From the IMG/VR virus record IMGVR_UViG_3300020220_000082, positions 1 through 50,344 of that record: a stretch of DNA of 50,344 nt, one strand, 5' to 3'. The position numbers and the translations under genes were made by a program. The notes beneath the pieces were generated by a model. It was not told the DNA's origin, made no database searches, and was given only the letters and a program-made list of their open reading frames with translations. This DNA comes from a virus. Shown piece by piece: positions 1 through 50,344 of this stretch (its first letter is position 1; each line of letters starts with the position of its first letter).

Positions 1-632
1 AGACCAACTGTAGCTACAGCGGTTGTTGCTGCAGAACCTACCATTTGAATAGTATAAACATTTCCAAAATCTTTGATAGATTCATTAACTTCAATTCCAG
101 TAGGATCAATTTCCTCTACAGCAATAATTTCATCTTCGTATTCAAATCTCTCACATCTCAATTCATAAACATAAAGATTATTCAGTTGATAAAAAGGTCG
201 TTTGCCCTCAACATATTTAATTTCAAATAAAGATTCATCAAGAGGCAACCAAATTAAATCTCCCTCTTGTGGCCTATATGCAACTTTTCTTTCATTTTCT
301 GGCCATAATTTTAATAAAGGTGAAATAAAATCATCATATCGTTCTTTTGAAATGATCAAATTTATTTCATCCTTAGATTGAACTCCGAATTTTGTTAATA
401 AATCACCATTACCCGAAAATCCCTCATAATTCATCAGATAGGCCTCTATTCGGAAACTGTCATCAAACTTTGATGCAACTACTTCTTTGATAACAGTTTT
501 CTCACCAACAATTCTTCTTGGCATGTATAGAACATCTTGTCCATACATTTTAAGTTGTTCGTTGATTAGATCTTGAATAAGTCTTTGCTCACTCGGAGAT
601 CCTTGTAAAAAATAAGAATTGAGTGGTGCCAT
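1..632 (-). CDS. 14: Neck protein gp14 (head-tail connector), 3' end cut by window
   Basis: Partial gene: it starts at ATG 632-630 and stays open to the window edge, showing 210 residues. The visible protein begins MAPLNSYFLQGSPSEQ and continues with RLIQDLINEQLKMYGQDVLY and MPRRIVGEKTVIKEV, a pattern I recognise from gp14 of T4-like cyanophages; later parts (EGDLIWLPLDESLFEIKYVE, FYQLNNLYVYELRCERFEYE) fit the same family. In T4, gp14 joins gp13 at the neck, closing the packaged head and receiving the tail. The start follows the gp13 stop by one base (TGA T ATG), and an AGG lies five bases upstream of the ATG, so it is probably translated together with gp13 from the same late transcript. Family call is strong; the C-terminus is not visible. 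Confidence 0.9.
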   Translation of the reverse strand, partial: MAPLNSYFLQGSPSEQRLIQDLINEQLKMYGQDVLYMPRRIVGEKTVIKEVVASKFDDSFRIEAYLMNYEGFSGNGDLLTKFGVQSKDEINLIISKERYDDFISPLLKLWPENERKVAYRPQEGDLIWLPLDESLFEIKYVEGKRPFYQLNNLYVYELRCERFEYEDEIIAVEEIDPTGIEVNESIKDFGNVYTIQMVGSAATTAVATVG

Positions 633-633
633 A

Positions 634-1467
634 TCAACCTATGAGATCTAATGGTGGTAGTTCATATTCATTCTTAAGTTGTTGTTCAAGTTTTTCTATT
701 TCTGAGACTCCATCATCATAAATCTGTCTTCCATTGAGTTGAACTCCACCTGGAAGTTGAACACCATTAAACTTAATCATATTTTGCCCCCACTGTTTTT
801 TGATAAGAGCGGTGAGATATTTCTTTAGCCACCAATCATTATAAAGTCTTGGAGCATCTCCAGGATTTACGATTCGATAACAATCAATAATTACATAATC
901 ATTATCTGAAACTTCCTTCCAATCAATATCCAAATACAATTTATGATTTAATTTATTAAAACGAATTTGTGCGTGTGGATTCAAAAGATAGTCTAAATCC
1001 TCTAGGTATCTTTTAACCATCGAATAGTTTAGAAGATCTAATGCGCCATAATAATAAACATCATTTAAAAATAATTGATATTTTATATTAAATAATCCAG
1101 CAGATGCAGTATTTGTTGAGTTTATTTTGAGAATATTATTAACACCAATAATAGAATCAGGCAAAGGTAAATAATTTACACCTTCAACATAAGTAAGAGA
1201 TGTTACTCCCGCGCCTACAACATTTGGTGAAGTTGTTGAAGATCCAACTGGGCCAGACTGCTTTAAAATATTTTTAGTTGCAGGAGTAAGTTTATGCTTT
1301 AAAAATACACGATCAATTCCATCGTAATGACGCTCATGAAAATATTGAATCGCATCATCGATCAAATTATCGATTTGGTCGTCATCTACGTTTATTTCTA
1401 AAACTGGCTTACCTAGTTGTTTAAGGCAGTAATCTTTCAACTCCGCTCTACTAGATGGTTGCGCCAT
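634..1467 (-). CDS. 13: Neck protein gp13
   Basis: Encodes 277 residues, near the size of T4 gp13 (about 309). The N-terminus (MAQPSSRAELKDYCLKQLGK, then PVLEINVDDDQIDNLIDDAI and QYFHERHYDG) is the typical opening of cyanophage gp13. Together with gp14 it forms the neck that seals the DNA-filled head and accepts the tail. It is followed immediately by gp14. Its 5' end is unusual: the ATG directly abuts a run of T, which is the tail of an intrinsic-terminator hairpin, and the only Shine-Dalgarno-like stretch (AGGGG, ten bases upstream) lies in the 3' arm of that hairpin. A consensus late promoter overlaps the 5' arm. Expression is therefore probably restricted to transcripts started at this late promoter. 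Start chosen because it is the only ATG consistent with the family's conserved N-terminus. Confidence 0.93.
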   Translation of the reverse strand: MAQPSSRAELKDYCLKQLGKPVLEINVDDDQIDNLIDDAIQYFHERHYDGIDRVFLKHKLTPATKNILKQSGPVGSSTTSPNVVGAGVTSLTYVEGVNYLPLPDSIIGVNNILKINSTNTASAGLFNIKYQLFLNDVYYYGALDLLNYSMVKRYLEDLDYLLNPHAQIRFNKLNHKLYLDIDWKEVSDNDYVIIDCYRIVNPGDAPRLYNDWWLKKYLTALIKKQWGQNMIKFNGVQLPGGVQLNGRQIYDDGVSEIEKLEQQLKNEYELPPLDLIG

Positions 1468-1498
1468 AAAAAAAATACCCCTAGTTTCCTAGAGGTAT
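1468..1498 (-). terminator. Intrinsic terminator between tail fibre and gp13
   Basis: Read on the minus strand, ATACCTCTAG (1498-1489), loop GAAA (1488-1485) and CTAGGGGTAT (1484-1475) form a 10-bp stem with one G-U pair closed by a GNRA-type tetraloop. It is followed by an unbroken T run that reaches the gp13 ATG. This is a textbook rho-independent terminator in form. It would stop transcripts arriving from the 11.8-kb fibre gene. The gp13 Shine-Dalgarno AGGGG is inside the 3' arm, so any read-through RNA would also hide it. Confidence 0.82.
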
Positions 1499-1503
1499 TT
1501 ATA
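1496..1503 (-). promoter_or_regulatory. Late promoter TATAAATA for gp13-gp14
   Basis: A perfect match to the T4 late -10 element TATAAATA on the minus strand. By T4 spacing (motif at -13 to -6) transcription would begin near position 1490, an A. That is inside the 5' arm of the terminator stem, so the new RNA lacks most of that arm, cannot form the terminator, and presents the AGGGG ribosome binding site free. Confidence 0.72.
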
Positions 1504-1520
1504 AATTATGGGTTACGTTT

Positions 1521-4500
1521 TCACTCGCCTTTTAGTGTTTTGATTTCATCGCGGAGTTCATTGATTTGAACTTGTTGTTCTTTGATTGCTTCAATTAAAA
1601 GACCTACCATATTAGAATAAGCTACCGATTTAGTTCCAGTATTATCTTCACGAACAAGGAATGGAATGACTTCTTCAACTTCCTGAGCAATTACACCCAT
1701 ATGGTGTTCACCAGAATCGATACGATCAAATTCAACACCACGAAGATTAAGAACTTTGTCAAGAGCATTTTCAATCGTAAAGATATTTTCCTTAAGTTTA
1801 ATATCGGAGTTTGCAGTAACTTGACCCGCAAGAGTAAGATTACCACTCATATCAAGTTGAAGACGGTTTGCAGAAGCAGACCAACCACCAATTCTCAGAA
1901 CATTATCGGAATCAAGACCCATGTTAACCGCAAAAGCTCCACCTCTATGGAATGACATGAATGCAGAGTTACCACCAGTACAGAATGCTTGTAGTGGTGG
2001 GTTACTAAGAGATCCTGAAGTTCCACCTAAATTAGATTGGAAATAGTTTATACCTGTCCAAGTATGCGAATTACCAAGTGCATTAGAAATGCTGTTGGTA
2101 TTAGTTGCTGTACCATTTAATGTTGCAGTAATTGTACCAGCACTGAAGTTGCCAGATCCATCACGAGCAACAATCGTAGAACCTGTATTGGCACTTGTAG
2201 CATTAGATGTAATGGTTACAGCTCCAACAGATGTATTAACCGAAATACCTGTTCCTGAAGTCGCTAGGCTTGTTACAACAAGAGAAGATGCATTGTTTGT
2301 ATCTACAAATCTATACCATGTTCCCCAAGTGGTATTTCCAGTGCTTAGTCTTTTCCAGAGATTTCCATTAGCAGTGTAAGCCAACTGAATCATTGGACCA
2401 CCACTATAATCAGTGCCAGTACCGTATTTTCTCCAAGACATTACTCCATTATATGTTCCACCATCAGAGAGTCCATTTGTAGTATTTTGTTTAAAGTCAA
2501 ATCTTACTTCCATTCCAAATGTGTCTGGATTTGGATTAGTTGATCTTGTATCAAATGATGTTAGAGAATTAGCACGTCCATTTAAATTCGCACTAATCGT
2601 TCCTGCACTGAAGTTTCCAGAACCATCTCTTGCAACAATTGTGGATGCAGTGTTTGCAGAAGTAGCGTTAGATGTTACCGTAAATGTAGCAGCACCAGAG
2701 TTATTATATGTGGTGGAACCAGAAAGACCAGTTCCAGCAGTATTCAGAGTTAATGTGTTTGCAAGAGGTCTTTGCCATACACCACTATCATTCCAAAGTT
2801 GTAGATCAGCTGCAACGTTCCAAGAACCAGTACCATTATTAGATGCATACCATCTTGCACCAAGTCCAGGTCGGAGTACGAACAACTGGTTATTATTATT
2901 TCCACTTGGAGCATCATGCACCCATGCACCATTAACATAATAAACGTTAGCGGTTAAGAAAACTATTCCATCCCAAGAAAGAACACTAAACGAAGATTGT
3001 GCTGGTTTCTTAATAATTAACTGAGAATCATTGTTGTCTGTGGTTCCATTGACAACTAATCCACCACCGCCAATTGCAGATCCAGTTCCACCAACAATTG
3101 TTGTACCTCTAATTGTTCCAGCATTAAAGTTACCAGAAGCATCACGTCTTACAATAGTATTACCAGTGTTATCTGATGATGAAGAAAATCCATTAAGTAA
3201 TGCAGCGTTTAAATTAGCTACTTCTGTAGTTGATGTAACTGTGAGTGGTGCTGTTCCTGTTCCAATTGTAGAAATTAATCTTGTACCACTAACGGTTCCT
3301 GTAGCAGTAAATACACCCGCACCAGTTAATGTTGCAGCAACAGTTGTTCCACCATACCATCTGAATAGTTCTGAGGTAGTTGGAACTGAATGCCATAAAG
3401 TAGAACCTTCAATACCTGCCGCATAATCTGCGGAAGAAGCACTTAAATTAGTATAATAAACAACTTTAGTACCAACACTTCTTGTATTAAATGTAGGAGC
3501 AGCAACACCATTTGTACCAAATGTAATCCAGTTATTTGTTGAACCGCTAAAGGTTAACTGTGCAACAGTTGTTGAACCTGCAGAAGAAAGTTCAATTCTT
3601 CCAGTACCGAAGCTACCAGAACCATCACGTCTTACAATTGCGTTTGCCGTATTCGAGGTTGATGAAGCAAATCCATTAAGTAATGCAGCGTTTAAGTTAG
3701 CTACTTCTGTAGTTGATGCAACCGTGAATGGTGCTGTTCCTGTTGCAACTGTTGATGTATATCTGGTTGCCGAAAGGGCTCCAGTAATAGTTAAACCACC
3801 AGAATTAGTCAAGGTGAATACATTTGTTCCACTAGCATTTCTACCGATAAGCTGAGTGGTAAATTGTAGGTAAAGATTGCTACTATGGAATTGAATCTTG
3901 CCCGCTTTCTCACCCGTCCAACTTCCTGTTGTAAAACTTATGTCATGGTTTGCTCCAATCGCAATTGATTGTGTAGTCAATAACCCCTGTAATATTGGAG
4001 TTGTAGTCAGAGTGTAAGAACTTCCATTTCCAATTAAGAGAGCGCCATTACTTGGAGCAGCAGTTAAGCTAGTTCCACCTCTAGTAACTGGAATAGTTCC
4101 CGTGTGGTTGTTAACATCTAGGTGATATGATGAGTTATTACCACCAAGAGTTACTGCATCAATATCTCCACCTGAAGCAGCATTTTTAATTGAAACTGCG
4201 CCGTCCGCGCCAATACTAAATGTAGAGTTCTTGAATTTAGAGACACCTAACGTCGAGAATGCATCTATAGTAGATGCAACTCTATTGAGTCCGAGTCTTA
4301 CGATTCCATAATATGTTGTAAATCCAACTCCACCTGCAGGGAAGTCTGCAGAAGTATATCCTTGAACATCAAATGGTTGAGTAGATCCAATTCCAATTGC
4401 CGTTACAACTTTTCGATAAGATGAATCACCCCTTAAGAATGTTTCGTTGTTTGCAGCTCCAGTTCCAAGTCTAGTTGGAGAAAGAATACCAGATATAATA

Positions 4501-7500
4501 TTTGCTGCGTCCAAACTATTCGTAGAAAGTAGTGAGAAGTTATTCTCATCATTTGAAGATGTATTTACAGTTGCAGTATAAGTTATATTCTGTTTTGTAA
4601 ATGTCATTATACCAACCGGATTTGTTGCGGCTGATAAATTAATGGTATTCAATAATAATCCATTAATTGAAGTAAGAGACTCTGCTCTAGTTTCATGAAG
4701 TGTAAGTGAGTTTTGAGTTACTGATCCAACAAAATAGAAGTTTCCAGTGGTTACTCCCGTTGGAGTATTTCCCGTAATTCGTACTGGATCCCCAGTGGCA
4801 AATCCATGATTCTTAAATATAATTTGGTTACTTGACGTTACAATACCAGGTCTCGTTACAGTATGACTTCCTGTTCCACTACTTTCTAAATCTTTTATGG
4901 TAGTTAGTGCATATGTAGTATAGAGTGCTATAGACGTAACTCCAACTCTCTTCGCGTAATAAACCTCTCCACTAATTAATGGTGAAACTGCTGTACCACC
5001 ACTAACTCTATAAATGACAGGATCTCCATCCTGAAGTGTATGGCCCGCACCAATTACAATTCTATCATTAGTAAAGTCAAGACTTCCTCCAACATCAATA
5101 CTTGTTGGAGTAAATGAGAATGTAGTTCCAATACCGATATTTGTAGAAACTCCAGTAGCGTTTCTGTCAGAAATAAAGTCTGGAAGATTGGAAGATCCCG
5201 GGAACTTTTGTTGGTTTGTAAGTTTTAGATAAAGTCTAGTTTCAACAGTATTAACTTGAACCGTAAAGTTAGATCCACCAGTTCTACCTCCAATTGGCGC
5301 AGGATCATTAAGAGTCAGAACATCATTTGTTGCAAACTTAAATCCACCGGTATTAATAGCAACATTAGACACTGTACCAGCAGCACTAACTGTAACTGTT
5401 GCAGTAAGTCCTGTACCAATACCACTTGATGTATCAAGCCGGATCCCCGTATAAATTCCAGCCACATTGTATCCAGAACCGCCTACAAGGGTCTTAAGAG
5501 TAAGAGGAACACCTCTAACTAAACCAGTTGTACCATATCCAACATTGGCAAAGGAAAGCGATGATCCCGCCGGAACTCCAATTTTTGGTGGAGTTGTAAC
5601 AATGCCAACTGCACCACCAGCTGAAGTGGTACTTACAACTACGTCTCCATTTAGGAAATTATAAGTTGAAGAATTATTTAAAATTATAAATTGTCCGATA
5701 AGATCGCTAACTAGGACAAAAGAATCTACCGGTTCAGAAACAACGTCTCCTTGCAGAAGATTTGTCGCTGGAATTAAGTTAACTAATTGAGTTCTTCCAC
5801 CAACATTATTTGCTCTAAAATAGTTTACTGTCTTAGGAGGAATCAAGTCAGGGTTAATTTGTCCAATAGAGTTTAATTGGACAACAGCATTTGGAATCGC
5901 ATTTGTTGATACTAGTTTATCAATAAAGTTTCCAAGTCTATTGTTTAAGAAAGATCTTACAGCAAGTTGGGTAGATACTCTCTTGTTTAATGGACCTCCA
6001 GTTTCATTATCTCCCATACCAGTATCAATTGAAAATTCTTCAATAGCAGTACCACCAGAAAGAGATAATCTAATGGAATCAAGAGTACCAATAGTTACGG
6101 TATTATTGAAGATAATGTTACCAGTTCTGTTGAATGCGGTAATAAAATCGCCAATCTTGAAGTCTCCTAGTTCATTTGTGCCAGAAGAATAAACCCTTCC
6201 ACCTCTTTCACTAACTTGTTCAGTTTTTATATCGGTTTTACCACCATTTTGAGGTAAAGCATTATAGTCAATACCTGATCCAGAGTATTCCCACGTATGA
6301 CCTGAAGAGTTAATAATTGAAGGTCTATGGAAGTTAAGTCTATAAGTTTCTGGTAAATTCTGTACACCTTGAATAGTTCCACCAGGTAAGGTCGAATCAA
6401 CTTTGAACTGAATTGACCAATAAGTACTAATTCCAATAACAGCACTAATTGATGTTGAAATTGGAGTACCACTGTGATCATTAATGGTTAGATTAGATCC
6501 ACCAGTGGCTGCAAAGTTTCTTCTGACACCTTCAGAAAGTTCTACGGAAACATAAAGATACCTAGTTGAAGACTGGAAAGTAAGTGCATACCCCACCGCA
6601 GTTCCACCTGCTACAGTTTGACTTACTGATTTACCAGAAACAAAGTTGACTGTTTGTGTTCCAGGAATTGTTAGACGCTGATATACATTATGTCTATCAA
6701 TAACTTCTTTTACAAAGAATTCTTGCGTATTTTTTTGGAATGTATGAATACCAGTTGATGCTGAAGTTAGATCAACAATTCTAGTTAGAGAATCATCTTC
6801 AGTGAGTTGGAAAGATGATGCATTAATATATTTTACATAATACTGGTTCTGGTTGACTAAGCCACCGATAACTCGGCTAGGATTTACTCCTTCATCTCCA
6901 AGATAAACTACGCTATCTGCGTTTAAAAATGGGTGTGAAATAATGTTGAAAGTGTTATCAATAACGTTTACAATACCGCCTTGAGTTGTAGCAGCACCAA
7001 TAAACTCCGTTACAACTGGAGCTGATTTAAAGTTTGAAGTTGCATCATTTCCAGCAGGATCAAAGAATCTTACAACATATAAATCTTGTTCAGATCTACC
7101 CAATCCAACTACTTTTAGAGTTGTTAGCCCACCAGAGGTTCCAGTAGCTGCGATACGTCCTCTATCAAATTTGAATGAATTTGGACTGAATCCTGTAGAT
7201 CTAAGTGCGAATAAACCAAAGTTTGTTGCTGAGTTTGTGATGGATAGATATCCACCAGACTGCGTTAATGATCCATACTTACAGAAAATTTGGAAACAAG
7301 AAACAACCTGTGCATATCCATCATTAATGGTTCTCCAACCAATACCACCAAAGGATACCATGGTAAATGCCGCAGCAACCATAGATTTGCCCTGTTCTGG
7401 TTGTTCTCCATCAACTGGAAGTTCAACTTCTTGGGAAATAACTGGAACGTTTGGTGATAATACCTTAGAACCATCGACCAAAATTCCATTTCCACCTAAG

Positions 7501-10500
7501 AATGAAAGAATAGAACAGTTTTGAATATATGGTGATCTGGTAATGGTTGGCTTATCAGTCTTTGTTGCATATCCAATTCTAGAAGTAAATGGATCCGTAG
7601 GATCATCATACGCACATGCATAATCAAAAGTAAACTGAGGAATACCCGCAGCATCAACCGCGTCTTTCATTGCAAAACCAGTTACATAAATACCATTTCT
7701 AACTCTAAAGAGGTCTTTACCAGCATTAAGAGGTCTAATAATAGTATTTCTAAGGTTGTCACCAACAATAGCAACATCATCATAAAGAATAATTGGATTA
7801 TCTTCCGAATAATCTCCAGCTTCAACAATAATACAAACAGGAGTAGATTTTGTTTGTGGTAAAGATAATGCTGGAGCAGCATTGGTGCCAAATCCAACTA
7901 TGGTAGTTACAATACCTGCATAATTAACAAGGGCAGTTCTAACATTAGCACAATCAGTTATGCCAATATTTGTTGACGCAATACCTACTAAACTTCCAGA
8001 TATTAGAGCAGTTGTAAGAATACCAACAAGACTGTCAATTGTAGCTCTTGTAGTTGCACAGACATTTGGATTTTTATTAGTTCCACCAATTGAGACATCA
8101 CCTATGATTGTAAGATCTTGATAATTCAGCCAATTCGTAACCGCTTGTTTTGCATATTTACCTAAACTTTGGAAAGCATATACAGAAGCAGCTTCTTCTC
8201 CAAGAACTCCATTAGATATTAGTGTTCCAGCACCATCAAAATACTTTTTAGTTGCATATAAAGTATGTTGATTCGTTCCGAAAGAAACATCTTGTGCAAT
8301 AGCATCTATAATATATCCAAGATCTCTTGCACACTTACGACCACCAACGACTGTTGTAGATCCAACTCCTACAGAACTTATTCCGATTCCAAGAGTACTA
8401 ATCCCTGAAAGATTTCTTACATTATATGTAGAATTAACAAGGAAATAACCATAGTTGGTTGTAGTTCCAATACCTGCAGTGCTTCCTGCAGCAACAACTG
8501 TAGTAACAATTCCAGCAAGAGATGTAATTGTTGATCTAACGTTTGCACAGGACTCGGGACTTAAGTTTGAACCAACTTTACCAGCTACTGATAGAGATCC
8601 AGTAGTAGAGTTAGCATAAGTCACTGTAGTTGTAGTGCAATTTGTCACTACGTAATTTCCGTTGTATCCCGCTGGAGTTACTCCAGTAACAGAAATTACT
8701 TGATTGACTTGGAATGGAGCAGTTGCTTGAGCATCAAATGTTAATGTTGCTGCAGCACCAAATGTTATTGTTTCTCCGTTTGTATTTGCAGTATTCGGGT
8801 GAGAAAGATTTGCAAAAGTAGCTCCAAGTCCAGTAATATAAGCACCTGATCCAATTCCAGTTCCAAAAACTGGCATTCCTAATACAAGTCCAGTATTATT
8901 TGCAATACTTACATATCCTTGGCCTGTAGTGCCTCCTGTAGAGGTTTTGGTGGTTGAAACTGTTCCAGTTGTTGCAGTAATTGTAAGATAAGGATCTGCA
9001 GTAATTGTTAAATCTCTAGTGTTTAACTGATTGGTCACAGCCAATCTCATTAAATCTCTAGCAGTTGTAAATACATAATTTGATTGAGCTTCTTCTCCAA
9101 GAAGTCCATTAGATGTTGGTTGACCAACATTATTAAAATAGAACCCAGCAAATCTTCTACTGTAATTATTGCCACCAGTAAATACGTCCGTCTTAACTGC
9201 GTCTACAAAAAATGCAGTATCTCTAGCACACTTCCAAATTCCTGCAGTGGTTCCAAATCCAATTACACTCAGATTAAAGTTTCCAAGATTTAGTGTAGGA
9301 AGTCCACTAGTATTTCCAGCACCAACTACAGCAGTGACGACTCCAACAAGAGAAGTAATATTATTTTGTACATCAGTACATGCTGCAGTACTAGAAATTC
9401 CTACATTTCCACCACCTCCTGCAAAGACTGTTGGCCCAGGAGTAGCATTTAAATTTTTATTGCTGAGCTGGTTCGTAATAGCTCTTCGCATTTGGATTCC
9501 AGCTTGTTGGAATCCGTAAATTGATTGTTGTTCTTCTCCAACAAGACCGGTTGATATAGCTGTTCCAACATTATCAAAGTAAAACGCAGCAAATGTTCTT
9601 GCATAGTTATTACCACCGGTAAATACGTCTGTTGAAACGGCATCAACAAAGTATCCAAGATCTCTCTGACATTTAGCTGAGGATATTCCAGAAGACCAAA
9701 GATTAGGATACTGGGTATTAATAGCCGTTAATGCAGTAGAAACGATTTCACTCTTATTGATTTGTATTAATTGATATGCACGATAGTATCTAGAATCTTT
9801 AGTTGTAGCAACAACACCGGGACCTGGTACATAGAATCCGGTAGGGAATCCAACAGCAAGAGAAGCTATTGATTTATCAACAATTTCTTGTTTGTTGATT
9901 TCAATTAATTTATGAGCATAATAATATCTTGATCTTGTAGTAGTTTCAGCATCTCCAGGGAAGAAGAATGTTGATCCCACTCCGACTGCAACAGAAGCAA
10001 GAGATTTATCAATGATCTCCTGTCTATTTCCTACAATAAGATTTCTAGCATCTTTAGATGTATGGAAATAATTAGCATTTGAATTTTCTGGATCCGGTTT
10101 AATGGTAAAATCAAATGTTTGATTTACACTAGTCTGATATAGTGTAGGTGGTGACTGATTATTAATTACATATTGTCCAATAAATTTAACATAATCTATC
10201 GCAAAAATAAGTGGAACTTCTTCTCCAGTATATGTTCCAGAATCCTTAAGTACAGATCCAATATTCCTAGACTTAGAGTTTCCGCCAAATCTAATATCAT
10301 ACGTAAGAGCCTCTACAACCGAACCGATTCCAGCTTTCCAAGTATTTTCGTTAAAATCTGGGAATATTGTAGCAATTCCAATATTTTCAAAATTAAACTT
10401 AACATAGGCAATCGCTTCTTCCTTAATGAAGTTGTTATTTGCCTCTAATAAATCCCCAGCATCCAGAAATCTTTGACCAGGAATTTGGAAACTATCAAAC

Positions 10501-13322
10501 GAAGCTAACTGAGCTGCCCTCCTAATTGTTTTGACTGGAAGAGCTTTACCATCAAAAGCATCATTACCATTTGCAGCAGAAACATAATATCTACTTTCAA
10601 ATAATCCAGCACCATTGGTTGTAAATCCCAATGTGCCGTCTGGGAGTAAACCTAAAAGTTGTCCAGCACTACCTATTCTAGGAGGTAAAGTTAATGTATA
10701 ATTTGAAGAAATACCAGAATTAGAAAGCTGAATCTTTACAGTTTTATCTTGATTGCCTAAAGTATTAAAACCGACTAAGGATAATGTACTTACACCTACA
10801 TTATTAAATGTAGAAACTCCAGAATAATTAATATTAGTTCCAGAAAGACTTGTAACAAATCCAGCAGAAGATCTTAAACTCTGTAGACCAATAATTGAAG
10901 AATCTGGCCCAACAATAGTTACAGTTCCTGTACCAACCGAAAGAATACCTGTAATTCTTGCATCACCATCAACAACAAAATCTGTACCTGCAGCTCCGAT
11001 TGATATATTTCCAAAAGTAACAAAACCATTAACATTTATTTCTGATACAGTTAGATAAGTAATAACTCCAACTTGACTGTTCAATGTCTGAACAGTTCCC
11101 ACTCCAGTTACATCAAAGTATGTTGCGAATCCACTATTAACTCTAGAAAGATTAGTATTAGACGTTTCTATATTTAAATCGGTAGCAATACCAGAAGAAA
11201 TATATGCAACATCTAATCTTGCACTAGAAATTCCTGCAGTAGTTACGATACCACTTGTAGCAAAGAAATCATCTACTCTTGCACTAGAAATTCCTGCAGT
11301 GGTTACAATACCGCTCGTAACATATAAGTTATCAATATATCCGAAAGAAATCCCTGCAGTAGTTACGATACCACTTGTAGCAAAGAAATCATCTACTCTT
11401 GCACTAGAAATTCCTGCAGTTGTGATTCCTACAGTTGTTACAATACCGCTCGCAACATATAAGTTATCTACTCTTGCACTAGAAATTCCTGCAGTAGTTA
11501 CAATACCAGAAGTTGCAAAGAAATCATCTACTCTTGCACTAGAAATTCCTGCAGTGGTTACGATACCAGAAGTTGCAAAGAAATTATCTACTCTAGCGCT
11601 TGTGATTCCTACAGTTGATGCAATAGCAGAAATAACAGTTGCGTTACTCACACTTAAATTTGTAACAATACCGCTTGTAACAGATAAAGTGTTTATAGCA
11701 GCAGTTGTTACGATACCGCTGGCGAGATATAAATTATCGATATATCCGACAGAAATCCCCGCAGTTGTTACAATACCAGAAGTTGCAAAGAAATCATCTA
11801 CTCTTGCACTAGAAATTCCTGCAGTGGTTACAATACCAGAAGTTGCAAAGAAATTATCTACTCTAGCGCTTGTTATTCCTGCAGTGGTTACGATACCAGA
11901 AGTTGCAAAGAAATTATCTACTCTAGCGCTTGTGATTCCTGCAGTGGTTACAATTCCTGATTGTGCAAAGAATAAATTATTAATCGATAATAAATCAACA
12001 TTTTCTTGGGTAACTACTAAGCTTGTTACGATACCAGAAGTTGCAAATAAGTTATCTACTCTTGCACTAGAAATTCCTGCAGTGGTTACGATACCAGAAG
12101 TTGCAAAGAAATTATCTACTCTAGCGCTTGTGATTCCTGCAGTTGTTATGATACCTGAATTAATATTCGCATCACTTAAATTAGATGTTTGTACATTTAA
12201 AGTTGTTACAATACCTGATAATGCAAAGAAGTTATCTACTCTAGCGCTTGTTATTCCTGCAGTGGTTACGATACCAGAAGTTGCAAAGAAATTATCTACT
12301 CTAGCGCTTGTGATTCCTACAGTGGTTACAATACCGCTAGCGAGATATAAATTATCAATATATCCTACAGAAATTCCTGCAGTAGTTACAATACCAGAAG
12401 TTGCAAAGAAATTATCTACTCTAGCGCTTGTGATTCCTGCAGTTGTTATGATACCAGAATTAATATAACCAGTATTAGCTGATAAAGTTGTAGTGTAGAG
12501 ATTAGTTATAATCCCAGAAGCTACATAAGCATTAGTAATATTAAAACTAGTGGCAATACCACCATTAATATTAGCAAGATCAACGTATTGTGTACTAACG
12601 AATAAATTGGTAACAATGCCAACATTAACATAAGCATCATTAATATATGCACTAGTAATTCCGGTTGTAGTTACAATACCGGAGCTTATAAACAAATTAT
12701 CAATATATGCAGAAGTAATTCCCGCTTCAGCTATGATTGTATGATTACTAACTTCTAGATCATAAAGAGAAGTTTTTCCAGATTCTGGATTTATAAACGT
12801 AAAACTTGTTGAAATTGAGCCGTTAACACCAAAATGAATTATTGATAATTGAATACTTGATATTCCAACCGCATCAACTACACAATCAAGATCTATATGA
12901 TTAGGGTTTTGTACAATTTGACCTACCCTAATATTATCAGTAGAAATTCCAGTGATGAACAAAAGTTCATTTGGATCACCAATGTTACTATCAGTTAACT
13001 CACCCTGTCTTACAATAGGAGGTTCGTAAGCAACCGCTAAACTCCTTAAGTTTAGATTACCTGCTATTGCAACGTCTCCTATAGCTATTAATGCTAAAGA
13101 ACCTGTTGTTGTAGTTCCTATTCCAATAAAAGATTTGTTTACTAATCCTTGGGATACTGTAGCACCAAATCCAGTTCCTACTAAATAATGACCCCCAAGT
13201 TTAACTCCATCATGAACAACCAGAACGTCTAGAGTAGTATCTACAGTTACTTCTCCAACCGCTCCCGTAAATACTGTATGTTCTGAAGATGTTCCCCTTC
13301 TAAGTTGTACCTGCTTGGTCAT
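1521..13322 (-). CDS. Giant tail fibre with S74 chaperone domain (3,933 aa)
   Basis: A receptor-binding-type fibre by architecture. Residues 1-50 (MTKQVQLRRGTSSEHTVFTG and following VHDGV) match the Mtd_N-like N-terminal domain of many phage fibres. About 190-715 is an array of 20-residue units (SGIVTTAGITSARVDNFFAT type). About 890-1814 is a helical module with repeated C-x-RDLGY-x-x-DA segments that is also present in gp7. About 1815-2080 looks like a right-handed beta-helix. About 2080-3170 has beta-rich YYV/YYA and GGSGY modules. About 3170-3740 holds four 'IVxRDGSGNFSAGTI' fibre repeats. The C-terminal 95 residues form a peptidase S74 intramolecular chaperone: Ser3839 of SDIKLKENI, Lys3844 and the HHMGVIAQEV motif are present, so self-cleavage at Ser3839 is expected after trimer folding, followed by a coiled coil. 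A late promoter lies upstream and a terminator downstream. No Shine-Dalgarno is obvious. Which host ligand it binds cannot be read from sequence. Confidence 0.88.
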   Translation of the reverse strand: MTKQVQLRRGTSSEHTVFTGAVGEVTVDTTLDVLVVHDGVKLGGHYLVGTGFGATVSQGLVNKSFIGIGTTTTGSLALIAIGDVAIAGNLNLRSLAVAYEPPIVRQGELTDSNIGDPNELLFITGISTDNIRVGQIVQNPNHIDLDCVVDAVGISSIQLSIIHFGVNGSISTSFTFINPESGKTSLYDLEVSNHTIIAEAGITSAYIDNLFISSGIVTTTGITSAYINDAYVNVGIVTNLFVSTQYVDLANINGGIATSFNITNAYVASGIITNLYTTTLSANTGYINSGIITTAGITSARVDNFFATSGIVTTAGISVGYIDNLYLASGIVTTVGITSARVDNFFATSGIVTTAGITSARVDNFFALSGIVTTLNVQTSNLSDANINSGIITTAGITSARVDNFFATSGIVTTAGISSARVDNLFATSGIVTSLVVTQENVDLLSINNLFFAQSGIVTTAGITSARVDNFFATSGIVTTAGITSARVDNFFATSGIVTTAGISSARVDDFFATSGIVTTAGISVGYIDNLYLASGIVTTAAINTLSVTSGIVTNLSVSNATVISAIASTVGITSARVDNFFATSGIVTTAGISSARVDDFFATSGIVTTAGISSARVDNLYVASGIVTTVGITTAGISSARVDDFFATSGIVTTAGISFGYIDNLYVTSGIVTTAGISSARVDDFFATSGIVTTAGISSARLDVAYISSGIATDLNIETSNTNLSRVNSGFATYFDVTGVGTVQTLNSQVGVITYLTVSEINVNGFVTFGNISIGAAGTDFVVDGDARITGILSVGTGTVTIVGPDSSIIGLQSLRSSAGFVTSLSGTNINYSGVSTFNNVGVSTLSLVGFNTLGNQDKTVKIQLSNSGISSNYTLTLPPRIGSAGQLLGLLPDGTLGFTTNGAGLFESRYYVSAANGNDAFDGKALPVKTIRRAAQLASFDSFQIPGQRFLDAGDLLEANNNFIKEEAIAYVKFNFENIGIATIFPDFNENTWKAGIGSVVEALTYDIRFGGNSKSRNIGSVLKDSGTYTGEEVPLIFAIDYVKFIGQYVINNQSPPTLYQTSVNQTFDFTIKPDPENSNANYFHTSKDARNLIVGNRQEIIDKSLASVAVGVGSTFFFPGDAETTTRSRYYYAHKLIEINKQEIVDKSIASLAVGFPTGFYVPGPGVVATTKDSRYYRAYQLIQINKSEIVSTALTAINTQYPNLWSSGISSAKCQRDLGYFVDAVSTDVFTGGNNYARTFAAFYFDNVGTAISTGLVGEEQQSIYGFQQAGIQMRRAITNQLSNKNLNATPGPTVFAGGGGNVGISSTAACTDVQNNITSLVGVVTAVVGAGNTSGLPTLNLGNFNLSVIGFGTTAGIWKCARDTAFFVDAVKTDVFTGGNNYSRRFAGFYFNNVGQPTSNGLLGEEAQSNYVFTTARDLMRLAVTNQLNTRDLTITADPYLTITATTGTVSTTKTSTGGTTGQGYVSIANNTGLVLGMPVFGTGIGSGAYITGLGATFANLSHPNTANTNGETITFGAAATLTFDAQATAPFQVNQVISVTGVTPAGYNGNYVVTNCTTTTVTYANSTTGSLSVAGKVGSNLSPESCANVRSTITSLAGIVTTVVAAGSTAGIGTTTNYGYFLVNSTYNVRNLSGISTLGIGISSVGVGSTTVVGGRKCARDLGYIIDAIAQDVSFGTNQHTLYATKKYFDGAGTLISNGVLGEEAASVYAFQSLGKYAKQAVTNWLNYQDLTIIGDVSIGGTNKNPNVCATTRATIDSLVGILTTALISGSLVGIASTNIGITDCANVRTALVNYAGIVTTIVGFGTNAAPALSLPQTKSTPVCIIVEAGDYSEDNPIILYDDVAIVGDNLRNTIIRPLNAGKDLFRVRNGIYVTGFAMKDAVDAAGIPQFTFDYACAYDDPTDPFTSRIGYATKTDKPTITRSPYIQNCSILSFLGGNGILVDGSKVLSPNVPVISQEVELPVDGEQPEQGKSMVAAAFTMVSFGGIGWRTINDGYAQVVSCFQIFCKYGSLTQSGGYLSITNSATNFGLFALRSTGFSPNSFKFDRGRIAATGTSGGLTTLKVVGLGRSEQDLYVVRFFDPAGNDATSNFKSAPVVTEFIGAATTQGGIVNVIDNTFNIISHPFLNADSVVYLGDEGVNPSRVIGGLVNQNQYYVKYINASSFQLTEDDSLTRIVDLTSASTGIHTFQKNTQEFFVKEVIDRHNVYQRLTIPGTQTVNFVSGKSVSQTVAGGTAVGYALTFQSSTRYLYVSVELSEGVRRNFAATGGSNLTINDHSGTPISTSISAVIGISTYWSIQFKVDSTLPGGTIQGVQNLPETYRLNFHRPSIINSSGHTWEYSGSGIDYNALPQNGGKTDIKTEQVSERGGRVYSSGTNELGDFKIGDFITAFNRTGNIIFNNTVTIGTLDSIRLSLSGGTAIEEFSIDTGMGDNETGGPLNKRVSTQLAVRSFLNNRLGNFIDKLVSTNAIPNAVVQLNSIGQINPDLIPPKTVNYFRANNVGGRTQLVNLIPATNLLQGDVVSEPVDSFVLVSDLIGQFIILNNSSTYNFLNGDVVVSTTSAGGAVGIVTTPPKIGVPAGSSLSFANVGYGTTGLVRGVPLTLKTLVGGSGYNVAGIYTGIRLDTSSGIGTGLTATVTVSAAGTVSNVAINTGGFKFATNDVLTLNDPAPIGGRTGGSNFTVQVNTVETRLYLKLTNQQKFPGSSNLPDFISDRNATGVSTNIGIGTTFSFTPTSIDVGGSLDFTNDRIVIGAGHTLQDGDPVIYRVSGGTAVSPLISGEVYYAKRVGVTSIALYTTYALTTIKDLESSGTGSHTVTRPGIVTSSNQIIFKNHGFATGDPVRITGNTPTGVTTGNFYFVGSVTQNSLTLHETRAESLTSINGLLLNTINLSAATNPVGIMTFTKQNITYTATVNTSSNDENNFSLLSTNSLDAANIISGILSPTRLGTGAANNETFLRGDSSYRKVVTAIGIGSTQPFDVQGYTSADFPAGGVGFTTYYGIVRLGLNRVASTIDAFSTLGVSKFKNSTFSIGADGAVSIKNAASGGDIDAVTLGGNNSSYHLDVNNHTGTIPVTRGGTSLTAAPSNGALLIGNGSSYTLTTTPILQGLLTTQSIAIGANHDISFTTGSWTGEKAGKIQFHSSNLYLQFTTQLIGRNASGTNVFTLTNSGGLTITGALSATRYTSTVATGTAPFTVASTTEVANLNAALLNGFASSTSNTANAIVRRDGSGSFGTGRIELSSAGSTTVAQLTFSGSTNNWITFGTNGVAAPTFNTRSVGTKVVYYTNLSASSADYAAGIEGSTLWHSVPTTSELFRWYGGTTVAATLTGAGVFTATGTVSGTRLISTIGTGTAPLTVTSTTEVANLNAALLNGFSSSSDNTGNTIVRRDASGNFNAGTIRGTTIVGGTGSAIGGGGLVVNGTTDNNDSQLIIKKPAQSSFSVLSWDGIVFLTANVYYVNGAWVHDAPSGNNNNQLFVLRPGLGARWYASNNGTGSWNVAADLQLWNDSGVWQRPLANTLTLNTAGTGLSGSTTYNNSGAATFTVTSNATSANTASTIVARDGSGNFSAGTISANLNGRANSLTSFDTRSTNPNPDTFGMEVRFDFKQNTTNGLSDGGTYNGVMSWRKYGTGTDYSGGPMIQLAYTANGNLWKRLSTGNTTWGTWYRFVDTNNASSLVVTSLATSGTGISVNTSVGAVTITSNATSANTGSTIVARDGSGNFSAGTITATLNGTATNTNSISNALGNSHTWTGINYFQSNLGGTSGSLSNPPLQAFCTGGNSAFMSFHRGGAFAVNMGLDSDNVLRIGGWSASANRLQLDMSGNLTLAGQVTANSDIKLKENIFTIENALDKVLNLRGVEFDRIDSGEHHMGVIAQEVEEVIPFLVREDNTGTKSVAYSNMVGLLIEAIKEQQVQINELRDEIKTLKGE
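7070..7880 (-). other. Putative right-handed beta-helix segment in the fibre
   Basis: Fibre residues about 1815-2080 run VCIIVEAGDYSEDNPIILYD, then DDVAIVGDNLRNTIIRPLN, GIYVTGFAMKD, YIQNCSILSFLGGNGILVDG and a series of short beta-turn phrases. The 'duration/elevation of a layered list' pattern (AGDYSEDNPIILYDDVAIVGD) is typical of pectate-lyase-like and depolymerase-like parallel beta-helices in phage tail proteins. No catalytic residues can be assigned by eye, so an enzymatic role is open. Confidence 0.5.
7880..10650 (-). other. Fibre segment homologous to part of gp7
   Basis: Fibre residues about 890-1814 share long, colinear similarity with gp7 residues about 2540-3040. Matching stretches include YVKFIGQYVINNQSPPTLYQ vs YVKFIGQYIINNQTPPTLYQ, RYYRAYQLIQINKSEIV vs RYYRAYQLIQINRTEIV, and CQRDLGYFVDAVSTDVFTGG vs CKRDLGYLVDAISLDLFTGG. 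The fibre has three full copies of the C-x-RDLGY unit plus one diverged leading copy. Confidence 0.85.
11190..12760 (-). repeat. Array of degenerate 60-bp (20-aa) repeats in the fibre
   Basis: In-frame units of 20 codons encode variants of SGIVTTAGITSARVDNFFAT. I count thirteen SARVD and one SARLD, with diverged SVGYIDNLYLA and SAYINDAYV units between and before them. Neighbouring units differ mostly at synonymous or conservative sites, so the DNA is repetitive enough for slippage or unequal recombination in steps of 60 bp, keeping frame. The open antisense frames over this stretch are by-products of the repeat. Confidence 0.88.
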
Positions 13323-13350
13323 AGTACTATACGACTCAAATTACTATTTC

Positions 13351-13370
13351 TTCTGATGTATTTATCAGAA
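13351..13370 (-). promoter_or_regulatory. Late promoter GATAAATA inside a 7-bp inverted repeat, upstream of the fibre
   Basis: On the minus strand TTCTGAT (13370-13364), loop AAATAC and ATCAGAA (13357-13351) form a perfect 7-bp hairpin that begins immediately after the TAA of the 1,226-residue gene. The late element GATAAATA (13366-13359) lies within it. Predicted start near 13353 leaves a roughly 30-base leader to the fibre ATG at 13322. Transcripts starting here lose the hairpin; transcripts reading through keep it. Confidence 0.6.
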
Positions 13371-16300
13371 TTAAATGATCACTACATATGTTCTTGGGAT
13401 TTGGAATGGATTATTAATAGCTAATCCAGAAAGTTCTAGAATATAAATTGTACCAAGCCCAACATAAGTGGATTTTGTGAAGGATTCTAATCCAGAAGAG
13501 AATCCAAACAGACTTCCAGATGCAATATCATATATTTTTGTAATTGAATCATCGGCGGATCCAAGAACATTAATTAGACCAGAACCACCTAGTGATGGGA
13601 TATAGTCAACATCTGGATGGAGAAGTTCACCAGAAAGTGTTATGGTTCCAGAACCTATTTGAGTATATGTAGCAATTTCTGAAGTAATTGCAGATCCACT
13701 TACAGTAAATAGTCCTATACCAACAATTGAATATTCAAGTTCTATGGAAGTAGTTGCAGATCCAGAAATTTGAATGAGAAGTGTATTTTCTGGTGGAATG
13801 ACACCAATGGACTCTCCAGAACCAGATAAAGTAAATAGATTTCCATTTCCAATGTAAGTATTTGTTTCTCTTTCGGAAGAAATTTCTGAAATGAATACTG
13901 TTCCAATTCCAATTTCGGAATAAGTAAGTTTAATATCGTTGTATGTTCCCGATAAAGTATAAAGTCCAACTCCAATATCAGTATATACGGAAATTTCAGA
14001 AGTAACTGCACTTCCATCAAGATCTAACAGAACAGTATTTTCTGGAGGATTGGCTGTAAAACTTACATGTGCAGAGTCTTGATTATCACATACAATATCT
14101 TCATTATCACAAGTATCGTAATCATTATCTACATTGTGCCTTGTAAATCTAAAGGTTCCTCTTGCTGGATAGTTAGGAACATAGAATACAGTCGAATCTC
14201 CAGTAAGACTTACAGATCCTAATCCTTCATAACTATTTGTAATTGATTCTTCAATGAATCCATTGATGATGTAAAGAACTTCAGTTTCTGGAGTTTGTGC
14301 AGAATATACTTCAAGACTAAATCCAGAAATACTAAAGAGTTGAATATCTTCAGGAGTTTGTGCAGAGAAGGATTCTAGAGCCGTTCCGTAGAATTGAACC
14401 GTTCCAAGTCCACGGAAAGACTTAGTTCTCAATATATCGAAACTTCCGTTAACAGATAGTTGTCCAGATCCACTGTAAGCAAAAGTTATTTTTTCAATAA
14501 TTGGCGAAGTTTGTTGCGATACGAAAATTGTTCCTGAAGTTCCTGGATTATTATCATCTCCATAATAACCATATACTGCAATTTCTCTTGTAGATGCAAT
14601 TCCGGAAAGTGTTATTATTTCTCCAGAACCATCATAATTACATCTGCTGAAGGATTCATTTCCAGTACCAGATATAAATATAGATCCTTGACCAAATATA
14701 ACTGGAACCAATCTTCCTTTGCCTGATCCTAACAGTCTTATTGTTCCAATACCAGAGCCAAGATTAAAGTCGCCAATAAGGAATCCATATCTATTGCAAT
14801 ATGTTTTAGCGTCACGAAGATTACCATCTCCATCCGGAGCAAATCCTACTCCAGGAACAGGGCCAAAAGTACCTATACCAGCATAAGACTCTGTATTTCT
14901 TTCTACAGCAGTTCCTAAGAATGTGTAGAGAGCTGTATCTTCTGGAGTTTGTGCAGAGAAGGATTCTAGAGCAGTTCCAGAGAAACTATAGAGAATAGTA
15001 TCTTCAGGAGTTTGTGCAGAGAAGGATTCTAGAGCAGTTCCAGAAAGCGTTAATGTACCTATGCCAACATAAGACTCTGTATTTCTTTCTACAGCAGTTC
15101 CTAAGAATGTGTAGAGAGCTGTATCTTCTGGAGTTTGTGCAGAGAAGGATTCTAGAGCAGTTCCAGAGAAACTATAGAGAATAGTATCTTCAGGAGTTTG
15201 TGCAGAGAAGGATTCTAGAGCAGTTCCAGAAAGCGTTAATGTACCTATGCCAACATAAGACTCTGTATTTTTCTCTACAGCATATCCAGATAAGTTGATT
15301 CCTGTAGTTCCAACACCAATATTTTTCTCAATACCATAGTGTGGAGTATAATCAATATTTGGATGTAATAATTCTCCAGAGAAACTATAAAGAACCGTAT
15401 CTTCTGGAGTTTGTGCAGAGAAGGATTCTAGAGCAGTTCCTAAGACAAATATTGATCCAAATGGACAAGTAACAACTAGAGGTTCAATTATGAATCCAGC
15501 ATCATCTGGAATATTGCCGGTTTCTTCTTCGGATATTAAACCAGAATCAATGAAATCAGAAGGTGTTTCACTTACAAATCCAAAATCAGTTGCGTCTTCG
15601 CCAGGATCATAACATGATTCTGGATCTGCATTATAAGAGAAAGTAAATCTTTCGGTGAGGACACCATTGAGTTTAATACCTGTTGTTCCAACACCAATAT
15701 TTTTCTCAATACCATAGTGTGGAGTATAATCAATATTTGGATGTAATAATTCTCCAAATAACTTGATTCCTGTAGTTCCAACACCAATATTTTTTTCAAT
15801 ACCATAGTGTGGAGTATAATCAATATTTGGATGTAATAATTCTCCAGAGAAACTATAAAGAACCGTATCTTCTGGAGTTTGTGCAGAGAAGGATTCTAGA
15901 GCAGTTCCTAAGAATGTGTAGAGAGCTGTATCTTCTGGAGTTTGTGCAGAGAAGGATTCTAGAGCAGTTCCTAAGAATGTGTAGAGAGCTGTATCTTCTG
16001 GAGTTTGTGCAGAGAAGGATTCTAGAGCAGTTCCAGAAAGCGTTAATGCACCTATGCCAACATAAGACTCTGTATGTGACTCTAAACCAACTCCTAAGAA
16101 CGTATAGAGAGCTGTATCTTCTGGAGTTTGTGCAGTAAAACTTATAGTTGCAGAACTTTGATTATCGCAAGAAATACCATTACTGTCGCAGGTATCATAA
16201 GTATTATCTGCGTTATAATTTACAAATCTAACCGTTCCAAATGGAATTTGTGGATACGAAGTTGGATTATTGATTATTAGTCCGAAATCGTCGAGAGAGG

Positions 16301-17051
16301 GATATGGTCCTCTGATAGTTGGTGGTTCAGTTATCGACCCGAAATCATCGATCCCACTCAAGCCAGCTTCGGTTATACTTCCCCAATCTAATTGTGGATT
16401 ATAAATTGAACTTGTATTATATGCCCATGATACTCTTTCCAGTGCTGTGGCCGCAACACTGGCATCCATTCGGAGAGTACCAGAAGCAACATACGGTCGT
16501 ACTGTTCTTTCTAATCCACTACCTATTTCAAATACAGTACCATTTCCAACCCAGGCAAAAGTAACATTCTCGTCTAGAACTCCAACAGTAAATAATGTTC
16601 CAGATCCTGTAAAGTGATGAAGTTGACTTACAGCAGCACTTGTTAATTTTATTTCAAGTGCTCCCATCGGAGTCAATGTTGAATTAACATAAAGATATCC
16701 AAAGTCTTCGTATACAGTAGAATCAAAAGTATAAACTTCATCTACAGTTTCATAAGGAGTAGAAGAATCATATAATGTTGGACTATCAGTAAGAGATGAA
16801 AAATTTATTGATGTACTATCAAAATGAGGTGCAGAATCAAAAGTCACATCTGTAGATGAAAATTCTGTTGCTGATCCCGGTAAAGGTCGAGTCAAATAAA
16901 AATTAGTGGTATAATCTACTACAGATTGTGGTTGTAGGGATAAATCTGCAGCATAATCTATACTTCTTTCAACAGGAGATGTGATACTGCCAAAATCTCC
17001 TGTTTCGTAAGTGTTAGTACTTATTATAGAATTATATACATAGATACTCAT
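13371..17051 (-). CDS. Repeat-rich virion structural protein (1,226 aa)
   Basis: Probable tail or fibre-associated structural protein; I do not recognise a named T4 equivalent. It is built mostly of short beta-rich units of about 20-28 residues: TALESFSAQTPEDTALYTFL (eleven AQTPED/E occurrences), TAVERNTESYVGIGTLTLSG, and ELLHPNIDYTPHYGIEKNIG followed by VGTTGIKL. Interspersed acidic stretches repeat the theme 'DDFGSI/DFGLI' (for example SITEAGLSGIDDFGSITEP). Several units are identical at DNA level, including a 186-bp perfect tandem duplication. It sits between the 335-residue virion protein and the fibre, and an intrinsic-terminator-like hairpin lies just upstream of its ATG with no late promoter between hairpin and ATG, so its expression may depend on read-through. 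Beta-stacked repeats suggest an elongated shaft or adhesin; that is inference. Confidence 0.72.
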   Translation of the reverse strand: MSIYVYNSIISTNTYETGDFGSITSPVERSIDYAADLSLQPQSVVDYTTNFYLTRPLPGSATEFSSTDVTFDSAPHFDSTSINFSSLTDSPTLYDSSTPYETVDEVYTFDSTVYEDFGYLYVNSTLTPMGALEIKLTSAAVSQLHHFTGSGTLFTVGVLDENVTFAWVGNGTVFEIGSGLERTVRPYVASGTLRMDASVAATALERVSWAYNTSSIYNPQLDWGSITEAGLSGIDDFGSITEPPTIRGPYPSLDDFGLIINNPTSYPQIPFGTVRFVNYNADNTYDTCDSNGISCDNQSSATISFTAQTPEDTALYTFLGVGLESHTESYVGIGALTLSGTALESFSAQTPEDTALYTFLGTALESFSAQTPEDTALYTFLGTALESFSAQTPEDTVLYSFSGELLHPNIDYTPHYGIEKNIGVGTTGIKLFGELLHPNIDYTPHYGIEKNIGVGTTGIKLNGVLTERFTFSYNADPESCYDPGEDATDFGFVSETPSDFIDSGLISEEETGNIPDDAGFIIEPLVVTCPFGSIFVLGTALESFSAQTPEDTVLYSFSGELLHPNIDYTPHYGIEKNIGVGTTGINLSGYAVEKNTESYVGIGTLTLSGTALESFSAQTPEDTILYSFSGTALESFSAQTPEDTALYTFLGTAVERNTESYVGIGTLTLSGTALESFSAQTPEDTILYSFSGTALESFSAQTPEDTALYTFLGTAVERNTESYAGIGTFGPVPGVGFAPDGDGNLRDAKTYCNRYGFLIGDFNLGSGIGTIRLLGSGKGRLVPVIFGQGSIFISGTGNESFSRCNYDGSGEIITLSGIASTREIAVYGYYGDDNNPGTSGTIFVSQQTSPIIEKITFAYSGSGQLSVNGSFDILRTKSFRGLGTVQFYGTALESFSAQTPEDIQLFSISGFSLEVYSAQTPETEVLYIINGFIEESITNSYEGLGSVSLTGDSTVFYVPNYPARGTFRFTRHNVDNDYDTCDNEDIVCDNQDSAHVSFTANPPENTVLLDLDGSAVTSEISVYTDIGVGLYTLSGTYNDIKLTYSEIGIGTVFISEISSERETNTYIGNGNLFTLSGSGESIGVIPPENTLLIQISGSATTSIELEYSIVGIGLFTVSGSAITSEIATYTQIGSGTITLSGELLHPDVDYIPSLGGSGLINVLGSADDSITKIYDIASGSLFGFSSGLESFTKSTYVGLGTIYILELSGLAINNPFQIPRTYVVII
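14891..15262 (-). repeat. Perfect 186-bp tandem duplication in the 1,226-aa gene
   Basis: Positions 14891-15076 and 15077-15262 read identically base for base by eye. The unit is 62 codons and so keeps the frame; it contains one TAVERNTESYVGIGT unit and two AQTPED units. Confidence 0.88.
15850..16125 (-). repeat. 63-bp tandem units (AQTPED repeats)
   Basis: The 63-bp unit encoding TALESFSAQTPEDTALYTFLG recurs with exact period; the phrase starting gcagttccta occurs at 15901 and again at 15964, and flanking units continue on both sides. These are near identical in DNA, a sign of recent amplification. Confidence 0.82.
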
Positions 17052-17084
17052 TTGTAATTTCTACCGACACTTGTAGGTATTCGC

Positions 17085-17117
17085 AAAAAAGAGGACCGCC
17101 ATAAAATAGCAATCCTC
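17085..17117 (-). terminator. Intrinsic-terminator-like hairpin upstream of the 1,226-aa gene
   Basis: On the minus strand GAGGATTGC (17117-17109), a 9-base loop and GCGGTCCTC (17099-17091) form a 9-bp stem with two G-U pairs, followed by TTTTTT (17090-17085). It lies between the 335-residue protein and the repeat protein. No consensus late promoter is visible between it and the ATG at 17051. Confidence 0.7.
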
Positions 17118-17156
17118 CCATTCACAATTAAATTATTAAATTTTTTTATTCAAGTA

Positions 17157-18164
17157 TCAATCAAGAGCAACGTTTAGGGTAATCTTGATTTGGTCTCCGT
17201 TATTTTGAATTGCGTAAGGACCATTTGTAAATCTTTCAGCATACATTATAGAACTATAAAGAGTTGCGGTATTTAAACCAACAACCGTATTTAATGTTGG
17301 ATTGATAGAAGGAGTTGTAAAGAATTCATTTGCATTTGGAACAGAGAATACTGTATATACATTAGATGAATGAGTTGTATTTCCAGCTCCAGCTGCAATA
17401 TATAGGATATCCCCAGCAACTAGTTGGTGACCAGCTGCTGTAATTTTTCCAAAACTAAACTCTACACTTGGATCAGTTGCAACCTGAATGTTGTCAATAA
17501 GAGGTTTATCTAAATAAACCACTTTTAATGCCCTATCAACTCCAATAACTTTAGTTCCTGTTTGGACTCCAGCATTTCCCTTAACAAGCATTCCTAAAGT
17601 GAGATCATCTACAGTGATATCTGGGTCAATAGTAATATAGGAGTTACCAACGACTCCAATGCATGGATCAACCGCACTTCCCTTGGTAACTGTAGTTCCG
17701 ATACCAACTGACGCATAGTGAACTTTACCTTGGACAGCGATAGGCATATTATTTGCGCGAGTCACATGATAACCGTAGATATCACCAGCATCTCCAGTAA
17801 ATGTAAAGGTTTGTTCTGGATATGTAGCGGTTGTACCAGAACCTACTTGATTAATTCTCCAACGCGATCCATTAAGAAGAATTCCAGTTTGTGATGTGTA
17901 ACTTTGATCATTTCTATTATTTACACAATATGGATAACCTGTATATGGAGCAAATCCATAGGCATTAGTATTACCAATACCATATGGTTCATAATATGCA
18001 GTTTCAGAAGGAACATCTGACTCTACTGGAGTCGTGTTACTTGTAAAAAGTTTTAAAACTAGGTTTCTGGGAGACTGGTCAGCAAGACTTGCAGTGTGGT
18101 TGTTGTTTGCAACCAAGTATCTGAGTGACTCAAGTTCTCCAATATTTGGAACTAATAGTGCCAT
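17157..18164 (-). CDS. Virion structural protein, 335 aa
   Basis: Starts MALLVPNIGELESLRYLVAN, an opening I associate with a conserved structural protein of T4-like cyanophages; the molecular role is not established to my knowledge. The N-terminal part continues NNHTASLADQSPRNLVLKLF, then a Tyr/Gly-rich stretch (YEPYGIGNTNAYGFAPYTGY), and the rest is beta-rich with a VGIGTTVTKG segment similar in flavour to the surrounding tail proteins. No signal peptide or membrane segment. The leader carries a good ribosome site (AGGGGAG eight bases before ATG) and a perfect late promoter about 45 bases upstream, so it probably begins its own late transcript. A terminator-like hairpin follows the gene. Confidence 0.72.
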   Translation of the reverse strand: MALLVPNIGELESLRYLVANNNHTASLADQSPRNLVLKLFTSNTTPVESDVPSETAYYEPYGIGNTNAYGFAPYTGYPYCVNNRNDQSYTSQTGILLNGSRWRINQVGSGTTATYPEQTFTFTGDAGDIYGYHVTRANNMPIAVQGKVHYASVGIGTTVTKGSAVDPCIGVVGNSYITIDPDITVDDLTLGMLVKGNAGVQTGTKVIGVDRALKVVYLDKPLIDNIQVATDPSVEFSFGKITAAGHQLVAGDILYIAAGAGNTTHSSNVYTVFSVPNANEFFTTPSINPTLNTVVGLNTATLYSSIMYAERFTNGPYAIQNNGDQIKITLNVALD

Positions 18165-18208
18165 TTAAACAACTCCCCTACAGGTTATGATTTTTTAATA
18201 ACTATCTT

Positions 18209-18216
18209 TATTTATA
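18209..18216 (-). promoter_or_regulatory. Late promoter TATAAATA, overlapping the preceding stop codon
   Basis: Perfect match to the T4 late element on the minus strand. It overlaps the TAA (18214-18212) of the 225-residue gene. Predicted start near 18203; the leader to ATG 18164 has a strong AGGGGAG ribosome binding site. Confidence 0.72.
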
Positions 18217-18889
18217 ATTTTAATTTTAAAGAAACTAAGAAACGATTGATGTTATTTACAGCAATCACATCAAAAGTTAAAATATCTCCAGCAACTACTG
18301 CAGTATGCCAACCTATTAAATTATCATCACGAACTTTTCTAGAATTTGTCATCTGTGGATAAGCTGGACCAACTATTGAATGAAAAGTTGGAAATGTGCT
18401 ATAATTTGATTTTTTTATGTCTAAAGTAAGATCACCCTCTTGATCTGATAAAATCACTAAAGATTCAATAATCCCACTCACATCTAGAGTTAAAGAACCT
18501 TTATTTCCAGCAATCATAGAAATAGAACCACTATCAATTACATAATTAATGGTTCTTGTTAAATCTGCAGTTGTCGCAAGAGCTATGATAAAAACATCGT
18601 CTCCAGGATTTGGAGCTATAGTAAAAATTATATTATTTGTAGAAACGGTATAATCTTCAATAGGCTCCATTACAAGATTATTTTTTACCACAATCAATTG
18701 TTGATCATTGATAGGTACGTAATAATTTGAACTATAATTCAACCCAAATGTATGAGCAACTCCAGTAAATTGAGAGTTTATATTGTCTAATATTAAATTT
18801 CCATACTGAATGGATTTTGTAGGAATTTCATAGTCTACACCAATTCTAAATGGTCCAGGTTCGTTTAAAGTTACTAAGTAATCTGTCAT
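18212..18889 (-). CDS. Virion structural protein, 225 aa
   Basis: Opens MTDYLVTLNEPGPFRIGVDY. Residues about 60-110 contain INDQQLIVVKNNLVMEPIED followed by YTVSTNNIIFTIAPNPGDDV, the 'QLxVxxNGxxxxPxxDYTVxGxxIxFxxAP' pattern seen in phage fibre and tail proteins as a small beta-barrel domain. The C-terminal half (about 115-225) is beta-rich, ending NRFLVSLKLKL. It follows the 110-residue gene with a one-base overlap (TAATG), which suggests translational coupling. I infer a tail or baseplate-associated role from the domain pattern and from its place in the structural operon; the exact position in the particle is unknown. Confidence 0.7.
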   Translation of the reverse strand: MTDYLVTLNEPGPFRIGVDYEIPTKSIQYGNLILDNINSQFTGVAHTFGLNYSSNYYVPINDQQLIVVKNNLVMEPIEDYTVSTNNIIFTIAPNPGDDVFIIALATTADLTRTINYVIDSGSISMIAGNKGSLTLDVSGIIESLVILSDQEGDLTLDIKKSNYSTFPTFHSIVGPAYPQMTNSRKVRDDNLIGWHTAVVAGDILTFDVIAVNNINRFLVSLKLKL

Positions 18890-19221
18890 TATGATACCCC
18901 TGGTGTTACTAGAACATTTCCTTGAACAGCTCTTGTTTTATAAGAATTTGGAGAAATTAAAATAACATCATAGACATAACGACCCCCTTCAATTGCATCA
19001 GTTGCAGTATATCCCATGGAAACGGTAATTTTTCCATTTATTCTATCAGGAAAAGTCAATAGTAATGGATATGCAGTGGAAGAAGTTGGGTGTTTTCTAA
19101 TTGAAGAAATGCCCGTATACCCAGTCAAATTTAATGGTGCATTATTTGTGTTCCTGATCGTAAAGGTGGCTTGAAAATCAACCCCTTGTTCAAGAACTAA
19201 GTTTACATTCCTTGCCGCCAT
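18889..19221 (-). CDS. Small virion-associated protein, 110 aa
   Basis: The protein reads MAARNVNLVLEQGVDFQATF and continues as an immunoglobulin-like beta pattern (TFTIRNTNNAPLNLTGYTGI, then GKITVSMGYTATDAIEGGRY and VYDVILISP). This 'xLxxQGxDFxxxFxxxxxxGxPLDLTGYT' type is a widespread small tail/baseplate-associated domain in phages. It precedes the 225-residue protein with a TAATG overlap and has a late-promoter octamer (CATAAATA) just upstream. Probably a structural or assembly component; no enzyme motif is present. Confidence 0.72.
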   Translation of the reverse strand: MAARNVNLVLEQGVDFQATFTIRNTNNAPLNLTGYTGISSIRKHPTSSTAYPLLLTFPDRINGKITVSMGYTATDAIEGGRYVYDVILISPNSYKTRAVQGNVLVTPGVS

Positions 19222-19242
19222 TATAGGAACCCGTTTTCTAAG

Positions 19243-19250
19243 TATTTATG
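19243..19250 (-). promoter_or_regulatory. Late promoter CATAAATA
   Basis: One mismatch to TATAAATA, overlapping the stop codon of the 71-residue gene and lying 22 bases before the ATG of the 110-residue gene. The same placement (over the previous stop codon) recurs elsewhere in this window. Confidence 0.55.
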
Positions 19251-19461
19251 AGTTGGAGTCTAGTTTAGAAAGAATGAGTCTCATCATATCTTTTATTTCA
19301 CTTACTTCATTTTTTAATGACTGAATTTCATCTTGTTTTTCAAGTAATAATTTTTTATGTTGCAAATATGACTCATAATCAGATGAGGAACAGTTCAAAA
19401 CTGCTCCTGATTCAATATCTCTGTAAAGAGAATGGTTATTTTCTATTGGTATCAAATTCAT
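19246..19461 (-). CDS. Coiled-coil microprotein, 71 aa
   Basis: Begins MNLIPIENNHSLYRDIESGA. The N-terminal half (ENN-x-LYRDxxSGAVLN) is of a type I recall as a small conserved protein in marine T4-like phages; the C-terminal half (residues about 38-68, KLLLEKQDEIQSLKNEVSEI then KDMMRLILSKL) shows a heptad pattern with Leu/Ile/Met at a and d positions, so a dimeric or trimeric coiled coil is likely. It starts one base after the stop of the DUF4815 gene (TAA A ATG), so it is probably translated from the same message. Function unknown: a trimerisation partner or assembly chaperone for a neighbouring fibre or baseplate protein is a reasonable guess only. Confidence 0.75.
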   Translation of the reverse strand: MNLIPIENNHSLYRDIESGAVLNCSSSDYESYLQHKKLLLEKQDEIQSLKNEVSEIKDMMRLILSKLDSNS

Positions 19462-19462
19462 T

Positions 19463-22400
19463 TTATATTGTTGCTATGGCTCTAAAGTCTCTTATCAATG
19501 GTACATATGATGAATTACTTCCTGTCATCAATATTTTAATTTGGAATCCTTGGAACTGTGGTAAATTTTTAACATTATATTCATAAGATCCAAAATCTCC
19601 AAGAGCATTTGATGATAAAACATTAGTATCCGACAAACCATTATTAAGTGAAGAATTGATTACATTATTATTAACATCTAGATTAGTATAACCTGGGAAT
19701 AATTCCCATAAAGGACTTGAATTTTGATCAGACCTAAACAGTCTATACAATACTCTTATATCGTTTGTTGAATGTCTATATGCATCAAATAGTACTTTGA
19801 GATTGTCCGAAGATCGTTCTAGAGTAACTATCTTACTTGAATAAATTGCTGCTGTTGGATCAGAGGATGATGTATTTACCCTGAAATCTGATGCATAGTT
19901 TGTAACTTTAGAATTAATTCTGTTTCCCGTAGTAATCAAATTAACTCTATCCAAATCTATAACTGGCGAAACCAAAGAATTATTGGTTATCATATCAATT
20001 TCTAAAGTAAATGATTTTGAACCAGGGAAATTGGATAGGTATGCAGTTTCATTCACTTTTGAAGCAATAATTCTTGGAGAATCAAAATAATTTGTTTCAT
20101 TTATAGCTACAGTTTCAAATCCTTGATCTAAGAAAGAAGTTAAGGAGGAATCTGGAGTAGATCCAGAGAATGTTCTTGCTCTAGCAGAAATTGAAGTTCC
20201 TGATGGTAACATCAATTGAATATTTGGCCTAATTGCATTAAATGGAATATTTTGGGTAGCTTTTGGACTTCTTCTAGAATTAATTAAAGGAACAGTATCG
20301 TAGGAACCACAAGACCTACTAGAAGCGAAATACAATTCTGGGAAAGAATTTGGATTTGAAGAAGATCTATCAGTAATTGCTACACCAGCTATTCCGCCAT
20401 TGTTTATCTTAATATAATAGTAATCAAGATCATTTGGATATTTAGATTGATCTGCATCAGCTAAATTATGAGTTTTATTTATTCTGTTCAATGAAACTCC
20501 AGATAGTTCATATTTGTAAACTAGATTTCCACTGGAATAAGATCCAGAAATAGTTCCTCCAACATTTCTCTGAATTCCAATAAGCGAACTTGTTGATGTA
20601 ACAACTCCAGTATATCTGATGATTTCATCTTCTACTAAAATATATCCAGGATTTAAATTACTTACAACAATATTTTCAAAAGTTGTAAGTATTCCAACGG
20701 AACTTACTACAATTGCGTCAGTTGAAGATGGTGAGATTGTAGAAGTCAATGTAACAGGTCTTACATCGGGTTCAATTCCGCTTAATGTTACATAATCATT
20801 ATCAGAATACATACCATGATTATTATGAGAAACCCTGAAGTGAAGCCCGTCAGATTTCACATTTGAATATCTTACTGTAGCTCCAGATAAATTAGTTGTA
20901 CCAGCACTTCCAACATAATATAATGAATCTGTGGAATTTTCATTTATATTACCTTGAACACGATCTAATACTAAAGAGTTGAATGCAGATATTATACCAA
21001 TATTGTTAGGAATTGTAAGAATTAAATTCTTACCTCTATTATCAGTATCAGAAAAATCAATTGTTAAAGCATCTCCATAAGAATATCCAGTTCCTCCAAT
21101 AGAAACTGTAGCAGCTACAGCAACTCCACCATTAATTGTTAGATTTACTTTTGCTCCAACACCATCTCCACTTAAAGCCACAACATCTACATTTGAATAA
21201 GTTCTAGAAGATGAAGTAAACGCTGTTCCAACATTTGTAATTGCTAATGTACTTCCTATCCCAATGGCTCCACTAAGATTTTTAATTTTAGATGTGAATT
21301 TTGTATTATTATTTTGTAAAATTGTTATTCCTGGAACCAAAGCAGTTTGTTCTGCAGAAGTAAGACTTCTTGCAATACCAACTACTATAGATCTGGAAAT
21401 AGTGTCAAGTGGATTTGGTCTTAAAGTTGCAATTTGTCTATTTCCAATGTTTAACTCTGGATTATAGAATCTTATTGTTGAAGTTCCTCTATAAAACTCA
21501 CTTCTATAGATTGTTAACTTAAGATCTTCAAGTTGACTTGGATCCCAAGTAGCTCCATTTTGAGATTTAAATAGAGATCCCAACAATGGTTGTTGAGAAA
21601 CTACAACTCTCTCAGACTCAACTCTATTAATAGTTGTAATATCCTGTTCGCCCATTCGGGAAATCCAAACAGTATATTCATCTGAAGCTGAAAGTAAAAC
21701 AACACAATATGCTTGACCACCTTCACAATAAACTGGAGATGGGAACGTAAATGTGGTTGGAGTCAAACCATCAGCAGAAATATTTACCTGAGCTGGATCA
21801 AGTATTACTTCCCCAAAAGGAAGAATTTCTTGCGTAGGCAAACCAGTCTGCATCGTTCTGACTTGTATTGTGACAGGTAAGTTTCTCTGATCTTTAGTTC
21901 TGAAAAATATGTCCACTTTTGAAATAAAAATACCAGGTCTATCAGTAACTTCAAATGATTGAGCTAATGGATCAACCCATCTAGTTTGTCTTACTGTCCT
22001 ATCTGTAAATGAAGTAGATGCAACTGTATTAGTTTCACTTTCCCTCGTAGTTCTGGATTCAGTTCTTGGTACTCTTTCAATGGTTGCATTTCTAATTCTA
22101 AGAGTAGATTCTTCAACATTATTAATAGTTCCTGCTGCTGTATAAGTTGCTTCTCCAGTACTTTCACTTGTACCACCAACGGTTCTATTCTGTTCGCTTG
22201 TAGTTAGTACAAAAGTTTTTGTGCCTGTTTCAAAGGAAGGCGTAGATGGTAGAGTTGAATCAGGAATATAGAAAGATCCAATAAGAGTTCCAGCCTCATC
22301 ACTAACAAGTCTTAAATTACTAACTCTAGCAATAGCGCCACTTGTTTCACCGCGAAGTTGCATTCCATTTACAATATAACCATAAAATCCAGATGCAGCT

Positions 22401-25400
22401 TGCAATTCTAAACTTGCAGTATCTACATTAAGTAAAGAAGAAGTGCTGGAATACGAAGTTGGAATGGTTTCACTAATGTTATATGGATTTGTTACGAATA
22501 TTTGTGTTGGGTTATTATATGGTCCATACTTATGATTCAACTTAGCTAATCTAAATCTTATAGAAACAGTACCTAAAGTTCCTGAAACTGTTTCTCCTAG
22601 AGAAAAAGTTCCACTTTGCATTTGTATTTCTACTAATTTTGGAGTTATGTAATTTGTTATCGCTACATTATCAAAGAATGCATATAATCTAGTTCTTGGT
22701 TTTAATCTTCTACCAATAAATTCTATATTTCTAGAACGCATTCTATGAATAATATCTGTTGATACTACTCTATCTCCAAGATTGGTGGTATCAATTCGTT
22801 GACCAACCCTATATTGAATTCCCTGTCTACTTTGATTTGAAGTAGTTAAAGTGGTTACATTATTAAAATTGATAAAATTATCTCTTAGTGTTGTTGCAGT
22901 AGTAATTGGAATACCTCTTCCATGTTGAAAAGATCCTGTGGTAGTAGTACTGGATCTAGTGTCAGTTCCGGTTTGAATTCTACCTATAAATGCAGTATTT
23001 GTTGTAGTTGTACCCGTCCAACTAGTTTCCCAAGATGCCCAATCGGTCGGAGAAAGACCTGTATTTGTATCTACTCCAAGTTGTTGAACTGCGCTGCTAT
23101 AACTACCTTCCAAATCTATATCTCTTCTACTTCTTCTTGTTTCAATCCAAGTATCTGTTGCAGGATTTAGTTCAATTACACCAATCCAGTTAACTACATT
23201 AAACGGATTTACATTTTCAGATTTGGTAGCAAACCTATTTTGCAACCAAACAACGTCGGTATATTTTAAACAAACAACGTCTCCCACTTTAACTGAATTT
23301 GGTGATCCTAAATCACTAACAAATCTCAAATCTGCATTTGGATTAGAAGTATTTGCGGTCCCCACAACTGCTTCAGATCCAAGTAATAAATCTATAGAAC
23401 TTGTATAATGTTGAGGTCTCACCACACCTTCAGTAGTATCTATACTACATCTATGAAGAGGGTCTCCTAAAGATCCGGAAAGATTAGATTTAAAATTATC
23501 TACCAAAAATCCAGATTTAAATCTATCTAGTCCTGTAGTAGCATCTCTTATGACTAAGTTTCTTGTTTCACTTTCCAAAAGACTTAATGAACTATAATAT
23601 TCTACATTTTTTAATCTATCTTCCAATAGAGATATATCTTTCATTCTATATCTCTTGTGACTTACTAACTTAATTTTAATTTGTTCAATATTATAAACAT
23701 ATGGAGGTAGAGTTATTGTAGCAACTTCCATACTTCCATCAACTGGATCTGGAGTTACTGGTGTTACAGAAGGGACTCCTTTTGTTAATACAAATTGTCC
23801 CGTTCTATCTATATAAAGCCTATCAATTCTACCTAGATAATACTTATAAGATAAATTTAAATTTTTATTTTTAGCTAAAATATATGAAGAAGAGTTTGTG
23901 GGATTAGAAAAAGTTCTAGCACTCCACTCAAAAGGAGAAAAAGTAGCCGTAATTGGATTGTATGGGATAACTCTTGGACGTAAATCAATCAAATCTGTGG
24001 TATTATTCCCATCAAAAACTATCGTATCATTTGTAAACCTATTACTATCATACGAATTTGCTACGACTAAATCACCTTCATCAGAGGGATTAATATAATA
24101 ATAATTATATACTATTTTTAATTTCTTAGATGGAGAAGTTGCCGAAGATTTTCTTTCAATATAAGAATAATTTATGATGTCTTTTTCTTGACCAGAATTA
24201 AATTCAAAATCATTTGCAATATTTCTATCTCCTTCTATTGCATAGTCAACGTTTGCAGTTAAGTTTGATTCTAAAAATGTTACTCTTTCATCTTTTATAA
24301 AAGTATTTTCATTAACATAAACAAAGTCAACGCGATTACTACCATTATTTAAAACCAACATTGCCCTAGCATTACTAGAGGATCCATATATAATTTCACC
24401 AGTTACTGTATTTAAAATATTGGTATTTAAATTTTTTATTTGTAATTTAGGTAGATCTGGTTCATTTGTATCGTTAGATTCAAAAATACCAATAATTTCT
24501 GTTGCATCTGGTACTTGTAGAGAAATTTTATCATCCTGCACTCTTGTACCGTAAATGGGACTGTAGGTTAACCCATCATTTAAAGAAGTGTTTCCTACTC
24601 CAGAAGCAACTAATGAAGATCTACTAATATCTAAAATTCCAGCCCTTTTATGAATTTTTCTTCTTGGTTTTAAATTTTGTTTTTTGAGTGTCGCTATTAA
24701 TGTTGCAGATCCACTAGCCACACTTAAGTCAACAAAAGTTACAGTTCTGCCAGCAGTAATTGTGAATTTAGTTTCATCTAATGGTTCAATTGTACCATTA
24801 GCATAAACTATTGTATAATCTTCTTCATCAAAAGGTTCCGCCGTTATAGTAGTATCCGATTCTAAAGTTATAGTAAAACTGTTTGATGATATTGTTACTG
24901 GATATGATTTTCTAAAAATTAAATTTCCAGAACTAAGATCTACTGATGATATATTTCTATGCTCTAATCTTTCATACAAGTAAGCTTCTCTAGAATTTAA
25001 TATTCTTGAAACTACTTTAAAAACTTCATTAGAGGTTATCTGACCAGTTGGAAGAGTTCCAGAACAAACATTAACAACATTAGTGGTTGCTTCAACTATT
25101 ATAGACCTAGATGAAGCATTTACAGTAGTTACTCTATTGTATGTTGGTAAAATTTCACCGGGTTTAGTGTAAGAAATTATATCTCCGGTTTGAATTCCTA
25201 TACCAAAATTTATATTGGAAGTTGTGATGGTACTTATTCCAGAATTAGCTGTAGATATAGTAAATCCAGAGGTTACTGGTGCTAATAAAATATTTTGATT
25301 TAAAATTGGGTCTGCAGTAAATATATTACCAGATAATCCAGTGCCAGCTATCTGATGCACATCGGATATTGAATAATCATTTACTTTACTAATAATCCTG

Positions 25401-26989
25401 GTGTTTTCTACACGATTTATTATTATAGCTTCTTGTAGTGAAAACTTTCCAGTAGTTTGATAAAGAACTAATTCATTAGTATTTGAGGCATTTTTAGCTA
25501 AAAATCCTGTTGCTCCACTATTTTTACCTTCAATATATGCAGGTGTAGACAGAGTAATGGTTGTGTTTAAATTTAAGTATGTATAAGTTTGAATATCATA
25601 CAAAACTGTTTCAAAAACTGATCCATTATTAGTATATGAAGAATTTTTAAGTTTTAAATCATAAATTCTTGCTACACCAACTTGAATTCCAGAAGCTGTC
25701 CCTTGAGTACTAGTACGATTTGAAAATAATCTTACTTGACTTGTAGTACCAAAACCAACATTAGTGGTTCCAAATACATTATTTAATTCTAATTGATTTC
25801 CTAAATTTATAGTTATCGAAGTATTGTCATTTGAAGCCGTAGTTCTGGGTTTATCAACATCTAAGTTAATTGTACTAATAGTTTCTACTTCATATCCCCT
25901 AACGTAGGCTTTACCTGGAGATATTTGTAAATTAAACAGATCATCACTTGGAATATTCCCTTGTGTAGTTAGTTGAGTAAAATTAAATACTCCGTTATTA
26001 CCAATTCCATTGTTTAGTGCTTCTTTAGCTGCGACCGCAAATGGTTTTATATAATAATCTCCAGATTCATCATATGTTCTTCTAGCTAATATATCAGTAA
26101 TTAACTTGTCTAATTCTACTTTTTTTACAAATCTAGATAAAAATCCATTTTCAACTCGCATCAGTTCTATAAAACTTTCATCATTAAAATCATTTAACGA
26201 TTTTTTAGCCAAATTTACAGATATTTTTAATCTATCCGCTCCAGGAGCAGCAAAATTAGAGAACCCTCTAGCATTATCAAAAAGATCTTGATTATTTTGT
26301 GATGCTACTGATATTTGTTCATTAATATTAAGTCCTATACGATAAGAAGGTGTATTACTATACTGATCTAATATTAAAGTTTCTGCGAAAACATCTACAA
26401 AAAATCCTCTGATAAAATAAACTCCCGTCTCTATTTTGGCTGCAGATCCAATGGTTGAAGAATTATTAATGATACATGTAGCAAAAGTTGAATCTTGTCT
26501 TATACTGCCAAGACCATAATCAATAGTTTCAATTGATACTAAATCTTCACCATTTTGAAATACTGAAGTTGAAAAGCTTCCTTCTCCAGAACTTTGATAT
26601 TTTATGTACAAAGTATAATTATTATTTTCTGATTCAGAATCTGTTATTATTTTTTCTACTTTTGCTGTTACGCCACTAGTAGCTCCTTTTATTTGTTTAC
26701 CGGTAAAAAACGAAATATAAGTTGATACGGGAAGTCCTAGATGACTTGGATCTATCTGAACAGAAGTATATTGAGAATCGTAAGCAATGTTTCCCGGAAT
26801 AACAACCGCACCTTCTTTGAGAAAATGTTTTCCAAATTTTTCAACCTGATCTTGTAAGATAGTTTGTAAAGTTGTTAACTCTCTTGCTTGTATGGGAGTT
26901 CCTGGCTTAAATAATACCTTTTGATAATTCTTTTTTGAATCAAAGTCATCAAAATATGGAGATGTGTTAAGATTGGTATTTTGTGCCAT
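19463..26989 (-). CDS. DUF4815-type virion protein, 2,508 aa
   Basis: Very large tail or baseplate structural protein. The N-terminus (MAQNTNLNTSPYFDDFDSKK, then NYQKVLFKPGTPIQARELTT and LQTILQDQVEKFGKHFLKEG) is the signature of the DUF4815 family found in marine T4-like phages. A helical stretch near residues 1110-1150 (RYRMKDISLLEDRLKNVEYY) follows the family pattern, and near 1660 the motif RWVDPLAQSFEV introduces a beta-sandwich region with YCVVLLS and WISRMGEQD. Near 1950 there is a GGTGYSYGD repeat of the kind abundant in gp7. It follows gp8 closely (stop 26996, start 26989), so it probably belongs to the same transcript and to the baseplate periphery. Whether it replaces T4 gp9, gp10 or gp11 cannot be told from sequence alone. 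Confidence 0.8.
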   Translation of the reverse strand: MAQNTNLNTSPYFDDFDSKKNYQKVLFKPGTPIQARELTTLQTILQDQVEKFGKHFLKEGAVVIPGNIAYDSQYTSVQIDPSHLGLPVSTYISFFTGKQIKGATSGVTAKVEKIITDSESENNNYTLYIKYQSSGEGSFSTSVFQNGEDLVSIETIDYGLGSIRQDSTFATCIINNSSTIGSAAKIETGVYFIRGFFVDVFAETLILDQYSNTPSYRIGLNINEQISVASQNNQDLFDNARGFSNFAAPGADRLKISVNLAKKSLNDFNDESFIELMRVENGFLSRFVKKVELDKLITDILARRTYDESGDYYIKPFAVAAKEALNNGIGNNGVFNFTQLTTQGNIPSDDLFNLQISPGKAYVRGYEVETISTINLDVDKPRTTASNDNTSITINLGNQLELNNVFGTTNVGFGTTSQVRLFSNRTSTQGTASGIQVGVARIYDLKLKNSSYTNNGSVFETVLYDIQTYTYLNLNTTITLSTPAYIEGKNSGATGFLAKNASNTNELVLYQTTGKFSLQEAIIINRVENTRIISKVNDYSISDVHQIAGTGLSGNIFTADPILNQNILLAPVTSGFTISTANSGISTITTSNINFGIGIQTGDIISYTKPGEILPTYNRVTTVNASSRSIIVEATTNVVNVCSGTLPTGQITSNEVFKVVSRILNSREAYLYERLEHRNISSVDLSSGNLIFRKSYPVTISSNSFTITLESDTTITAEPFDEEDYTIVYANGTIEPLDETKFTITAGRTVTFVDLSVASGSATLIATLKKQNLKPRRKIHKRAGILDISRSSLVASGVGNTSLNDGLTYSPIYGTRVQDDKISLQVPDATEIIGIFESNDTNEPDLPKLQIKNLNTNILNTVTGEIIYGSSSNARAMLVLNNGSNRVDFVYVNENTFIKDERVTFLESNLTANVDYAIEGDRNIANDFEFNSGQEKDIINYSYIERKSSATSPSKKLKIVYNYYYINPSDEGDLVVANSYDSNRFTNDTIVFDGNNTTDLIDLRPRVIPYNPITATFSPFEWSARTFSNPTNSSSYILAKNKNLNLSYKYYLGRIDRLYIDRTGQFVLTKGVPSVTPVTPDPVDGSMEVATITLPPYVYNIEQIKIKLVSHKRYRMKDISLLEDRLKNVEYYSSLSLLESETRNLVIRDATTGLDRFKSGFLVDNFKSNLSGSLGDPLHRCSIDTTEGVVRPQHYTSSIDLLLGSEAVVGTANTSNPNADLRFVSDLGSPNSVKVGDVVCLKYTDVVWLQNRFATKSENVNPFNVVNWIGVIELNPATDTWIETRRSRRDIDLEGSYSSAVQQLGVDTNTGLSPTDWASWETSWTGTTTTNTAFIGRIQTGTDTRSSTTTTGSFQHGRGIPITTATTLRDNFINFNNVTTLTTSNQSRQGIQYRVGQRIDTTNLGDRVVSTDIIHRMRSRNIEFIGRRLKPRTRLYAFFDNVAITNYITPKLVEIQMQSGTFSLGETVSGTLGTVSIRFRLAKLNHKYGPYNNPTQIFVTNPYNISETIPTSYSSTSSLLNVDTASLELQAASGFYGYIVNGMQLRGETSGAIARVSNLRLVSDEAGTLIGSFYIPDSTLPSTPSFETGTKTFVLTTSEQNRTVGGTSESTGEATYTAAGTINNVEESTLRIRNATIERVPRTESRTTRESETNTVASTSFTDRTVRQTRWVDPLAQSFEVTDRPGIFISKVDIFFRTKDQRNLPVTIQVRTMQTGLPTQEILPFGEVILDPAQVNISADGLTPTTFTFPSPVYCEGGQAYCVVLLSASDEYTVWISRMGEQDITTINRVESERVVVSQQPLLGSLFKSQNGATWDPSQLEDLKLTIYRSEFYRGTSTIRFYNPELNIGNRQIATLRPNPLDTISRSIVVGIARSLTSAEQTALVPGITILQNNNTKFTSKIKNLSGAIGIGSTLAITNVGTAFTSSSRTYSNVDVVALSGDGVGAKVNLTINGGVAVAATVSIGGTGYSYGDALTIDFSDTDNRGKNLILTIPNNIGIISAFNSLVLDRVQGNINENSTDSLYYVGSAGTTNLSGATVRYSNVKSDGLHFRVSHNNHGMYSDNDYVTLSGIEPDVRPVTLTSTISPSSTDAIVVSSVGILTTFENIVVSNLNPGYILVEDEIIRYTGVVTSTSSLIGIQRNVGGTISGSYSSGNLVYKYELSGVSLNRINKTHNLADADQSKYPNDLDYYYIKINNGGIAGVAITDRSSSNPNSFPELYFASSRSCGSYDTVPLINSRRSPKATQNIPFNAIRPNIQLMLPSGTSISARARTFSGSTPDSSLTSFLDQGFETVAINETNYFDSPRIIASKVNETAYLSNFPGSKSFTLEIDMITNNSLVSPVIDLDRVNLITTGNRINSKVTNYASDFRVNTSSSDPTAAIYSSKIVTLERSSDNLKVLFDAYRHSTNDIRVLYRLFRSDQNSSPLWELFPGYTNLDVNNNVINSSLNNGLSDTNVLSSNALGDFGSYEYNVKNLPQFQGFQIKILMTGSNSSYVPLIRDFRAIATI

Positions 26990-26995
26990 TTTATT

Positions 26996-28591
26996 TTAGA
27001 ACTCCAGTATAACTTTGATATCTTCCTTTTGATTTGCAGATCTTGGAATTGGGGCCCTGTTATCTATGTATATTATTTCTCCGGACTTTACGTTATATTC
27101 TGCTGAAGAAATTCCGGAAACAAAGTTCAGACCTAACTGATATATTCTATTATTTATTGTGGTAGTAATACCTATAAATCCAGTATCTATAGATAAAGCT
27201 GGTCCAATAATAGAATTACAGTTGATAGTTATTCCATATCCAGCAACAGGTGTTGATGTAAAAGGAATAATTTTATATCCAGATTCACTCGATGCTAATC
27301 CAGTTGGTTGATAGTATTTCAATACTCCTGTGATTGGATCCCAAGACGCAACATATCCTATAGCGGTAGAACCTAACCCAACAGTTTGTTTAATAATAGA
27401 ATCTACAGCATAAGTTGTATTTGTTGTTACTCCAGCTAATTTCAATCCTTTAAGTCCACTAACTAAGGAGGCATTAAGAACTTCTACGTCACTATTAACA
27501 ACAGTAGGATTTCTCATTATTCCCACTCTAGCAAAATCATTTCCAATAATGATATCTGGATTTGCATCTAAAGTTTCATATCTAGAGTAGAGTAAAACTC
27601 TATAAGCTCCTAATTCTCTGTAAATATTATACCCATGACCACCTTTAGGAGGAATAACGACATTAAAAGATGCTTTCGATGTTGTTCCAATACCAGTATT
27701 ACTTAACTTACCTAAAGGTCCATTAATATCACTTCCGGGAGCTCCAGGAAAAAATTCTATAGTTCCATAAGTATAATCTTTCCCACCTTCTGTAACGAAA
27801 ATTTCAGAAACTTTTCCAAAAGAATCGATAGTAATCGTCGCCTTTCCATCCGTTCCATCGCCTAGTATTGGTACATTGGAAAATGAAGTGGAAATTGGTT
27901 GATAATTACTTCCTCTATTAGAAATTAAAATAACTTCAATTTTTCCATCTATGGAATTATTTTTAGTAGAAATACTTTCTCCGGTCACTCCCCAATCTTC
28001 TGGAACTGGTATATACTCTATGGACTCAAATTTTATTATTTCCGATGGTTTTATCGTATAAACATATTTCCAAAGATATCCGTCTCCACTTGATCCCGAG
28101 GCTCTTGGTTCAAGATCAATAAATGTTGGTTGATCATAAGAAGGCCTTCCTTTTGGATTTTCTGGATCTGTTCCATTTTGTAAACAAACATAAACTCTAA
28201 GATCTTCATTAACAACATAATAATTTGCTTCATATAAACTAGTATTACCAGTTACTGGGGTGGGATTATATACATTATAATCATGTCTGTACATTTCATA
28301 TGTGTTACCACTTACCCACTGAACTTTTCTTACCAGTCTTCGTACATCTTGACTAGTAATTTGTTTCATTGCAATAATACTTTCTTTTATCTGATTTTCC
28401 TCTCTAAATCCATCTAGTGGAGAAGGGGTATTATTAATCCAGATTGGAGATCCACCAGATTGAACACTAGTAGAATTTGGCAACCCAATAAAAGTATAAT
28501 ATTTATTACTAGTATCTCCAACACCAGAGACACTCTTTACAAAATTTTCTGCATTTAGGATTCTAAACTGATCAGATATGATGGCAGGCAT
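26996..28591 (-). CDS. 8: Baseplate wedge protein gp8, 531 aa
   Basis: The N-terminus (MPAIISDQFRILNAENFVKS, then NKYYTFIGLPN and RKVQWVSGNTYEMYRHDYNV) and the central YVCLQNGTDPENPKGRPSYD and GSSGDGYLWKYVYTIKPSE motifs are those of gp8 in T4-like cyanophages. In T4, gp8 is a dimer that binds gp7 and gp10 and completes the wedge. At 531 residues it is longer than T4 gp8 (334); the extra C-terminal part contains GSNYQP and GGKDYTYG units resembling the GxGY repeats in gp7. The gene order gp25-gp6-gp7-gp8 supports the call. A late-promoter octamer lies over the stop codon of gp7, 20 bases before this ATG. Confidence 0.92.
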   Translation of the reverse strand: MPAIISDQFRILNAENFVKSVSGVGDTSNKYYTFIGLPNSTSVQSGGSPIWINNTPSPLDGFREENQIKESIIAMKQITSQDVRRLVRKVQWVSGNTYEMYRHDYNVYNPTPVTGNTSLYEANYYVVNEDLRVYVCLQNGTDPENPKGRPSYDQPTFIDLEPRASGSSGDGYLWKYVYTIKPSEIIKFESIEYIPVPEDWGVTGESISTKNNSIDGKIEVILISNRGSNYQPISTSFSNVPILGDGTDGKATITIDSFGKVSEIFVTEGGKDYTYGTIEFFPGAPGSDINGPLGKLSNTGIGTTSKASFNVVIPPKGGHGYNIYRELGAYRVLLYSRYETLDANPDIIIGNDFARVGIMRNPTVVNSDVEVLNASLVSGLKGLKLAGVTTNTTYAVDSIIKQTVGLGSTAIGYVASWDPITGVLKYYQPTGLASSESGYKIIPFTSTPVAGYGITINCNSIIGPALSIDTGFIGITTTINNRIYQLGLNFVSGISSAEYNVKSGEIIYIDNRAPIPRSANQKEDIKVILEF

Positions 28592-28611
28592 TTTTTAATT
28601 AGACTTTTTTT

Positions 28612-28619
28612 TATTTAGT
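28612..28619 (-). promoter_or_regulatory. Putative late promoter ACTAAATA upstream of gp8
   Basis: Matches the xCTAAATA variant used by T4-like cyanophages and overlaps the TAA of gp7. The gp8 ATG follows at 28591 with no obvious Shine-Dalgarno. AT-rich surroundings make a chance match possible. Confidence 0.5.
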
Positions 28620-31600
28620 TACTTAAATTGGGTCTTGTTCTGATAACCCTAGGAGAAGTCGATAAACCGGTTAATCCATTATCTGTATACACATCAAAAG
28701 ATTTTGATCCACCTAAAGATAGTGACCTATTTTGGAAATCATAAAGTTTAGACCAACTATATCTCCCGTAAAAACCATTAGTATTAATGCCAGAGAAAGT
28801 TGAAGTATTAGAATCATAAGTTCCTCTATCGGAAACTGAAACTGATGTTCCAGAATCTGGCGCAAAATGACAAGTAACTGTTACTATTCCTGCAAAAGGA
28901 GTTGTTACATTTTCAACAATATAAACTCCATCTAAGAAATTAGTTGCTATTCCAATTTTAGAATTTGGATAGTTACTCATTCCGCCCAATAATGTAGATA
29001 TTCCTATTAAACTTCCATCTGTTTGAACATTACTTTGACTAATAACAAAATAATCTCCTTTTTGAAGTTGAGATGCAGTCACACCAAAAGTATTTGGAGA
29101 TGAATATCCAATACCGAGAGTACTATTGTCATAAGTCTCAGATTTTAATCTAAAGTCTATTTTTGGCGAAGTTGTTCCTATACCTGGTGTTCCGGCTAAG
29201 AAAGTAGTTACTCCGATGATGTTTCCATAATCACCTTTTACCTTAAATGACCTTATTAATTCTTTTTTAAAAATTTCAGACTCTATTATAACGCTTGGAA
29301 TATCATAATTAAAATATCCAAATCCCCCATCTGTTATATTAATAGATGATACTTGACCATTAGTTACTACGGATTGAGCAGTAGCTCCGTGATAAACAGG
29401 AGTCGATGTTATAATTGTTCCAGCAGCCCCAACAGCAACAAATGTGCCATCCAAACCTAAACTATTTGCAAATAAAGCATCATTAAGTTGGTTTGATTGC
29501 AAAGTATTTCTATAAGTCCAATTTTGAAGATCAAAAGAATAATACATCTTATTTACAGAAGTAATACCAACATATAACCCATCAAAGTAAGTTATGTCTA
29601 TAATATTTTCAGAAGAATTGATATTATTAGAAACTACTTGATATTGAGTACGATTGATAGATTTTAATATCGTACCATTATTACCAACAACTACAAATTT
29701 ACTTCCATCAAATATTACTTCGTTATATTTTTGGAATGATGGTACTCCACTTTGGTTAATTTCCCAAGAAGTTCCATTATCAGAGGAAATAACTGTTCCA
29801 TTACTACCAACTGCGACAAAATACTGATTACCATAAGCAATAGAATTCAAATCTTGATTAACTCCGGAATATCTACTTACAAATCTTGAAGTTATTATTC
29901 CAGAAGAAGTAAATATAGATCCACCTGTTCCAACTACAACCCAACCATTACTTCCATAAGTTATAGAATTAAATGACCCATTATAAGTTGTTGGATTATA
30001 GCCGATAACACCAACTCCAACTAGAGTAATTTCTTCAAAACAAGGAATTTGATCCCAAGAAGTTATTGTAGAACTATATCCAACAGCTTGAGCTATTTTT
30101 GCCTTAGTACCAACTGTTAAGATGATATCAGAGGATCCGATACTAACTTTTTTAACAGACTTCAAATTAACAGTGCTTCCAACTCCAACATTACCAGTAG
30201 TCCAAAGTTGACCATCAAAACTATAAGCAAATAAAGAACTATTTCCCACTGCTACAAATTGATTTCCGTATGATATATTATTAAATACAGATGAACTAGT
30301 TATTCCGCTGATATTCACATATTTCCAATTATATATTGGGTCTTTTTTCTTTATAGAAGATGTAGATATTCTAACTTTGGGAGATAAAGTATTTGCATAA
30401 CCAACTCCAGCATTTGCAATAATTATTGAAGATACTGTTGATGCTCCCGAAACTGTTGCTTGACCAATAGAATCTATTACGGTTCTATTTTCTGTAATAA
30501 ATATGTCTCTAATATTTTCATTTAGTTGATCAAGATCGGAAAATAGTGGAAAAGCATTATCAACATAAATTACATCATCTGAAGCCTCTATTTTTTTAAT
30601 TATATGCGCGTTTGGAAAAATATTAGCTTGTACACTAGGTCTAGATTTAGAGAACAACGTGCCAGAAATGATTCTATCTTGTTTTTGTTTTTTCCATGTC
30701 AATGGTCTAAATTTAGAAACATCATCATCAATTCCAATACTAGAATAAATGAAAGTATCCAACTGGTCCGAAGAAGTTAAAGTTTTTACAACTCTATCAA
30801 ATTGTTGTATATCAAAAATATCAGTTGCACTTTCTTGAATAGTAACAGTATCACCTTCTTTTATAGTTTTCGGTGGAGTTATTTCACTTACATCTACAGA
30901 AGATCCTCTGTAATATAAAATGGTACACTTTGATCCGGCTATCGGTGCTTCAGTAAAGATAACTCTACTACCTCTAAACGTATAAGAATACGTAGGATCT
31001 TGTAAAATATCATTTAAGAATATGAATATATTGTTTGTTATATCTAAATCACTTCCAGTTGGAGTTCTTAAATTAATAATTTCAGTCACTCCATTAATTT
31101 CTGTGCTTAGGGTAAATTTCTTTCTAAATCCATTAAAAGAATTGCTGATATCATTGAATTTAATAAATTGACCCGGATAAAATCCACTAAATGAGTCGGT
31201 TTCTACTACATCTACCGTTAAAACAAATTCTGTTAACGGTCCACTATGAACCGTTGGTATCCCAACCACTTTTAATTTATCGCCAACTTTATAACCAATT
31301 CCAGGATTATCAAATTTGAAGTCAATAATACTCGATCCAGAACCAACCTCTACTGTTATTTTAGCTTGCTGGCCCACGCCAGATGTTCCTCCAGTGTACG
31401 CTAAACCAAGATTACTATATCCAGTAGGTATTCCAATTACAACGGTTGGTGGCGAGGTTATAGTGTATCCAATTCCAGGCGTAACAACTTTTATAGAAGT
31501 AACAATTCCCAAAGTTGTTCCACTTGTACCGACAAATGCTACCAAACTTGCTCCATACCCAATCGTAGAAGCTAAACTGACTGGCGGAGCATTTCTATAC

Positions 31601-34600
31601 CCTGAACCACCACCATTAACAACAATTGATGATATTGTTCCGGCAGCAGAAACTATTGCATCAGCTGATGCTACTAACCTTGGTTGATATCCAAAAGAAG
31701 TACTTATCGAAACTACAGAAATTCTTCCTGCTGATGGAGTTCCACTTAGAAATGCCAAGGAGTTAGTTATTGAATTTTCAACTGTTACATCAACTGATGG
31801 AGTTTGAAAAACACCATTGATAAAAATTAATGGATTATTGCTGATATTACTACTATTATTAACATTATTAAATAATGTCGTGGTCGTGTTACCATCAACC
31901 TTTACAGTAAACTGAGTTGCAGCTATACCAGTGAATGAATTTGAAATATCATCTAGTATAATATTTTTATCTCTTGGTTCATTCGCATTAATTTGTCTGG
32001 AAAAAACTCTTCCAGAGAATGATGATCCCGTCTGAACTCCTGTTGGACCAGTTAGTCCATATGGTGCAGTAGCAAAAATTATAGTATCTCCAACTATATT
32101 AAATTTACCTTTAAATACAGTTCCAGCTATACCAACACTGTGTATTCCAATAGTAGATCCAAAAGAACCTCTTTCTACATCAAGTTTATTTTGACTTAAT
32201 AAAACATTTTTTACATTTAAATATTCATTATTTAATGCAATAACATCACCAACAACTACAGATGTTATTCCTGAAGAAATATTTAAGATTGTAGTTGTTG
32301 CAGTAGAAACTGCTGATGATAGTCCAATAATTAATGAAGTTCTAGATAAAGGTGGTTGAACAATATTATCAATTGATATAAATGCATTTGCATTAGGATT
32401 TTTAAGACTCAAACTATGTGATCCAATTCCTAACTGAGTTATATTTAAAAATGTTGAACTAGTAGATAATCCAAGCAATCCAAACTGATTATCACTTAAC
32501 TTATATACAAATACAGTTTTAGGTAATATTTTTGATCCAAGAACGGCCGGAGAGAAACTTACAAAATCAAAACTTGATCCACCCAGGTAAGTTCCGGCTA
32601 TAGATACTATAGAGGTTGTGGCATATCCCACACCGCCTTGGACAACATCAACTACTGATACATATCCAGAACCATTTCTCGTTACATTGAAAATTGCTCC
32701 ATTTGTATCTGTAGAAGGAACATTTAAGTATGTTTCATTTGCTCTAGTTTGAATACCTGTAGGTCCTACTGAAGATATTTTAAAAGTTAAATCGTTTGTT
32801 GGTGTCACTCCACCGAGATAAGTTCCAGCGATAGAAACGGTTTGTCCAACAGAATAACTTCTTCCACCTTCCATCAATATGACTGATGTTGAAATTGGTT
32901 GTCCGGTTGATGAATTATAATTTATAAGTATATTAAATCTTGCATTAGTTCCAATTCCAGCAGTACCTAGTCCTACAGCTTGTAAATACAGTTTAGAAGT
33001 TGGTCCAACTGGAGATAATACTGTAGAAACTCCTGTAACTGAAGTTGTTATAGCAACGGAATATCCATTTTCAAAAATTGCAGTACCTGTTAGTTTATGC
33101 ACTTGCATTAACACCGTAGCACCAGATCCAACATAAGAAGTTGTAGCTATTCCTATTGGACTTCCGTCAGAGAAATTATAATCAAGTTCTTGACCTGTTT
33201 GATAATTATGATTAAAAATAGTCAGTGTATTACTAGAAAGAGAAATTACATTTTCAGATGCAGAATTAAAAACATGTTTAAAAAGACTTGTTCCTTTATT
33301 TTTCAGTTTAAAGGTAGTAAGTCCAACTATTCCACCACCCAATGTAAGTGACGGATATGTCATAGTTGGAGCAAAAGATGTACCTAATCCAATAATAGTT
33401 GTTATAATTCCTACATAGTTTCCTAAAGAAGTTCTAACATCAGCACAATCAGTTGTTCCATAATTTTCAGTTGGAATACCAGAAAGACTACTATTACCTA
33501 TAGCAACCGTTAAAATACCAACTAGAGTATTAATATTCGTCTGGATATCTAAGTATGAATTAGTAGTTGTATTGACCCCAGTTAAAGGATCTGGTTCTAT
33601 AGTCAAATTTCTTGCATACAACTGATTTGTAATCGCTTGCTTCATAAAATATTTGGAAGTTTCAAACACCAATATTGATTGAGATTCTTCTCCAACTAAT
33701 CCATTGGTCAATGCAACACCAGCACCATTAAAATATTTTTTAGTATTATAAATTGTGTGTTGATTAGTACCGTAGGAAATATCTTGAGCAACACCATCTA
33801 TAATATATCCAAGATCTCTAAAACATTTTAGTCCACCTGTATTATATGTTCCAGGATTTGCGATGGGAAGAGTTGCTGTCGATCCAACAGAAATAATAGT
33901 ACTAACTATTCCAACCAAACTTATAATGGTATTTTGTACATCTGTGCAAGCTGCGGTTGAGGTTATTGCTACGTTTCCACCCCCACCTCCAAAAATTGTT
34001 GGTCCAGGAGTAGAGTTTAAATTTTTTAAGGTTAATCCATTTGTAACTGCAGTTCTCATTAAAGTCTGAGCTTGACCGAATGCAAATGTAGATTCAGCTA
34101 CCTCACCCACTAATCCGTTTACAATGGGCAATCCGTTATCAAAATATTTTAATACAAATAGACGAGAATAAGCATTTCCGCCCGTGAATAGATCAAGGGA
34201 GATAGCATCAACCAAATATCCTAAATCTCGTTTACAGGAAACTTCAGTAGCAGCTATTGCTGGATAAACTGCAACTGTATTATTCCATGCAGTGTTGACA
34301 ATTTCAGTTCTATTAATTTGTATCAATTGGTACGCACGATAATATCGTGATCTAGAATTAGTTTGACTATCTCCTGGGAAATAAAATCCTGTTGGGAATC
34401 CAACCGCAACTGCCGATAAAGATCTGTCTTGAATTTCTCTCTTATTGAGTAAAATTAAATTGCGAGCATTTTTAAATTTTGTAGATGTAACATTTAATGG
34501 ATCTTGAATAATTTCAAAATTAAATTTTTGTGCAACAGCAGTTTGATACAGTGTTGGGGGAGTTTGATTATTGATTATATATTGACCAATAAATTTAACA

Positions 34601-37600
34601 TAATTATAAGCAAATAAAATTCGATCAGTTTCAGCTGAAGTATATGAATATCCGGCATTCCAATAAGAAAGTCCAGCTTCTACGGATAAATTATTGGAGT
34701 TATATTTTAGATCATGTGTTACAGCGTCAACTATGTAACTAACATTATATGTTGTGCTTAATCCAATATTAGGATAATTAAATTGAACAAAGGACAGAAC
34801 TTCTTGTTGAATAAATTCATTATTCAATTCTAAGAGAGAAGCAGCATCGGCATATCTACCATTTAAATATACTTCCGTAGTACCAGTAAATTCTGGGCTA
34901 ATATCATCTATTCTTAATACTTTGTTTGTTTCATTTAAAATATATGGTTTGAGCTCAACTCCTTCAGTAAAGAAAATTTTATCTGTAGATCCATCTGGAT
35001 AAAGATCATCTTCATAAACTAGTGCATAATTTTTTATTGATGCAAAATCAACTTCACTATCAATATTAAATAAGAGTGATGAACTTGAACCCAATAATTT
35101 GGGTTTCATATTTTCCGATTTTGAAATACCTACTAAAACTTCATTAGAAGTTGGTTGAGTATATAAAGTATAATCTGAAAATTCTTGAAATCCAGATGGA
35201 TGAACGATTGATCTTACAGATTCTCTCCATGTTGAATATGGAACATTAGTTCTTAATGAATAAGAAAACTTCTGATAATAAAAATTATCAGAAATTCTTT
35301 GTTGAAACTCATTTAAAATACCATCGTTATTTGAAGAATTTTCTTTATCTCTAATTGCACCTAATGTTGAATTTAGTTCAAAAGAGCTAAGATACTCAAC
35401 AACACCGGTAATTTTTGAAGTTTCTCCAAATAATGAATCTCCTATTTTAAAGGTTCCAGAAGAATCGATAATTCTCATCTGATTTAATTTATCATCCCAC
35501 CCGTTTTCCATTATTCTACCACTAAATCCAGGCGAAACTACCTTCTCAGAAGATTGATATGTAACATCGTCTTTTAAGACCATTTCAAAAGAAGCCATAT
35601 CTTTTTTATTAATTACGTAACCTCTTCTTTCATCATCATATGTTCCGAAACTTCCAGTGGATATTCCAGACATACTATAAGTTATGGTATTATTTGAAGT
35701 GCTTACTCCAGTAACAGTGAAGAAAGTATAATCATATGATGAGGAATTAAAATTTGCTAGTCCACTAGTTTGACTAGTTAGAGTACATTTTTCAATAAAA
35801 ATTTTATCCCCAATTGAAAATGGAAACTGTACTATAGTTGATCCATATCCAATATTAACTAATGGATATGAAATTGGTGTATTTAATAGTTCTATCGTTA
35901 CGTCATTACCAGATATAGTGAAAGCATCTATTTCATATCCATTGGAATTATAAATTGGAATTATTTCTAATGGAGAACTAAGAGATGTGGAATTTTTTAT
36001 AATATCAACTTTAACTATAGACCCTCCACTAATAGATGATTTTAATTCAATATTTCCACCATTTTTTACAAATAAAACAGGAGCTGTATTATATTTTTTA
36101 CCCGCATTTAAAATTTCTATTTTATCAATTGTTCGTATATTTTTTATTCCACAAACTATTATTGAGGATAATTGTGCAGATAAAGTTGGGTCAGTAGGAT
36201 AATCAAATCCATCTTTTATTCTTGTTAATGTTTCAATTTTTCCAATATCATTGGATATTAACTTAAGAACAGCATTGTTTCCGGAATCAGATACAATCCT
36301 AGAAATAGTTGGTAATTTTAAATATCCTCTACCACCAAAATTAACTTTTACATCTTCAATAGGACCATCTGCATTTTCAGATGTAGTGGTATAACTTATA
36401 TTTGCACTTGGTAATATTTGTAGTTCAGTATCAGTTAAATTCTTTACTGAATTAAAAGAAAAAGCATTGTCACTATTAATTAAATCTATATTAATTTTAG
36501 TATTTAATTGATGTTCGATTACAGTAATTTTATTGAACGATACTACTTCTTCATCAGTTGATATTTGATTTTTAGATTGATCTAATGGACTTATTGGATT
36601 TAATTTATAATATAAAACTTTTGGAAACTCATTAACATTTGTGTTAATAGTTATTGAAGCGTTTGTTTGTCCTGGAATTCCAGATCTCGTAATAGCAAAT
36701 CCATCGTTAAAAAGTCCAATAAATTCTATTTTTCTAGTGAAATTGCTATCAACATAAAAGTCAAGTGACATATCAGATAGTGAGGCATCAGACAAATCAA
36801 AAGATATTATAGATCCCTTGTAAGGAGTTATTTGTGGATTAATAATTTTTATTGATTGTGAACCTCCAGATGAAGGAGATGTTATATCAATTTCTTTAGA
36901 AATGAAGATATCACTTTCATATTCACAAAAAGATATAATATCTACATCTTTTTTAAAAATATAATATACTCTTCCATTTGTTAATCCACCTAATGGATTA
37001 TCAGCAAAATAAACAACTTTTGTTCCATTTTTTATATTTCGGAAAGAAGTATTTTTTATAGAATTATTTGAAAGTGAAACGTTTGAATTATTAAAAGTAT
37101 ATTGTCCAATTAAAACTTTTCTATTAATTTTATCAAAAAATAATTTATGTGATTCAGTTAAAGTACTTAGAATTTTAAACTCAACTTGGTCACCAACAGA
37201 TAGACCATGGTTTTCCGATGTGGTTACAATTCCAGAAACTCTGTTTACACTAGCAGTAAGATTTTGATTTTGAGTTGTAAGTGAATGTGCCGATCCAACA
37301 ACTCCAAAAGCTTGGTCTATGTTCCAAAATTCTACACAGGCCAAATCTGTACCTATACCTGTAGAAGTTGTATACCCAACTGTTGATATACCTATGTAAT
37401 CTTTTCCTAGATTTACAGCATAAACTGTTTGATTATTAACAATAGTAAAAGATACTCCAGAACCAACCTTATTGATATACAAGGGTGTTCCACTAAGTCC
37501 AGCATTATATGTCAGGGGTTGACCTGTGTAGAATTTGTGGTTTGGTAAATAAATTGATTTTGCAGGTATGAATCTAGATTCAAAAGAAGTGGTTCCTAAT

Positions 37601-40600
37601 CCAACTACAGTCCTAGTTATTCCAGAAAATCCTGTTCCAACAGATTCTTTTGGATCGAAAAATGTAGTTGTATTGGGAATAAAGACTCCAGCTATTGGAT
37701 TTTCAGTTTTAAAGGTAAATTTCTTAGGAAGAAGAACAACATCATCTATTCCAGAAGTATGAACTCCCGTATTGGAAATTCTGTTCACAAAGAATCCAGA
37801 TCTTTGTGGAGAAATTCCAGTTATTAACAACGTTTCTGTTCCTATTCCAATAAAATCATTTACAGAAAAACCAGAAATATCTTTTACTTTTATAAAAGTA
37901 GATATTCCAGTGACTGCTTGTGTAGGAATACTTTCTATTAATTGAACTACCTTATCATTAACATTAATTTTATATAAACCTTCTAACTCAATTGCAGATA
38001 TTGTAGAAACTCCAGAAATAGTTACTGGTTCTAAATTATAAAATTGATGAGGTGTATCAAATTGTGCTTCAATCTGATTATATTTGGGGACAAAAACTAC
38101 ATTTGAAAAAGATTTCGATTGTACGGAGATATTTTTAATTTCCTTTCCCTTTAATTTTGATATTACAATATTGGCTCCAGTTCCACCTGAACCTTTATTA
38201 TCCAGAAGAATCAAATCATTTACTTTATAATTGTGGCCAGGAGAAAATATTGAAACGTCTTGTATTGTTCCAGAATTTAAATTTGTAATTTGAAATTCTT
38301 GTTTATAATTATCGGAAACATTATCTATGAGTCCATAAGATGATCTTGAATAATTTAAATAGTATGGTCCTACATTTCTTGTGACTTCATTTGTAAAAAA
38401 GTCATATCCTTGATTATATATTGGTAAAAAGTTTTCTTCTAATGGTATATTATTAAATGTTGGTCCAACAATATATGGATATCTATTTTTTGCTACTTTA
38501 GAAATGTCAATATCAACACTGTAAAAATATGCATAAACTCCATCAGGATATTCTGGAGTTACACAAAATCTCCCATTATGTTCATCAAGATCTCCAGAAC
38601 CATCATACACATAATCATTAACAAAGTATCCTGCTTGAAAACTAGATGGTCTAATATCTGGATCTGTAACCGCTTTTAATACATAACTAGTTTTTATTTG
38701 TCGTATTGCTCCTCCAGAAGCATTTCCATATCCGTAAGGTCCATATATAGGGTTTCCATCATAAGCATATCCAAATATAGGAGAATGTCGCAGTTCTCCT
38801 GAAGTTTCTTTATTAGATGCAGTAAAATTATCAGAAAGTTGATATCTTAATTTTTTTGGAATGTAGTATGAACAAACTTGCAGTCCTAACTCTTGATTTT
38901 GAGGGTCTAAAAGAATAGAATCATCGTTTTCATTGGTATAATTTTGAAATTTTACTACTTGATCAACTTTCCATTGTTTTAGATTTGCCAAAAACTTTGC
39001 ACTCTTTCCTCTATTTTCCAGTCTTATACTTGTATTTGATATGCCATATCCAACTCCACCATCAATTATATTGGTTTGAACTAATTTTCCTTCAGAATTA
39101 ATAATTGGTTCAATTTTAGCAAAATCTCCATCACCTGTAATGATAATATCAGAGTCTTCCCTATACCCTTTACCACCATTGGTTATTTTAACATCCACAA
39201 TTTTACCATTAACAACAATAGGAACCAAGGAAGCTTCAGATTTTATACTAGATACTCCTACAAAAGGTCTCCTATGAAAATTTACTATATCTGTGCATCC
39301 GTAAGAAACCCCACCAGTTTCCAAATAAATATCTTCTATTTGTCCCAGAACTACCGGTTTTAAGATCGGAGAAATTATAGATGTGGATCCCAAAGAAGAA
39401 GTAGCTTCTACACTTATTGTTATAGGCGGGTATCCAATAATATGTGTTCCGACTCCAAGAGACTCAAATTTAATATATTTTTTATTTACATAATTATCAG
39501 TGGTTAAACTGGAAATTCCAACTCCAGCGAAAGAAAGTTTAAATTTATTTTCATCTAAAACTTTTATATAATAATAATGGGAAGTATTGAGTCCAGATAT
39601 TGGTGTTCCCGTAGTAGAATAAGTAACAAGTTCAACATCTGAAAATCCGTGATTTGGAGCAAAAACATATGAATCAAAAGTATTGATTCCAATAGTATCA
39701 TTATCAAATGATAAGACCGATAAAACTTTTACTTTTCTGTTTGAATATCCTTGTCCAGGATCTTTAACATAAATCTCGGTTATTGTATTTTTACTTTTTA
39801 AGGTACTAAAATAATGAAATCCAGAACTAACTCCAATAATATTAACTTCATTAATTTTCTTTAGAGATTCTTCTTTTGTTGTATAAAGTTTAATTTTACT
39901 ATCACTTACTATTCCAACATAATAAGATGACCCATTTACTAATCCAGGCACGTCTAAATTAGTATTTGAATCATATACTATCTCTTCCCCATCTTCAAAA
40001 GCAATATTTGTTAAGAACGAAATAATATTATTTGTATCGTCAACATTTATTTCTGATTTAAATCCATAAGATAATCTTGATTTCACTAAATTCGATTCTA
40101 ATGAACAACCCGCTCCATTACCACCAAAAATATTAATTTTGGGTTTAGATTGATATCCTATTCCTGGAGAGATTATTTTTATTTTTTCAACTTTACCTGA
40201 TAGATTTGCATGAGCTTTTGCGCCGAGTCCTGATGAATCTATAATTTCAATAGTAGGAGGATTTACAACATCATATCCAACTCCTTTATTAGTAACATCT
40301 ATAGAATCTATAGGTCCGTAAAAAATATTTTCATCATAATATGTTGAAGATAATAATTCAACACCGTTTACCATTAAACCTACTTGTTTGTTATTTGTAG
40401 TTCTCTTACTAATATCGTCAGCAGAAGAAACTTTTGTTGGAGTAAATGGAAACTTTTTAAGAATTTTTTGGTGATTTAAAGTTTTATTTGCGAATCCACC
40501 AATAACTATAGTATCTGAAGAAATTCCTGATTTAGCTTCAAGATATTTCTTGGAAAAAATATCTGATTTACTAAATGATAGTTTTATATTGTTTGGATCA

Positions 40601-42486
40601 ACAGAAGTGACATAGTAGTAACCGGTGGATATTCCAGAAGAATTAAAATTATTTGTATTATAAAATATTAAATTACCATTTGAATAGTTATGACTTGGAA
40701 CATAAAAAGTTGACGTAAATCCTTGAAATTCTGCAGGTCTATTTGATTGTACAAACGTTTGTACGGTTCTTTTATCATCGGTCACGTAAATTGTATAATT
40801 TGGCAGTCCCGAAGAAGTCACATAAAAATACTTATTATCTTTACCCAAATAACTATTTTGAACTCCAGTAGGATATTTTACAATATCAGGAAAATAATTA
40901 GTATAGTGATTTGATTTATTAATTGTTTTTTGTATACATTTAATTTTATTTACATTTATACCTACTTGTGTAAGTTGCACCAATATTTGATTGGAATATT
41001 TTTTAATCTGATCAGAAATAGGAAACTCGATGCCTATAATTTCAGCCTGAACAAAATTAGAGTTTTCATCAAAAACTAATATTTTCTCTTGGTTATATGC
41101 AGATATTTTATCATATAGAGTAAATCTAAACTTATTTGAACTTTGTTGTTCAGATAATTCAACATCATGTTTTGTTGGAATATTGTATATCCATGAATTA
41201 AATCTCACATCATCCAATAAATTTTTACCAAAAGAAGATAATTTAATTTTATCCCCTACTCTTAGATTATTAGTAGTTTTATAATCAATATCTTGAATAA
41301 CATTTACGACTCTAAATTCTACTTTAGAAGTATTTCCAAATCCAACATAACTATAAGCAAATTTATCTTCTACTAAGAAAAGCCCATAATTTAATTTTTT
41401 TGTTACACCAGTTACTCCTAAAAATTGGGTGGAAGTTTTATCCGTATAAAAAATTTCTATAAAGTCTGAATTTTCGGGTTTGACTAAAATTTTTCCAGAT
41501 TTTTCAAATCCAACAGTAGAATCAACTATAATATTGTTAGCTCCCACTTGAACATCTTCAAGTATTTTTGTTTGGCCTGTAGCTCGAAAAGTTCCAGAGA
41601 GGGAAGATGAATCTAAAGAAATTTCATATAAATTTTTACCTGATACTGGTCTGAATTCTATATTAAAGATAGAACCGGTTGCGGTTGAAATACCAGTATT
41701 TTGAAATAAAAAGTTTCCTTTAGTGTTTACTGGATCTGCTCCAGAAATTTTCTCTACAAGAATATTTTTAGTAACAAAAAAAGTATCTGAAGATGGTTTT
41801 AATGTAAAATCATTTGGTTTTATTACATCAATATCACTTCCATACAATACTTTGAATAAAAATTTATAAGAAGAATCTGTACCTTTTGAAATATAAAAAT
41901 TTCTTGCATTTAAAAGTACATTTTCTATCGAAACATTTTCATCAAAATTTCTATTTTCAAATCCAAGGAAAAACTCATACTTAAAATTCTCATAGAATTT
42001 AAGTAAAAATAAATTACTTAAATTAATAACCTCAGATCCGGAAGAATGTTCAGTTGCTGAAGTTTTAGAAAAATTTAAAAATTCAGAATTTTCAAAAGAT
42101 TCTATAGAATCAATTCCAGAAAATCCTCTGATACACCCAGTAAACGTATTTGTCGTTATACCAGTATATGTGATGATTTCATCATTAATTTTTAATAATC
42201 CATATGTATCTGGCCAACCATCTGTACTATCTACTGTTATAGTGGTGTCATATGTCAATAGATTACTACTTAATTCAGTTGCCGCAACCAATTTTAGTGG
42301 GTTGAATTCACTTGTACTTTTATACTTGTTTATATTTGAAGCTAAATCAACCGTTCCAGACTGATGTTCTAAAGATTTGTAATATTGTCTTAAAAACTCA
42401 ACAAATAATGGAGAGTCTTCACTTAGAAATTGGGGAATTTGAGATTCTATTATAGAATCAATTTTTACTCTTTTAATTTCTGACAT
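28615..42486 (-). CDS. 7: Giant baseplate wedge initiator gp7, 4,623 aa
   Basis: Identified by position between gp6 and gp8 and by its N-terminus (MSEIKRVKIDSIIESQIPQF, then LSEDSPLFVEFLRQYYKSLE and FLLKFYENFKYEFFLGF), which I associate with gp7 of T4-like cyanophages. T4 gp7 has about 1,030 residues, so this protein is more than four times longer. Recognisable insertions: at least thirteen GxGY beta units spread along the chain (for example GKVEKIKIISPGIGYQSKP); a YHYH-like domain at about 1220-1330; a helical module at about 2540-3040 shared with the tail fibre; and a beta-propeller-like repeat region at about 4050-4370. In T4, gp7 starts wedge assembly with gp10 and then gp8 and gp6. The ATG follows the gp6 stop by one base. 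The extra modules probably decorate the baseplate rim; that is inference. Confidence 0.87.
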   Translation of the reverse strand: MSEIKRVKIDSIIESQIPQFLSEDSPLFVEFLRQYYKSLEHQSGTVDLASNINKYKSTSEFNPLKLVAATELSSNLLTYDTTITVDSTDGWPDTYGLLKINDEIITYTGITTNTFTGCIRGFSGIDSIESFENSEFLNFSKTSATEHSSGSEVINLSNLFLLKFYENFKYEFFLGFENRNFDENVSIENVLLNARNFYISKGTDSSYKFLFKVLYGSDIDVIKPNDFTLKPSSDTFFVTKNILVEKISGADPVNTKGNFLFQNTGISTATGSIFNIEFRPVSGKNLYEISLDSSSLSGTFRATGQTKILEDVQVGANNIIVDSTVGFEKSGKILVKPENSDFIEIFYTDKTSTQFLGVTGVTKKLNYGLFLVEDKFAYSYVGFGNTSKVEFRVVNVIQDIDYKTTNNLRVGDKIKLSSFGKNLLDDVRFNSWIYNIPTKHDVELSEQQSSNKFRFTLYDKISAYNQEKILVFDENSNFVQAEIIGIEFPISDQIKKYSNQILVQLTQVGINVNKIKCIQKTINKSNHYTNYFPDIVKYPTGVQNSYLGKDNKYFYVTSSGLPNYTIYVTDDKRTVQTFVQSNRPAEFQGFTSTFYVPSHNYSNGNLIFYNTNNFNSSGISTGYYYVTSVDPNNIKLSFSKSDIFSKKYLEAKSGISSDTIVIGGFANKTLNHQKILKKFPFTPTKVSSADDISKRTTNNKQVGLMVNGVELLSSTYYDENIFYGPIDSIDVTNKGVGYDVVNPPTIEIIDSSGLGAKAHANLSGKVEKIKIISPGIGYQSKPKINIFGGNGAGCSLESNLVKSRLSYGFKSEINVDDTNNIISFLTNIAFEDGEEIVYDSNTNLDVPGLVNGSSYYVGIVSDSKIKLYTTKEESLKKINEVNIIGVSSGFHYFSTLKSKNTITEIYVKDPGQGYSNRKVKVLSVLSFDNDTIGINTFDSYVFAPNHGFSDVELVTYSTTGTPISGLNTSHYYYIKVLDENKFKLSFAGVGISSLTTDNYVNKKYIKFESLGVGTHIIGYPPITISVEATSSLGSTSIISPILKPVVLGQIEDIYLETGGVSYGCTDIVNFHRRPFVGVSSIKSEASLVPIVVNGKIVDVKITNGGKGYREDSDIIITGDGDFAKIEPIINSEGKLVQTNIIDGGVGYGISNTSIRLENRGKSAKFLANLKQWKVDQVVKFQNYTNENDDSILLDPQNQELGLQVCSYYIPKKLRYQLSDNFTASNKETSGELRHSPIFGYAYDGNPIYGPYGYGNASGGAIRQIKTSYVLKAVTDPDIRPSSFQAGYFVNDYVYDGSGDLDEHNGRFCVTPEYPDGVYAYFYSVDIDISKVAKNRYPYIVGPTFNNIPLEENFLPIYNQGYDFFTNEVTRNVGPYYLNYSRSSYGLIDNVSDNYKQEFQITNLNSGTIQDVSIFSPGHNYKVNDLILLDNKGSGGTGANIVISKLKGKEIKNISVQSKSFSNVVFVPKYNQIEAQFDTPHQFYNLEPVTISGVSTISAIELEGLYKINVNDKVVQLIESIPTQAVTGISTFIKVKDISGFSVNDFIGIGTETLLITGISPQRSGFFVNRISNTGVHTSGIDDVVLLPKKFTFKTENPIAGVFIPNTTTFFDPKESVGTGFSGITRTVVGLGTTSFESRFIPAKSIYLPNHKFYTGQPLTYNAGLSGTPLYINKVGSGVSFTIVNNQTVYAVNLGKDYIGISTVGYTTSTGIGTDLACVEFWNIDQAFGVVGSAHSLTTQNQNLTASVNRVSGIVTTSENHGLSVGDQVEFKILSTLTESHKLFFDKINRKVLIGQYTFNNSNVSLSNNSIKNTSFRNIKNGTKVVYFADNPLGGLTNGRVYYIFKKDVDIISFCEYESDIFISKEIDITSPSSGGSQSIKIINPQITPYKGSIISFDLSDASLSDMSLDFYVDSNFTRKIEFIGLFNDGFAITRSGIPGQTNASITINTNVNEFPKVLYYKLNPISPLDQSKNQISTDEEVVSFNKITVIEHQLNTKINIDLINSDNAFSFNSVKNLTDTELQILPSANISYTTTSENADGPIEDVKVNFGGRGYLKLPTISRIVSDSGNNAVLKLISNDIGKIETLTRIKDGFDYPTDPTLSAQLSSIIVCGIKNIRTIDKIEILNAGKKYNTAPVLFVKNGGNIELKSSISGGSIVKVDIIKNSTSLSSPLEIIPIYNSNGYEIDAFTISGNDVTIELLNTPISYPLVNIGYGSTIVQFPFSIGDKIFIEKCTLTSQTSGLANFNSSSYDYTFFTVTGVSTSNNTITYSMSGISTGSFGTYDDERRGYVINKKDMASFEMVLKDDVTYQSSEKVVSPGFSGRIMENGWDDKLNQMRIIDSSGTFKIGDSLFGETSKITGVVEYLSSFELNSTLGAIRDKENSSNNDGILNEFQQRISDNFYYQKFSYSLRTNVPYSTWRESVRSIVHPSGFQEFSDYTLYTQPTSNEVLVGISKSENMKPKLLGSSSSLLFNIDSEVDFASIKNYALVYEDDLYPDGSTDKIFFTEGVELKPYILNETNKVLRIDDISPEFTGTTEVYLNGRYADAASLLELNNEFIQQEVLSFVQFNYPNIGLSTTYNVSYIVDAVTHDLKYNSNNLSVEAGLSYWNAGYSYTSAETDRILFAYNYVKFIGQYIINNQTPPTLYQTAVAQKFNFEIIQDPLNVTSTKFKNARNLILLNKREIQDRSLSAVAVGFPTGFYFPGDSQTNSRSRYYRAYQLIQINRTEIVNTAWNNTVAVYPAIAATEVSCKRDLGYLVDAISLDLFTGGNAYSRLFVLKYFDNGLPIVNGLVGEVAESTFAFGQAQTLMRTAVTNGLTLKNLNSTPGPTIFGGGGGNVAITSTAACTDVQNTIISLVGIVSTIISVGSTATLPIANPGTYNTGGLKCFRDLGYIIDGVAQDISYGTNQHTIYNTKKYFNGAGVALTNGLVGEESQSILVFETSKYFMKQAITNQLYARNLTIEPDPLTGVNTTTNSYLDIQTNINTLVGILTVAIGNSSLSGIPTENYGTTDCADVRTSLGNYVGIITTIIGLGTSFAPTMTYPSLTLGGGIVGLTTFKLKNKGTSLFKHVFNSASENVISLSSNTLTIFNHNYQTGQELDYNFSDGSPIGIATTSYVGSGATVLMQVHKLTGTAIFENGYSVAITTSVTGVSTVLSPVGPTSKLYLQAVGLGTAGIGTNARFNILINYNSSTGQPISTSVILMEGGRSYSVGQTVSIAGTYLGGVTPTNDLTFKISSVGPTGIQTRANETYLNVPSTDTNGAIFNVTRNGSGYVSVVDVVQGGVGYATTSIVSIAGTYLGGSSFDFVSFSPAVLGSKILPKTVFVYKLSDNQFGLLGLSTSSTFLNITQLGIGSHSLSLKNPNANAFISIDNIVQPPLSRTSLIIGLSSAVSTATTTILNISSGITSVVVGDVIALNNEYLNVKNVLLSQNKLDVERGSFGSTIGIHSVGIAGTVFKGKFNIVGDTIIFATAPYGLTGPTGVQTGSSFSGRVFSRQINANEPRDKNIILDDISNSFTGIAATQFTVKVDGNTTTTLFNNVNNSSNISNNPLIFINGVFQTPSVDVTVENSITNSLAFLSGTPSAGRISVVSISTSFGYQPRLVASADAIVSAAGTISSIVVNGGGSGYRNAPPVSLASTIGYGASLVAFVGTSGTTLGIVTSIKVVTPGIGYTITSPPTVVIGIPTGYSNLGLAYTGGTSGVGQQAKITVEVGSGSSIIDFKFDNPGIGYKVGDKLKVVGIPTVHSGPLTEFVLTVDVVETDSFSGFYPGQFIKFNDISNSFNGFRKKFTLSTEINGVTEIINLRTPTGSDLDITNNIFIFLNDILQDPTYSYTFRGSRVIFTEAPIAGSKCTILYYRGSSVDVSEITPPKTIKEGDTVTIQESATDIFDIQQFDRVVKTLTSSDQLDTFIYSSIGIDDDVSKFRPLTWKKQKQDRIISGTLFSKSRPSVQANIFPNAHIIKKIEASDDVIYVDNAFPLFSDLDQLNENIRDIFITENRTVIDSIGQATVSGASTVSSIIIANAGVGYANTLSPKVRISTSSIKKKDPIYNWKYVNISGITSSSVFNNISYGNQFVAVGNSSLFAYSFDGQLWTTGNVGVGSTVNLKSVKKVSIGSSDIILTVGTKAKIAQAVGYSSTITSWDQIPCFEEITLVGVGVIGYNPTTYNGSFNSITYGSNGWVVVGTGGSIFTSSGIITSRFVSRYSGVNQDLNSIAYGNQYFVAVGSNGTVISSDNGTSWEINQSGVPSFQKYNEVIFDGSKFVVVGNNGTILKSINRTQYQVVSNNINSSENIIDITYFDGLYVGITSVNKMYYSFDLQNWTYRNTLQSNQLNDALFANSLGLDGTFVAVGAAGTIITSTPVYHGATAQSVVTNGQVSSINITDGGFGYFNYDIPSVIIESEIFKKELIRSFKVKGDYGNIIGVTTFLAGTPGIGTTSPKIDFRLKSETYDNSTLGIGYSSPNTFGVTASQLQKGDYFVISQSNVQTDGSLIGISTLLGGMSNYPNSKIGIATNFLDGVYIVENVTTPFAGIVTVTCHFAPDSGTSVSVSDRGTYDSNTSTFSGINTNGFYGRYSWSKLYDFQNRSLSLGGSKSFDVYTDNGLTGLSTSPRVIRTRPNLSN
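29385..30340 (-). other. Beta-propeller-like repeat region in gp7
   Basis: gp7 residues about 4050-4370 repeat the phrase 'xIAYGNxxFVAVGxxGxIxxSxDGxxW': ISYGNQFVAVGNSSLFAYSF then DGQLW; ITYGSNGWVVVGTGGSIFTS; IAYGNQYFVAVGSNGTVISS then DNGTSW; VIFDGSKFVVVGNNGTILKS; and GTFVAVGAAGTIITS. This is the blade pattern of BNR/Ycf48-like beta-propellers. I see five to seven blades. Confidence 0.78.
33370..34860 (-). other. gp7 segment homologous to the tail-fibre helical module
   Basis: gp7 residues about 2540-3040 carry two full C-x-RDLGY-x-x-D units (CKRDLGYLVDAISLDLFTGG and CFRDLGYIIDGVAQDISYGT) and one diverged unit (NVSYIVDAVTHDLKYNSNN), plus YVKFIGQYIINNQTPPTLYQ. Order and spacing match fibre residues about 890-1814, including the linker phrases NLNSTPGPTIFGGGGGNVAI and TAACTDVQNTI. 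Confidence 0.85.
38500..38830 (-). other. YHYH-like domain in gp7
   Basis: gp7 residues about 1220-1330 read HSPIFGYAYDGNPIYGPYGY, then DGSGDLDEHNGRFCVTPEYP and DGVYAYFYSVD. This is the order of motifs of the YHYH domain (GYAxDGFPIYGP, then DLDExNGxF, then PEYPxGxYxYxxT, then PYIVG). It is present uninterrupted within the giant protein. Its biochemical role is unknown. Confidence 0.72.
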
Positions 42487-42487
42487 T

Positions 42488-44398
42488 TTATCTAGTATAC
42501 TGTCCGTTTAGATAGCTTGATGTTGAAACATATTGTGTAGCTGAAATATTTTCACCTGAGGTAATACTATCTTCAATCATATTTACCACTGATTTTTGTA
42601 TATCAACTTGAAGATATAAATCTTTCAATCCAATAACATCATTGGATTCGGGAATAGCTTGAACTTCGATTACTCCACTCTCTGTAGTTGAATCTATTAT
42701 ATTTACCACATTCAAAAGTATCTCTCCTTTTTTATAATCAATAGTTCCAGCATTTGCAGTAACTATCGTAGGAACATTATTTGTCAATTTAAAAAAGAAT
42801 ATTCTTCCAAAATTTGTCGTTTTAGATGTATCTAATGTTCCCGCTGTTGCACTATCTTGTACTTGTACATCCGCCATATAAATTATTTCTGAAGTTCCAA
42901 ATATTTTAAATCCTGTTGATTTAATGGAGTATCCATTTTTTTTAATATGTATTCTATTTCCAAAACATAACTCATATGTTGCAGCAGTGTTTAATTTTGG
43001 AATTAAATCTCTCCTCATTCTAACTTTTGTTATATTCGATGTTACTGCTTTATCGGAATCATCAATTAATCCAACAACCTTACTATATTTGAATCTTCCG
43101 CCAAAACTATTAACATCAGAAGATTTTGAGTATGTTGTTAAAGTATTTAAAATTTTTCCTCTGATAGATTCTGGACGAGTAGACCTATTTACGTTGTAAT
43201 AAACGGAAGAATCTATTTCAACATACAAATATGACAAATCAACAATTTCTGGCTTAATGCCAGCTATTGAATATTGTTTTAATGATCTGGATATTTCCTG
43301 TTTTGTTAAAGATGATAAAAATTGCCCATTTCTTGGTTTTATAGAAATGAATACTTTACCATATTCAGGTGGATCCAACTCTTCTCCACCATAAGCAGTC
43401 ACAGAATCAACATTTGAATATATGTACGGTATCAATCCCTTATAGTCATTTGCTGTTACTGCTCTATACTGAGAAGCATAAACTCTTGGAGCCAAATATT
43501 TAATTGAATCAATATTTTCAATTTCATCACCATTTTGTGATGGAAACTCAGTAAGAGGTAAAGAAACTCCAGAAGAAATTTCTTCAAGATTATTATCTTT
43601 CAATATTCCGGCAAAAGTAAAATTATTTGCACCATTACCAGAAGTACCACTCGTAACAATATAGCTAACTTCAATTCTGCTTCCATCTGGAGGTCTTTTT
43701 CCTAAAATATCATCCCCAAATCTAATTTCATATTTTTGATCGGAAACTTCCTGAATCAAAAATATTCTAGAGTCTTTATTAATGTTTAAAATATTATTAT
43801 AAATTGTATAAATTTCAGTAACTTGATCTGTAACTTTAATTCTAATAGTAGTAGTATCAATATTTGGATTTGGTAAAATAAATCTTTGATTTTTTTGGGA
43901 ATAATCCATTATAAAAGTACTAGTTAAATATCTCCCCTCATATACTTCTAAATTATTAAAATGTGCAAATCCATCACCTTCTATAGGAGTGGTTACATTT
44001 TCTGGAATTGAAAATATAAAATTGCCACCAACTACAGCCCCTAATACAATAGTGCCTGCATAAACAGTAACTGTTCTAGAATTGTTATTGTTTCTCATAT
44101 CCACTGAGAAACTTATTTTTGTCCTTGAAGATCTTCTTGACCTAGGAACATAACCTATATTACGAGCCAGTGAAACAACATTTTCTCTAAGAGTTGCACT
44201 ATCTAAGAAAGTTTCATTTACTGCCATATTCGTATTATAGGCAGTAATATAACTATTGTATGCTAAGAGATCAATTAGTGTAGAAAAATTAGATCCTTCA
44301 AAATCAAAGTCGGTGAACTCACTATTTGCTCGCAAATAGTCTTTGATCTGTATTCTTAGATCGTTAAAGTCTAAATTTGTGAATTGATTAAATGACAT
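42488..44398 (-). CDS. 6: Baseplate wedge protein gp6, 636 aa
   Basis: Close to T4 gp6 in length (660). The N-terminus (MSFNQFTNLDFNDLRIQIKD, then YLRANSEFTDFDFEGSNFST and LIDLLAYNSYITAYNTNMAV) and the following NETFLDSATLRENVVSLARN with IGYVPRSRRSS are the classic gp6/baseplate-J-like pattern. gp6 dimers link neighbouring wedges into the inner baseplate ring around the hub, and the family is shared with gpJ of P2 and contractile injection systems. Central parts (LAPRVYASQYRAVTANDYKG, YGGEELDPPEYGKVFISIKP) fit. Its ATG overlaps the gp25 stop by one base (TAATG), so gp25 and gp6 are translationally coupled, and gp7 follows after one base. Confidence 0.95.
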   Translation of the reverse strand: MSFNQFTNLDFNDLRIQIKDYLRANSEFTDFDFEGSNFSTLIDLLAYNSYITAYNTNMAVNETFLDSATLRENVVSLARNIGYVPRSRRSSRTKISFSVDMRNNNNSRTVTVYAGTIVLGAVVGGNFIFSIPENVTTPIEGDGFAHFNNLEVYEGRYLTSTFIMDYSQKNQRFILPNPNIDTTTIRIKVTDQVTEIYTIYNNILNINKDSRIFLIQEVSDQKYEIRFGDDILGKRPPDGSRIEVSYIVTSGTSGNGANNFTFAGILKDNNLEEISSGVSLPLTEFPSQNGDEIENIDSIKYLAPRVYASQYRAVTANDYKGLIPYIYSNVDSVTAYGGEELDPPEYGKVFISIKPRNGQFLSSLTKQEISRSLKQYSIAGIKPEIVDLSYLYVEIDSSVYYNVNRSTRPESIRGKILNTLTTYSKSSDVNSFGGRFKYSKVVGLIDDSDKAVTSNITKVRMRRDLIPKLNTAATYELCFGNRIHIKKNGYSIKSTGFKIFGTSEIIYMADVQVQDSATAGTLDTSKTTNFGRIFFFKLTNNVPTIVTANAGTIDYKKGEILLNVVNIIDSTTESGVIEVQAIPESNDVIGLKDLYLQVDIQKSVVNMIEDSITSGENISATQYVSTSSYLNGQYTR

Positions 44399-44796
44399 TA
44401 GACTCTAGTTGGTTGTAATATGAAGTCTACTGTTTGAGGAGGAATTGATAATCCAATAACATCGTAAGATATTGCAATATTTAATTCATTAGTATAATCT
44501 GGATAACTAACTTCAACAGAAGATATTTTAATTCTTGGTTCAAAATTCTTAAGCAAAATTTCAATATCTATTTGTAAAGATCTAGCTAAAGGAATTGATT
44601 GAAGTTCAAAAACTGAACTTTCAATATTAGTTCCTATAAGACTATTAAAAAATTTTTCTCCAATTCTAGTTCTAACTAGATTAACTACAGATTTTTTAAT
44701 AGCATCAGCATCATTTAATGATAAAATATCATTAGTTACAGGATTTCTAGTAAATGAAAGACTAATGTCTCTAAATTTTCTAGAAATCCTTCTCAT
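44398..44796 (-). CDS. 25: Baseplate wedge subunit gp25, 132 aa
   Basis: GPW/gp25 family; it forms the sheath-nucleating part of the wedge core with gp6 and gp53. Motifs: AIKKSVVNLVRTRIGEKFFN, SLIGTNIESSVFELQSIPLA, and the C-terminal NIAISYDVIGLSIPPQTVDF. I use the ATG at 44796-44794, giving 132 residues as in T4; an in-frame GTG one codon earlier (44799) would add one residue. A late-promoter-like AATAAATA lies 13 bases upstream of the GTG, which leaves a very short leader. gp25 opens the baseplate gene run gp25-gp6-gp7-gp8. Confidence 0.93.
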   Translation of the reverse strand: MRRISRKFRDISLSFTRNPVTNDILSLNDADAIKKSVVNLVRTRIGEKFFNSLIGTNIESSVFELQSIPLARSLQIDIEILLKNFEPRIKISSVEVSYPDYTNELNIAISYDVIGLSIPPQTVDFILQPTRV

Positions 44797-44811
44797 CACT
44801 CAAACTAAGGG

Positions 44812-44819
44812 TATTTATT
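44812..44819 (-). promoter_or_regulatory. Putative late promoter AATAAATA upstream of gp25
   Basis: One mismatch to TATAAATA, in the 36-base gap between the 96-residue gene and gp25. By T4 spacing transcription would begin near 44806, only about ten bases before the gp25 ATG, so it may be weak for gp25 itself and serve the downstream wedge genes. Confidence 0.45.
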
Positions 44820-44835
44820 ATATGTATAAGACCTT

Positions 44836-45126
44836 TTACCACTTTTTACCATAGGTTGGTTCAGTTCCGTATGACCAATCATCATAATCTTCATCATTAC
44901 GAATCTGCTCATGTAGTTGATTTTGCGTTTTTATCCGCTCAGAGAAGAACCCATACCCATAAGTATAGTGTCCGCTATAATCTTTACCTTCGAAAGTCAC
45001 TAATTTTGCTTCTAAATCTTCAATTTTCTTCAAAAAATCGTCAGATCCATAATCAGTGATCAATTTTGTGGTCCCCCACGTTTCCTTCATGTAATTCGAG
45101 TCTCTATCGACTGGTAAATTTGACAT
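44836..45126 (-). CDS. Hypothetical protein, 96 aa
   Basis: Not recognised as a named family. The sequence (MSNLPVDRDSNYMKETWGTT, then KLITDYGSDDFLKKIEDLEA and KLVTFEGKDYSGHYTYGYGF) has a short helical centre (about 29-45) and a Tyr/Asp-rich C-terminus ending TYGKKW. It is hydrophilic, with no signal or membrane segment. It has a good ribosome site (AGGAG, five bases from ATG), the first bases of which lie in the 3' arm of a 7-bp hairpin (45135-45151), so initiation may be modulated. It sits just before gp25, where a small baseplate-related or assembly protein would be expected, but nothing in the sequence proves that. Confidence 0.7.
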   Translation of the reverse strand: MSNLPVDRDSNYMKETWGTTKLITDYGSDDFLKKIEDLEAKLVTFEGKDYSGHYTYGYGFFSERIKTQNQLHEQIRNDEDYDDWSYGTEPTYGKKW

Positions 45127-45134
45127 TTTAGCTC

Positions 45135-45151
45135 CTGATTTGTTAAATCAG
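45135..45151 (-). promoter_or_regulatory. Hairpin touching the ribosome binding site of the 96-aa gene
   Basis: On the minus strand CTGATTT, loop AAC, AAATCAG: a perfect 7-bp stem with a three-base loop. The AGGAG Shine-Dalgarno begins in the last bases of the 3' arm (AAATCAGGAG), nine bases before the ATG. No T run follows, so it is not a terminator. Confidence 0.5.
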
Positions 45152-45168
45152 AACTTTTTACGGGGTTG

Positions 45169-45636
45169 CTATCCCGAAATTTCGTCTGTCATTACCGATT
45201 CGTACTCATCACCAAGTATTTTTTTAAGATATTCTTCGTTCCAATAAGTATAATACTCAGTTTTTGCTAATTTTTTGCGAATTTTGCTCAATTTTACCTT
45301 AGATTGACACAAAATTAAGTTAAATTTCTTATTATTTGTTTGAACCCCATTGATAAAAGTAGGTTGAGACGCACAATCTTCAAAAAATGTGTAGTAGGGG
45401 AACTTTTCATTATAGATATCTACCCATTTCTTAACTTGAGTTAAATTCCAAAAGTCATCTACAATAAAAATGATGACATCATAACCTGGTTCAGGTACAA
45501 TATCATCAATTGGACACTCAATAATTTTATTTTTAGAGTTAGAAGCATAAGGACAAACAGAGAATCCTCCAAGTTCTTCTCTTTCTTTAGCTACATCTTT
45601 AGCCCATGATAAAATATAAGCTTCTTTTTCATTCAT
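45169..45636 (-). CDS. Hypothetical protein, 155 aa
   Basis: Not recognised with confidence. It reads MNEKEAYILSWAKDVAKERE, then ELGGFSVCPYASNSKNKIIE and PGYDVIIFIVDDFWNLTQVK. The W plus CPYA arrangement near residues 11-31 recalls CPFA-type proteins of the DUF1415 kind, and the alternation of beta strands (DVIIFIV, KFNLILC) and helices suggests a small alpha/beta fold. No catalytic motif is clear. The ribosome site AGGA is formed by the last codons of the upstream 52-residue gene, whose stop lies two bases before this ATG, so the two are likely co-translated. Confidence 0.68.
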   Translation of the reverse strand: MNEKEAYILSWAKDVAKEREELGGFSVCPYASNSKNKIIECPIDDIVPEPGYDVIIFIVDDFWNLTQVKKWVDIYNEKFPYYTFFEDCASQPTFINGVQTNNKKFNLILCQSKVKLSKIRKKLAKTEYYTYWNEEYLKKILGDEYESVMTDEISG

Positions 45637-45638
45637 AA

Positions 45639-45797
45639 TTATCCTGCTGCAAGAGGAGAATTTGGATTTGGCTTAGAAACGTAATTACTTCTTACTTGTT
45701 GTGCAACATTATAACCAAAAACTTTAGCATCTACTGGAGGAGTTTCAGGAGCATCTGCAAGATTTGGTCCTAGTTTTGGATTTAGGTCTTCTGACAT
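45639..45797 (-). CDS. Hypothetical small protein, 52 aa
   Basis: Read directly from the sequence: it starts MSEDLNPKLGPNLADAPETP and ends YVSKPNPNSPLAAG. It is Pro/Asn-rich and probably largely unstructured. The central VDAKVFGYNVAQQVRSNYVS resembles short conserved peptides encoded beside T4-like cyanophage structural genes. Its placement between two close neighbours on the same strand, with the next gene's ribosome site built from its last codons, argues for a real gene. Function unknown. Confidence 0.62.
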   Translation of the reverse strand: MSEDLNPKLGPNLADAPETPPVDAKVFGYNVAQQVRSNYVSKPNPNSPLAAG

Positions 45798-45821
45798 TGT
45801 GGTGAAAATAATAACTTAAAA

Positions 45822-45932
45822 TTATTTAGACTTTTTGCCTTTATTTGCTTTTGCTTGGGTTTTAATACCTTTATATCTTTTATCTGGTCGGCAAAGATTG
45901 CCCTCTCTTACTGTTCTTTGAGTTTTACTCAT
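45822..45932 (-). CDS. Tiny basic protein, 36 aa
   Basis: Reads MSKTQRTVREGNLCRPDKRY and then KGIKTQAKANKGKKSK. About a third of the residues are Lys or Arg, so RNA or DNA binding, or association with an acidic partner, is plausible but unproven. Its ATG overlaps the TGA of the 50-residue gene (ATGA), the usual sign of translational coupling in phages. The stop codon overlaps a late-promoter-like TCTAAATA. Confidence 0.62.
   Translation of the reverse strand: MSKTQRTVREGNLCRPDKRYKGIKTQAKANKGKKSK
45823..45830 (-). promoter_or_regulatory. Possible late promoter TCTAAATA
   Basis: Matches the cyanophage xCTAAATA late form, overlaps the stop of the 36-residue gene, and lies 26 bases before the ATG of the 52-residue gene. 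The AT-rich context lowers confidence. Confidence 0.4.
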
Positions 45933-46081
45933 TTTCCTTGTCCTCGATAAGGTTTACGAGCCTTGTTACGGCTTGTTGCAGCATATTTAGTTCCAGTTCC
46001 CATACCTTGACGAGTCAGTTTGGGTTTTCCAGGTACATAACCTACATTTTTATTTAATCCACCTTTTGATTTTACTGCCAT
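45929..46081 (-). CDS. Small basic protein, 50 aa
   Basis: Reads MAVKSKGGLNKNVGYVPGKP, KLTRQGMGTGTKYAATSRNK and ARKPYRGQGK. It is Lys/Arg/Gly-rich with a basic tail, like small ribosomal or nucleic-acid-binding peptides, but no specific family is recognised. It overlaps the 36-residue gene by the ATGA arrangement. Upstream lie an AGG ribosome site about ten bases from the ATG and a pair of GC-rich direct repeats. The two tiny basic proteins form a coupled pair. Confidence 0.65.
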   Translation of the reverse strand: MAVKSKGGLNKNVGYVPGKPKLTRQGMGTGTKYAATSRNKARKPYRGQGK

Positions 46082-46112
46082 TTTTCTAATACCTCACAGT
46101 TGGTTTTACTTG

Positions 46113-46143
46113 CGCGCCAAAATTGCCTTCAAACGCGCCAAAA
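46113..46143. repeat. Two 10-bp direct repeats with 21-bp period
   Basis: The sequence cgcgccaaaa occurs at 46113-46122 and 46134-46143, exactly 21 bp apart, in the otherwise AT-rich gap between the glycosyltransferase and the 50-residue gene. Two helical turns between GC-rich half sites is a common spacing for a regulator's operator. Confidence 0.5.
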
Positions 46144-46171
46144 CATTAATTTCTAGGAATTCGACACATAA

Positions 46172-46924
46172 TCAAAGAATACGAGTCTTTTCATGTCCTA
46201 CGCGAATCTTCGGATCACACCAGATCTCAAATCCCGCCTCTTTTGCATCAAGACAGAACGATACGTCTTCACCACACATATCTTGAACCTCTCCAGAGTC
46301 AAAGACTTGCATCTTTGGAGCGAACCAGGGATACTCTAGAGACTCAAATACACCCTTCTTAATCAGAACCCAACCAAACCCCGTATAATCAACCGTAAAG
46401 GGCTTACGGCGCTTCTGCATAGTCTCTCCGGTCTCATGATTCATCACTCCACCATTGTTCCTAAAGTCATCTTCTTCAAGCCAATGAGCAACTGAAGTCG
46501 TTTGACCATCTTCAGTCATATACCAACCAGCCGCAATATCCTTATCCATTGCGACAAGACGATAAAACTTCTCGGTATCAAATACAATATCGTTATCAAT
46601 CCAGAGTTGGTAATCATAGTTGAGTTTACCATCCCAAGGAATCTGTTTTGGACCACGTAGAACGTTTGCACCAAGACACTTGCAACGTGCAAAGTTTACC
46701 ATGGAAGAGTAATCCTGTGAGATTTGAATACTTGCACCAGATTGTACAAGATCAAAACACAATTGAACAAAATTCTTTAAAAAGATATAAGAACATGAAC
46801 GACCAGGTAAACAAAATATAATATTTTTACCTTTTACCAACTCTTTTGCAGACTGTAGATCGAAATCTTCTTCGTTCTTTTTTGGAGTTGGAGCTGTAGC
46901 TTTAATTGTAAATCCTTTAGACAT
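46172..46924 (-). CDS. GT-A type glycosyltransferase, 250 aa
   Basis: Nucleotide-sugar-dependent glycosyltransferase fold by motif. KGKNIIFCLPGRSCSYIFLK opens the first strand and helix, WIDNDIVFD (DND at 110-112) is the metal and nucleotide-binding DxD-type motif, TGFGWVLIKKGVFE (about 181-194) is the acceptor-side motif, and CGEDVSFCLDAKEAGFEIWC with a conserved His at 244 (GHEK) matches the ED and H motifs of GT2-like enzymes. It is cytoplasmic, with no signal. The acceptor is unknown; candidates are virion proteins, host glycans or DNA. A strong extended -10 promoter (TGGTATAAT) and a late octamer lie upstream. It closes a sugar-related cassette with the acyltransferase and a second glycosyltransferase-like gene. 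Confidence 0.85.
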   Translation of the reverse strand: MSKGFTIKATAPTPKKNEEDFDLQSAKELVKGKNIIFCLPGRSCSYIFLKNFVQLCFDLVQSGASIQISQDYSSMVNFARCKCLGANVLRGPKQIPWDGKLNYDYQLWIDNDIVFDTEKFYRLVAMDKDIAAGWYMTEDGQTTSVAHWLEEDDFRNNGGVMNHETGETMQKRRKPFTVDYTGFGWVLIKKGVFESLEYPWFAPKMQVFDSGEVQDMCGEDVSFCLDAKEAGFEIWCDPKIRVGHEKTRIL

Positions 46925-46947
46925 AAAATTAGAATTGCAATGTTTTC

Positions 46948-46996
46948 ATTATACCACCACAAGTCAATTCATGCAATGGTTTCTGATTTATTTAGA
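46948..46996 (-). promoter_or_regulatory. Dual promoter: extended -10 (TGGTATAAT) and late TCTAAATA
   Basis: In the 80-base gap before the glycosyltransferase the minus strand has TATAAT (46953-46948) preceded by TGG, an extended -10 for the host sigma-70-type polymerase, with a weak -35 (TTGCAT) 17 bases upstream. It also has TCTAAATA (46996-46989), a cyanophage late-type element. Both point toward the glycosyltransferase, so it may be expressed early and late. Confidence 0.6.
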
Positions 46997-47004
46997 ATGT
47001 TAAA

Positions 47005-47154
47005 TTAAAGACATTCTTCATCAATTTTTGATAATAGATCTTCAATTTCGTTTTTGAGAGATTCGTTAATTACTAAGACTTTATCAACATCAAGACGATA
47101 TTGAATACAGTCGATCAGTAAATCTTTTTCCTGATAATCCAACTTAAGTTCCAT
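47005..47154 (-). CDS. Small acidic helical protein, 49 aa
   Basis: Read directly: MELKLDYQEKDLLIDCIQYR, LDVDKVLVINESLKNEIEDL and LSKIDEECL. It is acidic and predicted helical throughout, the 'KDLLIDCIxYRL' and 'EIEDLLxKI' phrases being familiar from short unnamed proteins of T4-like cyanophages. Likely a small helical hairpin that binds a partner. No enzymatic motif. It sits between the acyltransferase and the glycosyltransferase. Confidence 0.68.
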   Translation of the reverse strand: MELKLDYQEKDLLIDCIQYRLDVDKVLVINESLKNEIEDLLSKIDEECL

Positions 47155-47199
47155 ATATTTAATGATTCATTTCAAACATTATATAGGATTTTTATTTTT

Positions 47200-47805
47200 T
47201 CAATTTTGTTCTGGAACATATCGAGCAATAGATCCAAGATATCTTCCTGGCTTTGTAATATCTTTAGTTACATTACTATATGCACCTACAGTAACATTGT
47301 CAATAATTGTTGTTTTACTCAGTACTGAGGATTTGAATTTAAATATACAATTTTCCCCAATATTTGTTTTACCTGCGATAGCAACTCCAGAGTGCAAGAC
47401 ACAACACCGGCCCATATTCACATGATGTGCAATTAGACAATAACTTTCAATCCAACAATGATTTCCAATATCACTTGCATATAACGCTGAACTGAATGCA
47501 CCAATGAGTACACCTTTGCCTAATTTACATGTTTCTGGAACTAAACAAGTATCGTGTACATAGGTAATACAATCTAAATTCAAATTATCAATTTCATCAC
47601 AGATAATTTTTCTTAGGTCTGTATCAATACAAAATGCAACAAGATATTGATAATCAGACTTATTCGTTAACTCTAAAAATAATTCTGGAGTAATTACATC
47701 TATTTGATTCTTCGATTCTGGTAAAACAAAATTTAATGCTGTCTCGACCATTGAAGATTCTGGATAGCCAATAAATTTAACTGGCTTATCATTTTCTAAA
47801 ATCAT
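47200..47805 (-). CDS. Left-handed beta-helix acyltransferase (PglD/NeuD-like), 201 aa
   Basis: Sugar O- or N-acyltransferase-like protein. An N-terminal Rossmann-like part (VKFIGYPESSMVETALNFVL, then residues to about 75) precedes a hexapeptide-repeat beta-helix (about 78-185): TCKLGKGVLIGAFSSALYAS, DIGNHCWIESYCLIAHHVNM, then GVAIAGKTNIGENCIFKFKS and SVLSKTTIIDNVTVGAYSNV. This two-domain layout is that of PglD/NeuD sialic-acid and bacillosamine acetyltransferases. AHHVNMG contains the histidine position used as general base in that group. The ATG overlaps the stop of the preceding gene (ATGA), so the two are coupled. Substrate unknown; a surface or virion glycan is likely. Confidence 0.82.
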   Translation of the reverse strand: MILENDKPVKFIGYPESSMVETALNFVLPESKNQIDVITPELFLELTNKSDYQYLVAFCIDTDLRKIICDEIDNLNLDCITYVHDTCLVPETCKLGKGVLIGAFSSALYASDIGNHCWIESYCLIAHHVNMGRCCVLHSGVAIAGKTNIGENCIFKFKSSVLSKTTIIDNVTVGAYSNVTKDITKPGRYLGSIARYVPEQN

Positions 47806-48962
47806 ACTTTATCTGAAACTGAAACTTTAAAATGCTCTAAGGCTTTTTTAATTTTACCATGATTATATGTTCTTTGGCATGTTTTATCATGCATAAAATT
47901 ATCCAGTCGATCTACATTATCTTTGAATCTTTTTTCATTATCGTGCCATAACTCACTGATATTTGTTGATCCATTCAATAATGTTTCATTTCGATCAATT
48001 GCAGCCGCAAGTCTTTCAAATGGATTCTCAATCTCATCATAACTATGATCAATAATATCATCAAACGTATCGATATCCAAATAGCTTTTAATTCCTTTTA
48101 CCATCCCAGGCCCATTCAGATAGATTGGAAAATTTTGGCCATAGATCGATTGTAGTTCTTTTTCGCTGAGTAATGGAGATCTTTCAAAAAAGATTGATCC
48201 AGGTATAATTTCAATTCCAACATTTTCATAAGCTGGTTTTATATTTGTATTGTAATTATTTGCAACTCGATCATCATTTTTTGCAAAGTCATCAATGGAT
48301 AATAAATTAAAATCTTTTTCTTTAAACCGTGTAAAACCTTTTGTTAAAGTTCTTTTTAACTCATTTGACAATATTGCTACATCTGATATATTTTTATATT
48401 GAGGAAAGGTTGAAAGTGTTGATTCATCCATTCTAACTGAAATATCACCATTTCGATAATAATCTTTAGATAACAAATAACATATTGCTAAAATTTTATG
48501 TAATTTAGTATTTCGATTTAATGATATCCATCGATTTGAAATTTCTTTTTTTTCAACAGGAGTAAAATTACTTGCAAAACTTGTAGGTATAATTGAATCA
48601 AAATATAAATTAGGAATATTAAACTGTTTTTGAAGATCTAAATGAACATTGAATATAATAAAATTTTGTTCTGAGTGATTTTTACAAAATTGCGTGATCT
48701 GTTTTATATCCAGATTATCATATTCATCGACTATTGAATCCATGATATTTAAAATCACAACTCTACTACTAAATTCAATTTGATTTAAATCATTAAAAGA
48801 TGTTCCACTGGCGTAAGGACAATACAATAATTGATAACATTCGATATTTTCACCAATTTCATGCGTATCCAAAAAACTTTCAAGTGTATCGTTAAATGGT
48901 ACACCTACAAATGAAGATAATGTGTTAATTCTAGAAATATTTTTGGAAGATTTCTTTTTCAT
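47802..48962 (-). CDS. Putative glycosyltransferase-like protein, 386 aa
   Basis: The C-terminal part (about 265-340) reads LSEKELQSIYGQNFPIYLNG, then PGMVKGIKSYLDIDTFDDII and DHSYDEIENPFERLAAAI. This is the 'EKxxxxxxxxxPFIxxGxPGxxxxLxxLGFxTFDDxIDxSYDxIxxxxxR' pattern of a glycosyltransferase-like family common in marine phages and cyanobacteria. The N-terminus (MKKKSSKNISRINTLSSFVG, YQLLYCPYASG) is less clear; the middle (NRWISLNRNTKLHKILAICY) also fits the family ('xxxNRxxxxHRxxxxxxL'). Soluble; no signal. It is flanked by an oxygenase-like gene (overlap of 32 bases) and the acyltransferase (ATGA overlap), supporting a role in making or modifying a sugar or peptide-linked glycan. The activity itself is inferred. 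Confidence 0.65.
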   Translation of the reverse strand: MKKKSSKNISRINTLSSFVGVPFNDTLESFLDTHEIGENIECYQLLYCPYASGTSFNDLNQIEFSSRVVILNIMDSIVDEYDNLDIKQITQFCKNHSEQNFIIFNVHLDLQKQFNIPNLYFDSIIPTSFASNFTPVEKKEISNRWISLNRNTKLHKILAICYLLSKDYYRNGDISVRMDESTLSTFPQYKNISDVAILSNELKRTLTKGFTRFKEKDFNLLSIDDFAKNDDRVANNYNTNIKPAYENVGIEIIPGSIFFERSPLLSEKELQSIYGQNFPIYLNGPGMVKGIKSYLDIDTFDDIIDHSYDEIENPFERLAAAIDRNETLLNGSTNISELWHDNEKRFKDNVDRLDNFMHDKTCQRTYNHGKIKKALEHFKVSVSDKV

Positions 48963-49491
48963 TTGATAGTCTCATTGAGAGTAAAATTCTTGGCAATTCT
49001 TGATTTAAAATTCGAACGCTATGAAGTTCTTTGACATTCATTAATGTTGGAATATCTAAGACGTATTTATCTATTTCGTTACAATCATTCAGATCATAAT
49101 ATGTCCCTGTCCCCCATCGGTGTGAATGAAGTACTCCTTTAATATCTTCATTCTTTTTTTGATAGAAAACTGTTTCTGCACTTTCTCCATTTAAAATAGG
49201 CCAATTTAATCGAATTCTTTTTCCAGTTGATGAATTACCCGCATCTGTGTGTATTGGAACATGAGTATCTATATCTACAAAAAGATATGATGCAAATATA
49301 ACCTCAGAGTTTAATTCTTTATGAATACATTCAAATAATTCTGGAATATTTTTTTTAAATTCTTGAAGGTTTTCTTCTGAAATTAAATTGTAAAATAATT
49401 TTTCACTTCGATTTATAAACTGAATCACATAAGGACTTATAGTTTCTTGAATACTGTCAAAGTTATTAATATCAAGTTTCTTGTAATACAC
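48931..49491 (-). CDS. 2OG-Fe(II)-oxygenase-like protein, about 186 aa
   Basis: A jelly-roll iron-binding pattern: PIHTDAGNSS (HxD at residues 81 and 83 of this start) followed by GKRIRLNWPILNG, a distal VKELHSVRIL (His157), then PRILLSMRL with arginines suited to bind 2-oxoglutarate. This resembles 2OG-Fe(II) dioxygenases, which are frequent in T4-like cyanophages; the alternative is a non-enzymatic cupin. The frame is open to a TTG at 49533, but a late-promoter element CCTAAATA at 49524-49517 would start RNA near 49511, downstream of that TTG, so I choose GTG 49491 (leader about 20 bases, with AGGGA 16 bases before the GTG). If transcription comes from further upstream the longer form (48931-49533, 200 residues) is possible. 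Its 3' end overlaps the next gene by 32 bases. Confidence 0.6.
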   Translation of the reverse strand: MYYKKLDINNFDSIQETISPYVIQFINRSEKLFYNLISEENLQEFKKNIPELFECIHKELNSEVIFASYLFVDIDTHVPIHTDAGNSSTGKRIRLNWPILNGESAETVFYQKKNEDIKGVLHSHRWGTGTYYDLNDCNEIDKYVLDIPTLMNVKELHSVRILNQELPRILLSMRLSNEKEIFQKYF

Positions 49492-49516
49492 GTAAATTAT
49501 TATGTGTTCCCTGTGA

Positions 49517-49524
49517 TATTTAGG
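49517..49524 (-). promoter_or_regulatory. Putative late promoter CCTAAATA
   Basis: Cyanophage-type xCTAAATA on the minus strand at the boundary between the GC-rich block and the AT-rich phage genes. A short inverted repeat (CCCT/AGGG) flanks it. It would serve the oxygenase-like gene and the glycan cassette. Confidence 0.5.
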
Positions 49525-49533
49525 GGCCGGCAA

Positions 49534-49757
49534 AAAAAATTTTGAATACGAAAGGCTTTATGAGCGCTTTTTGGGGTCGTTATAGATTAGGGTAGTGAGC
49601 GGTTTTATATACGGGGGCCACCGCGCCCCGCGCTAACATAAACCGCGCACAAAACCGCTGCTCAAACTGCGCCAGCTACACGAGCATCGCTGCTCCTCCT
49701 AGGTCTATTCGTGTCCCCTCCAAGTGCTCATAAGCCTCAGAGGGGACACATAAGCCC
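49534..49757 (-). other. GC-rich structured intergenic region (candidate RNA element)
   Basis: No convincing gene. GC content is well above that of the phage genes (about 60% in the core 49610-49700). Minus-strand hairpins, in order: GTGTCCCCTC with GAGGGGACAC (10-bp stem, 49749-49740 with 49720-49711); GAGCA-GCGA-TGCTC (49695-49682, GNRA-type loop); and AGCGGTTTT with AAAACCGCT (9 bp, 49659-49651 with 49606-49598). The last encloses GCGC/GCGC and GGGGC-GCGGTG-GCCCC hairpins, so it resembles a three-way junction. It might be a leader, a processed RNA, a protein-binding element or a boundary of a transferred segment. No T run follows, so it is not a simple terminator. Confidence 0.55.
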
Positions 49758-50003
49758 TCAGCCGCTGGTCTTGAAGTATGCTGCACCGTTGCCCTCAGTG
49801 ATAGCATTCTGTGCATGTGTGGCGTGCCCATTGTATGCCTGACCGCGACGGTTAGTGTTAGTCCGAGGGCCATTCGTGCGGCTCATGATCAGCTCAGATT
49901 TCTTAGCTTTACGGGTGGGTAGCACAGTGTACTTAATCTGCCCCTGCACATCAGCAACCAGGAGATCCAGTTTGCTTGCTTTGGAGATGTCAATGTTGGT
50001 CAT
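49758..50003 (-). CDS. Hypothetical protein, 81 aa
   Basis: Reads MTNIDISKASKLDLLVADVQ, then GQIKYTVLPTRKAKKSELIM and SRTNGPRTNTNRRGQAYNGH. The N-terminal half looks like a short beta/alpha unit; the rest is basic, then Asn/Gly/Thr-rich and probably disordered (AYNGHATHAQNAITEGNGAA). Family not recognised. Base composition is higher in GC than the structural genes, like its upstream neighbour, 42 bases away. No clear Shine-Dalgarno. Another frame across the same stretch is open but has no support. Confidence 0.58.
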   Translation of the reverse strand: MTNIDISKASKLDLLVADVQGQIKYTVLPTRKAKKSELIMSRTNGPRTNTNRRGQAYNGHATHAQNAITEGNGAAYFKTSG

Positions 50004-50045
50004 GAGATTGTTAGCGAAGGTGTGTTGGAAAGTATAGACGAATGA

Positions 50046-50327
50046 TCAAAGATCACTCATCATTTCATTCATCTCGACATCACAGATCTTGTCATCATCC
50101 CAGCTAACCCCATCAGGAGTTTGCATCAGATGACGACCAATCTGGCCCTCAGTCATACAACGAACGAACTTAGCCCATGGGGTCTCAGAGTCACCACAGA
50201 AGGTCACACAAGCCTTTGCAGTGTTATACAGAAACTCATCATTGCCAATCCACAGAGCAGCATTCCAGGTTTCGTAGTTAGCCCAGCCGTTGTAGGTTGT
50301 CATGGTGGTTTGAGTGGTTTTGTTCAT
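50046..50327 (-). CDS. Conserved hypothetical protein (NGWANYETWN type), 93 aa
   Basis: Begins MNKTTQTTMTTYNGWANYET and continues WNAALWIGNDEFLYNTAKAC. The 'YNGWANYETWNxALWIxNDExLY' phrase is a widespread small-protein family in phages and cyanobacteria whose function is unknown to me. A Met at residue 9 (TMTTYNGW) is an alternative start. The C-terminal part (GDSETPWAKFVRCMTEGQIG, then WDDDKICDVEMNEMMSDL) is acidic and likely helical. The gene begins 17 bases from the window edge, so its promoter is not visible. Higher GC than the genes to its left. Confidence 0.72.
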   Translation of the reverse strand: MNKTTQTTMTTYNGWANYETWNAALWIGNDEFLYNTAKACVTFCGDSETPWAKFVRCMTEGQIGRHLMQTPDGVSWDDDKICDVEMNEMMSDL

Positions 50328-50344
50328 ATGGCTAAGATACAGGT

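Follow-up and report, generated by a model that had tools for sequence, protein, structure and literature searches.

The DNA analysed here in full, referred to below as the window, is a linear virus contig from IMG/VR, 50,344 bases long. Towards its right-hand end, a GC-rich intergenic region lies between genes that are all on the minus strand, and within this region is a conserved non-coding element, the subject of this report. The genes that frame it, and the landmarks further downstream, are:

49758-50003, minus strand: upstream gene, encoding an 81-aa protein, the last gene of a tract of small ORFs
48931-49491, minus strand: downstream gene of 186 aa with a likely GTG start, the first gene past the element
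44413-44787, minus strand: gp25 homologue (tblastn with P-SSM4 gp25, E=4e-20), a syntenic landmark 4.8 kb downstream of the element
42644-44389: homologue of gp6 of T4-like phages, neighbouring gp25

Neither the 81-aa nor the 186-aa protein has a Pfam or PHROG match. The downstream gene probably starts at GTG 49491 (VYYKKLDINNF) and not at TTG 49533; we take 49491 as the probable left boundary because relatives begin the same protein with ATG at that point. Downstream of gp6 are three very long minus-strand ORFs (1521-13322, 19463-26989 and 28615-42486) of 3933, 2508 and 4623 aa, which probably encode tail or fibre proteins. On the other side of the region, several relatives (L041, L101, L122-L126) retain the first ~83 nt of the 81-aa gene, the remainder being replaced or an insert following, and in these loci the element behind the gene is unchanged. 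The spacer between homologues of this gene and the element varies in length, reaching several hundred bases (L101, L117-L119 and other loci).

A preliminary description of this DNA, made from the sequence alone, had called the region non-coding and far richer in GC than the surrounding phage. No coding potential was seen in it, and a tRNA/tmRNA scan of the region found neither. Its GC content of 52% does stand out against the left-hand gene tract (27.5%) and the whole window (33%), but not against the coding DNA to its right (49758-50344), which likewise has 48% GC. The region is therefore no GC island standing alone; it forms the margin of a GC-richer early-gene tract.

Anatomy of the conserved element

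Conservation is concentrated in an unfolded stretch of the minus strand, AAAA-N6-ACTaCCCTAAyCTAyAA, followed by an A/T tract. In the versions of the region collected with the flanking proteins (below), it is the unpaired minus-strand stretch TnAAAAnCGCTnACTACCCTAATCTATAACGA-CCCCAAAAAGCGCTC, and not the stems, that is conserved, again followed by the A/T tract. The features of the region, in minus-strand order, are:

49711-49720 / 49740-49749, minus strand: 10-bp hairpin GTGTCCCCTC/GAGGGGACAC, just after the stop of the 81-aa gene, lineage-specific
49682-49695, minus strand only: small hairpin with a GCGA (GNRA) loop
49657-49661, minus strand: GCAGC, the window's form of a GCAGT/CAGT box (alignments)
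49598-49606 / 49651-49659: 9-bp stem AGCGGTTTT/AAAACCGCT, enclosing GC-rich hairpins
49614-49629, minus strand: GC-rich hairpin GGGGC/GCCCC, just upstream of the core
49603-49606, minus strand: conserved AAAA box, 6-7 nt upstream of the core
49580-49596, minus strand: near-invariant core ACTACCCTAATCTATAA (alignments; family consensus ACTaCCCTAAyCTAyAA)
49562-49579, minus strand: downstream conserved block CGACCCCAAAAAGCGCTC (alignments)
49531-49544: A/T tract CAAAATTTTTTTTG, of a kind generally present downstream of the core
49517-49523, minus strand: CTAAATA, a degenerate late-promoter-like sequence (alignment)

Using the flanking proteins as bait in viral contigs, we collected 36 distinct versions of the intergenic region. 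For loci found by pattern, conservation of the core letters is partly by construction, and unbiased support comes from blast searches with the consensus, from a predefined genome set and from the gene-baited set. In 119 non-redundant sequences, many of them selected with AAAA in the pattern, each position of the AAAA box (-10 to -7) is 94-100% A. At a fixed distance, the G at +29 in the downstream block is 99% conserved. A tract of A4T4 or longer follows in 83 of 130 sequences, against 1.9 expected by shuffling. Beyond the tract, many relatives have CATAAATAC at the position of the window's CTAAATA; the cyanophage late promoter consensus is NATAAATA (PMC2984593). The GCAGT/CAGT box frequently lies at the element's upstream edge. 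Strong sigma-70-like promoters in the sense direction occur 34-168 nt upstream in 35 of the 130 sequences (27%), compared with 4.3 in shuffles and 6 antisense; in L280, L259, L268 and L278 a strong TTGACA-N17/18-TATAAT-like promoter is present in sense, 39-134 nt upstream of the core. The core is retained while flanking genes and hairpins change, and over about 50 bp the internal distances are fixed, which suggests that a protein binds there. A search of the open-access literature turned up no account of the element.

Distribution in T4-like cyanophages

Scanning viral contigs with the pattern recovered at least 120 stretches. Short consensus queries matched about 330 phage records, each at a single place except for a few matches that are probably due to chance, and the matched records are all Synechococcus or Prochlorococcus phages. 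For scale, gp25 is carried by at least 434 cyanophage records. As a guard against selection bias, a sequence-only model of 60 positions, R1, was built and applied to 16 cyanophages that a published study had compared (genome list PMC3037559). In fourteen of the 16 it finds a single strong copy, at E 2e-6 or better. P-HM1 gives a weak match (E 0.017) and P-HM2 none, and in both a diverged version can be recognised at the syntenic place. The model also finds a diverged copy in S-PM2 that the pattern misses, the cores of S-PM2, P-HM1 and P-HM2 being diverged. A second match in S-SSM7 is insignificant (E 0.08), and R1 detects no element in T4 or KVP40.

The position is constant too. In the seven genomes measured, the element lies 1.7-4.8 kb upstream of gp25. 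In P-SSM4, P-SSM7, S-CAM22, S-SKS1 and S-MS29 it separates a tract of small early-type ORFs from the structural cluster, and it occupies the same boundary in P-SSM2, Syn33, S-PM2 and Syn9, in the last between gp90 and gp91. Its genome coordinate is about 53.5 kb in Syn9, 51.8 kb in P-SSM4 and 69.1 kb in P-SSM2. In annotated phages, a same-strand gene follows at about 80-130 nt. The element is nearly universal, single-copy and syntenic in the T4-like cyanophages tested. A homologous region, on whose existence in relatives the preliminary description had made its reading depend, is thus very widespread.

Hairpins and folding

That reading was of a possible three-way-junction RNA, composed of a 10-bp hairpin, a GNRA-loop hairpin and a 9-bp stem enclosing two further hairpins, and the description proposed folding both strands. 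Each strand of the region does fold better than its dinucleotide shuffles (z = -4.6 for plus, -3.4 for minus); the core region itself folds little or no better than shuffles.

The 10-bp hairpin is present as described, and on the minus strand its extended form reaches 17 bp with one bulge. In an alignment of 30 close relatives, 87% of its cells are paired and six pairs have changed on both sides, which identifies it, on comparative grounds, as a real hairpin of the window's lineage. The 9-bp stem, by comparison, exists in the window sequence and does not hold as a conserved unit: 64% of cells are paired, and three of its nine pairs are broken in 24-25 of the 30 close relatives. One of the hairpins inside it is 56% paired in these relatives; the other is invariant and therefore uninformative on pairing. 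The GGGGC/GCCCC hairpin is invariant in close relatives, unconserved in the wider family and missing from the host copies described below. The GNRA-loop hairpin exists on the minus strand only, and its loop sequence is not conserved.

Consensus folding gives the same picture. RNAalifold on the 30 close relatives predicts 12 pairs, none of them compensatory, 73 diverse homologues yield no consensus base pair, and Rfam has no match at the gathering score or at E<=1. A long-range pairing between the loop of hairpin A and the segment after the core shows some compensatory pairs in the close group, and one slid version of it also scores. The three-way junction was rejected as a conserved unit, with the 9-bp stem broken in most close relatives, no shared pairs among the 73 homologues and Rfam blank. 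The wider proposal of a regulatory RNA likewise fails on covariation and on Rfam, the exception being the compensatory changes of the stop-proximal hairpin, which are confined to the close group.

Copies in host genomes

A scan of bacterial genomes with the core pattern pointed to several Prochlorococcus genomes. In 400 Prochlorococcus/Synechococcus-family genomes, the exact core pattern alone was found in 5 genomes versus 3 for the reversed pattern, a difference that is not significant, and the claim of host copies rests for that reason on the extended match to the model. Such matches reach E<=1e-4 in 7 of the 400 genomes. Two further genomes from the pattern scan also match the model, giving nine host genomes with extended matches of E 5e-11 to 5e-5, mostly in genomic islands. 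Among 60 Flavobacteriaceae used as a control, there was one match, to a cyanophage contig, and no true match. This contig, 188 kb long and part of a Nonlabens xiamenensis assembly, carries the element together with cyanophage gp25 and gp6 (L426, G009:C10:125001-144900); it is probably the genome of a cyanophage that was filed with that of a flavobacterium.

The host copies keep AAAA-N6-core (with the AAAA box in most), and the A/T tract is kept in G004, G008 and G383. They are without the GC-rich hairpins, so these are dispensable. Most have no same-strand gene behind them, or the next gene is convergent; in G005, as an exception, a plausible small same-strand gene begins at +97. A leader or promoter role explains the host copies poorly because most of them lack a same-strand downstream gene; they are better explained by a DNA site on which phage machinery acts. 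The idea of a leader controlling the glycan cassette, also raised at the outset, is unlikely, since the genes downstream of the retained element differ between phages and the island copies mostly have no gene behind them.

Tycheposons are tyrosine-recombinase mobile elements of Prochlorococcus found at tRNA genes (PMC10872708). A tyrosine recombinase is present in the same island as the element in G004, G006, G383 and G395; in G008 one is found on the same contig at a distance of 12 kb. A serine resolvase is found in G004, G006, G008, G383 and G395 (recombinases were identified by Pfam and homology). Near the element in G005, G007, G066 and G273, no site-specific tyrosine recombinase was found. 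The tyrosine-recombinase family of the G395 type has only seven copies in the roughly 15 Mb of the nine genomes, so that four elements within 12 kb of a member (G004, G008, G383, G395) are far above chance, which by our estimate would give about 1% per element. A tRNA gene lies beside the element in G008 (tRNA-Asn) and in G383 and G395 (tRNA-Ser), and none was seen in the stretches examined around the other host copies. The tRNA gene of each of these three islands is intact, and the element is oriented towards it; the copies are 0.5-2 kb from the tRNA, inside the islands and not at the att junction. Several of the islands are termed tycheposon-like on the basis of recombinase and tRNA only. 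In G273, G006 and G007 (L344, L347, L348; all Prochlorococcus), the copies occupy the same island, flanked by guaA and the gene of a penicillin-binding protein, both identified from the sequence by inspection. Recombinases of the kinds seen in the host islands were not found near the element in viral contigs.

Discussion

We think it probable that the element is a cis-acting DNA site for replication or packaging, the two taken together. Our first choice between them, tentatively held and given somewhat less than an even chance, is a T4-type replication origin, with a packaging site second. The element would be bound by the phage's own DNA machinery: a factor would recognise the AAAA-N6-ACTaCCCTAAyCTAyAA core, the adjacent A/T tract would open, and replication would start there. 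The GC hairpins, which vary, would have an accessory role. A copy of the site may be carried by mobile elements travelling with these phages, so that the phage machinery serves them as well.

An origin fits because the site is single-copy, has an A/T tract, lies in promoter-rich surroundings and is placed upstream of gene 25. As expected of an origin, it is one positionally conserved non-coding site (strong in 14 of the 16 test genomes, diverged and syntenic in the other 2), and an A/T-rich region that could unwind adjoins the putative recognition sequence far more often than in shuffled sequence (83 of 130 versus 1.9). In T4, the origin near uvsY adjoins gene 25; the positional argument drawn from it is one of analogy. 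Several observations count against an origin. Host copies are rare (7 of the 400 sampled genomes), the cores of S-PM2, P-HM1 and P-HM2 are diverged, and in known satellites the site shared with the helper usually serves packaging, not replication. There is also no GC-skew switch at the element: the detrended minima of the four 170-kb genomes fall about 47-53 kb from it and that of P-SSM2 76 kb from it, skew being a weak guide in T4-type phages.

Packaging offers a possible, less probable account of the same facts. The core would be a pac-like site, recognised by the terminase of T4-like cyanophages to start headful packaging, and satellites of the tycheposon type would have copied it so that their own DNA is loaded into phage heads. 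A single copy per genome combined with sharing by mobile elements is what such a site would show; a shared packaging site is the most common arrangement known between satellites and their helpers (P4, PICIs), and the one fixed direction, towards the tRNA, in the G008, G383 and G395 islands is consistent with it. T4-type terminases, however, are not known to require a strict pac site, the element lies beside the early/late boundary and baseplate genes, and contig ends near it in close relatives fall at varying distances with no sharp cut signature there.

Control of transcription at the early-to-late boundary is unlikely. In this account the element would be a binding site, promoter or terminator region at which the phage switches over from its small early genes to the late operon, and its constant position between the small-ORF tract and the structural genes, the excess of strong sigma-70-like promoters upstream and the late-promoter-like sequences after the A/T tract in part of the family all argue for it. 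The upstream promoter is not universal, however, and apart from G005 most host-island copies have no same-strand gene or face a convergent one. One site per genome is also odd for this role, as late promoters lie upstream of many genes in cyanophage genomes (PMC2984593).

The preliminary description had also suggested a packaging or recombination site, which in proposing a DNA site pointed the right way. Its recombination half fares badly: an attachment or recombination hotspot for cassette exchange, among phages and with host islands, is very improbable. Gene content does vary on both sides while the element stays, and the islands carry integrases, but the host copies are poorly placed for such a hotspot, being inside the islands and off the att junction, no such integrase is near the element in phage contigs, and the fixed internal spacing favours a bound protein. 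Least credible is a structured regulatory RNA, whether three-way junction or other fold and whether acting in trans or as a leader, a reading largely refuted because the low folding energy in the window, the one covarying hairpin and the long-range pairing of the close group are outweighed by an unfolded core, host copies without hairpins, a 9-bp stem broken in most relatives, a blank Rfam search, the lack of any shared pair in the 73 homologues and the lack of any compensatory pair in the RNAalifold prediction for the close group.

We put an even chance on the broader proposal that T4-like cyanophages share one undescribed cis site that starts replication or packaging, and that Prochlorococcus tycheposons carry it in order to be copied or packaged by these phages. 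Some tycheposons are viral satellites, and we infer that the islands described here may be satellites of T4-like cyanophages. If this is true, T4-like cyanophages would be identified as tycheposon helpers, giving a mechanism of island transfer in the ocean: the site in integrated Prochlorococcus elements would tie them to a helper virus and throw light on the movement of islands from cell to cell. Few viruses of the sea are as abundant as the T4-like cyanophages, and no mapped start of replication or packaging was found for them in the literature searched. For Syn9 a single origin has been predicted only, and whether other cyanomyoviruses have the same is not known according to a review (PMC2984593). 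A nearly universal, single-copy, syntenic site offers a concrete place to look for such a start.

Comparison with known systems

Among non-coding features of T4-like cyanophages, the element can be set beside the CfrI antisense RNA of S-PM2. CfrI is associated with psbA and with the gene of a homing endonuclease (PMC2984593); the element, unlike it, lies upstream of gp25 and has no conserved fold.

The closest parallel for an origin is T4 oriF (uvsY / gene 25), which is also non-coding, A/T-rich, upstream of gene 25 and close to promoters. The two have no sequence match, R1 being blank in T4 and KVP40. T4 moreover has several replication origins, whereas the cyanophage element is one site per genome and a candidate origin only.

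For the sharing with host elements, the models are P4-P2 and the PICIs, in which cos or pac sites are held in common; there too, a single-copy cis site of a phage is also found in integrated host elements. The present case differs in that the helpers would be T4-like cyanophages, a group for which the literature searched gave no site of this kind, and in that a packaging role of the element is hypothetical.

Tycheposons, finally, compare with the host side of the system. The phage element itself is not a tycheposon; the resemblance is that of several islands around the host copies, which have a tyrosine recombinase, a resolvase and a tRNA gene, and are likened to tycheposons by recombinase and tRNA only.
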